A DNA stretch of 39,613 nt from positions 1 to 39,613 of the IMG/VR virus record IMGVR_UViG_3300042566_000696; one strand, written 5' to 3'. The notes below the pieces were generated by a model. The model saw only the letters and a program-made list of their open reading frames with translations, made no database searches and was not told where the DNA came from. Position 1 is the stretch's first letter. Every line of letters begins with the position of its first letter. This document shows positions 1 through 39,613 of the stretch, piece by piece. The stretch is from a virus. Both the position numbers and the translations under genes were made by a program.

Positions 1-96
1 GATGAAAACTCCACCGATTGCACCAACACCCTGTGCTATAAAAGATAAATCATTCTCTCTAGTGAAAACACCAGGTGATACGATTTTTTCAGCCAT
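1..96 (-). CDS. tail sheath protein, N-terminal fragment (gp18-like), cut by window edge
   Basis: Only the first 32 codons are in the window. They read MAEKIVSPGVFTRENDLSFI and continue IAQGVGAIGGVFI-like. An N-terminal SPGV(F) followed by an Arg/Glu-rich turn and a GA-G-G-F stretch is the usual opening of phage contractile tail sheath proteins. The sheath polymer surrounds the tail tube and contracts at infection. The start is supported by an AAGGAG Shine-Dalgarno 9 nt upstream, the only clear one in the window, and by an ATATTTATA element further upstream. In T4, gene 18 follows 17; here it follows a fibre cluster, so order is rearranged. The call rests on 32 residues plus context. Confidence 0.72.
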   Translation of the reverse strand, partial: MAEKIVSPGVFTRENDLSFIAQGVGAIGGVFI

Positions 97-105
97 TTTT
101 AATTT

Positions 106-111
106 CTCCTT
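106..111 (-). promoter_or_regulatory. Shine-Dalgarno site of the tail sheath gene
   Basis: AAGGAG in the gene sense, 9 nt before the ATG at 96. It stands out because the other late genes here have AT-rich leaders without a purine-rich SD, as is common in Bacteroidetes and their phages. A strong site suits a very abundant structural protein. Confidence 0.7.
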
Positions 112-135
112 TTAATAATAATTTTTTTATCTTAA

Positions 136-144
136 TATAAATAT
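136..144 (-). promoter_or_regulatory. candidate late promoter element (ATATTTATA) before tail sheath
   Basis: Gene-sense ATATTTATA, 39 nt before the sheath start codon. It is one member of a family of near-identical elements before structural genes in this window, and its core TATATTTA fits a Bacteroidetes -7 box (TAnnTTTG). No -33 box is visible. Confidence 0.5.
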
Positions 145-173
145 ATAAGATTGTGATGAAAAGATATATTTGT

Positions 174-416
174 TTAGTTCTTTGGTGTAAATTCTCCAGT
201 ATCAATATCTAAATTACCTTCACCATATTCGGTTTGTATTTTAGCTAATAATTCTTTTTCTTCTAAACCAAATCTTTGGTATTGTTCTTGTAAATAGTTT
301 GTATCACGTTCTATTGTAGCTTTCTGAATTGCCAATTGCCCTAAAGCAATAACAATCTCATTAAAACTATCACGTAATTCAACAATTTTAGTTTTGTATT
401 CTTCTTTAATTTGCAT
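174..416 (-). CDS. small coiled-coil structural protein, function unknown
   Basis: An 80-residue protein that is almost entirely helical in character: heptad-like hydrophobics run from about residue 8 to 62 (IVELRDSF...IVIALGQLAIQ...LQEQYQRFGL...LLAKIQ), then a short acidic/polar tail. It has no membrane segment. It sits alone between the fibre cluster and the tail sheath gene with its own upstream ATATTTATA element, so a late virion or assembly role (fibre attachment or tail chaperone) is plausible. I do not recognise a named family. Confidence 0.7.
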   Translation of the reverse strand: MQIKEEYKTKIVELRDSFNEIVIALGQLAIQKATIERDTNYLQEQYQRFGLEEKELLAKIQTEYGEGNLDIDTGEFTPKN

Positions 417-441
417 AACTTTGTTGTTTATTTTATATATA

Positions 442-450
442 TATAAATAT
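442..450 (-). promoter_or_regulatory. candidate late promoter element (ATATTTATA) before the 80-aa coiled-coil gene
   Basis: Gene-sense ATATTTATA, 25 nt before the ATG at 416. The flank GAAAACTATATATTTATAT is identical to the copy at 37942-37950, 37 kb away in the window, which argues for selection rather than chance AT-richness. Confidence 0.6.
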
Positions 451-476
451 ATAGTTTTCTACTCAAACATTAAAAT

Positions 477-1301
477 TTAACCGATTTTTTCTTTAATTTC
501 TTCGATTTGTTTTTGTTGTTCTTTGATTGCTTCGATTAAAAGTGCTATTATCTTTTCGTATTGAACTGCAAGATAACCAGTGCTTCTTTCTACCACAATT
601 TCTGGTAATATTTCTTGTATTTCTTGTGCAATTACCCCAACATCTTTACCACTATGAGAATGTATTTCATCAAACCCCTCTTTCCAATCAAATGTATTAC
701 CACTAATTTTATTTATTTTAGATAATGCATCTACGATTGGTTCAATTTTTTCCTTTAATCTTCTATCGGATGTTTCAAATGCAGTAATATCACCCGTTGC
801 AGTAATTGCTCCTTGAACCGCTATACCACCTGTAAAAGTTCCGCCACCAAATGGGTTTCCAGTTGCTCCTTGAGGACCTGTTGGTCCCTGTCTTCCTTGT
901 GTACCATCTATTCCAGTTGGTCCTTGTCTACCTTGCGGTCCATCTGCTCCGTTTGAACCATTTGGTCCTTGATTACCTTGTGGGCCGGTTGAACCATTAT
1001 TACCATTTGGTCCTTGATTTCCTTGTGCTCCAGATGTTCCTGATGTGGCTGCGGTATAGGATGTACCATTAATAGTTAAAGGACCTGTAACGGATAAAGA
1101 ACCAGTAACACCCATTGAACCAGTTACTGAATGTATATCATCTAATGAGTTACCAAAATTGGATGAACCTGATACAGATGATTGAGTAACATAATATACG
1201 GATGTTGATATAATATATTGTTCAGCGGTAAGGTTTCCCTTTACCGTCAAACTACCAGTTATATTTAATGAGCCAGTAAGTGAACTGCTGTGTATTTCCA
1301 T
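477..1301 (-). CDS. collagen-like tail fibre with C-terminal S74 intramolecular chaperone
   Basis: This 274-residue fibre protein has four parts. Residues 1-85 carry repeated TGSL-x-(V/I)-TGS strands and a [14 protein letters not shown] module also found in two other fibres here. Residues 86-150 are collagen-like Gly-X-Y triplets (GPQG, GPNG, GRQG). A glycine-rich [13 protein letters not shown] linker follows. The last ~100 residues are a peptidase S74 chaperone: Ser-Asp-x-x-Leu-Lys, then GVIAQEI and a final helix [15 protein letters not shown]74 domains trimerise fibres and cut themselves off next to the Ser of that motif; Ser and Lys are intact here. The gene starts 2 nt after the giant fibre gene stops, so the two are probably co-translated. 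It lacks the RRG-type baseplate anchor, so it may attach to another fibre. Confidence 0.88.
856..1044. repeat. collagen-like Gly-X-Y coding repeat
   Basis: Imperfect 9-nt repeats encoding Gly-X-Y triplets, mostly GPQ, GPN and GRQ. Pro is in the X position and Gln in the Y position. It creates long open frames on the opposite strand that are not genes. Confidence 0.85.
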
Positions 1302-1303
1302 TA

Positions 1304-4300
1304 TTAACTATTTTTTAATTTTTCTATTTCGTTTCTTAATTCTACAATTTGAGATTGTTGTTCTTTAATTGCTTCTATTAATACCGCAGTTAAACCTCTT
1401 TCTCTTACCGTTAAATATCCATTATCACCCATTCTTACTAATTGTGGGAATACTTGTTCTACTTCTTGTGCTATAACCCCTATATCTTTCTTAACACCCA
1501 TAAAGATTGCATGGATTGCTTTATCATTCCACTCATATTCGTATCCGTTCAATTCCATTACCTTATCTAATGCCCCAACGATTGGAGTTAGATTATCTTT
1601 TAACTGAATATCGGATGGTGTACCAAACGATGCAACATCTCCACTTGCTACAATTGAACCAGAAACTTGTAATCTATCAACCGTATTATCAGATGCAACA
1701 GGTCCTATTAATACATTAGTACCATTATCAGTAATTTGAGTTGCAGTTCCCAATGTAGTTGATGTTGCAAACTTAACTACTTTATTTGTAGTACCACTTA
1801 CACTTACTGTCCCACCAGTTGCAGATGTACCCGATGTACCACTTGCTCCTTGATTTCCTTGTGGACCGGTTGGTCCTTGTGCTCCACTCACACCAGATGT
1901 ACCAACGTTTCCTTGCGGTCCTTGTGGACCTGTTAAACCACTTGTACCACTTACACCCGATGTACCCGATGTACCATTTGCACCAGATGTTCCACTTAAA
2001 CCAGATGAACCATCTGCTCCACTAATACCTTGATTTCCTTGTGGTCCTTGAGCACCCTGTACTCCAGCTGCTCCATTTGTGCCAGATGTTCCACTACTTC
2101 CAAAGAAAGTACCATTTGCTCCACTTGTACCAGATGAACCCGATATACCCGTTCCTACACCAAATGTAAACATCGCATAACCATCTTTGGCTACACTAAA
2201 TGTTATTGTTGTTTGGTTTATAGAGTCTGATTTAATGCTTTCAGGTATTATTACATATCCATTAATATCATATACCTCTACGGCAGGGTATAAATTTCCT
2301 AAACCATGTGTTATTACCCAACTTGTATTTGCTACCGATTGTGTATGGGTATATGCCGAACCATTTGTTGTACCCGATGTACCAGTTGTACCCGAAGTAC
2401 CAGCTACACCTTCATTTCCTTGTGGTCCTTGAGCACCCTGTGCTCCCGATGTACCATTAGTACCATTTGTTCCATTAGTACCCGATGTACCTCCACTACC
2501 AGATGTACCATTTGTACCATTTGCTCCCGATGAACCATTCGAACCTGATGTGCCCGATGTGCCAGTTGTACCCGATGTACCATCTATACCAGTTGTACCA
2601 CTCGTACCACTAACTCCACTACTACCATCTGCACCCTGATTTCCTTGTGGTCCTTGATTACCTTGAGGTCCTTGATTACCTTGTGCTCCAGCCGTACCAG
2701 ATGTACCAGTTGTACCCGAAGTTCCAGTTGTACCTGAAGTACCACTTGCACCCTGATTTCCTTGCGGTCCTTCAATACCCTGTGTTCCGTTTACCCCTTG
2801 ATTACCTTGTGGTCCTTGATTTCCTTGCGTACCTTGATTACCTTGTGGTCCGAAATCTCCTTGTGTTCCTTGAAAACCCTGCGTACCCTCAATACCTTGA
2901 GGTCCAATATCTCCTTGAGGACCAGTTGAGCCCATATCTCCTTGCGGTCCTATATCACCCTGTGGTCCAATATCTCCTTGAGGACCAATATCGCCTTGTG
3001 GACCGGTTGAACCCATATCACCTTGTGGTCCAAAATCTCCTTGTGGTCCAATATCACCTTGCGGTCCAATATCTCCTTGAGGACCAGTCGAACCCATATC
3101 GCCTTGCGGTCCTATATCACCTTGCGGTCCAATATCTCCCTGCGGTCCAATATCTCCTTGTGGGCCAGTTGAACCATCATTTCCCTGCGGACCAATATCT
3201 CCTTGTGTACCCTGATTTCCTTGAGGCCCTTGATTACCTTGTGCTCCAGCCGTACCCGATGTACCATCCGTACCCGATGTACCAGATGTAGAACCGAATA
3301 CTCTATCTATTTGTTGTATATTTACAATTACAGATGGTGCTGCTGGTCTTGTTGGTGATGTTAGTTCACCATATGCTATTAATTTTACAGTAGTATCGTT
3401 TGATGCAAAGGCAAATTCAATATAATCACCCGCACTCAATTCTTCTATATACGAACAATATGGTAATACTTCTCCATCTGCCTCTATTATTTGTACCAAA
3501 CTAGTACTACCACTTACATTTTGTCCATTTTTCTTTAACCAAAAATAAACATCATCTGTTTGTGAAGATGTTTTTGTAAATTGTGGTGATATACTAATGT
3601 TATAAGTACCAGAATATGTTGCCGTTATTTGTGAGCCACTTACTAATGTAAATCCTTGTACTGAACCACTTTCATTAAATGTAATAATAGTTGCAGTATC
3701 TGCCGCAGTTACTGATTGAGATACATTTGATGAATACTCTGCTAAATAGTTTAATATAACAGGTGCGTTTACGCCAGATGTACCAGCCGTACCAGATGTT
3801 CCATTATTACCACTAGTTCCACTAGTACCAGTTGCACCTTGTGTTCCTAAAGGGCCTTCTCTACCTTGCACACCCTGAACACCTTGCACACCCTGTGGTC
3901 CTTGATTACCTTGTGTACCTTGATTACCTTGCGCTCCAGTTGCTCCTTGATTTCCTTGTGTACCTTGCGTTCCTTGCGTACCTTGCGCTCCTTGAGAACC
4001 AGTATCACCTTGATTACCTTGCGTACCTTGATTTCCTTGTGTACCTTGTGTTCCTTGTGTACCTTGAGTACCTTGCGTACCCTGATTTCCTTGCGGTCCT
4101 TGGTTTCCTTGTGAACCAATATCACCTTGATTTCCTTGCGTACCTTGTGTTCCTTGTGTACCTTGAGTTCCTTGCGTACCCTGCGTACCCTGTGTTCCTT
4201 GATTACCCTGTGAACCTATATCTCCTTGCGTACCTTGATTTCCTTGTGTACCTTGCGTTCCTTGTGTTCCTTGTACACCCTGCGTTCCTTGTGTACCTTG

Positions 4301-5014
4301 AACACCTTGTGTACCTTGATTTCCTTGTGGTCCTTGATTACCTTGAAAACCTTGCGTTCCTTGAGCCCCAGTATCACCTTGATTTCCTTGTGCTCCAGAT
4401 GTACCATTTGAACCAGCGGTGCCAGATGAACCATTTGTACCTGATGTTCCGGATGTTCCGGATGTGGCAGATGTACCAGATGTACCATTTGAACCAAATG
4501 TTCCTTGTGGACCAGTTGCTCCTTGAGGTCCCTGTGCTCCCAAAGGAACTGTCTTATATCCTATACGATTTTCAGAACTAGCATCAATAACTAAATAAGT
4601 ATCCGATGATACTGCTGGGATATTTTCTAAATATAAAAATGTATCTAACCAAACAGAACCTGTGAACTCATGTTTATCATCCGATGTATTACCAAATCTA
4701 GTTGAACCAGATGTCTGTAAAACGGAAGCAGATACGGTTGTTACATAATATTCGTTGGCTGTTAATCTACCACCAATAGTAACGTTGTTTGTAAATAATG
4801 CATTTGAAGCAGTTACATTTGCAGTAAGTTGTAAAGAACCAGTATTAGCACCCAATGTAACTAATACCACTTCACCACCAGTACCATCAGTACCGATTTC
4901 CATTGTATTTTTTGTGGTGTTTAAGTAGGGTTCACCTTGAGCCAAATAGCCATTACCTGTGTTTAGTTTATCACTTTGACTACCGCGTCTTATCTGAAAA
5001 GTTGTTACTGCCAT
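1304..5014 (-). CDS. giant collagen-like tail fibre with C1q-like domain and S74 chaperone
   Basis: This 1236-residue protein is the largest fibre here. Residues 1-55 form an anchor (FQIRRGSQ...LAQGEPYLNTT) shared with other fibres. Residues 56-157 carry TGS strands and the STRFGNTSDDKHEFTGSV module. Three collagen-like blocks (about 158-415, 575-885, 955-1070) consist of GTQ, GNQ, GPQ, GDI and GTS triplets. Between the first two lies a C1q/TNF-like jelly roll (417-573: YSGTYNISISPQF, VYFWLKKNGQ, AGDYIEFAF). Between the last two lies a short beta module (WVITHGLGNLYPAVEV). The C-terminus is an S74 chaperone with SDIQLK, IGVIAQEV and a final helix. Together this suggests a long trimeric stalk with internal knobs, acting in host recognition. 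A threonine/serine-rich GTSGTSG pattern offers many potential O-glycosylation sites. Two ATATTTATA elements lie upstream. Confidence 0.9.
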   Translation of the reverse strand: MAVTTFQIRRGSQSDKLNTGNGYLAQGEPYLNTTKNTMEIGTDGTGGEVVLVTLGANTGSLQLTANVTASNALFTNNVTIGGRLTANEYYVTTVSASVLQTSGSTRFGNTSDDKHEFTGSVWLDTFLYLENIPAVSSDTYLVIDASSENRIGYKTVPLGAQGPQGATGPQGTFGSNGTSGTSATSGTSGTSGTNGSSGTAGSNGTSGAQGNQGDTGAQGTQGFQGNQGPQGNQGTQGVQGTQGTQGVQGTQGTQGTQGNQGTQGDIGSQGNQGTQGTQGTQGTQGTQGTQGTQGNQGDIGSQGNQGPQGNQGTQGTQGTQGTQGTQGNQGTQGNQGDTGSQGAQGTQGTQGTQGNQGATGAQGNQGTQGNQGPQGVQGVQGVQGREGPLGTQGATGTSGTSGNNGTSGTAGTSGVNAPVILNYLAEYSSNVSQSVTAADTATIITFNESGSVQGFTLVSGSQITATYSGTYNISISPQFTKTSSQTDDVYFWLKKNGQNVSGSTSLVQIIEADGEVLPYCSYIEELSAGDYIEFAFASNDTTVKLIAYGELTSPTRPAAPSVIVNIQQIDRVFGSTSGTSGTDGTSGTAGAQGNQGPQGNQGTQGDIGPQGNDGSTGPQGDIGPQGDIGPQGDIGPQGDMGSTGPQGDIGPQGDIGPQGDFGPQGDMGSTGPQGDIGPQGDIGPQGDIGPQGDMGSTGPQGDIGPQGIEGTQGFQGTQGDFGPQGNQGTQGNQGPQGNQGVNGTQGIEGPQGNQGASGTSGTTGTSGTTGTSGTAGAQGNQGPQGNQGPQGNQGADGSSGVSGTSGTTGIDGTSGTTGTSGTSGSNGSSGANGTNGTSGSGGTSGTNGTNGTNGTSGAQGAQGPQGNEGVAGTSGTTGTSGTTNGSAYTHTQSVANTSWVITHGLGNLYPAVEVYDINGYVIIPESIKSDSINQTTITFSVAKDGYAMFTFGVGTGISGSSGTSGANGTFFGSSGTSGTNGAAGVQGAQGPQGNQGISGADGSSGLSGTSGANGTSGTSGVSGTSGLTGPQGPQGNVGTSGVSGAQGPTGPQGNQGASGTSGTSATGGTVSVSGTTNKVVKFATSTTLGTATQITDNGTNVLIGPVASDNTVDRLQVSGSIVASGDVASFGTPSDIQLKDNLTPIVGALDKVMELNGYEYEWNDKAIHAIFMGVKKDIGVIAQEVEQVFPQLVRMGDNGYLTVRERGLTAVLIEAIKEQQSQIVELRNEIEKLKNS
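1806..2150. repeat. collagen-like repeat block C of the giant fibre
   Basis: DNA repeat encoding Gly-X-Y triplets rich in GTS, GSS, GAN and GPQ. It lies between the WVITHGLG beta module and the S74 chaperone. Confidence 0.85.
2356..3294. repeat. collagen-like repeat block B of the giant fibre
   Basis: About 930 bp of 9-nt based repeats. A higher-order unit encoding GPQGDIGPQGDIGPQGDMGST recurs about three times in the middle, evidence of recent tandem duplication. The flanks are GTSGTTG and GNQGPQG triplets. Confidence 0.88.
3295..3766 (-). other. C1q/TNF-like jelly-roll domain inside the giant fibre
   Basis: A globular, non-collagen segment of about 157 residues flanked on both sides by Gly-X-Y triplets. 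The order of motifs (YSGTYNISISPQF, DDVYFWLKKNGQNV, LSAGDYIEFAFASND, PSVIVNIQQI) fits the C1q-like trimeric jelly roll often paired with collagen repeats in bacteria and phages. Such domains nucleate or cap the triple helix and bind ligands. The family call is from pattern memory. Confidence 0.65.
3770..4541. repeat. collagen-like repeat block A of the giant fibre
   Basis: About 770 bp of 9-nt based repeats, dominated by GTQG and GNQG triplets. Longer identical runs such as GTQGTQGTQGNQGDIGSQG recur, a sign of slippage or unequal recombination. The GC is higher than in the surrounding genes. Confidence 0.88.
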
Positions 5015-5035
5015 TATATTTGTATTTCTTTCTTA

Positions 5036-5044
5036 TATAAATAT
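5036..5044 (-). promoter_or_regulatory. candidate late promoter element (ATATTTATA), proximal copy, giant fibre
   Basis: Gene-sense ATATTTATA, 21 nt before the start of the giant fibre gene. This matches the usual spacing of the family. Confidence 0.55.
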
Positions 5045-5054
5045 CTATACATTG

Positions 5055-5063
5055 TATAAATAT
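5055..5063 (-). promoter_or_regulatory. candidate late promoter element (ATATTTATA), distal copy, giant fibre
   Basis: A second exact ATATTTATA, 10 nt upstream of the proximal one and just past the stop codon of the preceding gene. Only this gene has two copies. Confidence 0.45.
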
Positions 5064-5068
5064 TAGAT

Positions 5069-7360
5069 TTATAGGTTTTTAATTCTTATCACCGATGTAT
5101 AATTACCCCACACATCTGCCGTAAATTCATAATTAGATTTAGCTGGTAAACGGAATGTGAATGTATCTTTGGTATATCCGTTATTGAAACCATTGTAAAT
5201 CAATACTAATGCCTCTGTCCCATCTGCTGATAATTTATATCTACATATTGGTCTAGAACTATTGTAAAGTGATACTGGATAATTAGCAGTACCAGTTGTC
5301 CAGCTACCACCACCCAATGATAAATCAGGAACTAACCAATTAGTGTTTGCTGATATAATATCTTCGTTTTGTTTAGCGTGTAAGTACCCAATGTAAGCCC
5401 AATCCAATGAACTCTTACCTAACCACGTTGTATCACCCCATTTTGCATCAAATGCGTCATCACCTAATGAATTGTTTTCTCTATCTAAACGAGCAGTTCC
5501 AATTTCTTCTCCAACAACCGATTGATACCACATAAATAAACCATCCGCATAACACATTGACCAAACAGCCATAGCATTCATCAATGATGGGCAAACCTCA
5601 AGTCTGTTACGGTCAGTAAATCGTAATGATTTATTTATATTTACCTCTTTTCTTGCCATTCCAAAATCAGAACCTGCTATTGGTTCTTGTTTGTACCAAA
5701 AATAAGAAACTGCTAATCTATCGTGACTAGGTCCTAATAATTCATCTAATATTTTTTTAGTAATATCAGTATTATGTACAATTGAATAAACCTGAAATTC
5801 TTGTTTCATTCTCAATTGGTAATTTGTTACATAGTGGTATTTGTAATTTTGTATTGCACCTTTAAACCAAGGGTAATATACACCGGTTTGAGAATATGGA
5901 ATTGTTTCGTTTATATAATAATCGTGATAGTCCGAATATAATCTAGTAGATGTAATCGAATTTCCTGGTTCCATATCTTCCCAACCAAATCCCGGAGCAC
6001 TAATGTAACGAGATTGATAAATACCATTTCCATAATTTGAAAATTGAGGAACTACCCAATCAATATACAAAGGTACATTGTCATTTTTTAAACTTTGTGC
6101 TTTTGCTAATGCATTATTAAAACACGTATTCCAAACAGCCCCCGCTTCTTCAATAAATAGTGCAGGTGATAGGTGTTCAAAATCGTACTCAAAGTGTATG
6201 CAGTTAAATGGTACGGTTTCCACAAAATATCCTACCATTCTACCCGTTAAACCTTCGCCTTCAGTTCCACTTCCCCATGCAGTTGTCCATTGATATGGAT
6301 TTGCTTGTGCATATGTGTAAGTATATCCCCCACCACTATACGTCCAACTACTACGACTTGCCTCCGATACACCATGCGCTAATAATAATGCAGTTGTTCT
6401 ATGTTGCCACATTTCACTTAAATCTACTGTTGCAAAGTCTACACCCCAAGCATATGCTACTGCACCTCTAAAGACCAAATCACCATCAAAATGTAATTTC
6501 TTATCTTTTGGAATTTGTTGATTATACCCCCACTGTGTATTTACATCTGTTGATTCGCTTATACCTTTGTTTAATCGTGTAGATGTTCTTACCTCATGTG
6601 AACCTGTATATAATATATCCATCAAAGGTACAGCCATATCTACCCATTTTTTATCTGCTCCCTTTTCATTTTGTATAGGAGTAATATCAGGCATTCTTCT
6701 AAAATAAGATGGTCCATTATGAGTTACATCTGGTATCCAATAATCGGGTCTAAAAAAGTAAGTTTTATTTCCAACTATGTGTTGCCTATTTGCATCTGGC
6801 GCTAAATGGATAATAGCAGTTGTAGTATTAATACCATTACCATCTCCAACAAATGCGTTATTAGTGTACTGACCGGTAACTAATCGTAAATCATAACCTT
6901 TCATTGCCGATAAATCAACATTTGTAATAGAACTTGAGTTTAATGTACCCACATCAATTATCCATTTTTTATCATTATTATATGGTCGTGATGTCCAAAA
7001 AGCATCGGATAGTAATGAACCACTCAAAGATAAAGATGTACCACCTACACTTGCAGTATTTGCTATTAAATTATCACCATCCTTTAATCTATCCTCTGCC
7101 CAACTCACATCCGTACCTTGCATTAGCTCCTGTGGTTCACCTGTCATTTTACCATCATTTCCTAATGTAATATAATAAGTTAGATAGTTAGTAGGTACTA
7201 CATAGTTACCAGCCGAAGCAAGTGTTGTTTTTGCTTCGTTAGTATAAAATATTGTATTTAAATTCAAAGATGAATTACTTGCATACAATTTAACAGATGC
7301 ATTTTCTGCTCTTGGATTTGTAACTTTTGTTCTAGCGTCAATTAATGATGAATATGCCAT
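5069..7360 (-). CDS. large tail adhesin / possible glycan-active barrel protein (763 aa)
   Basis: Paralogue of the next gene upstream. Both begin MAYSS-x-I-x-A and share VTNPR, AGNYV(V/I)PT and LYAS in the first 70 residues, a likely attachment module. Both also share an Arg-Arg-Met-Pro motif near residue 225, a W/R-x-EP(I/V)AG(S/A)D motif near residue 570, an MCYADGLFMW-type segment, and a C-terminal beta-sandwich (KLSADGTEAL...WGNYTSVIRIKNL). The aromatic-rich core (residues ~230-680) with an invariant Glu and Asp resembles TIM-barrel glycosidases in general texture, so a surface-polysaccharide-binding or -degrading role is possible; I cannot name a family. The protein stops exactly after the TSVIRIKNL strand, whereas its paralogue has a further module. 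Start ATG lies 16 nt after the upstream stop. Confidence 0.82.
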   Translation of the reverse strand: MAYSSLIDARTKVTNPRAENASVKLYASNSSLNLNTIFYTNEAKTTLASAGNYVVPTNYLTYYITLGNDGKMTGEPQELMQGTDVSWAEDRLKDGDNLIANTASVGGTSLSLSGSLLSDAFWTSRPYNNDKKWIIDVGTLNSSSITNVDLSAMKGYDLRLVTGQYTNNAFVGDGNGINTTTAIIHLAPDANRQHIVGNKTYFFRPDYWIPDVTHNGPSYFRRMPDITPIQNEKGADKKWVDMAVPLMDILYTGSHEVRTSTRLNKGISESTDVNTQWGYNQQIPKDKKLHFDGDLVFRGAVAYAWGVDFATVDLSEMWQHRTTALLLAHGVSEASRSSWTYSGGGYTYTYAQANPYQWTTAWGSGTEGEGLTGRMVGYFVETVPFNCIHFEYDFEHLSPALFIEEAGAVWNTCFNNALAKAQSLKNDNVPLYIDWVVPQFSNYGNGIYQSRYISAPGFGWEDMEPGNSITSTRLYSDYHDYYINETIPYSQTGVYYPWFKGAIQNYKYHYVTNYQLRMKQEFQVYSIVHNTDITKKILDELLGPSHDRLAVSYFWYKQEPIAGSDFGMARKEVNINKSLRFTDRNRLEVCPSLMNAMAVWSMCYADGLFMWYQSVVGEEIGTARLDRENNSLGDDAFDAKWGDTTWLGKSSLDWAYIGYLHAKQNEDIISANTNWLVPDLSLGGGSWTTGTANYPVSLYNSSRPICRYKLSADGTEALVLIYNGFNNGYTKDTFTFRLPAKSNYEFTADVWGNYTSVIRIKNL

Positions 7361-7376
7361 ATTTTTATTTTAATTA

Positions 7377-10298
7377 TTACCCAATTAGTGTATAATAAAC
7401 CTCTGAACTATATATATCCGGTGCACAATAAACATAACTGCCACTTTCATTTAACTCAATTGTAATGTATAGGTCTGTATTACCACTTATAGATTGTGTG
7501 TATGGATTGCATCCAAATGAGCCGGTGTTCGTTTGACCATATCTCGCTGATAAACTACTATCATTTGCATCCGTAGGATAATATGAAATAGTTGAGCCCG
7601 ATGTCATTAACATTGAACCCATATTTACATATGTAGAACCAGTTACGGATGAACCAGTCATATATCCAGATGTAGTAGTTGCATAAATATCACCAGTAGA
7701 ACTCCAAGATATTTTTGGATTTGTATAAGTTGGCGATACACTACCACTAACTCTTGCAAAAAATGTTACAGTTCTTTGTAAATTGTTTGGTAGATTTTTA
7801 ATTCGTATTACCGATGTATAATTACCCCAAGTACTTACCAAAAATTCTCTGTTATATTTAGCAGGTAATCTTACAGTAAAATCGGTTTTTGTGTATCCAA
7901 TATTACACCCATGTTGGGTTATAAGTAAAGCTTCCGTTCCATCTGCTGATAATTTGTATGCGGATATAGGAGCATCTCTATTATATAGATAGACTGGATT
8001 ATTATATTTTCCAGTTTTCCATTCGCCATTCCAATAAACTTCTGGCTTTAACCAAGGGGTATCTGCTTCCACAATATCTTTGTGTTGTAATACTTGGAAA
8101 TACCCAATATATAACCAATCCATAGGACTATTGGCATGGTCACCAGTATCACCATACATAGCGTTGATATTACCAGTTACACTATCATATTCCGAACCAG
8201 ACCAACCATATTGTCTTTTCCAATACGCATCTGCATCCTTATCTTCATCTTGCCCTACAACGCCACCATCCCACATAAACAAACCATCCGCATAAGCCAT
8301 ACACCAAACTGCATATGATTGAAAAACGGATGGTTGTATATATGCCCTAGCACCTGCATTACCACCTGTTCCCGGTGTATATCCAAAATAGTTCGTACCA
8401 TTTCTTACATATGGTAAATCGGCACCGGCTACTGGTTCATGTCTTCTCCATAAATATCCAGCACATTGCATGGTTGAAGCAGTTGCTTCATTGTATGTTG
8501 TATCTATTACTTTTCTTGCTACATCATAATTGTAAACCAACGAATATGTAAACCATTGTGGAGCTGCATCGTTAAGGTAATTTGTTACAAAGCAATATTT
8601 AACATATTCACCAAAACCTTGCCATAACCCATAATCTCCAACTGCGTCGTCTATTGTCCAAGTCCCATTTGTAACAAATTTATCATAGCGTTCAAATAAT
8701 TTATAATTTTCATTTACATTTGAACCAGTAGAAAAATAAAACCAACCATCACCCACGGCTCCGTATTTGCCTCTATTATCTATTCCACCGCCATAATAAG
8801 ACCACTTTGGAAATCTTTCTTTATTTGGAATTTGAGCAGTTGCAATTCCATACGCAACTACACTATCATAACATCTTTTTAATGCATACCCAACATAATA
8901 ATCATTAGTTCCATTATACACCTCAAAATCTTCTTGTATATGGTCTGCTAAATATAAGTTTGCAGATGTATTATCATACCCACCCGGTTTTCCCAAATAA
9001 CTTATTAGTTGATTTGCAGGTCCTTCACTTTGATAAGCAGTTCCAGAGTTTATTTCAGTAGTCCAATGGTATGGATTTACATAATTATATCTAAATCCAG
9101 AATAACTACCATTTTCCCAAGTAAAATTATCTACAATTAAAGAAATCATCATAGCTGGTATTTCCATACCATTGGGCCAAGATGGAATACCAGGAACTGC
9201 CCTTTGCATTGCATTTCTAATTGGAAAATCACCACCAAAAACCATTTTTCCAACACCACTATTAGCTTCATCAAAATCTGGTTCGGTGTACCAATTGGCC
9301 TCCAAATCCATAATTTTTTTTGTTGAAACTCTTTGTTTTTCAGTTATTCCTTGATTTTTCCAAGTCTGTATTCTCCAATCTGTATTTTTTGAATATGGGG
9401 GCGTTCCATTACTTACAGGTGTTATATCTGCAATAGGTACTGTCATATCGCTAAATAATTTTTGTTTTCCAAACTTATCTTTTATAGGATTTACTTTTGG
9501 CATTCTTCTTATAAAAGTTGATGCTTCATAGTTTTCATTTGCATACCAATAATCTGGCTTAAATGTATAAGTTAAACTACCAGTTGTTACTACTCTATTT
9601 GGGTCATCTGCCAAATGAATTACACCTTGAACTACACTATTTAATGTATATCCTGGTGATGTATCTGGAGTATCATTTAAATTTTCACTTCTATTACTAC
9701 CTGTATGATATTCACCATTTATTACACGAAGGTCATATCCCTTCATATCAGTAATATCTATGGATTTTAATGAACGAGATACAAATGCATTATTGCCAGA
9801 ACCGCCTGCCGAATGTAATTTTCCATTTTCTATTACAAATGCCTTAAATCCACCATTTGCATCTGGTCTTACATATGTTGTATCCCAATAATCATCTGTT
9901 ACATATATTCTACCTGCTGCCGATTGGGATAAAGATAATTTCATTCCACACCATTGGAAATATCCACCACTACCATTTGCACGAGAAGCAGTTAAATCCA
10001 TTTTAGCTGAACCACTATATCCCGTACAATCTGTCCAGTTTGTATCAAAACTACCGGTCATCAACTCCAATGGTTGAGTTGTAAATCTTCCGTTAGAACC
10101 GATTGTTGCGTAGTATGTTTTAAAGTGAGTAGGGATTACATAATTACCAGCAGAAGCTGTTACAGATTTGGATGCATCGGTATAAAATGTTGTACCTAAT
10201 GTAAAAAAATTATCACTTGCATAAAGTATAGCGCCACTATTATCTAATCTAGGATTAGTAACCCTTTCTTTTGCTTGAATGTATGATGAATATGCCAT
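7377..10298 (-). CDS. large tail adhesin / possible glycan-active barrel protein with extra C-terminal module (973 aa)
   Basis: This longer paralogue of the 763-residue protein has the same MAYSS-IQA N-terminus, AGNYVIPT strand, central aromatic core (HEPVAGADLPY, WCMAYADGLFMW) and TSVIRIKNLP sandwich. It then carries about 135 more residues starting near TVTFFARVSGSVSP and ending YYTLIG. That last module recurs at the end of the 456-residue protein encoded immediately upstream, so it is a mobile domain, likely a receptor-binding tip. A central Glu/Asp pair is conserved between the paralogues, which would fit a hydrolase. The gene starts 4 nt after the preceding stop, so it is co-transcribed with it. 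Hydrolase activity is a guess; the fibre/adhesin role comes from context and paralogy. Confidence 0.82.
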   Translation of the reverse strand: MAYSSYIQAKERVTNPRLDNSGAILYASDNFFTLGTTFYTDASKSVTASAGNYVIPTHFKTYYATIGSNGRFTTQPLELMTGSFDTNWTDCTGYSGSAKMDLTASRANGSGGYFQWCGMKLSLSQSAAGRIYVTDDYWDTTYVRPDANGGFKAFVIENGKLHSAGGSGNNAFVSRSLKSIDITDMKGYDLRVINGEYHTGSNRSENLNDTPDTSPGYTLNSVVQGVIHLADDPNRVVTTGSLTYTFKPDYWYANENYEASTFIRRMPKVNPIKDKFGKQKLFSDMTVPIADITPVSNGTPPYSKNTDWRIQTWKNQGITEKQRVSTKKIMDLEANWYTEPDFDEANSGVGKMVFGGDFPIRNAMQRAVPGIPSWPNGMEIPAMMISLIVDNFTWENGSYSGFRYNYVNPYHWTTEINSGTAYQSEGPANQLISYLGKPGGYDNTSANLYLADHIQEDFEVYNGTNDYYVGYALKRCYDSVVAYGIATAQIPNKERFPKWSYYGGGIDNRGKYGAVGDGWFYFSTGSNVNENYKLFERYDKFVTNGTWTIDDAVGDYGLWQGFGEYVKYCFVTNYLNDAAPQWFTYSLVYNYDVARKVIDTTYNEATASTMQCAGYLWRRHEPVAGADLPYVRNGTNYFGYTPGTGGNAGARAYIQPSVFQSYAVWCMAYADGLFMWDGGVVGQDEDKDADAYWKRQYGWSGSEYDSVTGNINAMYGDTGDHANSPMDWLYIGYFQVLQHKDIVEADTPWLKPEVYWNGEWKTGKYNNPVYLYNRDAPISAYKLSADGTEALLITQHGCNIGYTKTDFTVRLPAKYNREFLVSTWGNYTSVIRIKNLPNNLQRTVTFFARVSGSVSPTYTNPKISWSSTGDIYATTTSGYMTGSSVTGSTYVNMGSMLMTSGSTISYYPTDANDSSLSARYGQTNTGSFGCNPYTQSISGNTDLYITIELNESGSYVYCAPDIYSSEVYYTLIG

Positions 10299-10302
10299 AT
10301 TA

Positions 10303-11673
10303 TTAAATTCCGGTTAATGTGTAATAAATACCAGGTCCAAATACTTCGGTACAAGAAAAATATTCACCGGTGCTATTTATTGGAATTGTTACATATATAT
10401 TTGTATTAGAATTAATTGTTGAATTAGCTGCTCCACATAAAAACGAATCAGTACAATTTTGTGTATAACATGCCGATATATTAGTACCAGCATTATCTGT
10501 TGCAAGGTATGATATAGTTGAACCCGATGTTATAGTTACTACTCCCATATTTACATAAGTAGATGAAGATACAGCCGAACCAGTTAAATATCCAGCCGTA
10601 ACATTTGCATAAATATCATTATTTTTATTCCAATATATTTTAGGATTTGTATTAGTTGGTGATACACTACCACTAACTCTTGCGTAAAATGTAACGGTTT
10701 GTTGTATAGATGGTTCAGGAGAACTTAACTTAAATCCAAAGTTTGTATTTCCTAATGGTGATTGAACAATTACAGTTGAACCAGTTGCCGTTGATAATTT
10801 AGTAAAACTAGCAGTTCCGGCCGCTGAACCCATTATTCCATTTATTTTTCCTCGTCTTTTTAAAGCTCTGTTGTGAATTACATCTCCTCTAAAGCCAGTA
10901 TCAATCACAGTTGAACCGTCATATTGAACTATAAATCTATCTGGTAATTCTCCTGAATCATAAGTAAAAGTAACATTACCAAATGTTGAGCCTAAATCTA
11001 CGGAATAAGAATATGAACCAGTTACTCCACCTAAATATTTAACCTCTTCAACATCGGCTGCTAATGTGGTTATAGAACCAGTTGCAGGCAAATTGTATTG
11101 AGATGTATAGGTAAAATAATCACTACCCGTATCTATATGATAATAATACCCATCAGGTGCTGGAAATGTGCCACTATCTGGTGCCAATAACCCACCGAAA
11201 GATGATGAAATCCAACCAAAATATGGTACTAAAGTACCGTATGAAGCACTATATAAAGTCATTGCTCCATTTATTAGCATCTCTGCTCCTCTTGGTAAGA
11301 ACGAATCTACACTTGATGAAACTGCGGCGGCTATTGATGGGTATCCAATCCCACCTTGTTGTTGAACCATCCACCATTTATTGTGAAATCTTCTTGCTTT
11401 GAATGGTACATTTGAACCTAATACATTCCAATAACCTAATACTAATCCATCATATAAAACACCAGCGTTTTCGGATGCCGATGTATGATTGTACGAGCCA
11501 AACTCACTCATCTTTATTGGATAAGTATCATTTACGTTTGGTGCTCCTGTTAGATTTATACGAGAATATATCTCACCATTCGCTTGCCCCAAAGAAAATG
11601 GTGAGGCAGTTACTGCCAACTCTGTTCTTAAATCCGATAAAGCTATAAGTGAACCTGAAGCTGCTAATGTCAT
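10303..11673 (-). CDS. tail fibre tip / adhesin (456 aa) sharing a C-terminal module with its neighbour
   Basis: Residues 1-60 resemble the N-terminus of the glycine-rich adhesin (SGSLIALSDLRTEL...; IKMSEFGSY compares with RMSDFHGYS), a probable attachment segment. The middle (~60-310) is a beta-rich globular region with many aromatics (WWMVQQQGGIGYPS, DGYYYHIDTGSDYF). The last ~135 residues (TVTFYARVSGSVSP to IYYTLTGI) are homologous to the end of the 973-residue protein downstream; both contain paired Cys in the tip (CYTQNC, FLCG). It is preceded by an ATATTTATA element and starts a co-oriented run of fibre genes. Function is inferred as receptor binding. No catalytic motif was recognised. 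Confidence 0.8.
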   Translation of the reverse strand: MTLAASGSLIALSDLRTELAVTASPFSLGQANGEIYSRINLTGAPNVNDTYPIKMSEFGSYNHTSASENAGVLYDGLVLGYWNVLGSNVPFKARRFHNKWWMVQQQGGIGYPSIAAAVSSSVDSFLPRGAEMLINGAMTLYSASYGTLVPYFGWISSSFGGLLAPDSGTFPAPDGYYYHIDTGSDYFTYTSQYNLPATGSITTLAADVEEVKYLGGVTGSYSYSVDLGSTFGNVTFTYDSGELPDRFIVQYDGSTVIDTGFRGDVIHNRALKRRGKINGIMGSAAGTASFTKLSTATGSTVIVQSPLGNTNFGFKLSSPEPSIQQTVTFYARVSGSVSPTNTNPKIYWNKNNDIYANVTAGYLTGSAVSSSTYVNMGVVTITSGSTISYLATDNAGTNISACYTQNCTDSFLCGAANSTINSNTNIYVTIPINSTGEYFSCTEVFGPGIYYTLTGI

Positions 11674-11696
11674 TTGTAAAAGTATTATTCAACTAA

Positions 11697-11705
11697 TATA
11701 AATAT
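11697..11705 (-). promoter_or_regulatory. candidate late promoter element (ATATTTATA) before the 456-aa adhesin
   Basis: Gene-sense ATATTTATA, 23 nt before the start codon, beginning on the last base of the preceding glycosyltransferase gene. It would separate expression of the downstream fibres from the modification operon. Confidence 0.55.
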
Positions 11706-13798
11706 CAGTCTAATACCTTTTTCAACATTTTAATTACCTCTGTATATTCGATTGATTTAGAACACTCAAATTGTCTTTCAGTACCTTTGTGGTCTGGACA
11801 CCAATTCCAATCACCTGGGTCTAATTTATGACGATTAAAGCATCCACTACACTTCTTGTTTGGTGCAGTTATTCTGAATGTATCTAATTGAGTTTCACTA
11901 TAACCTTCGGAAAAACCTGATATTAAAATAGTTGGTGTTTTGGTTGCCCAGCTAACCCAACTCAATCCACTACCAATTCCGATAAATACCTTACTCTTTT
12001 GTAGTTCTTCAATTACATTTTCTATTGGCCCGTTTGGTAGTTGAGTAATTCCGGTTGGGTGATTGTTTCCCATATACCCATCACCCTCTCTACTTAAAAG
12101 AATAACTTTATATCCTTCACCATTTAACCAATCTACTACTTTTTGCCAACCTCCACTATTGTTCCAATACTTTGATTGTGCGGTTCCGTGAATAGCAATT
12201 GCTACCTGCTTTTCTTTTTTAATTTGTTGGTTTAGTTTTAGTAAAGGCCTAACCTCATTGTATTCTAAACCCAAAATAGATGTAGCTGTTTTTTGTAATG
12301 GTTCTTTTTTAAAATCAATTGCAATTCGAGTAGTATCAAACTCTGTACTATTATCATCTTTATAGTACCAACCTATTCGATACATAGCATATAAATTAGG
12401 TACAGTTTCGCCTGGCTCTATAAATTGTAGTTGTGGATATTGTTCCTTAAAATAATCGTTTAAGAAAGTTGAAACGATTACCTCACAATCCCATTTCTTA
12501 CGGAACTCTTCTGCATATGGAAACCAAGCCAAAGTATCACCTAACGATTTAGATTCTAATGCAATATACACCCTTTTACCTTTTGGATTAAAATCGTGCT
12601 CAAATAATAAAGTATTTTGTTTATAAACCTGAACTTTCCAATCTATATAATATCGTTTACCCGTCTTTGCCCAATAACCATCCTTTAGTTCCGTAGCAAA
12701 TTCTATCTCATTCGTAGATTTATTTGTAAACTTTACTTTGTAGGTATCATCTGTTGGCGATTTTACATCAATATAACCACCATCTACAAAATTTACACTA
12801 AATATAGGTTTTAATAAATTTGGTCTTTTCATCAAATTATTATAAATAACTTTTTTAGGTTTTAATACCTTAACTAAATTTTGTAAGTTTTCTTGCTGAT
12901 TATCACTTGTATATGTTGCTACATCATCATAGTAATCTTCATAAGTGTGTAATTTTTTAAGGAATAGTGGTAAGTTATATGATATTGCTTCTTTAACTGC
13001 TAATGGGTTTAGTTCCCACTTTGATGGGAAATAAAATAAATCAGCTGCTTTGTAGAACTTTTCAGTATCGTTTTGCTCTCCCCAAATTATACAATTGTTT
13101 GGTTTGTTTTCCATCAATGGTCCCCAATAGAATTGGAAATTACCAGCTTGATTTCCTACAAAGTGAAACTTTACTTTATAGTTTTCTTTTTCACATAATC
13201 GTGCTAACTCAAATATATCACCCTGATTTTTACCATCCGTAAATAAACCAACGTGAAGAATGTGTTTGTATTCTTTATCAAATCCTACAATTTGCTTTGC
13301 TTCATCTTTATCACCATTCCAATACTCAATAGGATATTCCCAAATATCACATTGGATTTCAGTAAAGTAATTAGCAAATCGTTTTCTACTCCATTCACTT
13401 ACTAATACAAACTTATCAGCCGTATAGATTAGTTCCTTTGGTTCTGTATAAGATGAATGTGTTGTTATTACTATATTGTAGTTTCTACCATTATCAAAAA
13501 TCTCATTTAAATATTGTTTATCTACAAAGGTTTCTGGTATCTCTTGGAAATGAACAATGTGAGGTTGCTCTTTACGAATAATTCCCACCACATCACTCTT
13601 ATGTTCACCTATTGTTATTACCTCACATAGTTCTTTTATTTTGTTTCGTTGAACTACAAAGTCCATAGATACACAATTATATTCTACAACAACTATTTCA
13701 AACTCATCCTTAAATGATTGGATTTGTTTTAATAGATATTGCGGCATACCACCCGTTGAAAGGTGAGGAACTATATATAATAACTTTTTCTTATCCAT
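11705..13798 (-). CDS. GT4-like glycosyltransferase fused to a BAHT/TibC-like protein O-heptosyltransferase domain
   Basis: This 697-residue bifunctional protein has two halves. Residues 1-~330 look like a GT-B/GT4 glycosyltransferase (LLYIVPHLSTGGMPQYLL; HILHVGLFTDGKNQ; then ELNPLAVKEA). Residues ~345-697 closely follow the bacterial autotransporter heptosyltransferases (TibC, AAH): FVDGGYIDV, a WA-x-T-x-(K/R)-x-Y-DW stretch, KSLGDTLAWFPY, IGWYY, LQKTATSILGLEY, KYWNN, GWQKVVDWL and FIGIGSGLSWVSWA. The end has four cysteines at 650, 653, 667 and 679 (CSGC, NWCP, FECS), matching the iron-binding Cys set of TibC. BAHTs transfer ADP-heptose to Ser of autotransporter adhesins. The neighbouring fibres are therefore the likely acceptors. 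It overlaps the upstream gene by 8 nt. The donor sugar is uncertain. Confidence 0.88.
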   Translation of the reverse strand: MDKKKLLYIVPHLSTGGMPQYLLKQIQSFKDEFEIVVVEYNCVSMDFVVQRNKIKELCEVITIGEHKSDVVGIIRKEQPHIVHFQEIPETFVDKQYLNEIFDNGRNYNIVITTHSSYTEPKELIYTADKFVLVSEWSRKRFANYFTEIQCDIWEYPIEYWNGDKDEAKQIVGFDKEYKHILHVGLFTDGKNQGDIFELARLCEKENYKVKFHFVGNQAGNFQFYWGPLMENKPNNCIIWGEQNDTEKFYKAADLFYFPSKWELNPLAVKEAISYNLPLFLKKLHTYEDYYDDVATYTSDNQQENLQNLVKVLKPKKVIYNNLMKRPNLLKPIFSVNFVDGGYIDVKSPTDDTYKVKFTNKSTNEIEFATELKDGYWAKTGKRYYIDWKVQVYKQNTLLFEHDFNPKGKRVYIALESKSLGDTLAWFPYAEEFRKKWDCEVIVSTFLNDYFKEQYPQLQFIEPGETVPNLYAMYRIGWYYKDDNSTEFDTTRIAIDFKKEPLQKTATSILGLEYNEVRPLLKLNQQIKKEKQVAIAIHGTAQSKYWNNSGGWQKVVDWLNGEGYKVILLSREGDGYMGNNHPTGITQLPNGPIENVIEELQKSKVFIGIGSGLSWVSWATKTPTILISGFSEGYSETQLDTFRITAPNKKCSGCFNRHKLDPGDWNWCPDHKGTERQFECSKSIEYTEVIKMLKKVLD

Positions 13799-14435
13799 TT
13801 TGTAAATTTCGTATTACCTCATCGAAATATGGTAATTCTATTTGTATTTCATCATTATAATTTTTGCTTGTTGCACTTAATTCACCCAATGCTTTTAAAT
13901 TATCAATGATGTATATTTTTCTACCATTCTTATCTTTGTTCCACCAATACAATAAATCATCACCAAAAAATATTCTCAATCGTTCATCTATTTTTAGATA
14001 GTTTTCTTTACGAATAAACATCATACATCCAAAGCCTAAATATCTGCATTCTGCTTCTTTAAACTCAAACTCATCAACGTTGGTGTTAAACTCTGTACCT
14101 AAATTTTTATTTGCATCAAACCCAATTATTCCAAAATCTAAATCATTTATTCGTTTTAAATTATTTTTTATAGTTTCAAAATTTATTTCTATATCATCGT
14201 TTAATAAACAAACTATATTATTTTTAGCAATTTCAACTCCAATGTTCCAAGATTTATTTACAAATAAATTTTCTTTTGGGATTAAAACTGTTATTTCTGG
14301 TTCTAAATAGCAACCATGTGAATTATCAATTAAAATAAATTCAGCATCAGGAATATTTGCTCGTTTGTAGTCATCAATAATATTAGCTAATCTTCTTGCA
14401 TTTACCCACATTGTAGGTACTATAAAACTTATCAT
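13791..14435 (-). CDS. small GT2-family (GT-A) glycosyltransferase
   Basis: This 214-residue protein fits a single GT-A domain. It starts with a MISFIVPTM beta strand, then NKSWNIGVEIAKNNIVCLLNDDIEI, the nucleotide-sugar and metal-binding region in which NDD is the DxD equivalent. Later come a GFGCMMFIRKENY segment and FFGDDLLYWWNK, the usual acceptor-side acidic motif of GT2 enzymes. It has no membrane segment, so it is cytosolic. Its ATG overlaps the upstream TGA (ATGA) and its end overlaps the next gene, so it is translationally coupled inside the modification operon. The sugar and acceptor are not predictable. Confidence 0.85.
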   Translation of the reverse strand: MISFIVPTMWVNARRLANIIDDYKRANIPDAEFILIDNSHGCYLEPEITVLIPKENLFVNKSWNIGVEIAKNNIVCLLNDDIEINFETIKNNLKRINDLDFGIIGFDANKNLGTEFNTNVDEFEFKEAECRYLGFGCMMFIRKENYLKIDERLRIFFGDDLLYWWNKDKNGRKIYIIDNLKALGELSATSKNYNDEIQIELPYFDEVIRNLQNG

Positions 14436-16255
14436 ATCTTAAATGTTTTGTTTGCGTTGTTTTCATTTGTACCGGTTTTTGATACAACATCTAATGGATT
14501 ATTTGGGTTTTGTTTATAGCAATAATCATCTAATCCCAATTCTTCAAATCGTTTTGCAATTCTATCATTGTAGTGATACATAATAGTTCTTACTCTTCGT
14601 TGAATATCTGCTCTACTTAAATCATGTGTATTTCTACCAGTTGTGTTGTTGTAGATAAACTGAATGTAGCACATCTTTGGTATTCGCATCATTAGTGTTC
14701 CCAAAAATGTTCTTACTAATAATTCGTAATCATCTGCAATTGCTAAATCTCTATTGTGTCCACCGATTTGGAAATAGGTTTCTCTTCTCCAAGCTCTAAT
14801 GTGGTTGGGAACTCCTACAATATGACGGATTGTTTTTGGATTTATGTTTGGTGCAATGCAAGAATCAAATTTCATTCCATCTACATCAACACTTTCATAT
14901 TTACCATAACCAAATGCAAACCCATTAGGATAGTGTAGTGAAGTCCAATTCTCATCACATTCAGCATTATCGGTATAAAAGAAACCAATTTCCGGGTGAG
15001 CTTGTGATGCGGAAAAAAGATAATCAGTACAATCAGTAGTAAGGTAGTCATCGTGGTCTAATTCTGCTAATAAATATCCTCTACATAAAGATGCGGCTCT
15101 GTATTTACTTTCACCAATTATACCACCACTCTTTTCTCTAAAATCATATACTTTAACTCTCGCATCGCTTTTAGCAATTTCTTCTGCAATTTTAAGTGTT
15201 TTACCACCATCTGTTGAATCATTTACCAATACCCACTCCCAATTAGTATAAGTTTGGTTTAGTAAAGATTGATATGTTTTTAATAATTTATTTCCAGTAT
15301 TGTATATTGGAGTAAAATATGAAATAAGTTTAGAATTATCCATTTTAAGGATATTTTGCATTGCGCATTGATATGCGTACTCACCTGTATTTTCGTCTAT
15401 GGTTGGTACAGTAATCCATTTATTACGAACTTGTAAAGGTTGGTTTGCTAAATTTGGAAAATTTTTCCAATCATCGGAAATACTTACAATTGCATCTGGA
15501 TTAAATGATGTAATATAATTTTCTATATTCTTATCATTTTTTATGGTAAGTACATCTAAACTATCATCTTCATAATTAGCAGGTATGTATGATTTTAATT
15601 CAACATGCTGCTCTTTGTTTATAACCAATACCTTTGGAACTTTTGCTTTTGGTATTGTTTCCAAATGATTATAATAACAAATTTCTTTTGGAATGTAACT
15701 AAACCATTGTGGGTTTTCGGAAAAGATTTTATCTATCAAAAGACCATCGCCTGCATAATCTCCTTTGAAATCATATTGCTTAAATACACTATGATGAAAA
15801 ATTAGTTGTGCAATATCTACACCCTGATATTTCATATTTTCGGGTTTGGCTTCTCTTACCTCTAATCCAGTAAAATCCTTACCACCTACGAATTGATTTA
15901 CTACAAATATTTTTTGTGTATCATTACTCTCTTCAATTACATTTACAACCTCATAGAAAAATTGTGGGTGAACTACATTATCATCATCCACTACCACCAC
16001 AAAACCATCATCAAATGTTTTTGCCAAATCACTCATTTGTGGATATAGATAATCCGTACCATTACTACTTACAAAATGTAATTGGATTTTATCATTATCT
16101 AATCTAGCTAACAATTCAGCTGATATATCTTTTAATCTCGTAGTATCAAATAAAATATGCCATTGAATATCATATTTTCCGTTTTGGAATATAGATGCTT
16201 GTATTTTATCTAAATTATTTACTCTACTGCAACGTGTTATTATGTTAAATTTCAT
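14432..16255 (-). CDS. two-domain glycosyltransferase (tandem GT-A domains)
   Basis: A 607-residue protein with two GT-A units. The N-terminal unit (1-~210) has MKFNIITRCSR, a VVVVDDDNVVHPQFFYEV motif with an Asp triplet for metal/nucleotide binding, and GDYAGDGLLIDK. The C-terminal unit (~320-570) is a classical GT2: SYFTPIYNTGNKLLKTYQSL, WVLVNDSTDGG, LLAELDHDDYL, then a WRRE motif and IADDYELLVRTF. A linker of ~110 residues (KVLVINKEQHVEL...) joins them. Bifunctional enzymes of this kind often add two different sugars in sequence. ATGA overlaps link it to both neighbours. The alternative is one active and one structural domain, but both keep their Asp motifs. Confidence 0.86.
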   Translation of the reverse strand: MKFNIITRCSRVNNLDKIQASIFQNGKYDIQWHILFDTTRLKDISAELLARLDNDKIQLHFVSSNGTDYLYPQMSDLAKTFDDGFVVVVDDDNVVHPQFFYEVVNVIEESNDTQKIFVVNQFVGGKDFTGLEVREAKPENMKYQGVDIAQLIFHHSVFKQYDFKGDYAGDGLLIDKIFSENPQWFSYIPKEICYYNHLETIPKAKVPKVLVINKEQHVELKSYIPANYEDDSLDVLTIKNDKNIENYITSFNPDAIVSISDDWKNFPNLANQPLQVRNKWITVPTIDENTGEYAYQCAMQNILKMDNSKLISYFTPIYNTGNKLLKTYQSLLNQTYTNWEWVLVNDSTDGGKTLKIAEEIAKSDARVKVYDFREKSGGIIGESKYRAASLCRGYLLAELDHDDYLTTDCTDYLFSASQAHPEIGFFYTDNAECDENWTSLHYPNGFAFGYGKYESVDVDGMKFDSCIAPNINPKTIRHIVGVPNHIRAWRRETYFQIGGHNRDLAIADDYELLVRTFLGTLMMRIPKMCYIQFIYNNTTGRNTHDLSRADIQRRVRTIMYHYNDRIAKRFEELGLDDYCYKQNPNNPLDVVSKTGTNENNANKTFKI

Positions 16256-17166
16256 CGTAAACTAGCTTCAAATCTCCAATTGTGCTCTTCTAAATCTTTA
16301 AAATCCTTTGTACTATCACAAAACTTACAAAAATCCTCTCTCGGGAATGTAAATCCATATTTACAATTTATAGCACAATTTGTTTTGTATCCACATCCCT
16401 TTATTTCTTCAACTACTTTATCAAAATTATCATCGTAATGCCAATGGTCACAATGTACCATAATGCCATTCTTTAACCAAGCTGATTTTAGTTTCTTACC
16501 TAATGATTCTGCTAGGATTTCAGCTTGTCCCCAATGTGTAGATGTTTTTAATTCAGTTGGATTACCATTTTCATCATAAAATTCTTTTAAAGGTAATATA
16601 CCCAAATCATAATATGCTGAATTTTTACGAATGTGTGGATTGTTTGTATATTCTCTTTCTTTTAAGAAAACATATTCATCTGTAACACTTTCTACATTTC
16701 TATCGGCAATCCAATACCCAAATCCAAACTGCCTATCATCTGTATCATTTAGATATTTTCTCAATTGTAATTGTTCTACACCATTGGTTTCCATCATTTC
16801 TAATGAACAATTTACCCAATCTTTATCAAATCCAGCAATTTGTTGTGGCAAAGTAATCCAATCTCCTTCTAAAAAAAGAGTGTATTTGTAATCTCTACAA
16901 TAATGATTTAATTGGTTTATACCAGCACCCACACCCATATTCATATTTGATTGGATGGGAATAATATCTACTTTATCTTTCCATTTAGTACGAAGATTAT
17001 CACATACATTAAATAATTCTTCACTCTCACCATTGATGAAAATGAACCATTTTACATATGGAATATTTGTGTTTTCTAAAAACGTATTTATAGTAAGCTC
17101 TAATTGTACATCCCTTTTATCAAAAGGATGCGTTAAAGTTGCTATACAAAAATGTAACTTATTCAT
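16252..17166 (-). CDS. glycosyltransferase (GT-A/GT2-like)
   Basis: A protein of about 304 residues. It opens with MNKLHFCIATLTHPFDKRD, a GT-A N-terminal strand, and has VKWFIFINGESEEL followed by NMNMGVGAGINQL and LFLEGDW, where an acidic GDW replaces a canonical DxD. The C-terminal third contains Cys/His pairs (CDHWHYDDN, CGYKTNC, CKYGF, CKFC) that could bind a metal. I chose the ATG at 17166, one base after the upstream TAA, over the GTG 21 nt earlier, because it gives a better strand start and typical spacing. Its TGA overlaps the next ATG. Donor and acceptor unknown. Confidence 0.78.
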   Translation of the reverse strand: MNKLHFCIATLTHPFDKRDVQLELTINTFLENTNIPYVKWFIFINGESEELFNVCDNLRTKWKDKVDIIPIQSNMNMGVGAGINQLNHYCRDYKYTLFLEGDWITLPQQIAGFDKDWVNCSLEMMETNGVEQLQLRKYLNDTDDRQFGFGYWIADRNVESVTDEYVFLKEREYTNNPHIRKNSAYYDLGILPLKEFYDENGNPTELKTSTHWGQAEILAESLGKKLKSAWLKNGIMVHCDHWHYDDNFDKVVEEIKGCGYKTNCAINCKYGFTFPREDFCKFCDSTKDFKDLEEHNWRFEASLR

Positions 17167-17167
17167 A

Positions 17168-17752
17168 TTATTTATAAGGAGAGCCACCTACCCAAAGTAC
17201 TAAACTTTTACGAACACCTTTGGTTACAGGTGTTACTCTATGTAATAAAAATGATGGAAATAAAACGGCTGCTCCTTTTTGTTTTGGCATTGTTTTAAAA
17301 TCACCACCAGACCACAATTCCAAATCACCACCTTCGTACTCATTTGGGTCTGATAATTGAATTGTAATGCTTATTTTTCTGTGATTTATACTACCCGGTC
17401 CAATATCAGTATGCCAATTATAGTGGCCACCTCCCTCATAGTATTCAGTATATTGTATTGAATCTATAATAGAATGTAGATTAAATTTCCATATTGCGTT
17501 ATTTGCTTCTATTGATAAATCTCTTATTCTATCATATACCCAAGCAGATTGACCATCGTGGTGCATCCATTTAATTTTAGATTTTCTAAATTCATTTGTA
17601 TCACCTGCAAATGTACTTGCAGTTTCAAAACTATAACACTTTTGTAAATTACTTATCCATTCTAATTCCTGCTCATTAAATGCAAAATCAAATGAATAAT
17701 AATTGGTTTGGTCTATTGTATTATCAATACCATATAGTGGGTATAAATCCAT
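17168..17752 (-). CDS. 2-oxoglutarate/Fe(II)-dependent oxygenase, PiuC / prolyl-4-hydroxylase-like (copy 2)
   Basis: A 194-residue double-stranded beta-helix oxygenase. The iron triad is visible as H114-x-D116 (YNWHTDIGPG) and H171 (LLHRVTPVTKGVRKS), with R181 placed to bind the 2-oxoglutarate carboxylate. YEGGDLELW and VLFPS(F/S)LLHRVTPVT are hallmarks of the PKHD/P4H-type family. These enzymes hydroxylate an amino-acid side chain or small molecule using O2 and 2-oxoglutarate. It is a tandem paralogue of the next gene upstream, with near-identical C-terminal halves. The context (collagen-like fibres, glycosyltransferases) suggests hydroxylation of a fibre residue, possibly creating an attachment point for sugar or sulfate. 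This is untested; nutrient-scavenging or nucleic-acid roles are alternatives. Confidence 0.87.
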   Translation of the reverse strand: MDLYPLYGIDNTIDQTNYYSFDFAFNEQELEWISNLQKCYSFETASTFAGDTNEFRKSKIKWMHHDGQSAWVYDRIRDLSIEANNAIWKFNLHSIIDSIQYTEYYEGGGHYNWHTDIGPGSINHRKISITIQLSDPNEYEGGDLELWSGGDFKTMPKQKGAAVLFPSFLLHRVTPVTKGVRKSLVLWVGGSPYK

Positions 17753-17761
17753 ATTTATTTT

Positions 17762-18382
17762 TTATCTAAATGTAGTACCACCTACCCAAAGTACTAAACT
17801 TTTACGAACTCCTTTAGTTACGGGTGTTATTCTGTGCATTAAGTAGCTTGGGAACATTACTACTGCTCCCTTTTGTCTTGGTGCTTTGATTGGTTCTTTA
17901 CCACCTGCCCATATTTCTAAATCACCACCCTCATAATCATCAGGGTCAGATAATTGAACTGTAATACTAATTTTACGATGGTTTAATGGATGTGGACCAA
18001 CATCTAAATGCCAATCATATCCACCTTCTTCTTCACCATTATATTCAGTATATTGTATAGCATCTTTAATATGGGATAAATCAAATTTCCAAAGATTAAA
18101 ATTTGCTTCCATTGCTTGTTGTATTAATTTATAATAAATCCACTCCGTCTTGTCTGCTTCCGGAATCATCCATTTGATATTGGATTTTCTAACAGAATTT
18201 TCTTCTTTTTGACTATTATTAAATTCTATTTCATTTTGTGTAAGTGCCTCTTGAAATTCATACAATTTTGAAATTCGTAACACATTACGGATTTCTACAT
18301 TACTAAATCCCTTTTCAAACCAATAATAATCTATTTGATTTAATGATGGGTTTTGTGGGAAAATTGGGTAAAATTCTAACAT
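17762..18382 (-). CDS. 2-oxoglutarate/Fe(II)-dependent oxygenase, PiuC / prolyl-4-hydroxylase-like (copy 1)
   Basis: A 206-residue paralogue of the next gene. The triad is H125-x-D127 (YDWHLDVGPHPLNHRK) and H183 (LMHRITPVTKGVRK), with R193 for 2-oxoglutarate. The core also has ISITVQLSDPDDYEGGDLEIW. The N-terminal ~70 residues differ more, including a Glu/Gln/Asn-rich insert near 50-65, so the two copies probably act on different substrates or positions. It lies 6 nt after the sulfotransferase stop codon and 9 nt before its sister gene. A role in modifying virion proteins is inferred from context only. Confidence 0.87.
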   Translation of the reverse strand: MLEFYPIFPQNPSLNQIDYYWFEKGFSNVEIRNVLRISKLYEFQEALTQNEIEFNNSQKEENSVRKSNIKWMIPEADKTEWIYYKLIQQAMEANFNLWKFDLSHIKDAIQYTEYNGEEEGGYDWHLDVGPHPLNHRKISITVQLSDPDDYEGGDLEIWAGGKEPIKAPRQKGAVVMFPSYLMHRITPVTKGVRKSLVLWVGGTTFR

Positions 18383-18388
18383 AATTTA

Positions 18389-19210
18389 TTATTTTGAGTA
18401 ATTAAAATATTTATAAAACCATTGATATTTTTGATATATATAATTTGATGCATGCTCACCAATAACATCAATATAATCTTCGTTGGGTGGAGTAAAGTTT
18501 TTTCTTATTGTGTGGTCAGCATATGGGCCAAATACTTGGTCATTTTCGTGTGTTATTTGTTCAATATTATTAAAATCATGCTCATAATAGGGTATTTCTA
18601 AATATTCATATAGTTCTTCCATAGTTTCTGTTGGAAATTTACAGAAATCTTCAAACTTTATAAAATGAATATGTTTATCATTGCCATCTAAAATACATTG
18701 CCATAAATTTTCTAATGGTAAATCAATCATTGGCTTTTGTATCATATCATCAATTCTAGTAATAACGGAATTTCCTTTTGGAAATTTATAATCAGTTACA
18801 TTAAAATCCTTTAGTGGGTTTGCTTTATATTTTTTTTCCATAGATGAAAATATACTGCGTAAATCCCTAACCATAACCACTATTTTTGGATTTGGGTCAT
18901 ATGCATTAATAAAATCATATTCGCCATGCCAACCTCTAAACTTATCTATTGCATATGGTTTATCCGTCAAACCACTATAATACCCATTTATTCCATTCTT
19001 TAAAAAAGAACTGAATCCTGGTAATAATTCATTTTGATTTTGAGCTTGAAAAAGTATATGATTTGTAAATAAATTTCTACATTCCAACATCATAGTAAAC
19101 ATACCAGATGTTGGAGACGGGAAAATATCAGGATTTTGACCTAATATATTTTGCAATAAAGTAGAACCACTTCTTGGGAAAGAAGCATTATAAAACACTC
19201 TTTTAATCAT
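18389..19210 (-). CDS. PAPS-dependent sulfotransferase
   Basis: A 273-residue cytosolic sulfotransferase. Residues 11-20 (FPRSGSTLLQ) form the 5'-phosphosulfate-binding loop that contacts PAPS, and KIVVMVRDLRSIFSSM (110-124) is the 3'-phosphate-binding strand with R115 and S119. Later IHFIKFEDFCKFP is the usual segment preceding the helical C-terminus. The length is normal for the family. It would transfer sulfate to a hydroxyl on sugar or Tyr/Ser. An APS-kinase-like gene two genes upstream could supply PAPS. It is the first gene of the modification operon, has a variant late element 21 nt upstream, and is 6 nt from the first oxygenase gene. Confidence 0.88.
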   Translation of the reverse strand: MIKRVFYNASFPRSGSTLLQNILGQNPDIFPSPTSGMFTMMLECRNLFTNHILFQAQNQNELLPGFSSFLKNGINGYYSGLTDKPYAIDKFRGWHGEYDFINAYDPNPKIVVMVRDLRSIFSSMEKKYKANPLKDFNVTDYKFPKGNSVITRIDDMIQKPMIDLPLENLWQCILDGNDKHIHFIKFEDFCKFPTETMEELYEYLEIPYYEHDFNNIEQITHENDQVFGPYADHTIRKNFTPPNEDYIDVIGEHASNYIYQKYQWFYKYFNYSK

Positions 19211-19231
19211 TATAGATTTGATATATTATCT

Positions 19232-19240
19232 TACAAATAT
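19232..19240 (-). promoter_or_regulatory. candidate promoter element (variant ATATTTGTA) before the modification operon
   Basis: Gene-sense GGTATATTTGTAA; TATATTTG is an exact match to a Bacteroidetes -7 box (TAnnTTTG). It lies 21 nt before the sulfotransferase start, the same spacing as the ATATTTATA family, with one mismatch to that family. Confidence 0.45.
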
Positions 19241-19270
19241 ACCACTTTTTTATTTAATAACCAAATTATT

Positions 19271-19747
19271 CTATGGATTGTTTTCTTCCGTTGGATTTAA
19301 ACTTTCATCAATTGGTGGATATTCACCTGGCTCTTCATATATCCATTTACGTCTTCTTTCAGCCCATATCCAATAATCGTGTCCACCAACAGGTACTTCT
19401 GGTTTTGCATATTCGGGTTTTAATTGCCAAGTGAATGTTGTTCTATTTAATTCCCAAGCTGGTTCTGTTGAACCTTCAAGAACTTCTTCAGGAGTTGCCA
19501 TTCTTGGTTCTTTTGCATAAAACGCATCAGCTTCCGCATCATAGTAACCACCAACCCCTGCAAAGTTATAACGTAATGGTGGTTTGTATGTACCGCCTTC
19601 TGGAGTAAAATATTGACCACCATATGTATTGTAAGATGTTTGTATCCACAATGCAGGGTCTCCGTGTCTTCCAGAATCAATATCAGCTTGTTCTGCTACA
19701 ATTACCTCTGTTACTCTACCGTCTTCTACTTTTGCAAAATGTCCCAT
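19271..19747 (-). CDS. phage fibre-associated protein of the 'GHFAKV...WIQTSYN' type, function unknown
   Basis: A 158-residue soluble protein. It begins MGHFAKVEDGRVTEVIVAEQ and continues WIQTSYNT, LRYNFAGVGGYYDAEADAFY and WELNRTTFTWQLKP. I recall similar short proteins in T4-like cyanophages and pelagiphages near fibre genes, where they are annotated hypothetical or structural. The WIQTSYN and YDAEADAF motifs are typical of them. It is rich in Pro, Tyr and Trp and has no signal or membrane segment. It lies 24 nt after the glycine-rich adhesin gene and is likely co-transcribed with it. A role in fibre assembly or as a fibre tip is inferred from position. Confidence 0.75.
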   Translation of the reverse strand: MGHFAKVEDGRVTEVIVAEQADIDSGRHGDPALWIQTSYNTYGGQYFTPEGGTYKPPLRYNFAGVGGYYDAEADAFYAKEPRMATPEEVLEGSTEPAWELNRTTFTWQLKPEYAKPEVPVGGHDYWIWAERRRKWIYEEPGEYPPIDESLNPTEENNP

Positions 19748-19771
19748 ATTATATTTTTACTTTTAATTTTA

Positions 19772-20704
19772 TTATGTCCATCTAATAACAACTTTTCCAC
19801 TACCACCATTAGCAGCACGTGGTGAACCAGTCCATTTATCAACTGCACCGCCACCGGCTCCACCACCAGTATTAGGCGTGCCATCCGATGCATTGTTACC
19901 ACCCGGATTAGCTCCAGTACATCCTCTACCTCCACCACCTGGTCCGCCGTATCCAGAAGGAATATTATTATATCCAGAGCCGCCTCCGCCTCCGCCTACT
20001 TGCCAACCCGTTGGTCCTCCTGATGCAAAGTATGAACCTCCACTACCACCTGGACCTCCGCCATCACCTTGTCTTCCGTTTCCAGCACTAGCACGTCCTC
20101 CGCCGCCACCAGAACCTGAACCGCCTCCACCGCCTGGTCCGCCAGGGTTTCCTTGTGTTCCAGTACCAGCTCCTCCTCCGTAGTTACCACGAGAACCTCC
20201 TCCACCTGAACCACCTTGTCCAGCTGCTCCCCAACCCCAAGTACCACCGCCACCGCCTGTTGCACCTACGTTTCCTATGGCTGAATTATTACCATTTTGC
20301 GCAGTTCCATCTACACCGGCACCACCACCACCAACAGTAACACCAACTGGAGAAGCTATATAATAAGTTGTTTCAACTACACCACCAGCACCACCACCAC
20401 CTCCGGTATTTGAATCAACACCACCGCCTCCGCCTCCACCAGCTACTACTAATACACCAAATGTTTTTCCACCACCAGTTAAAAATGCGCCAGGTGAGTT
20501 CCACTCTGCGTAGTTATGTCCACCAGAGTTAAATGTGTATGCTTGTTGTGGGTTAGCAAAAAATGATGAATATCCGTGAAAATCACTCATTCTATCCGGT
20601 TGTGCAAACCCTACTTGAGATGATAATGTGCGTAATGAGTTAGAAGCAGATGATATTTCTGCTTTAATTTGCGATATGGATATTGTTCCGGTTGGTAATG
20701 GCAT
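19772..20704 (-). CDS. glycine-rich tail adhesin (polyglycine repeat fibre tip)
   Basis: A 310-residue protein. Residues 1-60 (TISISQIKAEI...DRMSDFHGYS) look like an attachment segment. Residues ~60-85 include FGVLVVAGGGGGGG, the start of the glycine-rich domain of many phage fibres. About 200 residues of Gly-rich runs follow (GGGGG, GGPGGGGG, GGSGGGG) broken by Asn, Ser, Thr and aromatics. The end SGKVVIRWT closes the domain as a final strand. T-even gp38 adhesins use comparable glycine-rich motifs, packed as polyglycine-II helices, to present hypervariable receptor loops; homology is not implied. A late element lies 20 nt upstream, within the end of the kinase gene. Confidence 0.85.
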   Translation of the reverse strand: MPLPTGTISISQIKAEISSASNSLRTLSSQVGFAQPDRMSDFHGYSSFFANPQQAYTFNSGGHNYAEWNSPGAFLTGGGKTFGVLVVAGGGGGGGVDSNTGGGGGAGGVVETTYYIASPVGVTVGGGGAGVDGTAQNGNNSAIGNVGATGGGGGTWGWGAAGQGGSGGGGSRGNYGGGAGTGTQGNPGGPGGGGGSGSGGGGGRASAGNGRQGDGGGPGGSGGSYFASGGPTGWQVGGGGGGSGYNNIPSGYGGPGGGGRGCTGANPGGNNASDGTPNTGGGAGGGAVDKWTGSPRAANGGSGKVVIRWT

Positions 20705-20723
20705 AATATAATAATTTATTTAA

Positions 20724-21152
20724 CTATAAATATAAAACTTTTTTAATTTGTCTAAATGTTTCACGCGGAGAACCATCTGTACAAACTGAAATAAAGTTAT
20801 TTAATGGTTCTTCGTAATCAATAGCAAAATAGTTTTCTCTACCTCTTTCTTTTGTAGTGTAAAGGTATATTTCTTTTACAATACAATCTTTTTTTAACTC
20901 CTCTCTTAACTCTCTATATGGTGCAACCATAGATATAACAACACTATGATTTTCAGAGTCTAAATAACGAGCTACATCAAATGCTTTTTGGATATTTCTT
21001 AATCTACCTTCTTTTGTATAATCGGTATTTGGAAATATCGTTCTCATCTTATCACCATCTATATGAAACATATGGTTTCCAAGATATTTCTTTAACATTT
21101 CAGCCATTGTAGTCTTTCCACTTCCCGGCTGTCCTATGAACAAATAAATCAT
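20724..21152 (-). CDS. adenylylsulfate (APS) kinase-like P-loop kinase
   Basis: A 142-residue P-loop kinase. Walker A is GQPGSGKT (7-14). HIDGDKMR (30-37) matches the DGDxxR of APS kinases, EGRLRNIQKAFDVARYL (49-64) matches the R-xx-N-(I/V) APS-binding helix, and VVISMVAPYRELR (71-83) matches the family's S-(P/A)xxxxR strand. APS kinase phosphorylates APS to PAPS, the sulfate donor. At 142 residues it is shorter than cellular CysC (about 180-200), lacking part of the lid. It could work with the sulfotransferase encoded nearby. The alternative is a general polynucleotide- or gluconate-type kinase, but the DGD and RxxN motifs favour APS kinase. It is preceded by an AT-rich leader without an exact late element. 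Confidence 0.75.
   Translation of the reverse strand: MIYLFIGQPGSGKTTMAEMLKKYLGNHMFHIDGDKMRTIFPNTDYTKEGRLRNIQKAFDVARYLDSENHSVVISMVAPYRELREELKKDCIVKEIYLYTTKERGRENYFAIDYEEPLNNFISVCTDGSPRETFRQIKKVLYL
20725..20733 (-). promoter_or_regulatory. candidate late promoter element (ATATTTATA) before the glycine-rich adhesin
   Basis: Gene-sense ATATTTATA, 20 nt before the adhesin start, overlapping the last codons of the APS-kinase-like gene (Leu-Tyr-Leu-stop). Keeping the element inside a coding region suggests function. Confidence 0.55.
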
Positions 21153-21213
21153 AACTCTATAATTTTAATAATAAACATAAAGTTACGATTTATTTTTCAT
21201 TTTTCCAAATTAT

Positions 21214-23160
21214 TTAAGATTTTAATGAGTCAATTTCAGCTTTCAATTCTTTGATTGCTTCTATAATAAGTGGAACAATCTTTTCGTATTTAACCGTTAA
21301 GTAATTCTCGCCTGATTTAGAAATGATTTCACCACTTTCTAATACTAATCTATCTATTGGTGCTAATACTACTACCTCTGGTAATACAGATTGTACCTCT
21401 TGTGCCGATACTCCGACTTGTGATTCATCTGTTGTATATCCCAATGATTTAGCCACATCACTATTTGTATAGTGGAAACCATTCAATTGTTGTACTTTTG
21501 ATAATGCGTTTTCTATATTACCAATTCGTATCTTCAATCTATCATCGGATGAGTATGCAGTAATATCACCCGTTGCAGTAATAGCACCTTGTACTGCTAT
21601 ACCACCAGTGAATGTACCACCACCGAATGGGTTACCAGATGGGCCAGTTGGGCCGGTTGAACCATTTGGACCGGTTGGTCCTTGTCTACCTTGTGGACCA
21701 GTTGGTCCAGCACCACCAGTTGGGCCAGTACCACCAGTTGGTCCTTGATTACCTTGTGGTCCATTTGCTCCGTTTGAACCATTTGGTCCTTGTGCTCCCG
21801 ATGTACCTGATGTAGCTGCGGTGTATGATGTTCCGTTTATAGTTAAATTACCAACTACACCAATTGAACCAGATACTCCAAGAGAACCAGTTATTTGTGT
21901 TGCTGATACTATGTTTACTAATGTACCACTATCTGTGATATTTGAGTTAGCAACGTGCTCTCTACCACCACCTTTTAATAATGTATTAGCCGAAGGATAT
22001 GTTTCATTACCTAAATCGTTATATGTTTCTGGTCCTACCAAAAATACAGATGATGTTACAATAGTACCATCTCCTCTGTGTACAAATATAAATTCATCTA
22101 AAACTGAATCATAAAGGAATGAACCAGAACCACCAGTTGAACCACTATCTACTGAACGTATACCTGAAAATCTTACTGCTGGTGTATCTGTATTTAATAT
22201 TACTGTGTTTGTCCCAATACTTACCGCAGATGCAGTAATGTTTTGTAATGAAGATGAACCTTGTACTACTAAATTTGAACTTACAAAAAGAGAACCAGTA
22301 ATTACCTGTGTTCCAGTGAATGTATTATCACCACTTAATTTAGCGTATGTTGTTACTGCACTACCACTGTAAGCGGATGCCGAAGCAAATGCTCCAGCTG
22401 CTGCTTGCGTAGCAGTTGTGATATTATCAGTCTGTGTATTGTTTGTTGTTGCAATACTTGCACTTAAAAGTGCTTGTCCAAAATCGGATGCTGATATTGC
22501 AGATGCTACCGAACTACTTATTGCATACGAACCAGTTGCTGCTTCTAATGTACCTAATCTAGTATTAGCTGATTGTGTGTAAGAGTTAAATGAACCAGTT
22601 GTTACATAAATTTCTGCTACACCCGCCGAAGATGAATTAGCTACTTGTTGAGTAACGTTTCCATTATTATCTACTACGTTGATTGAACCAGTTGTGATTT
22701 GAATATTACCAATTTGAATACCACCACCTGCAATACCATTGATTGTAGTTACTACTTGATTAGTAGTTGGGTCTACCATTTTAATGGAAGCAGTAGAAAT
22801 GTAAAGGTCTCTCCACATTTTTGCTGAACTACCCAAATCAAATGCGTTGTCAACAGATGGGATAAGAGATGAACTTAAACTAGCTACAACATTTACACTA
22901 TCGGATGTATTATCACCAATTGTAATGTTTCCACCTAATGTAAGGTTTCCATCAACTTTTGCGTTTCCTGTAATGTTTAATGATGAACCCGATATTCCAC
23001 CGAATACAGCACTACTACCAGTACCTGCTATTGCTAATGTTACATCACCACCGTCTAATCCGATTTGTAATGTTTGTAATGTCGTGTTTACGAATGGTTC
23101 TCCGAATGCTAATGAGCCGGATTTTTGTGCGGTTGTACCGCGTCTAAATTTAAGTGCCAT
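21214..23160 (-). CDS. tail fibre with RRG anchor, TGS beta repeats, collagen-like segment and S74 chaperone
   Basis: A 648-residue fibre. The anchor (1-45) is LKFRRGTTAQ...LAFGEPFVNTT, like that of the giant fibre. Residues 50-360 are Ser/Thr-rich beta and coiled repeats, including the cassette VVQGSSSLQNITASAVSIGTN shared with the 1006-residue fibre. Residues ~455-515 are collagen-like (GPNG, GPTG, GRQG). [20 protein letters not shown] then leads to an S74 chaperone with SDDRLK, VGVSAQEVQSVLPEVV and a final helix (EAIKELKAEIDSL). The linker-plus-chaperone part is nearly the same as in the 274-residue fibre, showing domain exchange between genes 20 kb apart. Role: trimeric tail fibre; the chaperone is probably removed by self-cleavage. 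Confidence 0.88.
   Translation of the reverse strand: MALKFRRGTTAQKSGSLAFGEPFVNTTLQTLQIGLDGGDVTLAIAGTGSSAVFGGISGSSLNITGNAKVDGNLTLGGNITIGDNTSDSVNVVASLSSSLIPSVDNAFDLGSSAKMWRDLYISTASIKMVDPTTNQVVTTINGIAGGGIQIGNIQITTGSINVVDNNGNVTQQVANSSSAGVAEIYVTTGSFNSYTQSANTRLGTLEAATGSYAISSSVASAISASDFGQALLSASIATTNNTQTDNITTATQAAAGAFASASAYSGSAVTTYAKLSGDNTFTGTQVITGSLFVSSNLVVQGSSSLQNITASAVSIGTNTVILNTDTPAVRFSGIRSVDSGSTGGSGSFLYDSVLDEFIFVHRGDGTIVTSSVFLVGPETYNDLGNETYPSANTLLKGGGREHVANSNITDSGTLVNIVSATQITGSLGVSGSIGVVGNLTINGTSYTAATSGTSGAQGPNGSNGANGPQGNQGPTGGTGPTGGAGPTGPQGRQGPTGPNGSTGPTGPSGNPFGGGTFTGGIAVQGAITATGDITAYSSDDRLKIRIGNIENALSKVQQLNGFHYTNSDVAKSLGYTTDESQVGVSAQEVQSVLPEVVVLAPIDRLVLESGEIISKSGENYLTVKYEKIVPLIIEAIKELKAEIDSLKS
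21633..21813. repeat. collagen-like Gly-X-Y coding repeat in the 648-aa fibre
   Basis: Repeats encode GPTG, GPQG and GPNG triplets, with a GGTGPTGGAGPTG duplication. The codon choice for Gly-Pro (GGxCCA-type) is the same as in the other collagen blocks. Confidence 0.82.
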
Positions 23161-23190
23161 CTAGTTTACCTTTTTTTAGTTATGTACCCC

Positions 23191-23199
23191 TATAAATAT
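23191..23199 (-). promoter_or_regulatory. candidate late promoter element (ATATTTATA) before the 648-aa fibre
   Basis: Gene-sense ATATTTATA preceded by an A-rich run (AAAAAACTCT), 30 nt before the start codon at 23160. Confidence 0.55.
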
Positions 23200-23213
23200 A
23201 GAGTTTTTTTTTA

Positions 23214-23981
23214 TTAAGTATTAAAATCTAAATCACCATCGTTATTTATATATTTAGCAAGATGCATATAGTTTGCGGTAATACTACCCGTTGTTATATT
23301 CATTGTATTTACGCTCATAGATAAATAAGTTGTACCTGCAATTATTACTTGCATTGAATCAGTTTGTGCAACTATTTGAGTATTTGATGTTAAATCTTCT
23401 ACAAACCCAACAGTACCTGCTACTGATGGTTCTAAATTAAAATCAAATGTATTATTACCACCAGCAGATGCACTAACTATTCTAGCATCCAATGATGAAC
23501 TGAAATCGGTTAGATTACCCACACCCGTAAATGTAGATGCTGATACTGAACCAGTCACATTTACTGAACCTGTAAATGAATGTATATCATCCAATGTATC
23601 ACCAAACTTTGTTGAACCCGATTGGTAAATTACAGATGATGAAACTACTGATATATTGAATTGTCTTGCATTAATTGCTCCTAATACCGTCAATTCATCT
23701 GTTACTAATTGAGAGCCACTAATGATGGTTGTCCCGTGATTTACGGTAAGAGTATCATTAACTTTTAGTGAGGAGAATGAACCAGTCCCATTTAGAGTTA
23801 GGGAACCTGTAATTGTTGAATTTGTTGTTAAGATTTCTTGTATTGACTCAACTGAACCTGAACGCTTAAAGAATACTTTACCATCGTAAGTATTGATTGC
23901 TACCTCTCCCAAGTTCAAAGAACCAGTATCCGGCACTTTTCCAGCTAAACCGGAACGCTTTAGTATAATGTTTTGAGCCAT
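23214..23981 (-). CDS. short tail fibre protein with KRSG/GE anchor
   Basis: This 255-residue protein is built like the N-terminal part of the longer fibres. The anchor (1-45) reads IILKRSGLAGK...LNLGEVAINTYDGKVFF, close to the next gene's anchor. Residues ~50-160 carry TGSLTL-type strands and a QSGSTKFGDTLDDIHSFTGSV module also found in the giant and 274-residue fibres. Residues ~165-255 are a Ser/Asn-rich C-terminal region (FDFNLEPSVAGTVGF, then a beta segment). It has neither collagen repeats nor an S74 chaperone, so it may form a short spike or a connector. It has its own ATATTTATA element, unusually far (55 nt) upstream. Confidence 0.82.
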   Translation of the reverse strand: MAQNIILKRSGLAGKVPDTGSLNLGEVAINTYDGKVFFKRSGSVESIQEILTTNSTITGSLTLNGTGSFSSLKVNDTLTVNHGTTIISGSQLVTDELTVLGAINARQFNISVVSSSVIYQSGSTKFGDTLDDIHSFTGSVNVTGSVSASTFTGVGNLTDFSSSLDARIVSASAGGNNTFDFNLEPSVAGTVGFVEDLTSNTQIVAQTDSMQVIIAGTTYLSMSVNTMNITTGSITANYMHLAKYINNDGDLDFNT

Positions 23982-24036
23982 ATGTATGGAACTAATTGGT
24001 GTTATTTAACAAGAAAAATGTAGTATATACTACCTA

Positions 24037-24045
24037 TATAAATAT
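24037..24045 (-). promoter_or_regulatory. candidate late promoter element (ATATTTATA) before the 255-aa fibre
   Basis: Gene-sense ATATATTTATATAGG, 55 nt before the start codon, just after the terminator of the upstream gene. Confidence 0.5.
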
Positions 24046-24050
24046 ATAAT

Positions 24051-24081
24051 AAAAAATAAAACCCTCCAAAATTTGGAAGGT
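24051..24081 (-). terminator. intrinsic terminator after the 210-aa fibre gene
   Basis: In the gene sense ACCTTCCAAA pairs with TTTGGAGGGT (one mismatch), followed by TTTATTTTTTATT. It lies about 35 nt past the stop codon at 24115. Confidence 0.75.
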
Positions 24082-24114
24082 CCTATCTTACTTTACCTTT
24101 TAATAAATAATTTT

Positions 24115-24747
24115 TTAGAATGTTCCAGCATCTATACCAGCTTCTACTGCTGCTAATCTACTTGCTACCGAACCAGAGAATGCTAATACATCACCAATTC
24201 CATACAAGCTTCCACTAAAACCATAAGTATCAGTTATTTCTGCAAACTTTGAACCATTTTTTCTAAATTCAATTGATGCAGTAGTTGGTGTAATATTATA
24301 TATTGTACTACCACTATTCTCTAAATAACCAATATAACCCGCCGATGGGTCTGTGTTAAAGTCATAGTTGTTAGCTGCTGATACAACAACTCCAGTTAAT
24401 TTACTACCATCTCCAACGAATGCCGAGGCAGTAACAGAACCACCAAAGTCTATATCACCTAAACCAACTATATCACCATTAACATATATACTACCAGTTA
24501 CATCTAAATCTTGTTTTACAACAAGCTCATTAAATGAACCAGTACCTAATATAGTTATATTACCAACCGTATCACTATTAGTAACAACTAATTGCTCAAT
24601 ACTTTGAGCAGAACCTGATTTATGAATATACGCTTTACCATCGTATGTGTTTAATCCAATCTCACCAACAAAAAGTGTTGATGTAGTTGGTAAACTACCT
24701 GATACTGCGGAGCGTCTTTGTAATATTTTTTGATTTGGTACAGCCAT
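24115..24747 (-). CDS. short tail fibre protein with RRS/GE anchor
   Basis: A 210-residue fibre protein and close relative of the 255-residue one. The anchor is KILQRRSAVSGSLPTTSTL and FVGEIGLNTYDGKAYIHKSGS. Beta repeats follow (ITILGTGSFNELVVKQ, VTGSIYVNGDIVG) and then SASAFVGDGSKLTGVV, a strand-turn motif common in phage fibre shafts. The NNYDFNTDPSAGYIGYL region parallels FDFNLEPSVAGTVGF in its neighbour, so the two are tandem duplicates. It ends ASRLAAVEAGIDAGTF, a pattern also seen at the end of the 1006-residue fibre (DGGSF). The gene is bracketed by two hairpin terminators, so it is probably its own transcription unit. Its upstream sequence has no exact late element. Confidence 0.82.
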   Translation of the reverse strand: MAVPNQKILQRRSAVSGSLPTTSTLFVGEIGLNTYDGKAYIHKSGSAQSIEQLVVTNSDTVGNITILGTGSFNELVVKQDLDVTGSIYVNGDIVGLGDIDFGGSVTASAFVGDGSKLTGVVVSAANNYDFNTDPSAGYIGYLENSGSTIYNITPTTASIEFRKNGSKFAEITDTYGFSGSLYGIGDVLAFSGSVASRLAAVEAGIDAGTF

Positions 24748-24783
24748 TTTGTTTTTTTATTTTATCAGTTCATTTATTTATTA

Positions 24784-24813
24784 AAATAACCCCCCATTTC
24801 TGGGAGGTTATTT
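24784..24813 (-). terminator. intrinsic terminator after the 1006-aa fibre gene
   Basis: In the gene sense AAATAACC-x-CCC pairs with GGG-x-GGTTATTT around a six-base loop, immediately after the stop at 24818. The following T-tract is interrupted (TTTTAATAAAT). Confidence 0.7.
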
Positions 24814-24817
24814 AGTA

Positions 24818-27800
24818 TTAGAATGAACCACCATCTATGGTATTACTCATTACGAAATCAGTACCATTCCATTGTGCTATATCACCAGCCGTTGTAGGTG
24901 CTGCTATAAACTCAATGTTATCAGTTAAACCTCTAAATGCTAATCGTTTAGTTGATGAACCACCCGGTACATTTAGTGAAGCAGTTACACTACTGAATGA
25001 TACATTGTTTGATGTACCAACTCCTTGTATTGAACCACTACCTTCTAATGTATCCAATCTACTATCTACCGAAGTTGATAAAGCAGTTTGAGCGGCTAAA
25101 CTAGCAGAGAATGAAGTTGCTGCCGATGCACTATTAGCAGTTACAGTAAATGCACTTGCACTAAATGATGTTGCAACCGAAGAACTAAATGTACCAGTTA
25201 CACTTGCAACCGAAGAACTTAATGCCGCAATATTAGCGTTACTTGCACTAAATGAAGTTGAAATTGCGGTATCAAACGTAGAGAATCCAGAAAGTTGGTC
25301 TATTAAAACTTGTGAAGATTCTGTAACAACATTATCACCACTTGCTCTTAATAATTTTGATTCACTTCCTAATGCGCCTGCTTTCCAATAATCATTTGTT
25401 GAATCCCAAAGTAAAGAACCACTTACGGTATTAGGTGCAGTTGGGTCTTTAACCAATAAACCACCATTAGTTGCTCCCGTACCATTCAATTCGATGATAT
25501 TATCACCTAAAGTAATGGTAGTTGAATTAACCGAAGTTGTTGTACCTCTTACTAATAAATCACCTTGTATTGTTACATTTGAACCAGTTAGTTCAATCGC
25601 TGTTTTTAGAGATGAGCTATATGATTCTAATTGACCAATTCTATCAGTTTGCCCGTTATTAGTAGTTGCAATTGATGCACTTAACGCAGTTTGTGATGCT
25701 AAACTTGCAGAGAATGAAGTTGCCGCCGAAGCTGAATTAGCCGTTACAGTTGCCGCACTCGCAGAGAATTGTGTGAAAGCAGAACCACTTAATGTATTAA
25801 AGTCAGATGCTGCACTTGCACTATTTGCAGTTACAGTAAATGTACTTGCGGAGAATTGTGTATAAATTGAACCACTAAAATCACCAGTTGTACTTGCTAC
25901 CGATGCAGATAATGCTGCTATTTGAGCGTTACTTGCAGAGATTGAAGTACCTGCACTCGCAGAGTTTGCAGTTGCAGTTGCTGCACTTGCACTAAATTGA
26001 GTGAAAGTAGAACCAGATAAAGTATTGAAATCTGTTGCCGCGCTTGCAGAATTAGCGGTTATTGTTGCTAAACTTGCAGAGAATGATGTTGCTGCCGATG
26101 ATGAATTAGCCGTTACTGATGCTGCACTTGCACTAAATTGAGTAAATGCCGAACCACTTAATGTGTTAAAATCAGTTGCTGCACTTGCAGAGTTAGCAGT
26201 TATTGTAGCTAAACTTGCAGAGAACGATGTTGCTGCACTACCACTATACGCAGATGCCGATGCGAATGCTCCAGCTGCCGATGCAGAGTTTGTAGTTATA
26301 TTATCAGTTTGTGTATTATTAGTAGTTGCAATACTCGCAGATAAAGCCGTTTGAGATGCTAAACTTGCAGAGAATGAAGTTGCTGCCGATGCAGAGTTTG
26401 CAGTATATCCAGCAACACTTGCACTAATTCTTGTATCAAATGAAGCAGAATCTGTGTAGTATGATTGAGTAAATGCTAAATAAGAACCAGAAATGGTTTC
26501 CAAATTAGAAACTCTTGTTCCTAATGAACCACCACCACCGATTGAACTTTCAATTGTATCTAATCTACTATCAACCGATGTAGAGTATGCGGTTACATTA
26601 CCAATACCAGTTATTGTAGATGAACTAATGTTACCACTTACATCCAAATCACCAGTTAAAGTAATCTTACCAGCCGATTGGCTCATTATCGAATCACCAA
26701 TATGGTCATCACCCGTTGCAACCATTATTCTACCAGAAGTCAAATGAACTTCATCACCCAAAGAACCAGAGTTCAAAGGACCAGAAATTAACATTGCACT
26801 CATTCCAGCTTCAGCTCCAACATTTGGATGTTGGTAAATCCAGTTGTTGTTTAATGAATCCCAGAATAATGAACCAGATGCCCCAGCTCCTGAACCAGAA
26901 TCTTGTACTGAAATACCACCAAATCTAACCGCAGGGGTATCGTTATTAAGTATTACTACATTTGTACCAATTGATACTGCACTTGCTGTAATATTTTGTA
27001 ATGATGAAGAACCTTGTACAATCAAATCATTTGTGATGTACATTGAACCCGTAACAACCTGTGTTCCAATAAATGTATTAGAACCAGTAGTTGCAAATCT
27101 AGTATCATTAAATTCTAATGAATCTAATCTACTATCTACCGAAGTTGATAATGCTGCTACTGCTGCTGCCGATGCTGAATCAGTTGTTGCAATTGAAGCA
27201 GATAAAGATGTTACACTAGCCGCACTTGCAGAGAATGAAGTTGCAATTGAAGCAGATAAAGCAGTTTGAGAAGCCGCACTTGCCGAATCAGTTGTTGCAA
27301 TTGAAGCAGATAAAGCAGTTTGTGATGCAGAACTCGCAGAAAATTGAGTTGCAACCGATGCAGAATCAGTATAGTATGATTGAGTGAATGCTAAATAAGA
27401 AGCTGAAATAGTTTCTAAATTTGCAACTCTTGTACCAATACCACTTCCACCACCACCGATAGATGCTTCTAAATCACCTAAACGAGTATTAACAGAACCA
27501 GAGAATGGTTGGATGTTACCTACTAAATTGATTGCTTCGTTTCCATCACTACCTAATAAGAATAAGGTAGAACTACCACTTGCGTAGTAAGGAACACCTT
27601 TAAGCATTCCATTATAAGTAGATGCAGAAAATATGTTAGGGTTGGCTGAACCCATCAAGAATCTGTTCGTAGCTTGTACCGAACCTGATTCGGGAACAAT
27701 AAACGATAACGCCGTTCCATTTGTTGTGGTTAGATTGGCGGAGCCGGTAGCTAATACTATCTCACCTTTCTGTAATGAGCCAGTTACTTCGCTTAATTTT

Positions 27801-27838
27801 TCTAGACTACCACGTCTATGTTTGATTATTTGTGCCAT
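24818..27838 (-). CDS. long Ser/Ala-repeat tail fibre with HRRG/GE anchor (1006 aa)
   Basis: The anchor is IIKHRRGSLEKL...LQKGEIVLAT. It has three kinds of segment. Ser/Ala/Thr/Asn-rich repeats (SASAATSFSASLA, TANSASAATDF, TALSASIATT) fill about residues 150-240, 470-700 and 860-910, with hydrophobics spaced as in a trimeric coiled or beta-prism stalk. Two diverged cassettes (IVQGSSSLQNITASAVSIG near 265; LLVRGTTTSVNSTTITLGDN near 735) each lead to a GSL(F/L)WDS strand; the first is shared with the 648-residue fibre. The C-terminus (VSFSSVTASLNVPGG...TIDGGSF) is beta-rich with no chaperone. About one residue in four is Ser or Thr, making it a prime candidate O-glycosylation substrate. It probably forms a very long thin fibre. 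Confidence 0.85.
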   Translation of the reverse strand: MAQIIKHRRGSLEKLSEVTGSLQKGEIVLATGSANLTTTNGTALSFIVPESGSVQATNRFLMGSANPNIFSASTYNGMLKGVPYYASGSSTLFLLGSDGNEAINLVGNIQPFSGSVNTRLGDLEASIGGGGSGIGTRVANLETISASYLAFTQSYYTDSASVATQFSASSASQTALSASIATTDSASAASQTALSASIATSFSASAASVTSLSASIATTDSASAAAVAALSTSVDSRLDSLEFNDTRFATTGSNTFIGTQVVTGSMYITNDLIVQGSSSLQNITASAVSIGTNVVILNNDTPAVRFGGISVQDSGSGAGASGSLFWDSLNNNWIYQHPNVGAEAGMSAMLISGPLNSGSLGDEVHLTSGRIMVATGDDHIGDSIMSQSAGKITLTGDLDVSGNISSSTITGIGNVTAYSTSVDSRLDTIESSIGGGGSLGTRVSNLETISGSYLAFTQSYYTDSASFDTRISASVAGYTANSASAATSFSASLASQTALSASIATTNNTQTDNITTNSASAAGAFASASAYSGSAATSFSASLATITANSASAATDFNTLSGSAFTQFSASAASVTANSSSAATSFSASLATITANSASAATDFNTLSGSTFTQFSASAATATANSASAGTSISASNAQIAALSASVASTTGDFSGSIYTQFSASTFTVTANSASAASDFNTLSGSAFTQFSASAATVTANSASAATSFSASLASQTALSASIATTNNGQTDRIGQLESYSSSLKTAIELTGSNVTIQGDLLVRGTTTSVNSTTITLGDNIIELNGTGATNGGLLVKDPTAPNTVSGSLLWDSTNDYWKAGALGSESKLLRASGDNVVTESSQVLIDQLSGFSTFDTAISTSFSASNANIAALSSSVASVTGTFSSSVATSFSASAFTVTANSASAATSFSASLAAQTALSTSVDSRLDTLEGSGSIQGVGTSNNVSFSSVTASLNVPGGSSTKRLAFRGLTDNIEFIAAPTTAGDIAQWNGTDFVMSNTIDGGSF
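25100..26480. repeat. Ser/Ala-rich coding repeats in the 1006-aa fibre (main block)
   Basis: Irregular tandem repeats of ~54-90 nt encode variants of TSFSASLATITANSASAA and TDFNTLSGSAFTQFSASAA. Several DNA copies are near-identical, so copy number may vary between isolates. A smaller block of the same type lies at 27120-27370. Confidence 0.8.
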
Positions 27839-27875
27839 TTGTTTGAGTTATTCCCTTTTTGTTTTTTTAGTTATT

Positions 27876-27884
27876 AATAAATAT
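27876..27884 (-). promoter_or_regulatory. candidate late promoter element (variant ATATTTATT) before the 1006-aa fibre
   Basis: Gene-sense TTATATTTATTAATAA, 8 of 9 bases as in the family, 37 nt before the start codon at 27838. Confidence 0.4.
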
Positions 27885-27926
27885 AACAAAACCTTTTAAT
27901 CAATTGTTTTTTTTTGTATTATATTT

Positions 27927-28286
27927 TTACCATTCCCCTTGGTCTATCACATTACTTTGTGGTTGGTTATTTACATAAGGGTCAGTAGGTGCAATTGAAC
28001 CAGTCTGTCCACTTATCCATAGTTGTGCAGGTACATCTGTATCCAATTCACCATCAATACTACCAGTTAAATCTGTTGCATCTACTATCGCAACTGCTCC
28101 ACTTATTATTAGAGAATAACCATCTGCATTTGTTGGAACTATTGTTAAGTTTTCCATAGTAACATTTTTCAGTGTCATACCATCTACGGTTTGGTAAATA
28201 GCAGTTGATAAATCAGTTCCAACTAATGAAGCTGATAATAATGCATCTGCGTTTTCTATTTGTTTTAATGCTATATATGTTGCCAT
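27927..28286 (-). CDS. small fibre-associated structural protein, function unknown
   Basis: A 119-residue protein. It starts MATYIALKQIENADALLSAS and has a short beta-rich middle (TLKNVTMENLTIVPTNADGYSLIISGAVAIVDATDLTGSID) and a Pro/Gln/Asn-rich end (PYVNNQPQSNVIDQGEW). The Ser-Gly-Ser turns and acidic composition resemble the fibre genes around it. I recognise no domain. An ATATTTATA element lies only 3 nt before the ATG, too close for a normal leader, so either the transcript is nearly leaderless or the gene is read from the upstream operon. Likely a virion component by location. Confidence 0.7.
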   Translation of the reverse strand: MATYIALKQIENADALLSASLVGTDLSTAIYQTVDGMTLKNVTMENLTIVPTNADGYSLIISGAVAIVDATDLTGSIDGELDTDVPAQLWISGQTGSIAPTDPYVNNQPQSNVIDQGEW

Positions 28287-28289
28287 ATG

Positions 28290-28298
28290 TATAAATAT
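28290..28298 (-). promoter_or_regulatory. ATATTTATA element abutting the 119-aa gene
   Basis: An exact ATATTTATA, 3 nt before the start codon. If it acts as a -10-like box the transcript would begin at or inside the first codons. Confidence 0.35.
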
Positions 28299-28307
28299 CT
28301 TTTTATT

Positions 28308-29753
28308 TTATAATCCGTATTTTGATTTGTCAACATTATAATTATTCAAAACTTCCGTTGATGTCAATGCTCTATTGTATAAACGGGTTATTCCAATTTT
28401 ACCATCAAACCATTGTGCATATTCACCATTATTATATGAACCAATGTATAAACCCGTAGTTGTGTTTAATATACTTGCTAAACTATGTCCCACACTACCA
28501 ATACTACTACCATTAACAAATGTTTGAAATGTATTAGCTGCTACATTGGTAAATACATAAACTATTTGATACCATATCCCAATTGTTCCAGCGTGAGTTG
28601 TACTATTTTGAATTAAAGTTGCTCCTGAACCTGCGCCAGAACCATATTGTGCATAGTACGAAGTTCCGGTTGTTCTAATACTATAACCCACATTTGATGA
28701 TAAACCGCCTGCATTAAACTTACCAAGTACCACATCGTTACCCGATACTGCCTGATTTACCCAAACTTCTACTGTCCAATCACCACTTCCAGGTTCTAAT
28801 AATGCATTATCTGCAATTGCTATTTGTGATGAAGAACCATTATATGTAAAGTATGGTGATGTATATGTTATATTACTCATCGTTCCATTTCTACCATTAC
28901 CACTTAAATCTGTAATAGTTGTTCCACTACCCGGATATGAAGATATACTTGATGGGTCGTAATATAATACTAAACCATTTGTGGTTAAATTAACTATTGT
29001 TGGTAAAGTAGAATTATAATTACTCAAAACTTCTGCATCTGTCAATGCTTTGTTATATACTCTCATTATACCAAATCTACCATCAAAATTAGTTCCATCA
29101 CCATGACTTGTAGTATCTGCATAACCAAAGTTCATATAAAATGGTTGAGAAGCATCCATAGGTGAAGACCATGATACATTTACCGAACCCTTAAATACTC
29201 CATCAATATATCCTTTACATACTGAACCATTATAAGTTAAAACTATTTGATGCCATTCATTAAATGAAACTGCACCTATATTTCCGGTTGATGATAACCC
29301 ACTACCATTCCAAAATCCAACTTCTAAATTACCACCAACTATTTCTATTGAAGAAGCGTGATATGATGTGTTTGGACTTGTACTATTATTATACTGAACT
29401 AACACCCCACTATTAGTTGGATATACCCACAATTCTACCGAATGAACTTCATTAGCCGATGTTATTAGTGAACTTAAATTTGGTGTTGTTATATAATCAT
29501 CAACAAAGGTAAAATAATTACTAGTCCAAGTTGGAGAACCTGTAATTGTTCCATTTCTACTATTACCACTTATATCGGTAATAGTTACCCCACTACCATT
29601 ATATGATGCCGTATTAAATGTGTTATAATGTAAAAGTAAATTTTCAGTAACTACCGTAGATGTGGCTGGCCATATTTGATTATTATTCAAAAATGCCTTT
29701 GTTGCGGAATTTCCGTTAAATCTTATATTAGTTGCATTTCCAAATACTGGCAT
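28308..29753 (-). CDS. tail protein with two tandem LamG/concanavalin-like lectin domains
   Basis: A 481-residue protein. After a 30-residue start (MPVFGNATNIRFNGNSATKAFLNNNQIWPA) it holds two homologous LamG-type (concanavalin A-like jelly roll) domains, about 33-240 and 255-475. Each begins LLLHYN / LVLYYD, then ITD(I/L)SGN(S/G)RNGT, FTF/FTYNGSSS, VELWV / VEVWV, WHQIVLTYNG / WYQIVYVFTN, and ends G(I/K)(M/I)G-x-RVYNKALTDAEVLSNYN or ITRLYNRALTSTEVLNNYN. This jelly roll binds glycans or proteins and is common in Bacteroidetes surface proteins and phage tails. Glycan binding at the tail tip is the likely role. It is the last gene of the neck operon, 3 nt after the collagen-like fibre gene; no terminator is visible. 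Confidence 0.87.
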   Translation of the reverse strand: MPVFGNATNIRFNGNSATKAFLNNNQIWPATSTVVTENLLLHYNTFNTASYNGSGVTITDISGNSRNGTITGSPTWTSNYFTFVDDYITTPNLSSLITSANEVHSVELWVYPTNSGVLVQYNNSTSPNTSYHASSIEIVGGNLEVGFWNGSGLSSTGNIGAVSFNEWHQIVLTYNGSVCKGYIDGVFKGSVNVSWSSPMDASQPFYMNFGYADTTSHGDGTNFDGRFGIMRVYNKALTDAEVLSNYNSTLPTIVNLTTNGLVLYYDPSSISSYPGSGTTITDLSGNGRNGTMSNITYTSPYFTYNGSSSQIAIADNALLEPGSGDWTVEVWVNQAVSGNDVVLGKFNAGGLSSNVGYSIRTTGTSYYAQYGSGAGSGATLIQNSTTHAGTIGIWYQIVYVFTNVAANTFQTFVNGSSIGSVGHSLASILNTTTGLYIGSYNNGEYAQWFDGKIGITRLYNRALTSTEVLNNYNVDKSKYGL

Positions 29754-29756
29754 AAC

Positions 29757-30605
29757 TTATCCTATTACTATATAAAGAGTTCCACTTACGGGTGTTAATG
29801 CTGCGTATGATGCCGATGTTATAGTTTGTATTGTTGATACATTTGATGAACTAACAAAACTAGCACTATTTATTGAAAATCCAGATGTGCCAGAAGTACC
29901 AACAATGCCATTACTACCTTGCGGTCCGATTGCTCCTTGATTACCCTGTGCTCCAATTACTCCTTGATTACCTTGAGGTCCTTGTGCTCCAGATGTACCA
30001 GATGTCCCACTTTCTCCTTGCGGTCCTTGTGCTCCACTAACGCCATCACTTCCTTGCGGTCCTTGTGCTCCACTACTACCAGCAGTACCATTTTCTCCTT
30101 GAGGTCCTTGATTACCTTGTGCTCCACTAGTACCACTACTACCATTTGTACCACTTGTGCCATCATCACCCGATGTTCCACCCGTTCCATTAGTACCACT
30201 ACTTCCATCTACACCCTGATTTCCTTGTGGGCCTTGAACCCCACTACTACCGGCAGTTCCATTTATACCTTGAGGTCCAATTGGTCCTTGATTTCCTTGT
30301 GGACCTGATGTGCCACTTGTACCCGATGTACCAGTTGAAACCGATGATGAGATTGCGTTAATTCTACTATGAAATGATGCAGAATTTGTATTAAATATTG
30401 TGGTAGCTAGTTTTGTATCAAGTGAATTGCTTAATGCAGTTGTTACTAAATCTGTTGCAAATGTAGTATCTAATGAGGATGTTAATTGGTTTATTGGAAA
30501 TTTATAAGTAGTACTACCAGATATACCAACCACATATGTTGTATCCAATGTTGCTGGTGCTAATGGTTCTAATTCGCTAATTCGTTTTCTTGGTATAAAT
30601 CTCAT
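29757..30605 (-). CDS. collagen-like tail fibre (282 aa)
   Basis: Residues 1-85 form an N-terminal region (RFIPRKRISELEPLAPATLD; then helix-like SLDTTFATDLVTTALSNSLDTKL) probably used for attachment. Residues ~92-245 are Gly-X-Y triplets: GTSGTSG, GPQGNQG, GAQGPQG and GSSG. The C-terminus (FSINSASFVSSSNVSTIQT...VSGTLYIVIG) is a short hydrophobic trimerisation-like tip. The ISELE...A-T-L opening is common in phage fibre proteins that attach by a small N-terminal strand. It lacks an S74 chaperone. It is in one operon with the gp15-like gene and the LamG protein, linking this fibre to baseplate or neck assembly in time. Confidence 0.85.
   Translation of the reverse strand: MRFIPRKRISELEPLAPATLDTTYVVGISGSTTYKFPINQLTSSLDTTFATDLVTTALSNSLDTKLATTIFNTNSASFHSRINAISSSVSTGTSGTSGTSGPQGNQGPIGPQGINGTAGSSGVQGPQGNQGVDGSSGTNGTGGTSGDDGTSGTNGSSGTSGAQGNQGPQGENGTAGSSGAQGPQGSDGVSGAQGPQGESGTSGTSGAQGPQGNQGVIGAQGNQGAIGPQGSNGIVGTSGTSGFSINSASFVSSSNVSTIQTITSASYAALTPVSGTLYIVIG
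29884..30338. repeat. collagen-like Gly-X-Y coding repeat in the 282-aa fibre
   Basis: About 450 bp encodes ~50 Gly-X-Y triplets, mixing GPQ/GAQ/GNQ with GTS/GSS/GTN. The serine- and threonine-containing triplets are clustered rather than alternating. Confidence 0.85.
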
Positions 30606-30606
30606 C

Positions 30607-31167
30607 TTATATTACTAATCCTAAATCGTTTTCAGTATCTATTATATCTCTATTTAATTCAGTTGCAAGGAATATATCACTAAATGCACCACAAATTAAA
30701 ATGTTTTCTTCGTTTAAATCGTTTTGAATTGCTGTTTTTTGTATTGTAAATACGATGTTTCCTCTTTCATTAAACCACACTCTATAATCGGGTACATCCA
30801 ATCTAACTCCGTTTATATAAATATCAAAATCTTTACTAGTCAAACTATCATATCCTTGCATTGGTGCTTTTGTCCATACAGTTGCCACATAATATGTAGG
30901 ATATTCTATTAAAAGATTTGGATTTAATTTAACATCACTTGCTATATAATCAAACATATCCAATTTATAATCTAACATTTTATCTAAATAGTTTGGCTGG
31001 ATAGTTGGTAATGGTTTGCTTTTAGCTTTAGATGGAATTGGTAATGGTTTTTCAGCCAATACAGAACCGGTTTCATCATTCAAAACCATATTACGCAATT
31101 TATCAACCATATCACTATATTGATTTACCTTTAGATTTTTTGCTAATATGTTTGGTCTGTATTTCAT
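30607..31167 (-). CDS. neck-operon structural protein with ING beta module (186 aa), function unknown
   Basis: The N-terminal ~110 residues are helical and Lys-rich (YSDMVDKLRNMVLNDETGS, KPLPIPSKAKSKPLPTIQPN). The C-terminal ~75 carry a beta module, DFDIYINGVRLDVPDYRVWF then GNIVFTIQKTAIQ and NILICGAF. The same pattern (V-x-I-(N/D)-G, Y, I-F, D/E, G-F) appears in the two preceding genes. I do not recognise a named family. Tight spacing (adjacent to the previous gene, 1 nt before the next) in the gp13-gp15 operon supports a late structural role, such as a tail-tip or neck fibre connector. Confidence 0.75.
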   Translation of the reverse strand: MKYRPNILAKNLKVNQYSDMVDKLRNMVLNDETGSVLAEKPLPIPSKAKSKPLPTIQPNYLDKMLDYKLDMFDYIASDVKLNPNLLIEYPTYYVATVWTKAPMQGYDSLTSKDFDIYINGVRLDVPDYRVWFNERGNIVFTIQKTAIQNDLNEENILICGAFSDIFLATELNRDIIDTENDLGLVI

Positions 31168-31497
31168 TTAGTGTGGTACGTGTTTAAACATTCCAGTTAC
31201 TCTTATATCATCCGTTCCATCAATTGTATATGGAAAGTTTGCTTTAATAAATTTTACTAATACTGAATTACCATTATGATTTTCCATTATATAATCTAAT
31301 GGTAATATAGTTTGTCCGTTTATATCTATTCTTTCTTTTTCTTTAATAGTAGTTAAAGTTCCCATTAAACTATCGGGAGCTAAAACGTATCCATCAATTA
31401 TGAATATAAAATAAGTTGGATTACTTAAATCATATACATCTACGTTATGTGTGCTGGTAGTAACGAATGGTTTTACCAGCTTTTGAAAATTACCCAT
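31168..31497 (-). CDS. neck-operon structural protein with DGY beta module (109 aa), function unknown
   Basis: A compact beta-rich protein: NVDVYDLSNPTYFIFIIDGY, VLAPDSLMGTLTT, INGQTILPLDYIMEN, SVLVKFIKANFPYTIDGTDD and IRVTGMFKHVPH. The order of strand, (N/D)G turn, Y, a V-F strand, an acidic turn and V-x-G-x-F matches the C-termini of the gp15-like protein before it and the 186-residue protein after it, so this may be the free-standing version of that module. It starts 1 nt after the gp15-like stop and abuts the next gene. Function unknown; a virion component is likely. Confidence 0.75.
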   Translation of the reverse strand: MGNFQKLVKPFVTTSTHNVDVYDLSNPTYFIFIIDGYVLAPDSLMGTLTTIKEKERIDINGQTILPLDYIMENHNGNSVLVKFIKANFPYTIDGTDDIRVTGMFKHVPH

Positions 31498-31498
31498 A

Positions 31499-32593
31499 TT
31501 AAACTATTATTTTTCCAACAATAGTAACCTCATCCGTTGTAGGATTTAATCCAAATCCCAATATACCCGCATCAAAATTAACAACATAATTGTTTCCAAC
31601 TTGCGATGATGTAGGCCAGTATGCTTTTGAATATTTTATACCATTTATATAAACTTTAATACCATCGGTTGCCGTTAATGAAAGTTCGCCAGGTGGTGTT
31701 ATTAACCTAGTATTTGTAAATGTAACTTGATATGTACCGGTAACTACACCTATCTTACTATTGTATGTGTTTATATAATCAAACAATAATTTATTATCAT
31801 TGTAATCACTCATTTTTATTGTACCAGTCAATGCATCCCCCGCAGTTTTACTCATATCAGTTTCCATAGTAGTAACAACTGCTCTGGTTGATATTGATTT
31901 TTTAATTGTAGATTCGTTGTCTGCAGACTCTGGTAAAAGATATGCATAAGTTGTTAGTGAAAAATTACTACGAACTAATCTTTCTTGATTATCCGTAAGT
32001 TCCGTTAAACCCTCAAATCCATCTATTGTAGTTCTAAACTTAAAACCATCACGTTCTCCCCAATATTCTTGACTAGCCCATTGGAATTGTTCAACTATAC
32101 TATTCATATGCTCTGTATAGTTTGTCCAAATCATAATATCATATGTAACATTTACATAATCAGGCATTGTAATATCAATAATTTCTTTTCTAGGTTTAAA
32201 ATTATTTAACAAAGAAAACTTATCATATCTGTTTTTATTGGAATACCCAACATAAGATTGATAATGTAATTGGCGATTTGGCATTGCCATTGATTCGTTT
32301 GCAGTTTGTCCAGTACGTTTAAACATAACCAATGGTAATTGTATCTTACCTCTTTGGTCACGATATACACCATCTATTTGTGCAGATTTCCATCTCTCTG
32401 CATTTCCGTAGATTACTGGAACTGTTATTTCTTTACCATCCAATTTTAATTTTGGAACAATAACATCTCTCATATACGAAAAGATTGCCTCATCCACATC
32501 GTATATGCTAATACCACGTTTGTATGTAATACCTTCTCTCGGCATTTGTTCTGCACGATTGATTGGTTTTTTTAGTGGATTATTTGTTGCCAT
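31499..32593 (-). CDS. tail completion / sheath-terminator protein, gp15-like, with C-terminal extension
   Basis: A 364-residue relative of T4 gp15 (272 residues), the ring that caps the tail tube and sheath and binds the neck. Matching landmarks in order: VPVIYGNAERW (T4 has a VPITYAS stretch), a MFKRTGQ..QLPLVM region, then YVNVTYDIMIWTNYTEHMNSIVEQF (T4: YELSIFTRYEDDMFQIVEQI), a WGERDGFKFRTTIDGF region, and NFSLTTYAYLLPES (T4: LTFEVNGWMYPP). The last ~110 residues are not in T4: they end VYINGIKYSKAYW...DEVTIVGKIIV, a beta module repeated in the next two genes. The order after gp14 agrees with T4. It starts 1 nt after the previous stop. Confidence 0.82.
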   Translation of the reverse strand: MATNNPLKKPINRAEQMPREGITYKRGISIYDVDEAIFSYMRDVIVPKLKLDGKEITVPVIYGNAERWKSAQIDGVYRDQRGKIQLPLVMFKRTGQTANESMAMPNRQLHYQSYVGYSNKNRYDKFSLLNNFKPRKEIIDITMPDYVNVTYDIMIWTNYTEHMNSIVEQFQWASQEYWGERDGFKFRTTIDGFEGLTELTDNQERLVRSNFSLTTYAYLLPESADNESTIKKSISTRAVVTTMETDMSKTAGDALTGTIKMSDYNDNKLLFDYINTYNSKIGVVTGTYQVTFTNTRLITPPGELSLTATDGIKVYINGIKYSKAYWPTSSQVGNNYVVNFDAGILGFGLNPTTDEVTIVGKIIV

Positions 32594-32594
32594 A

Positions 32595-33050
32595 TTATTC
32601 TACTCTTGGTTTAATATTCAATTGTGATAATCTAGTCAGACGGGTTACACATTCAATACCAAAATTGTTTTCCGATTGCATACCTACCAATTGCGTTTGG
32701 TTAGTATTTGTAATTTCATAAAAACTATCATTGAAATAAAAGAAATCACCAATTTCTGGATAAATATCTTTTACAATACAAGTATCCTGATTTACTCTTA
32801 CTACTACCTCTTGTTCAGTATCTTGTCCAAAACCATCGTATTGTTGAGTTTCATCTCCATATTGTAAAACTGCAAATACAGATACACCATCATAGTATGA
32901 TTTATCCAAAGACTCGCCATATAGATTTACTTTTGTTTCACCTACTATAAGTTTATAAAAGAACACTTGTGTTTGGATTACAGAATCCACAAGCTCTCTA
33001 CTTATATTTTGGAAAAAATTGTAATCTCTTGTACCTATAAAACGTGGCAT
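32595..33050 (-). CDS. neck protein, gp14-like (short form)
   Basis: A 151-residue protein following the T4 gp14 pattern in short form (T4: 256). ELVDSVIQTQVFFYKL compares with the QMRGVECYYVPR helix-strand. LYGESLDKSYYDGVSVFAVL compares with the FGE-centred segment. DTEQEVVVRVNQDT, then YPEIGDFFYFNDSFYEITNTN (T4: [20 protein letters not shown]) and TQLVGMQSENNFGIECVTRL follow. gp14 attaches with gp13 to the portal to finish the neck and make the head competent for tail joining. The C-terminal half of T4 gp14 is absent. It is separated from gp13 by an inserted endonuclease gene and by 3 nt from that gene's stop. Confidence 0.8.
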   Translation of the reverse strand: MPRFIGTRDYNFFQNISRELVDSVIQTQVFFYKLIVGETKVNLYGESLDKSYYDGVSVFAVLQYGDETQQYDGFGQDTEQEVVVRVNQDTCIVKDIYPEIGDFFYFNDSFYEITNTNQTQLVGMQSENNFGIECVTRLTRLSQLNIKPRVE

Positions 33051-33053
33051 AAT

Positions 33054-33644
33054 TTAGACCCTTATTCTTTTTAATTTATATCCGTTTTCCAATGCAATTT
33101 TAGATTTTTTAATATCTCTTACATAATTATGTTTTTGTATTGGATAAACACAATCTTCTTCATTTAATGGATGATAAAACTTACCATCAATTTCTATAAG
33201 TAGGTTTTCTTCTGGTAAATAAAAATCAAAAGCATATGAACCAACATAATATTGTGTTTTATATTCTACATTTTTATTTTTAAGTTCATTTTCAAACTCT
33301 ATTTCCGGTTTTGATTGTTTCCTACCCAATGCAGCTTTTGTAGCTTTAATTTGATTGGATTTACACATATTTATATGTTTTTCCGAACCTCTATATTTAC
33401 CTAACCAATCATTTAATATATCTTTATTTTGACTTGTCCACCATTGCTTTTTACCATCTGCAATTTTTTTATTACGTTCCTCTGTAAAAATTGGTGAATG
33501 ACCGTTTTTAAATTGCCCACTATTACAATCTTTATTATTGCAAGATTTAGAACCATAAGGTCTTTTTTTAGTCCTTCTGATTTCACTACATTTTGGACAT
33601 TTTGTTACAAATAATCCATTTTCATCTTTTATCCATTTAATCAT
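33054..33644 (-). CDS. free-standing homing endonuclease, zinc finger plus Vsr/EDxHD-like nuclease
   Basis: A 196-residue protein unlike its structural neighbours. Residues 14-42 hold four Cys (C16, C19, C35, C40), a probable zinc finger. Residues 50-110 are Lys-rich helices (TEERNKKIADGKKQWW; KSNQIKATKAALGRKQ) like NUMOD-type DNA-binding repeats. Residues 111-196 look like a Vsr/PD-(D/E)XK-type nuclease: SKPEIEFENEL, YYVGSYAFDFYLPEENLLIEIDGKFYH, then RDIKKSKIALENGYKLKRI. Candidate active-site residues are E114/E116, D140, E151, D153 and H158. Similar enzymes (I-Bth0305I-type) sit in intergenic spaces of phages and cut the cognate intergene-free allele to spread. It lies precisely between gp13 and gp14 with almost no spacer, as expected for such an invader. 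Confidence 0.8.
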   Translation of the reverse strand: MIKWIKDENGLFVTKCPKCSEIRRTKKRPYGSKSCNNKDCNSGQFKNGHSPIFTEERNKKIADGKKQWWTSQNKDILNDWLGKYRGSEKHINMCKSNQIKATKAALGRKQSKPEIEFENELKNKNVEYKTQYYVGSYAFDFYLPEENLLIEIDGKFYHPLNEEDCVYPIQKHNYVRDIKKSKIALENGYKLKRIRV

Positions 33645-33645
33645 T

Positions 33646-34854
33646 TTATATTAAATATAATAATGGTGTAATCATAAACAACAAAATACTACCAATATAA
33701 AATGGCATTGGTATCTTATTCAACATCTTTTGTACATTATCTGCTTCTTGCATTCTGTACTCCATTTGTTTTGGTCTACTCAATTCTTCCAAATTCTGTC
33801 TCAATTGTTCGTATAATCTATCTTTATCATTTTGTGCTTCTGCTCTCAATGCCGCACCATCCAATGAAACCTCACCTTCTGGAATTGGAATAGTTGCGTA
33901 TTTTTCTCTAATAGCACCCAATAATTCCTTTGCTAATGCTAATGTATATTTCCATATCCACTGCTTTCCAACTGAATTAATTGTTCTGTATGGTATAAAA
34001 TCATAATTTACATTTGAGTAAGAAGATACTGCGCCTGGTTTCTTTTGGATTGCGTTTGTATCTCTATCATCTACTACAACATATTCAAACCACATTTGCG
34101 CCGGTGTTTTATCGGTAGGAGCAGGGAAAATATGTAGTTCATTATTTACTATGTTGAATGTATATGCACTTCTACGAACCTGGTCATTGAACTCAATCGC
34201 TTGAATACGAAGTAAATCCTCATAGATTGGCATCATTACGAATTGTGCTGCTGGAGAGAATGAACTAAATCCAAACTCATCCATAAGGTTTAGAGTACCT
34301 TTTGCGGAAACTGCGTATGGGTCAAAGAAACGAGAGATTGCAGGTGTGTTTTCGTAAAATACTTTTTTAATTTCAATTCTTTTTCCACTTTCACTTACCT
34401 CTGCCCATAGGTGGTTCAAATCATATTTACTTACACCTATTTGGGTTTTGAATGAACCTGATTTTTGTGATGTATAACCACCAACTTCTGCTTCTTGTCC
34501 ATATGAATTAGCAATACGGATTAAAGAACCCATATTAGTTCCCTCTACATATGTGTTTGTAAAGTTAGAACCAGTAGATTGCCCCATCAAATTAGATAGG
34601 TTGTTACGAATGTTAAATTGATTTACTTGCGCAGAGTATTCACTAATTGATTCCTCAAAGCAAGCATATATGTTTTCGGGTAGTAATTCGATATTTTGAA
34701 TTGGATAGCCCAATCTCTTTGCAACCCAATCACCTACACGAGGTCCATCGGATTGGAAATTTGCATCGGTATCATAAATACCAAAAGGAGTTGAACCGGA
34801 GATTGCAGAACCACTTCCCGGCCAGTTTATACTAGTTACTAAATCTGCTGCCAT
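33646..34854 (-). CDS. neck protein, gp13-like
   Basis: A 402-residue relative of T4 gp13 (309). VAKRLGYPIQNIELLPENIY compares with T4 LRRLGAPIINVELTPDQIY, and near the end WIWKYTLALAKELLGAIREKY...VSLDGAALRAEA compares with T4 RWVKDYATALAKELNGQI...VTIDGQRLIEEA. The middle (AISRFFDPYAVSAKG, VMMPIYEDLLRIQ, LHIFPAPTD) is a beta/alpha domain that in T4 faces the portal. Here the order continues to 14 and 15, as in T4. After PMPFYIG, where the T4 protein ends (ILVG), it reads 14 more hydrophobic residues (SILLFMITPLLYLI), probably because the inserted downstream endonuclease gene displaced the stop. It has a late element 21 nt upstream. Confidence 0.85.
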   Translation of the reverse strand: MAADLVTSINWPGSGSAISGSTPFGIYDTDANFQSDGPRVGDWVAKRLGYPIQNIELLPENIYACFEESISEYSAQVNQFNIRNNLSNLMGQSTGSNFTNTYVEGTNMGSLIRIANSYGQEAEVGGYTSQKSGSFKTQIGVSKYDLNHLWAEVSESGKRIEIKKVFYENTPAISRFFDPYAVSAKGTLNLMDEFGFSSFSPAAQFVMMPIYEDLLRIQAIEFNDQVRRSAYTFNIVNNELHIFPAPTDKTPAQMWFEYVVVDDRDTNAIQKKPGAVSSYSNVNYDFIPYRTINSVGKQWIWKYTLALAKELLGAIREKYATIPIPEGEVSLDGAALRAEAQNDKDRLYEQLRQNLEELSRPKQMEYRMQEADNVQKMLNKIPMPFYIGSILLFMITPLLYLI

Positions 34855-34875
34855 AATTTGTTGTTATATACCTAA

Positions 34876-34884
34876 TATAAATAT
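34876..34884 (-). promoter_or_regulatory. candidate late promoter element (ATATTTATA) for the neck operon
   Basis: Gene-sense CGTATATTTATATTAGG, 21 nt before the gp13-like start and just downstream of the terminator that closes the island. It would drive at least eight tightly packed genes down to 28308. Confidence 0.6.
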
Positions 34885-34906
34885 ACGATTTCTAAAATAG
34901 GATATA

Positions 34907-34939
34907 ACAAAAAGACTACCCACAAAGTGAGTAGTCTTT
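34907..34939 (-). terminator. intrinsic terminator closing the small-gene island
   Basis: In the gene sense AAAGACTAC-x-CAC pairs with GTG-x-GTAGTCTTT around a 3-nt loop, followed by TTTTTG. It lies about 45 nt after the stop at 34986 and insulates the host-type promoters from the neck operon. Confidence 0.85.
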
Positions 34940-34985
34940 AACACAATCAAAATGAAAAATCAAAAAAAAAAACGAATCTATATTT

Positions 34986-35345
34986 TTATAACCCCTGCTC
35001 CTTACGAAGTTGTTGGTTATGATATTCAGCTTCAGAATACTCCACTACTTTAAGGTAAGGAGCAAATTTTGTTTCGTAGTAACCATTAAGGTTAGCAATT
35101 GAAATCATTGTATCAATAAAGGATTTACGAACATAAGTCATATCAGATGAACCAAATCCCTGGTCTTCTGGCCAATCTGAATAATCTTCTGCAACCTCAT
35201 TTAATGCATCATAAACTGCATCAGCGTAAGTAATAACACAATTGGTAAAACGTCCATTGACAGGAAAAGCGTTTCTAATGGTATCAAACCCTTCTACTAA
35301 AGAAGCGGTAGCTAAAACTGAATTAAGGTTGAATGGTAAACTCAT
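34986..35345 (-). CDS. small protein of the host-promoter island, function unknown (119 aa)
   Basis: I start this at the ATG giving MSLPFNLNSVLATASL, rather than the ATG 33 nt earlier: the upstream promoter's -7 box ends only 7 nt before that earlier ATG, and its leader (GAGTTAAACAT...) aligns with untranslated leaders of the other island promoters. The protein is acidic and helical (YADAVYDALNEVAEDYSDWP, MTYVRKSFIDTMISIANL, YSEAEYHNQQLRKEQGL) with no membrane segment and no motif I recognise. It is the last gene of the island, with its own promoter and a terminator, so it is a one-gene transcript. Likely early and host-directed, but unproven. Confidence 0.72.
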   Translation of the reverse strand: MSLPFNLNSVLATASLVEGFDTIRNAFPVNGRFTNCVITYADAVYDALNEVAEDYSDWPEDQGFGSSDMTYVRKSFIDTMISIANLNGYYETKFAPYLKVVEYSEAEYHNQQLRKEQGL

Positions 35346-35385
35346 AGTAGATATATTTAAAATGTTTAACTCTCTCATTGTTTAC

Positions 35386-35416
35386 TAAAGATACGCAAAA
35401 TAATCCGTAATGTCAA
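35386..35416 (-). promoter_or_regulatory. Bacteroidetes-type promoter P4
   Basis: TTGACA (35411-35416) and TATCTTTA (35386-35393) with a 17-bp spacer, preceded by AATTAAGAAAAGACT as in P1 and P2. It drives the 34986-35345 gene. Confidence 0.8.
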
Positions 35417-35424
35417 GTCTTTTC

Positions 35425-35646
35425 TTAATTATTTTCAAAATAATAATTGTCATTTACAACATCTTCCACATAAATCTCATCCCCTAAAGCAAATTCTTCA
35501 AATTGTTCTTTTGATATTGCCTGCAATTCGTACCCACCATCAAAAAACTGGTCTACAAATTCAACTGTAACATCATCAATTGAATTAAACTTCATACCAC
35601 CCAATGGTGCATTATCCTTAAAAATACCGATAAAAACGTTTTCCAT
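35425..35646 (-). CDS. small acidic protein of the island, function unknown (73 aa)
   Basis: A 73-residue acidic protein (MENVFIGIFKDNAPLGGMKF; VTVEFVDQFFDGGYEL; EEFALGDEIYVEDVVNDNYYF). The strand/turn pattern suggests a small alpha/beta fold. It has no Cys, signal peptide or membrane segment. It starts 11 nt after the 192-residue gene and shares its transcript from promoter P3. Function unknown. Small acidic early phage proteins often bind host proteins, but nothing here shows that directly. Confidence 0.7.
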   Translation of the reverse strand: MENVFIGIFKDNAPLGGMKFNSIDDVTVEFVDQFFDGGYELQAISKEQFEEFALGDEIYVEDVVNDNYYFENN

Positions 35647-35657
35647 AACTTTATTTT

Positions 35658-36236
35658 TTAAATATTTTGTAATGCTTTCTCAATAGTAGCTTCTGTATAA
35701 GAATAACCTCTTAACTTTTCAATTGCTTTTTCTAAAGATAATACACCCCACACATACTCACCGGCCATCATAGCCTTTAGGGAACGTAATGCTTCTGGCC
35801 AAGTCCCATAAGGTGCTTTACCATTGAAGGAAACATATTTAGCATTGAACTCTAATTCAGTTCCGTTATCAGTCTTACCATTGTCAGCGTATTCGTAGAT
35901 GTCATGCATACCATCGTAATGTCCACCTTTGAACATATTACAGAAAGAAGCAATCTCGTTGTACTCTTTAGTACCATATTCCAATCCATCACCATTAGGG
36001 TAACACGCATACAAGTCAGAAGAAGAACCATTAGCGAAAGAAGAAGATTTACCCCACACTAACATAGTAGGATATTTAACTTTCATCCATTGTTTGAACA
36101 TTAAAGGAACTTCTTTACGTCCGATAGAGATGACAGGATTGGCTAACGCTACACCTGAATAAGAATGAGTACGAAGGCAATTTGCTGGTAACTCAAAACG
36201 AACACCTAAATAGTTGAATTTTACTGTCTTTTTCAT
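35658..36236 (-). CDS. island protein of 192 aa, function unknown
   Basis: A 192-residue soluble protein beginning MKKTVKFNYLGVRFELPANC. It has KEVPLMFKQWMKVKYPTMLV, a CYPNGDGLEYGTKEYNEIAS segment and a Trp/Gly-rich stretch (YGTWPEALRSLKAMMAGEYVWG), ending in two amphipathic helices. Base use is slightly less AT-rich than its neighbours. The leader from P3 is ~35 nt (GGTTAAACATAAAAATTAAAGAT), typical of the island. I cannot assign a family. The order promoter P3, this gene, the 73-residue gene and P4 shows a two-gene operon. Confidence 0.75.
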   Translation of the reverse strand: MKKTVKFNYLGVRFELPANCLRTHSYSGVALANPVISIGRKEVPLMFKQWMKVKYPTMLVWGKSSSFANGSSSDLYACYPNGDGLEYGTKEYNEIASFCNMFKGGHYDGMHDIYEYADNGKTDNGTELEFNAKYVSFNGKAPYGTWPEALRSLKAMMAGEYVWGVLSLEKAIEKLRGYSYTEATIEKALQNI

Positions 36237-36272
36237 ATCTTTAATTTTTATGTTTAACCCTCATTGGTTTAA

Positions 36273-36303
36273 TAAAGGTACGCAAAATATTTTACAATGT
36301 CAA
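36273..36303 (-). promoter_or_regulatory. Bacteroidetes-type promoter P3
   Basis: TTGACA (36298-36303) and TACCTTTA (36273-36280), 17-bp spacer. The upstream part differs from P1/P2/P4 (AATATTTTGCTAAAACC), but spacer end GCG and leader GTTAAACAT are shared with P4. Confidence 0.8.
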
Positions 36304-36322
36304 GGTTTTAGCAAAATATTTT

Positions 36323-36577
36323 TTAATTATTTTCATCTTTTTTTGCTATAATTTCCAAATCACCTTGAACAATTACTGTCCTACCATATACATCATCAAA
36401 TACAATACCTTTACCATAAATCCTAAATGAATTTGCATAATATCGTTTTCCATTTTCCGATGTAATTTCATATTTTGCTTTATCAGTTTTACCTGGTATT
36501 GCAAATGAAAGTGCTGCTACCATTGACATAATTACCAATGCTCCAAAAATTGCTAATGTACTTTTAAATGTTGCCAT
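36323..36577 (-). CDS. small membrane-anchored or exported protein of the island (84 aa)
   Basis: I use the ATG at 36577 (MATFKSTLAIFGALVIMSMV) rather than an in-frame TTG three codons earlier. Residues 8-29 are a hydrophobic segment (LAIFGALVIMSMVAALSFAI) after a Lys, i.e. a signal anchor or signal peptide with a possible cut near SFA. The remainder (KYEITSENGKRYYANSFRIYGKGIVFDDVYGRTVIVQGDLEIIAKK) is a small beta domain that would face the periplasm. Its 5' end overlaps the preceding tiny gene. An envelope role (superinfection exclusion or similar) is a guess; nothing in the sequence identifies it. Confidence 0.7.
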   Translation of the reverse strand: MATFKSTLAIFGALVIMSMVAALSFAIPGKTDKAKYEITSENGKRYYANSFRIYGKGIVFDDVYGRTVIVQGDLEIIAKKDENN

Positions 36578-36701
36578 CTTTATCAAAGTTTTTAAAATCG
36601 TTAATTAAATAAACCAAACCTCCCAAAAAAAGTGAAGCCAATACAAATAGATGTACCCCATCTATTACATAATCAATTGTACTATAATCATGTGCTACCA
36701 T
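36564..36701 (-). CDS. very small single-pass membrane protein (45 aa)
   Basis: An ATG at 36701 opens a 45-codon frame: MVAHDYSTIDYVIDGVHLFV, then LASLFLGGLVYLINDFKNFDKDGNI. Residues ~15-33 form one membrane segment. It starts 19 nt after the stop of the 81-residue gene, with the AAAACTATG leader seen before that gene too, and its last 14 nt overlap the start of the next membrane protein, so coupling is likely. Small size makes it less certain, but composition, spacing and overlap fit a real gene. Function unknown. Confidence 0.6.
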   Translation of the reverse strand: MVAHDYSTIDYVIDGVHLFVLASLFLGGLVYLINDFKNFDKDGNI

Positions 36702-36720
36702 AGTTTTATTATTTTAAAAG

Positions 36721-36966
36721 TTAAAAGAAAAATGCATTCCAAATACGATAAATAGGAGCTACATATAGAGTACCAACTTTATCTTCATTTAAAGAACCAC
36801 CTTGCACCATAGATACATAAGGCGATTTAACAACCTCCATCGTACACGTCCCATCGTACTCATTGATACCTATCAGTTTTGCTCGTAAGGTTGGAGAGAA
36901 GTTCTCTGGTGCATCCTTACCTACTACCTTAACTAAATCCGTAATCTTACTATCTGAATAATTCAT
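36721..36966 (-). CDS. small island protein, function unknown (81 aa)
   Basis: An 81-residue protein (MNYSDSKITDLVKVVGKDAP; SPTLRAKLIGINEYDGTCTM; EVVKSPYVSMVQGGSLNEDK; VGTLYVAPIYRIWNAFFF). The strand pattern with G-D/N turns suggests a small beta-barrel such as an OB or SH3-like fold, but no family is recognised. It ends in an aromatic FFF. It is preceded by a TTGACA box without a matching -7 box, so it is probably co-transcribed with the 72-residue gene from P2, and followed 19 nt later by the 45-residue membrane gene. Confidence 0.7.
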   Translation of the reverse strand: MNYSDSKITDLVKVVGKDAPENFSPTLRAKLIGINEYDGTCTMEVVKSPYVSMVQGGSLNEDKVGTLYVAPIYRIWNAFFF

Positions 36967-36999
36967 AGTTTTATTATTTAAAGTTAAAATGTCAAGTAT

Positions 37000-37218
37000 T
37001 TACGAAATAATTGTTAAACATTTTATTAAATGTTTTTCAGTTCGTTTGTAGATTGATTTGGATATGTAATCGTTATGATACATCAAATCATTTTTAATAA
37101 TCAAATCAACAATATCATTTTTAGATGAAATTGAGTTGAAACCTGAAATAGATTCGTTATTACCAAATAAGTAATTGAAATAAGAATCGTAAGTGGAGCA
37201 CATTTTTAAAAAGTTCAT
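37000..37218 (-). CDS. small island protein, function unknown (72 aa)
   Basis: A 72-residue protein: MNFLKMCSTYDSYFNYLFGN, then GFNSISSKNDIVDLIIKNDL and KSIYKRTEKHLIKCLTIIS. It is mostly helical by composition, rich in Asn, Ser, Ile and Lys and with no membrane segment. It is the first gene behind promoter P2, with an untranslated leader of about 30 nt (GTTAAACATAAAACAACAAAGAT) and no SD. No motif is recognised. Early expression is inferred from the promoter. Confidence 0.68.
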   Translation of the reverse strand: MNFLKMCSTYDSYFNYLFGNNESISGFNSISSKNDIVDLIIKNDLMYHNDYISKSIYKRTEKHLIKCLTIIS

Positions 37219-37251
37219 ATCTTTGTTGTTTTATGTTTAACTGATGTTTAG

Positions 37252-37282
37252 TAAAGGTAAGTAAAATAAATGAAAATGTCAA
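37252..37282 (-). promoter_or_regulatory. Bacteroidetes-type promoter P2
   Basis: TTGACA (37277-37282) and TACCTTTA (37252-37259), 17-bp spacer. From AATTAAGAAAAGACTTGACA through the -7 box it is nearly identical to P1. Confidence 0.85.
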
Positions 37283-37299
37283 GTCTTTTCTTAATTATT

Positions 37300-37482
37300 T
37301 TACAAACTATGTCCTAATTTTTTATTTATTGAAATCATATGTTTGCAAGGTGCGTATCTACGAAACTCCCTGGCTTCGCAATTACAACCAGTAATTTTCC
37401 AATCTTCAACTGTAACTTTGTAGTATTTTAACTTTTGGGTCTTTTTGTCTCTACTACCCATTTCTGTGTAAAACCATTTCAT
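37300..37482 (-). CDS. small SWIM zinc-finger protein (60 aa)
   Basis: A 60-residue protein with a C-x-C...C-x-H signature: C33-N-C35 (KITGCNCEAREF) and C46-K-H48 (YAPCKHMISI). This is the SWIM zinc-finger pattern, found in proteins that bind DNA or partner proteins, and here it fills nearly the whole chain. The N-terminal part (YYKVTVEDWKITGC) supplies the usual preceding strands. I chose the ATG at 37482. A longer frame begins at a TTG 51 nt upstream but would overlap a tiny upstream frame. No catalytic domain is attached, so a regulatory or adaptor role is possible. It is served by promoter P1. Confidence 0.7.
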   Translation of the reverse strand: MKWFYTEMGSRDKKTQKLKYYKVTVEDWKITGCNCEAREFRRYAPCKHMISINKKLGHSL

Positions 37483-37493
37483 ATATCTATTGT

Positions 37494-37559
37494 TTAGTAT
37501 CCTAACATTTTTAAAATTCTCAAACCAAACCAAATCGAATCAAAAATTAAAACTTTCAT
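37494..37559 (-). CDS. possible 21-codon leader peptide before the SWIM protein
   Basis: The first ATG after promoter P1 opens a short frame, MKVLIFDSIWFGLRILKMLG-Tyr-stop, ending 11 nt before the SWIM start. Position and a hydrophobic composition make it a candidate leader peptide or tiny membrane peptide. At this length chance is a serious alternative. Confidence 0.3.
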   Translation of the reverse strand: MKVLIFDSIWFGLRILKMLGY

Positions 37560-37581
37560 ATCATTAACTTTTATTACATAG

Positions 37582-37612
37582 TAAAGGTAAGTAAAAATAA
37601 TGAGAATGTCAA
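37582..37612 (-). promoter_or_regulatory. Bacteroidetes-type promoter P1
   Basis: TTGACA (37607-37612) and TACCTTTA (37582-37589), 17-bp spacer. The sequence AATTAAGAAAAGACTTGACA is shared exactly with P2. Confidence 0.85.
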
Positions 37613-37639
37613 GTCTTTTCTTAATTATTTTTTAGACAT

Positions 37640-37663
37640 AAAAAAACCCACCGAAGTGGGTTT
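37640..37663 (-). terminator. intrinsic terminator with UUCG loop after the 78-aa late gene
   Basis: In the gene sense AAACCCAC, loop TTCG, GTGGGTTT, then TTTT. It is a perfect 8-bp stem with an extra-stable UUCG tetraloop, about 20 nt after the stop at 37683, and it marks the upstream border of the host-promoter island. Confidence 0.9.
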
Positions 37664-37682
37664 AGATATTTTTTTGATTTTG

Positions 37683-37919
37683 TTATTCTAAAATCATCAT
37701 TGCTCCCGATGAGATTGTTAAATAATTTGGATAGCAAGGAAATATTTGGTGATTATCAATTGATACTAAATTTATAGTCCCACCACCTTGTAACGATAAA
37801 CTACCACTTGGGTTTCCTTCACCTCTCATAACACCCCATACATTTGGATAATCAGTACCCTTTCCTAATGCAACCGAGCCACTTACGGTTGATATTTTAT
37901 ATACTCTATAATCTGCCAT
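37683..37919 (-). CDS. small late structural protein downstream of the capsid gene, function unknown (78 aa)
   Basis: A 78-residue, beta-rich, soluble protein: MADYRVYKISTVSGSVALGK, GTDYPNVWGVMRGEGNPSGS, LSLQGGGTINLVSIDNHQIF and PCYPNYLTISSGAMMILE. It is not obviously related to T4 hoc, soc or gp24. It has its own ATATTTATA element 22 nt upstream and a strong terminator, thus a single-gene late transcript right after the major capsid gene. Position and composition would suit a capsid decoration or head-vertex protein; this is inference. Confidence 0.75.
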   Translation of the reverse strand: MADYRVYKISTVSGSVALGKGTDYPNVWGVMRGEGNPSGSLSLQGGGTINLVSIDNHQIFPCYPNYLTISSGAMMILE

Positions 37920-37941
37920 TTTAATAATTTTGTTTATATAA

Positions 37942-37950
37942 TATAAATAT
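37942..37950 (-). promoter_or_regulatory. candidate late promoter element (ATATTTATA) before the 78-aa gene
   Basis: Gene-sense GAAAACTATATATTTATATT, 22 nt before the start codon. It shares its upstream flank with the element at 442-450. Confidence 0.6.
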
Positions 37951-37965
37951 ATAGTTTTCGTATAA

Positions 37966-37998
37966 ACAAAAAAAAGAGAGGATTTCTCCTCTCTCTTT
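37966..37998 (-). terminator. intrinsic terminator of the major capsid gene
   Basis: In the gene sense AGAGAGGA, loop GAAA, TCCTCTCT, then a run of T (TTTTTTTTG). The GNRA-type loop stabilises the stem. It lies about 25 nt after the stop at 38022. Confidence 0.88.
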
Positions 37999-38021
37999 TC
38001 AATTTACTTTTGATTGTTGGA

Positions 38022-39613
38022 TTAGATATTAGCCAAACCTTCAACCAAAATTTTCCCGTAAAATTCTGGACGAACCAATTTTTTAGCGTAACGAGTCATA
38101 ACACCTCTACGTGGAGTAAAGTTATCTGGGTCGTACACTAATGGAGTCAAGATTAAAGGTACATATGGAGCATAAACCGCACCTGTCTCAAGGAAGTTAT
38201 TTCCTTTGTAACCTAATAAGATTTCGTTAGAAGTCATATATGGGTTCTTGTAAACAGTGTAACGATTTGCTAATGAACCTACTTGAGTTACACCAGCTGC
38301 AAATTGTTTAGCATCTTTATCAGCGTTTACAGAGAAAGCTGGGATTGATTCTAAAATAGTACAAACGTCTGGAGAAGCAACGATAAAGTTAGCTCCACCA
38401 CGCATTGTCAATTGGTGAATTTTGTTAGATACTTTGTTTAATTTAGTTCCTAAAGTCTGGAACCAAGTGTTTTTAGTGTAAGCACTTGCGTTAGATGAAT
38501 CTGCATCAATTGCGAATGCTGAACCATTCCACTCATTACCAATCTTTGTAGACCAGTATTCAGTAGTTAATGCGTTTCCTTTCAATAAATCCAAGATTTC
38601 CAAGTCAATCTCTAATGAGATATATTCAGATAACATAGCAGTCAATTCAGCTTCTGCATCAATTGAGTGGTATGCGTTTAAATCTTGTGCTAATTCTGGA
38701 GTCCACACTGCTTTCAACTTACGAGTCTTTGCAACGATTGCTTCTGATTTCAATTCTAAATCTACTTGAGGGATGTTCAAGTTAGTACCACCTGATGGGT
38801 TGTTGATAGGGTCTCTATCTTCGAAATCACCACGAGATGTTGCAGTTGGTTGTACCGAGTAAACTAAACCAATAGTTGCAGCAGTTGAACCAGATGCGTT
38901 TACTGATGAACTTACGATTAACGAAACTTGTCCGTTAGAAGAGTAAGTAGTCAATGCAGGGTAGTAAGTGTTGATTGAACCAGAGAATCCACCACCTTGT
39001 AATGAACCAGATACATAGAATGAACGTACTGCGTTAGTGTCAGCAGATAATGCTGCAACTGAAGCAGATGCTAAAGTAATTTTGTACAAGTTACCAGCAG
39101 CAACTGAAGCTGATAAAGATGAATCAAAATTGATGTCAGATAAAGCAGTTACTTTAGCTGCAGTAGCGAAAGATACGATAGCAGATTGGTCATTAACCGA
39201 ATATGCATAACGTCCTTCACCGTAAAGACCATTTTGAGCTGCGTTAGTTGAACCTAATTTCGCTGCAGATGTTCCACCATATAAAGATGTGCTAGATGCA
39301 TCACCATATCCTTTTCCAGTTGAACCATATTTGAAGTCCATGTAGAAAATAAGACCTGATGGTAAGTTCATTGGTTGTACCGAAACAAATTCCTTTGCTG
39401 CGATTTCACCAAAGATACGACGTACCAAAGGTAAAGCTACACCAGACCATTCTTCAGAACCGCCTGAAAAACCAGTCTTTGTAGTTTCATCTAATAATTG
39501 TTTTGCTTGGTTTTCTAAAATTACAGCCATTCCGTGCTCTTCAGTTGCACCAGTTAAGCCTTCTAATAAACCAGTTTTTTCCCACTTGTTTTTCAACCCG
39601 CGAGTTTGCTCAA
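38022..39613 (-). CDS. major capsid protein, gp23-like (5' end outside window)
   Basis: At least 524 residues of a HK97-fold capsid protein. VSVQPMNLPSGLIFYMDFKYG compares with T4 gp23 VQPMNSPTGQVFALRAVYG. KLKAVWTPELAQDLNAYHSI-DAEAELTAML compares with KAAYSIELAQDLRAVHGMDADAELSGIL. Near the end NFIVASPDVCTIL, YTVYKNPYMTSNEILLGYKG and YAPYVPLILTPLVYDPDNF keep the family order, finishing FYGKILVEGLANI. The frame stays open to the window edge (E-Q-T-R-G before a TTG-coded Leu), so the true start lies upstream and the TTG at 39596 should not be used. T4 gp23 loses its first 65 residues to the gp21 protease; a similar Glu-rich N-terminus is present here. It is followed by a strong terminator. Confidence 0.93.
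   Translation of the reverse strand, partial: EQTRGLKNKWEKTGLLEGLTGATEEHGMAVILENQAKQLLDETTKTGFSGGSEEWSGVALPLVRRIFGEIAAKEFVSVQPMNLPSGLIFYMDFKYGSTGKGYGDASSTSLYGGTSAAKLGSTNAAQNGLYGEGRYAYSVNDQSAIVSFATAAKVTALSDINFDSSLSASVAAGNLYKITLASASVAALSADTNAVRSFYVSGSLQGGGFSGSINTYYPALTTYSSNGQVSLIVSSSVNASGSTAATIGLVYSVQPTATSRGDFEDRDPINNPSGGTNLNIPQVDLELKSEAIVAKTRKLKAVWTPELAQDLNAYHSIDAEAELTAMLSEYISLEIDLEILDLLKGNALTTEYWSTKIGNEWNGSAFAIDADSSNASAYTKNTWFQTLGTKLNKVSNKIHQLTMRGGANFIVASPDVCTILESIPAFSVNADKDAKQFAAGVTQVGSLANRYTVYKNPYMTSNEILLGYKGNNFLETGAVYAPYVPLILTPLVYDPDNFTPRRGVMTRYAKKLVRPEFYGKILVEGLANI

Follow-up and report, generated by a model that had tools for sequence, protein, structure and literature searches.

A putative tail-fibre modification cassette built around a TibC-type glycosyltransferase in a T4-like virus of aquatic bacteria

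What is the target of a block of modifying enzymes encoded among the tail fibres of a virus? The window (the whole stretch of DNA analysed, 39,613 nucleotides, IMG/VR record IMGVR_UViG_3300042566_000696) comes from a T4-like virus of aquatic bacteria. In the tail-fibre part of its late region, seven genes are packed at 11705-19210 on the minus strand, which also carries the other genes named in this paragraph; neighbours either overlap by 4-20 nt or stand 6-9 nt apart (spacings of -8, -4, -4, -20, +9 and +6 nt). A first reading made from the letters alone, hereafter the sequence-only reading, had reported such tight packing and fibre genes on both sides, which our annotation confirms. Upstream lies a fibre with a short collagen stretch and an S74 chaperone (21214-23160; PF13884, PF01391). 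On the other side are a fibre-type protein immediately downstream of the last enzyme gene (10303-11673), the main collagen-like fibre with an S74 chaperone (1304-5014; PF01391 at 311 bits, PF13884), whose G-(S/T)-rich tracts at 1823-4459 make it the predicted acceptor, and a short collagen-like fibre with an S74 chaperone (477-1301; PF13884, PF01391). A second protein with GTSGTSG/collagen tracts (29757-30605, tracts at 29874-30332; phrog_6320, tail fibre) is a possible acceptor as well. An APS-kinase-like gene (20724-21152) had been placed just upstream of the block; two genes in fact separate it from the sulfotransferase gene, one for a small conserved protein kept in the cassette (19271-19747; phrog_7759) and one for a glycine-rich structural protein whose N-terminus resembles a tail adaptor (19772-20704; PF21722 and phrog_2295).

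The cassette order, APSK-GlyR-ORF-SULF-2OG-2OG-16252-GT2x2-GT2-GT4/BAHT-fibre-fibre, is the same in the IMG/VR records L004, L005 and L006, and also in L014, where the contig end cuts the cassette; because this order recurs in four records, we consider the cassette more than a chance association. In L003 the glycosyltransferases are retained and other genes take the places of the sulfotransferase and oxygenases, and in the divergent contig L031 the sulfotransferase, the APS-kinase-like gene, an S74-collagen fibre and the BAHT described below recur together. The check on relatives that the sequence-only reading had suggested, for missing co-occurrence with fibre genes, did not refute its proposal, and the fibre-type protein downstream of the BAHT gene is itself co-conserved with it. 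The map of G004, the close 195-kb relative of the window, and comparison with published genomes (PMC7029224) place the cassette in a variable island of fibres and glycosyltransferases within the structural region, that is, in a host recognition cluster of T4-like type. We propose that it is a virion-modification module that would be expressed alongside the fibres.

The key enzyme (11705-13798) is a GT4 glycosyltransferase (PF00534, 53.7 bits) fused to a TibC-type heptosyltransferase (BAHT) that spans residues ~336-697. Judged by its sequence, this second half is a true TibC-type BAHT domain: it passes the equivalog cut-off of TIGR04414 (290.9 bits against 200) and matches TibC in the PDB with E=1.5e-57. 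The catalytic base D110, the phosphate contacts T226 and K230, W305 and the four cysteines of the iron finger are invariant in 16 phage BAHTs including that of the window, and the hydrophobic thumb tip (Phe265-Val266) is retained, most phages including the window having Tyr-Met there. By contrast with the E. coli autotransporter enzymes TibC and AAH, with which it shares these family marks, the phage enzyme is phage-encoded, is fused to a GT4 domain and has Pro300 and Arg286 replaced. The latter residue, the adenine contact responsible for ADP specificity, is Val in the window; 15 of the 16 phage BAHTs have another residue there, as do 11 of the 29 bacterial or MAG sequences in the alignment, so that it is not universal in the family. 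Dodecamer formation and ADP-heptose transfer, both family traits, are putative for the window enzyme. The glycosyltransferases of T4 classically glucosylate DNA, as PMC12619734 also mentions, and the genes studied here might likewise modify phage DNA in a cassette unrelated to proteins. We set this role aside as very improbable, since BAHTs are protein O-glycosyltransferases (PMC4358343) and the cassette is surrounded by fibre genes rather than replication genes.

Genomes with a BAHT autotransporter system also encode SLS target repeats (TIGR04415), and these repeats were found in none of 43 BAHT-bearing phage records, with a positive E. coli control. Bacterial BAHT genomes of the same non-canonical branch, which also lack SLS repeats, offer a candidate replacement, a short protein with (G-T/S-S)n tracts, hereafter (GTS)n: 14 of the 15 genome-wide matches in such genomes lie within 2 kb of the BAHT gene, and all ten genomes having matches have one within that distance. 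Such a tract adjoins the BAHT in 10/15 SLS-less genomes versus 0/18 genomes with SLS repeats (p=3e-5), an association first noticed post hoc and among related, hence non-independent, genomes. In a set of phages drawn independently through their capsid proteins, tracts occur in six of eight records with a BAHT against four of 25 without (p=0.004). In many phages with a standalone BAHT, no S/T-rich tract lies within 10 kb of it. The deposited isolate Microcystis phage Mel-JY01 (PP395634) encodes a protein of GT4-FkbM-BAHT composition close to (GTS)n tracts. In the tree, TibC-like enzymes stand apart from the phage and tract-associated BAHTs. The (G-T/S-S)n tract is thus the likely acceptor motif for this branch without canonical targets, as predicted from sequence. 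Since SLS targets are absent, bacterial BAHTs have (GTS)n neighbours and tracts co-occur with phage BAHTs, we infer that the phage O-glycosylates collagen-like fibres of its own, and that the BAHT of the cassette would act on these tail fibres appears to us reasonably probable. For the BAHT, then, the earlier suggestion that the enzymes act on the Ser/Thr/Gly-rich fibres of the same phage gains support from the (GTS)n neighbours, the absence of SLS repeats, the co-occurrence in phages and the location in the fibre cluster.

The main competing explanation is that the cassette alters the O-antigen or capsule on the surface of the infected host, for instance to block superinfection, and lies beside the fibres simply because T4-like phages have their variable slot for host recognition there. 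In T4-like pelagimyophages and cyanophages, the host recognition cluster likewise forms a variable island among structural genes; it combines fibres and collagen repeats with glycosyltransferases and sometimes rfaE, and the authors of that work interpret it as serving modification of host O-chains. BAHT, sulfotransferase and the gene order found here are absent from their description (PMC7029224). Epimerase/transketolase-like genes, typical of nucleotide-sugar synthesis, occupy the slot before the terminase region in three capsid-relatives (L269, L276, L277), and HldE and the glycosyltransferase families are common to LPS synthesis. However, the key enzyme is a member of a protein O-glycosyltransferase family, the bacterial relatives of the phage BAHT adjoin a short repeat protein rather than LPS genes, and the phage enzyme co-occurs with fibre tracts. 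Moreover, neither a membrane flippase (GtrA) nor a GtrC-like partner was found within the cassette in Pfam or PHROG, and we consider host-surface remodelling unlikely. As these membrane parts are missing, a serotype-conversion (Gtr) cassette was also rejected; a GT2 domain of the cassette has a weak GtrB-like match (phrog_22739).

On the fibre reading, the BAHT half would transfer a sugar to Ser/Thr in the Gly-(Ser/Thr)-rich collagen-like stretches. An HldC-like gene adjoins the BAHT in 42 of 81 loci and an HldA-like gene in 38, and an ADP-heptose-type donor, which these genes following the BAHT in many relatives would fit, is the likely candidate. Its identity is uncertain because Arg286 is lost and no HldC or HldA was found in G004; a GmhA-type isomerase (PF13580) was found in none of 27 phage BAHT records. 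The glycan could be extended by the fused GT4 domain and by GT2 enzymes: a marginal GT2-type glycosyltransferase (13791-14435; PF00535, 24.1 against a cut-off of 23.3 bits) and a protein with two GT2 domains (14432-16255; PF13641 at 34.2 bits over residues 44-110 and PF00535 at 75.2 bits over residues 314-442). The next gene (16252-17187), kept in L003-L006 and GT-A-like by eye only, had been counted as a further GT-A protein; it has no family match in Pfam, PHROG or NCBIfam, profile comparison with the neighbouring GT2 was negative and its AlphaFold model is too poor for use (mean pLDDT 44), as is that of 5069-7360 (mean pLDDT 39.5). We therefore recognize three GT-A domains instead of the four first listed, the sulfotransferase, two oxygenases and GT4+BAHT fusion of that list being upheld.

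The two paralogous 2OG-Fe(II) oxygenases, the first (17168-17752) matching PF13640 with 62.6 bits (cut-off 27) and a PKHD hydroxylase in the PDB with E=3.1e-9, the second (17762-18382) matching PF13640 with 56.3 bits (same cut-off), both keep the HxD...HRxTPV...R motif; profile match and HxD...H...R triad together place them among PKHD/P4H-like enzymes. The PAPS-dependent-type sulfotransferase (18389-19210) belongs to PF13469 (Sulfotransfer_3, 59.5 bits against 27), has the motifs PRSGST (5'-PSB) and RDxRS (3'-PB), and weakly resembles a protein-tyrosine sulfotransferase in the PDB (E=0.008). The APS-kinase-like P-loop kinase, of putative activity, matches PF01583 (51.3 bits, cut-off 21) and an APS kinase in the PDB (E=5.6e-10) with an intact P-loop; it scores 46 bits with the NCBIfam apsK model, far below the cut-off of 138.7, and the link from this kinase to PAPS is weak. 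Pattern scans aimed at near relatives of the sulfotransferase and of the kinase returned only the same cassette. From gene order, it is plausible that hydroxylation and sulfation share the target of the BAHT: the oxygenases would probably place hydroxyl groups on residues of these fibres, a putative activity, and the sulfotransferase would probably cap the product. Alternatively, in a mixed cassette, the BAHT and glycosyltransferases would serve the fibres and the oxygenases and sulfotransferase would be merely co-transcribed, with host metabolites or surfaces as substrates, a possibility of some weight that falls short of even chances. Phage 2OG genes are common and of unknown role (24 in S-SCSM1; PMC9602691), a cyanophage relative of the sulfotransferase does not adjoin fibres, L003 has glycosyltransferases with other genes in place of these enzymes, and in the capsid-drawn set 2OG genes showed no association with BAHTs or tracts at record level. 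Yet the tight overlapping packing is kept across records, L031 again has the sulfotransferase and the APS-kinase-like gene with an S74-collagen fibre and the BAHT, and the 2OG subfamily has a collagen tract nearby in 42 of 52 loci (loci of at least 10 kb) and a BAHT in 18 of the 52. The suggestion that these enzymes act on the same fibres is thus backed mainly by operon membership, and a full pathway of glycosylation, hydroxylation and sulfation on the fibres seems to us rather doubtful.

Viral modification of collagen-like proteins has a precedent in Mimivirus, whose L230, a lysyl hydroxylase-glucosyltransferase, hydroxylates and glycosylates the virus's own collagen-like proteins; that system belongs to a eukaryotic giant virus and is not known to include a BAHT or sulfotransferase. 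We know of no BAHT, oxygenase or sulfotransferase cassette in mycobacteriophage virion glycosylation. There, according to two citing articles, glycans are likewise carried by structural proteins, in this case the capsid and tail tube instead of collagen-like fibres, and shielding has been proposed (Freeman et al. 2023, cited in PMC12619734 and PMC12691614). Searches of the open-access PMC literature yielded no relevant paper on phage BAHTs, on phage sulfotransferase, glycosyltransferase and tail, or on collagen, prolyl hydroxylase and phage. For the virus studied here, the benefit may be shielding, stiffening or retuned receptor binding of the fibres. More tentatively, yet not far from an even chance, the BAHT branch of phages and bacteria may be dedicated to O-glycosylating collagen-like Gly-(Ser/Thr)-(Ser/Thr) tracts, and some phages may have joined it to hydroxylases, glycosyltransferases and a sulfotransferase in a pathway of collagen maturation that serves their own tail fibres. 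Many aquatic phages would thereby gain a testable route to modified tail fibres, for which Mel-JY01 is a possible isolate for virion mass spectrometry if obtainable, and a BAHT branch lacking any canonical target a likely acceptor motif. These results bear on whether glycosyltransferases in the host-recognition islands of T4-like phages have the host or the virion as their target.

The 39.6-kb IMG/VR record, whose genes lie on the minus strand, represents a distant T4-like myophage. Its truncated gene for a T4 gp23-like major capsid protein (38022-39611, phrog_138) codes for a product with ~52% identity to those of Flavobacterium phage immuto and Microcystis phage Mel-JY01, the nearest named isolates. 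A block of seven genes (11705-19210), with spacings of -8, -4, -4, -20, +9 and +6 nt, encodes, in coordinate order, a GT4+BAHT fusion, a GT2 of marginal score, a protein with two GT2 domains, one that matches no family, a pair of 2OG-Fe(II) oxygenases and a sulfotransferase. Either flank holds fibres that bear collagen repeats and S74 chaperones, and an APS-kinase-like gene (20724-21152) is found two genes away, beyond a protein without assigned function (19271-19747) and a Gly-rich structural protein (19772-20704). Two large, related proteins (5069-7360 and 7377-10298), 37% identical, are encoded between the cassette and the collagen fibre; family searches gave no match for them and the fold model, made for 5069-7360, was of too low quality for assignment. 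Elsewhere, a homing-endonuclease-like gene (33054-33644) is flanked by structural genes.

We favour, with some reserve, the view that this cassette is a virion-modification module whose BAHT would transfer a sugar onto Ser/Thr of the collagen-like tracts of tail fibres. The C-terminal half of the fusion scores 291 bits against the TIGR04414 equivalog, whose cut-off is 200, and aligns with TibC at E=1.5e-57. In the TibC structure, D110 is the candidate catalytic base, T226 and K230 contact the phosphate, W305 the sugar and R286 the adenine, P300 governs stereoselectivity, and four Cys form the iron finger (PMC4358343). A diverse set of 16 phage BAHTs keeps D110, T226, K230, W305 and all four Cys without exception; 15 of them lack R286, and the P300 position is Gly or Ser. 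Phage BAHTs are abundant (207 confirmed stretches from one scan). A heptose-type donor is likely in many relatives, judging from sequence, because HldC-like adenylyltransferase and HldA-like kinase genes (42 and 38 of the 81 loci studied) accompany BAHT, usually following it immediately; they score under the curated equivalog cut-offs, their best families being RfaE domains II and I, respectively. No GmhA-type isomerase was detected in 27 of the phage BAHT records, and HldC/HldA-like genes were not found in the 195-kb close relative G004. Split HldE-like pairs, adenylyltransferase then kinase, sit right behind BAHT in L067 (11152-12283), L016 (9504-10632) and L020 (11140-12262), with a kinase shorter than RfaE domain I.

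The same gene order is kept in three other IMG/VR records (L004, L005, L006) and in L014, where it is cut at the contig end. In L003 the glycosyltransferases are retained and other genes, including one for a DUF6445 protein, occupy the place of the sulfotransferase and oxygenases; a divergent contig, L031, again combines BAHT and an S74-collagen fibre with sulfotransferase and APS-kinase-like genes. In G004, a single strand carries successively the capsid gene, fibres, cassette, fibres, an 80-aa protein, and tail sheath, tube and baseplate, which places the cassette among the tail genes of the late region. Similar islands have been interpreted as modifying host-surface glycans (PMC7029224), a target that we consider improbable for this cassette. 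By eye, a gene of the same 195-kb relative (L087 5621-7153), close to the baseplate genes, reads like a flavin-dependent tryptophan halogenase, and three capsid-relatives (L269, L276, L277) carry epimerase- and transketolase-like genes, in place of BAHT, in the slot preceding the terminase region. A coiled-coil-like protein of 80-95 aa adjoins cassettes in many relatives (174-416 in the window; L050, L067, L016, L262-L264).

In the window, S/T-rich G-X-X tracts occur in the fibre at 1304-5014 and the protein at 29757-30605. To avoid BAHT-based sampling, 33 records were selected by capsid similarity: tracts were present in 6/8 BAHT-bearing vs 4/25 BAHT-lacking records (p=0.004; p=0.010 without the record holding this cassette), an association that is supportive, not decisive, because the records are fragments and some BAHT-bearing ones are related. 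Many phages with a standalone BAHT have no S/T-rich tract within 10 kb. The isolate Mel-JY01 possesses long (GTSGSSG)n tracts ~2.6 kb from its BAHT gene; these plus-strand collagen tracts are antisense to annotated minus-strand PVPEVP-repeat genes (1-651 and 739-2298 of locus L082, from PP395634.1), deposited calls that look wrong.

Phages very commonly carry relatives of the first oxygenase; in loci of at least 10 kb, these co-occur with a collagen tract in 42/52 cases and with BAHT in 18/52. Hydroxylation and sulfation may be further steps of the cassette; we infer them cautiously, since the wider 2OG Pfam family is associated with neither BAHT nor tracts in the capsid-drawn set, the single one inspected of the distant sulfotransferase relatives in cyanophages lies away from fibres, and two capsid-relatives (L271, L275) have APS-kinase-like genes with no relative of the cassette sulfotransferase detected nearby. 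A mixed cassette, whose glycosyltransferases alone modify the fibres, is a reading that we entertain tentatively; as it fits the central BAHT claim, the confidences of these readings overlap. Judging by eye, another capsid-relative (L270 13489-14593) has a sulfotransferase-like and a GmhA-like SIS protein in the neighbourhood of 2OG genes.

The BAHT family, phage virion glycosylation and the GT-rich islands of T4-like phages are already known; for phage BAHTs, (GTS)n as acceptor or this gene set, we found no paper in the open-access literature. Canonical BAHT targets are SLS-repeat proteins (TIGR04415). Such repeats were detected in none of 43 phage BAHT records (the E. coli control was positive). 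Among 33 BAHT-bearing bacterial or MAG genomes, 18 had them; they were missing from the 14 whose BAHTs are nearest to the phage enzymes, at least four of which (L280, L281, L286, L289) resemble phage contigs binned into MAGs, and from G094. Among the SLS-less bacteria, short secreted-looking proteins composed of (G-T/S-S)n, e.g. GTSGTSGTSG, adjoin the non-canonical BAHT in Methylobacter, Methylomicrobium, Methylococcaceae, Polaromonas and uncultured Gammaproteobacteria (L282 6920-7780, L283 6902-7780, L284 9121-9426, L287 9202-9900, L288 6853-7800, L291 5893-7055, L302 9252-9875). As this adjacency was first seen post hoc, a genome-wide search served as test: in ten SLS-less genomes, 14/15 (GTS)n matches lay within 2 kb of BAHT, with at least one in each genome (10/10, the fitting count given that several matches inside one gene are non-independent). 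The search of G075, G082 and G108 gave no match at the same threshold. In a local scan of 80 loci, tracts lay within 3 kb of BAHT in 10/15 SLS-less vs 0/18 SLS genomes (p=3e-5), counts that are not fully independent since the genomes are related. TibC-like enzymes make up a single branch with full support in the tree, and tract-associated bacterial BAHTs fall with phage enzymes, in separate groups. The (G-T/S-S)n proteins of methanotrophs and other Proteobacteria likely constitute an unrecognised class of bacterial glycoproteins.
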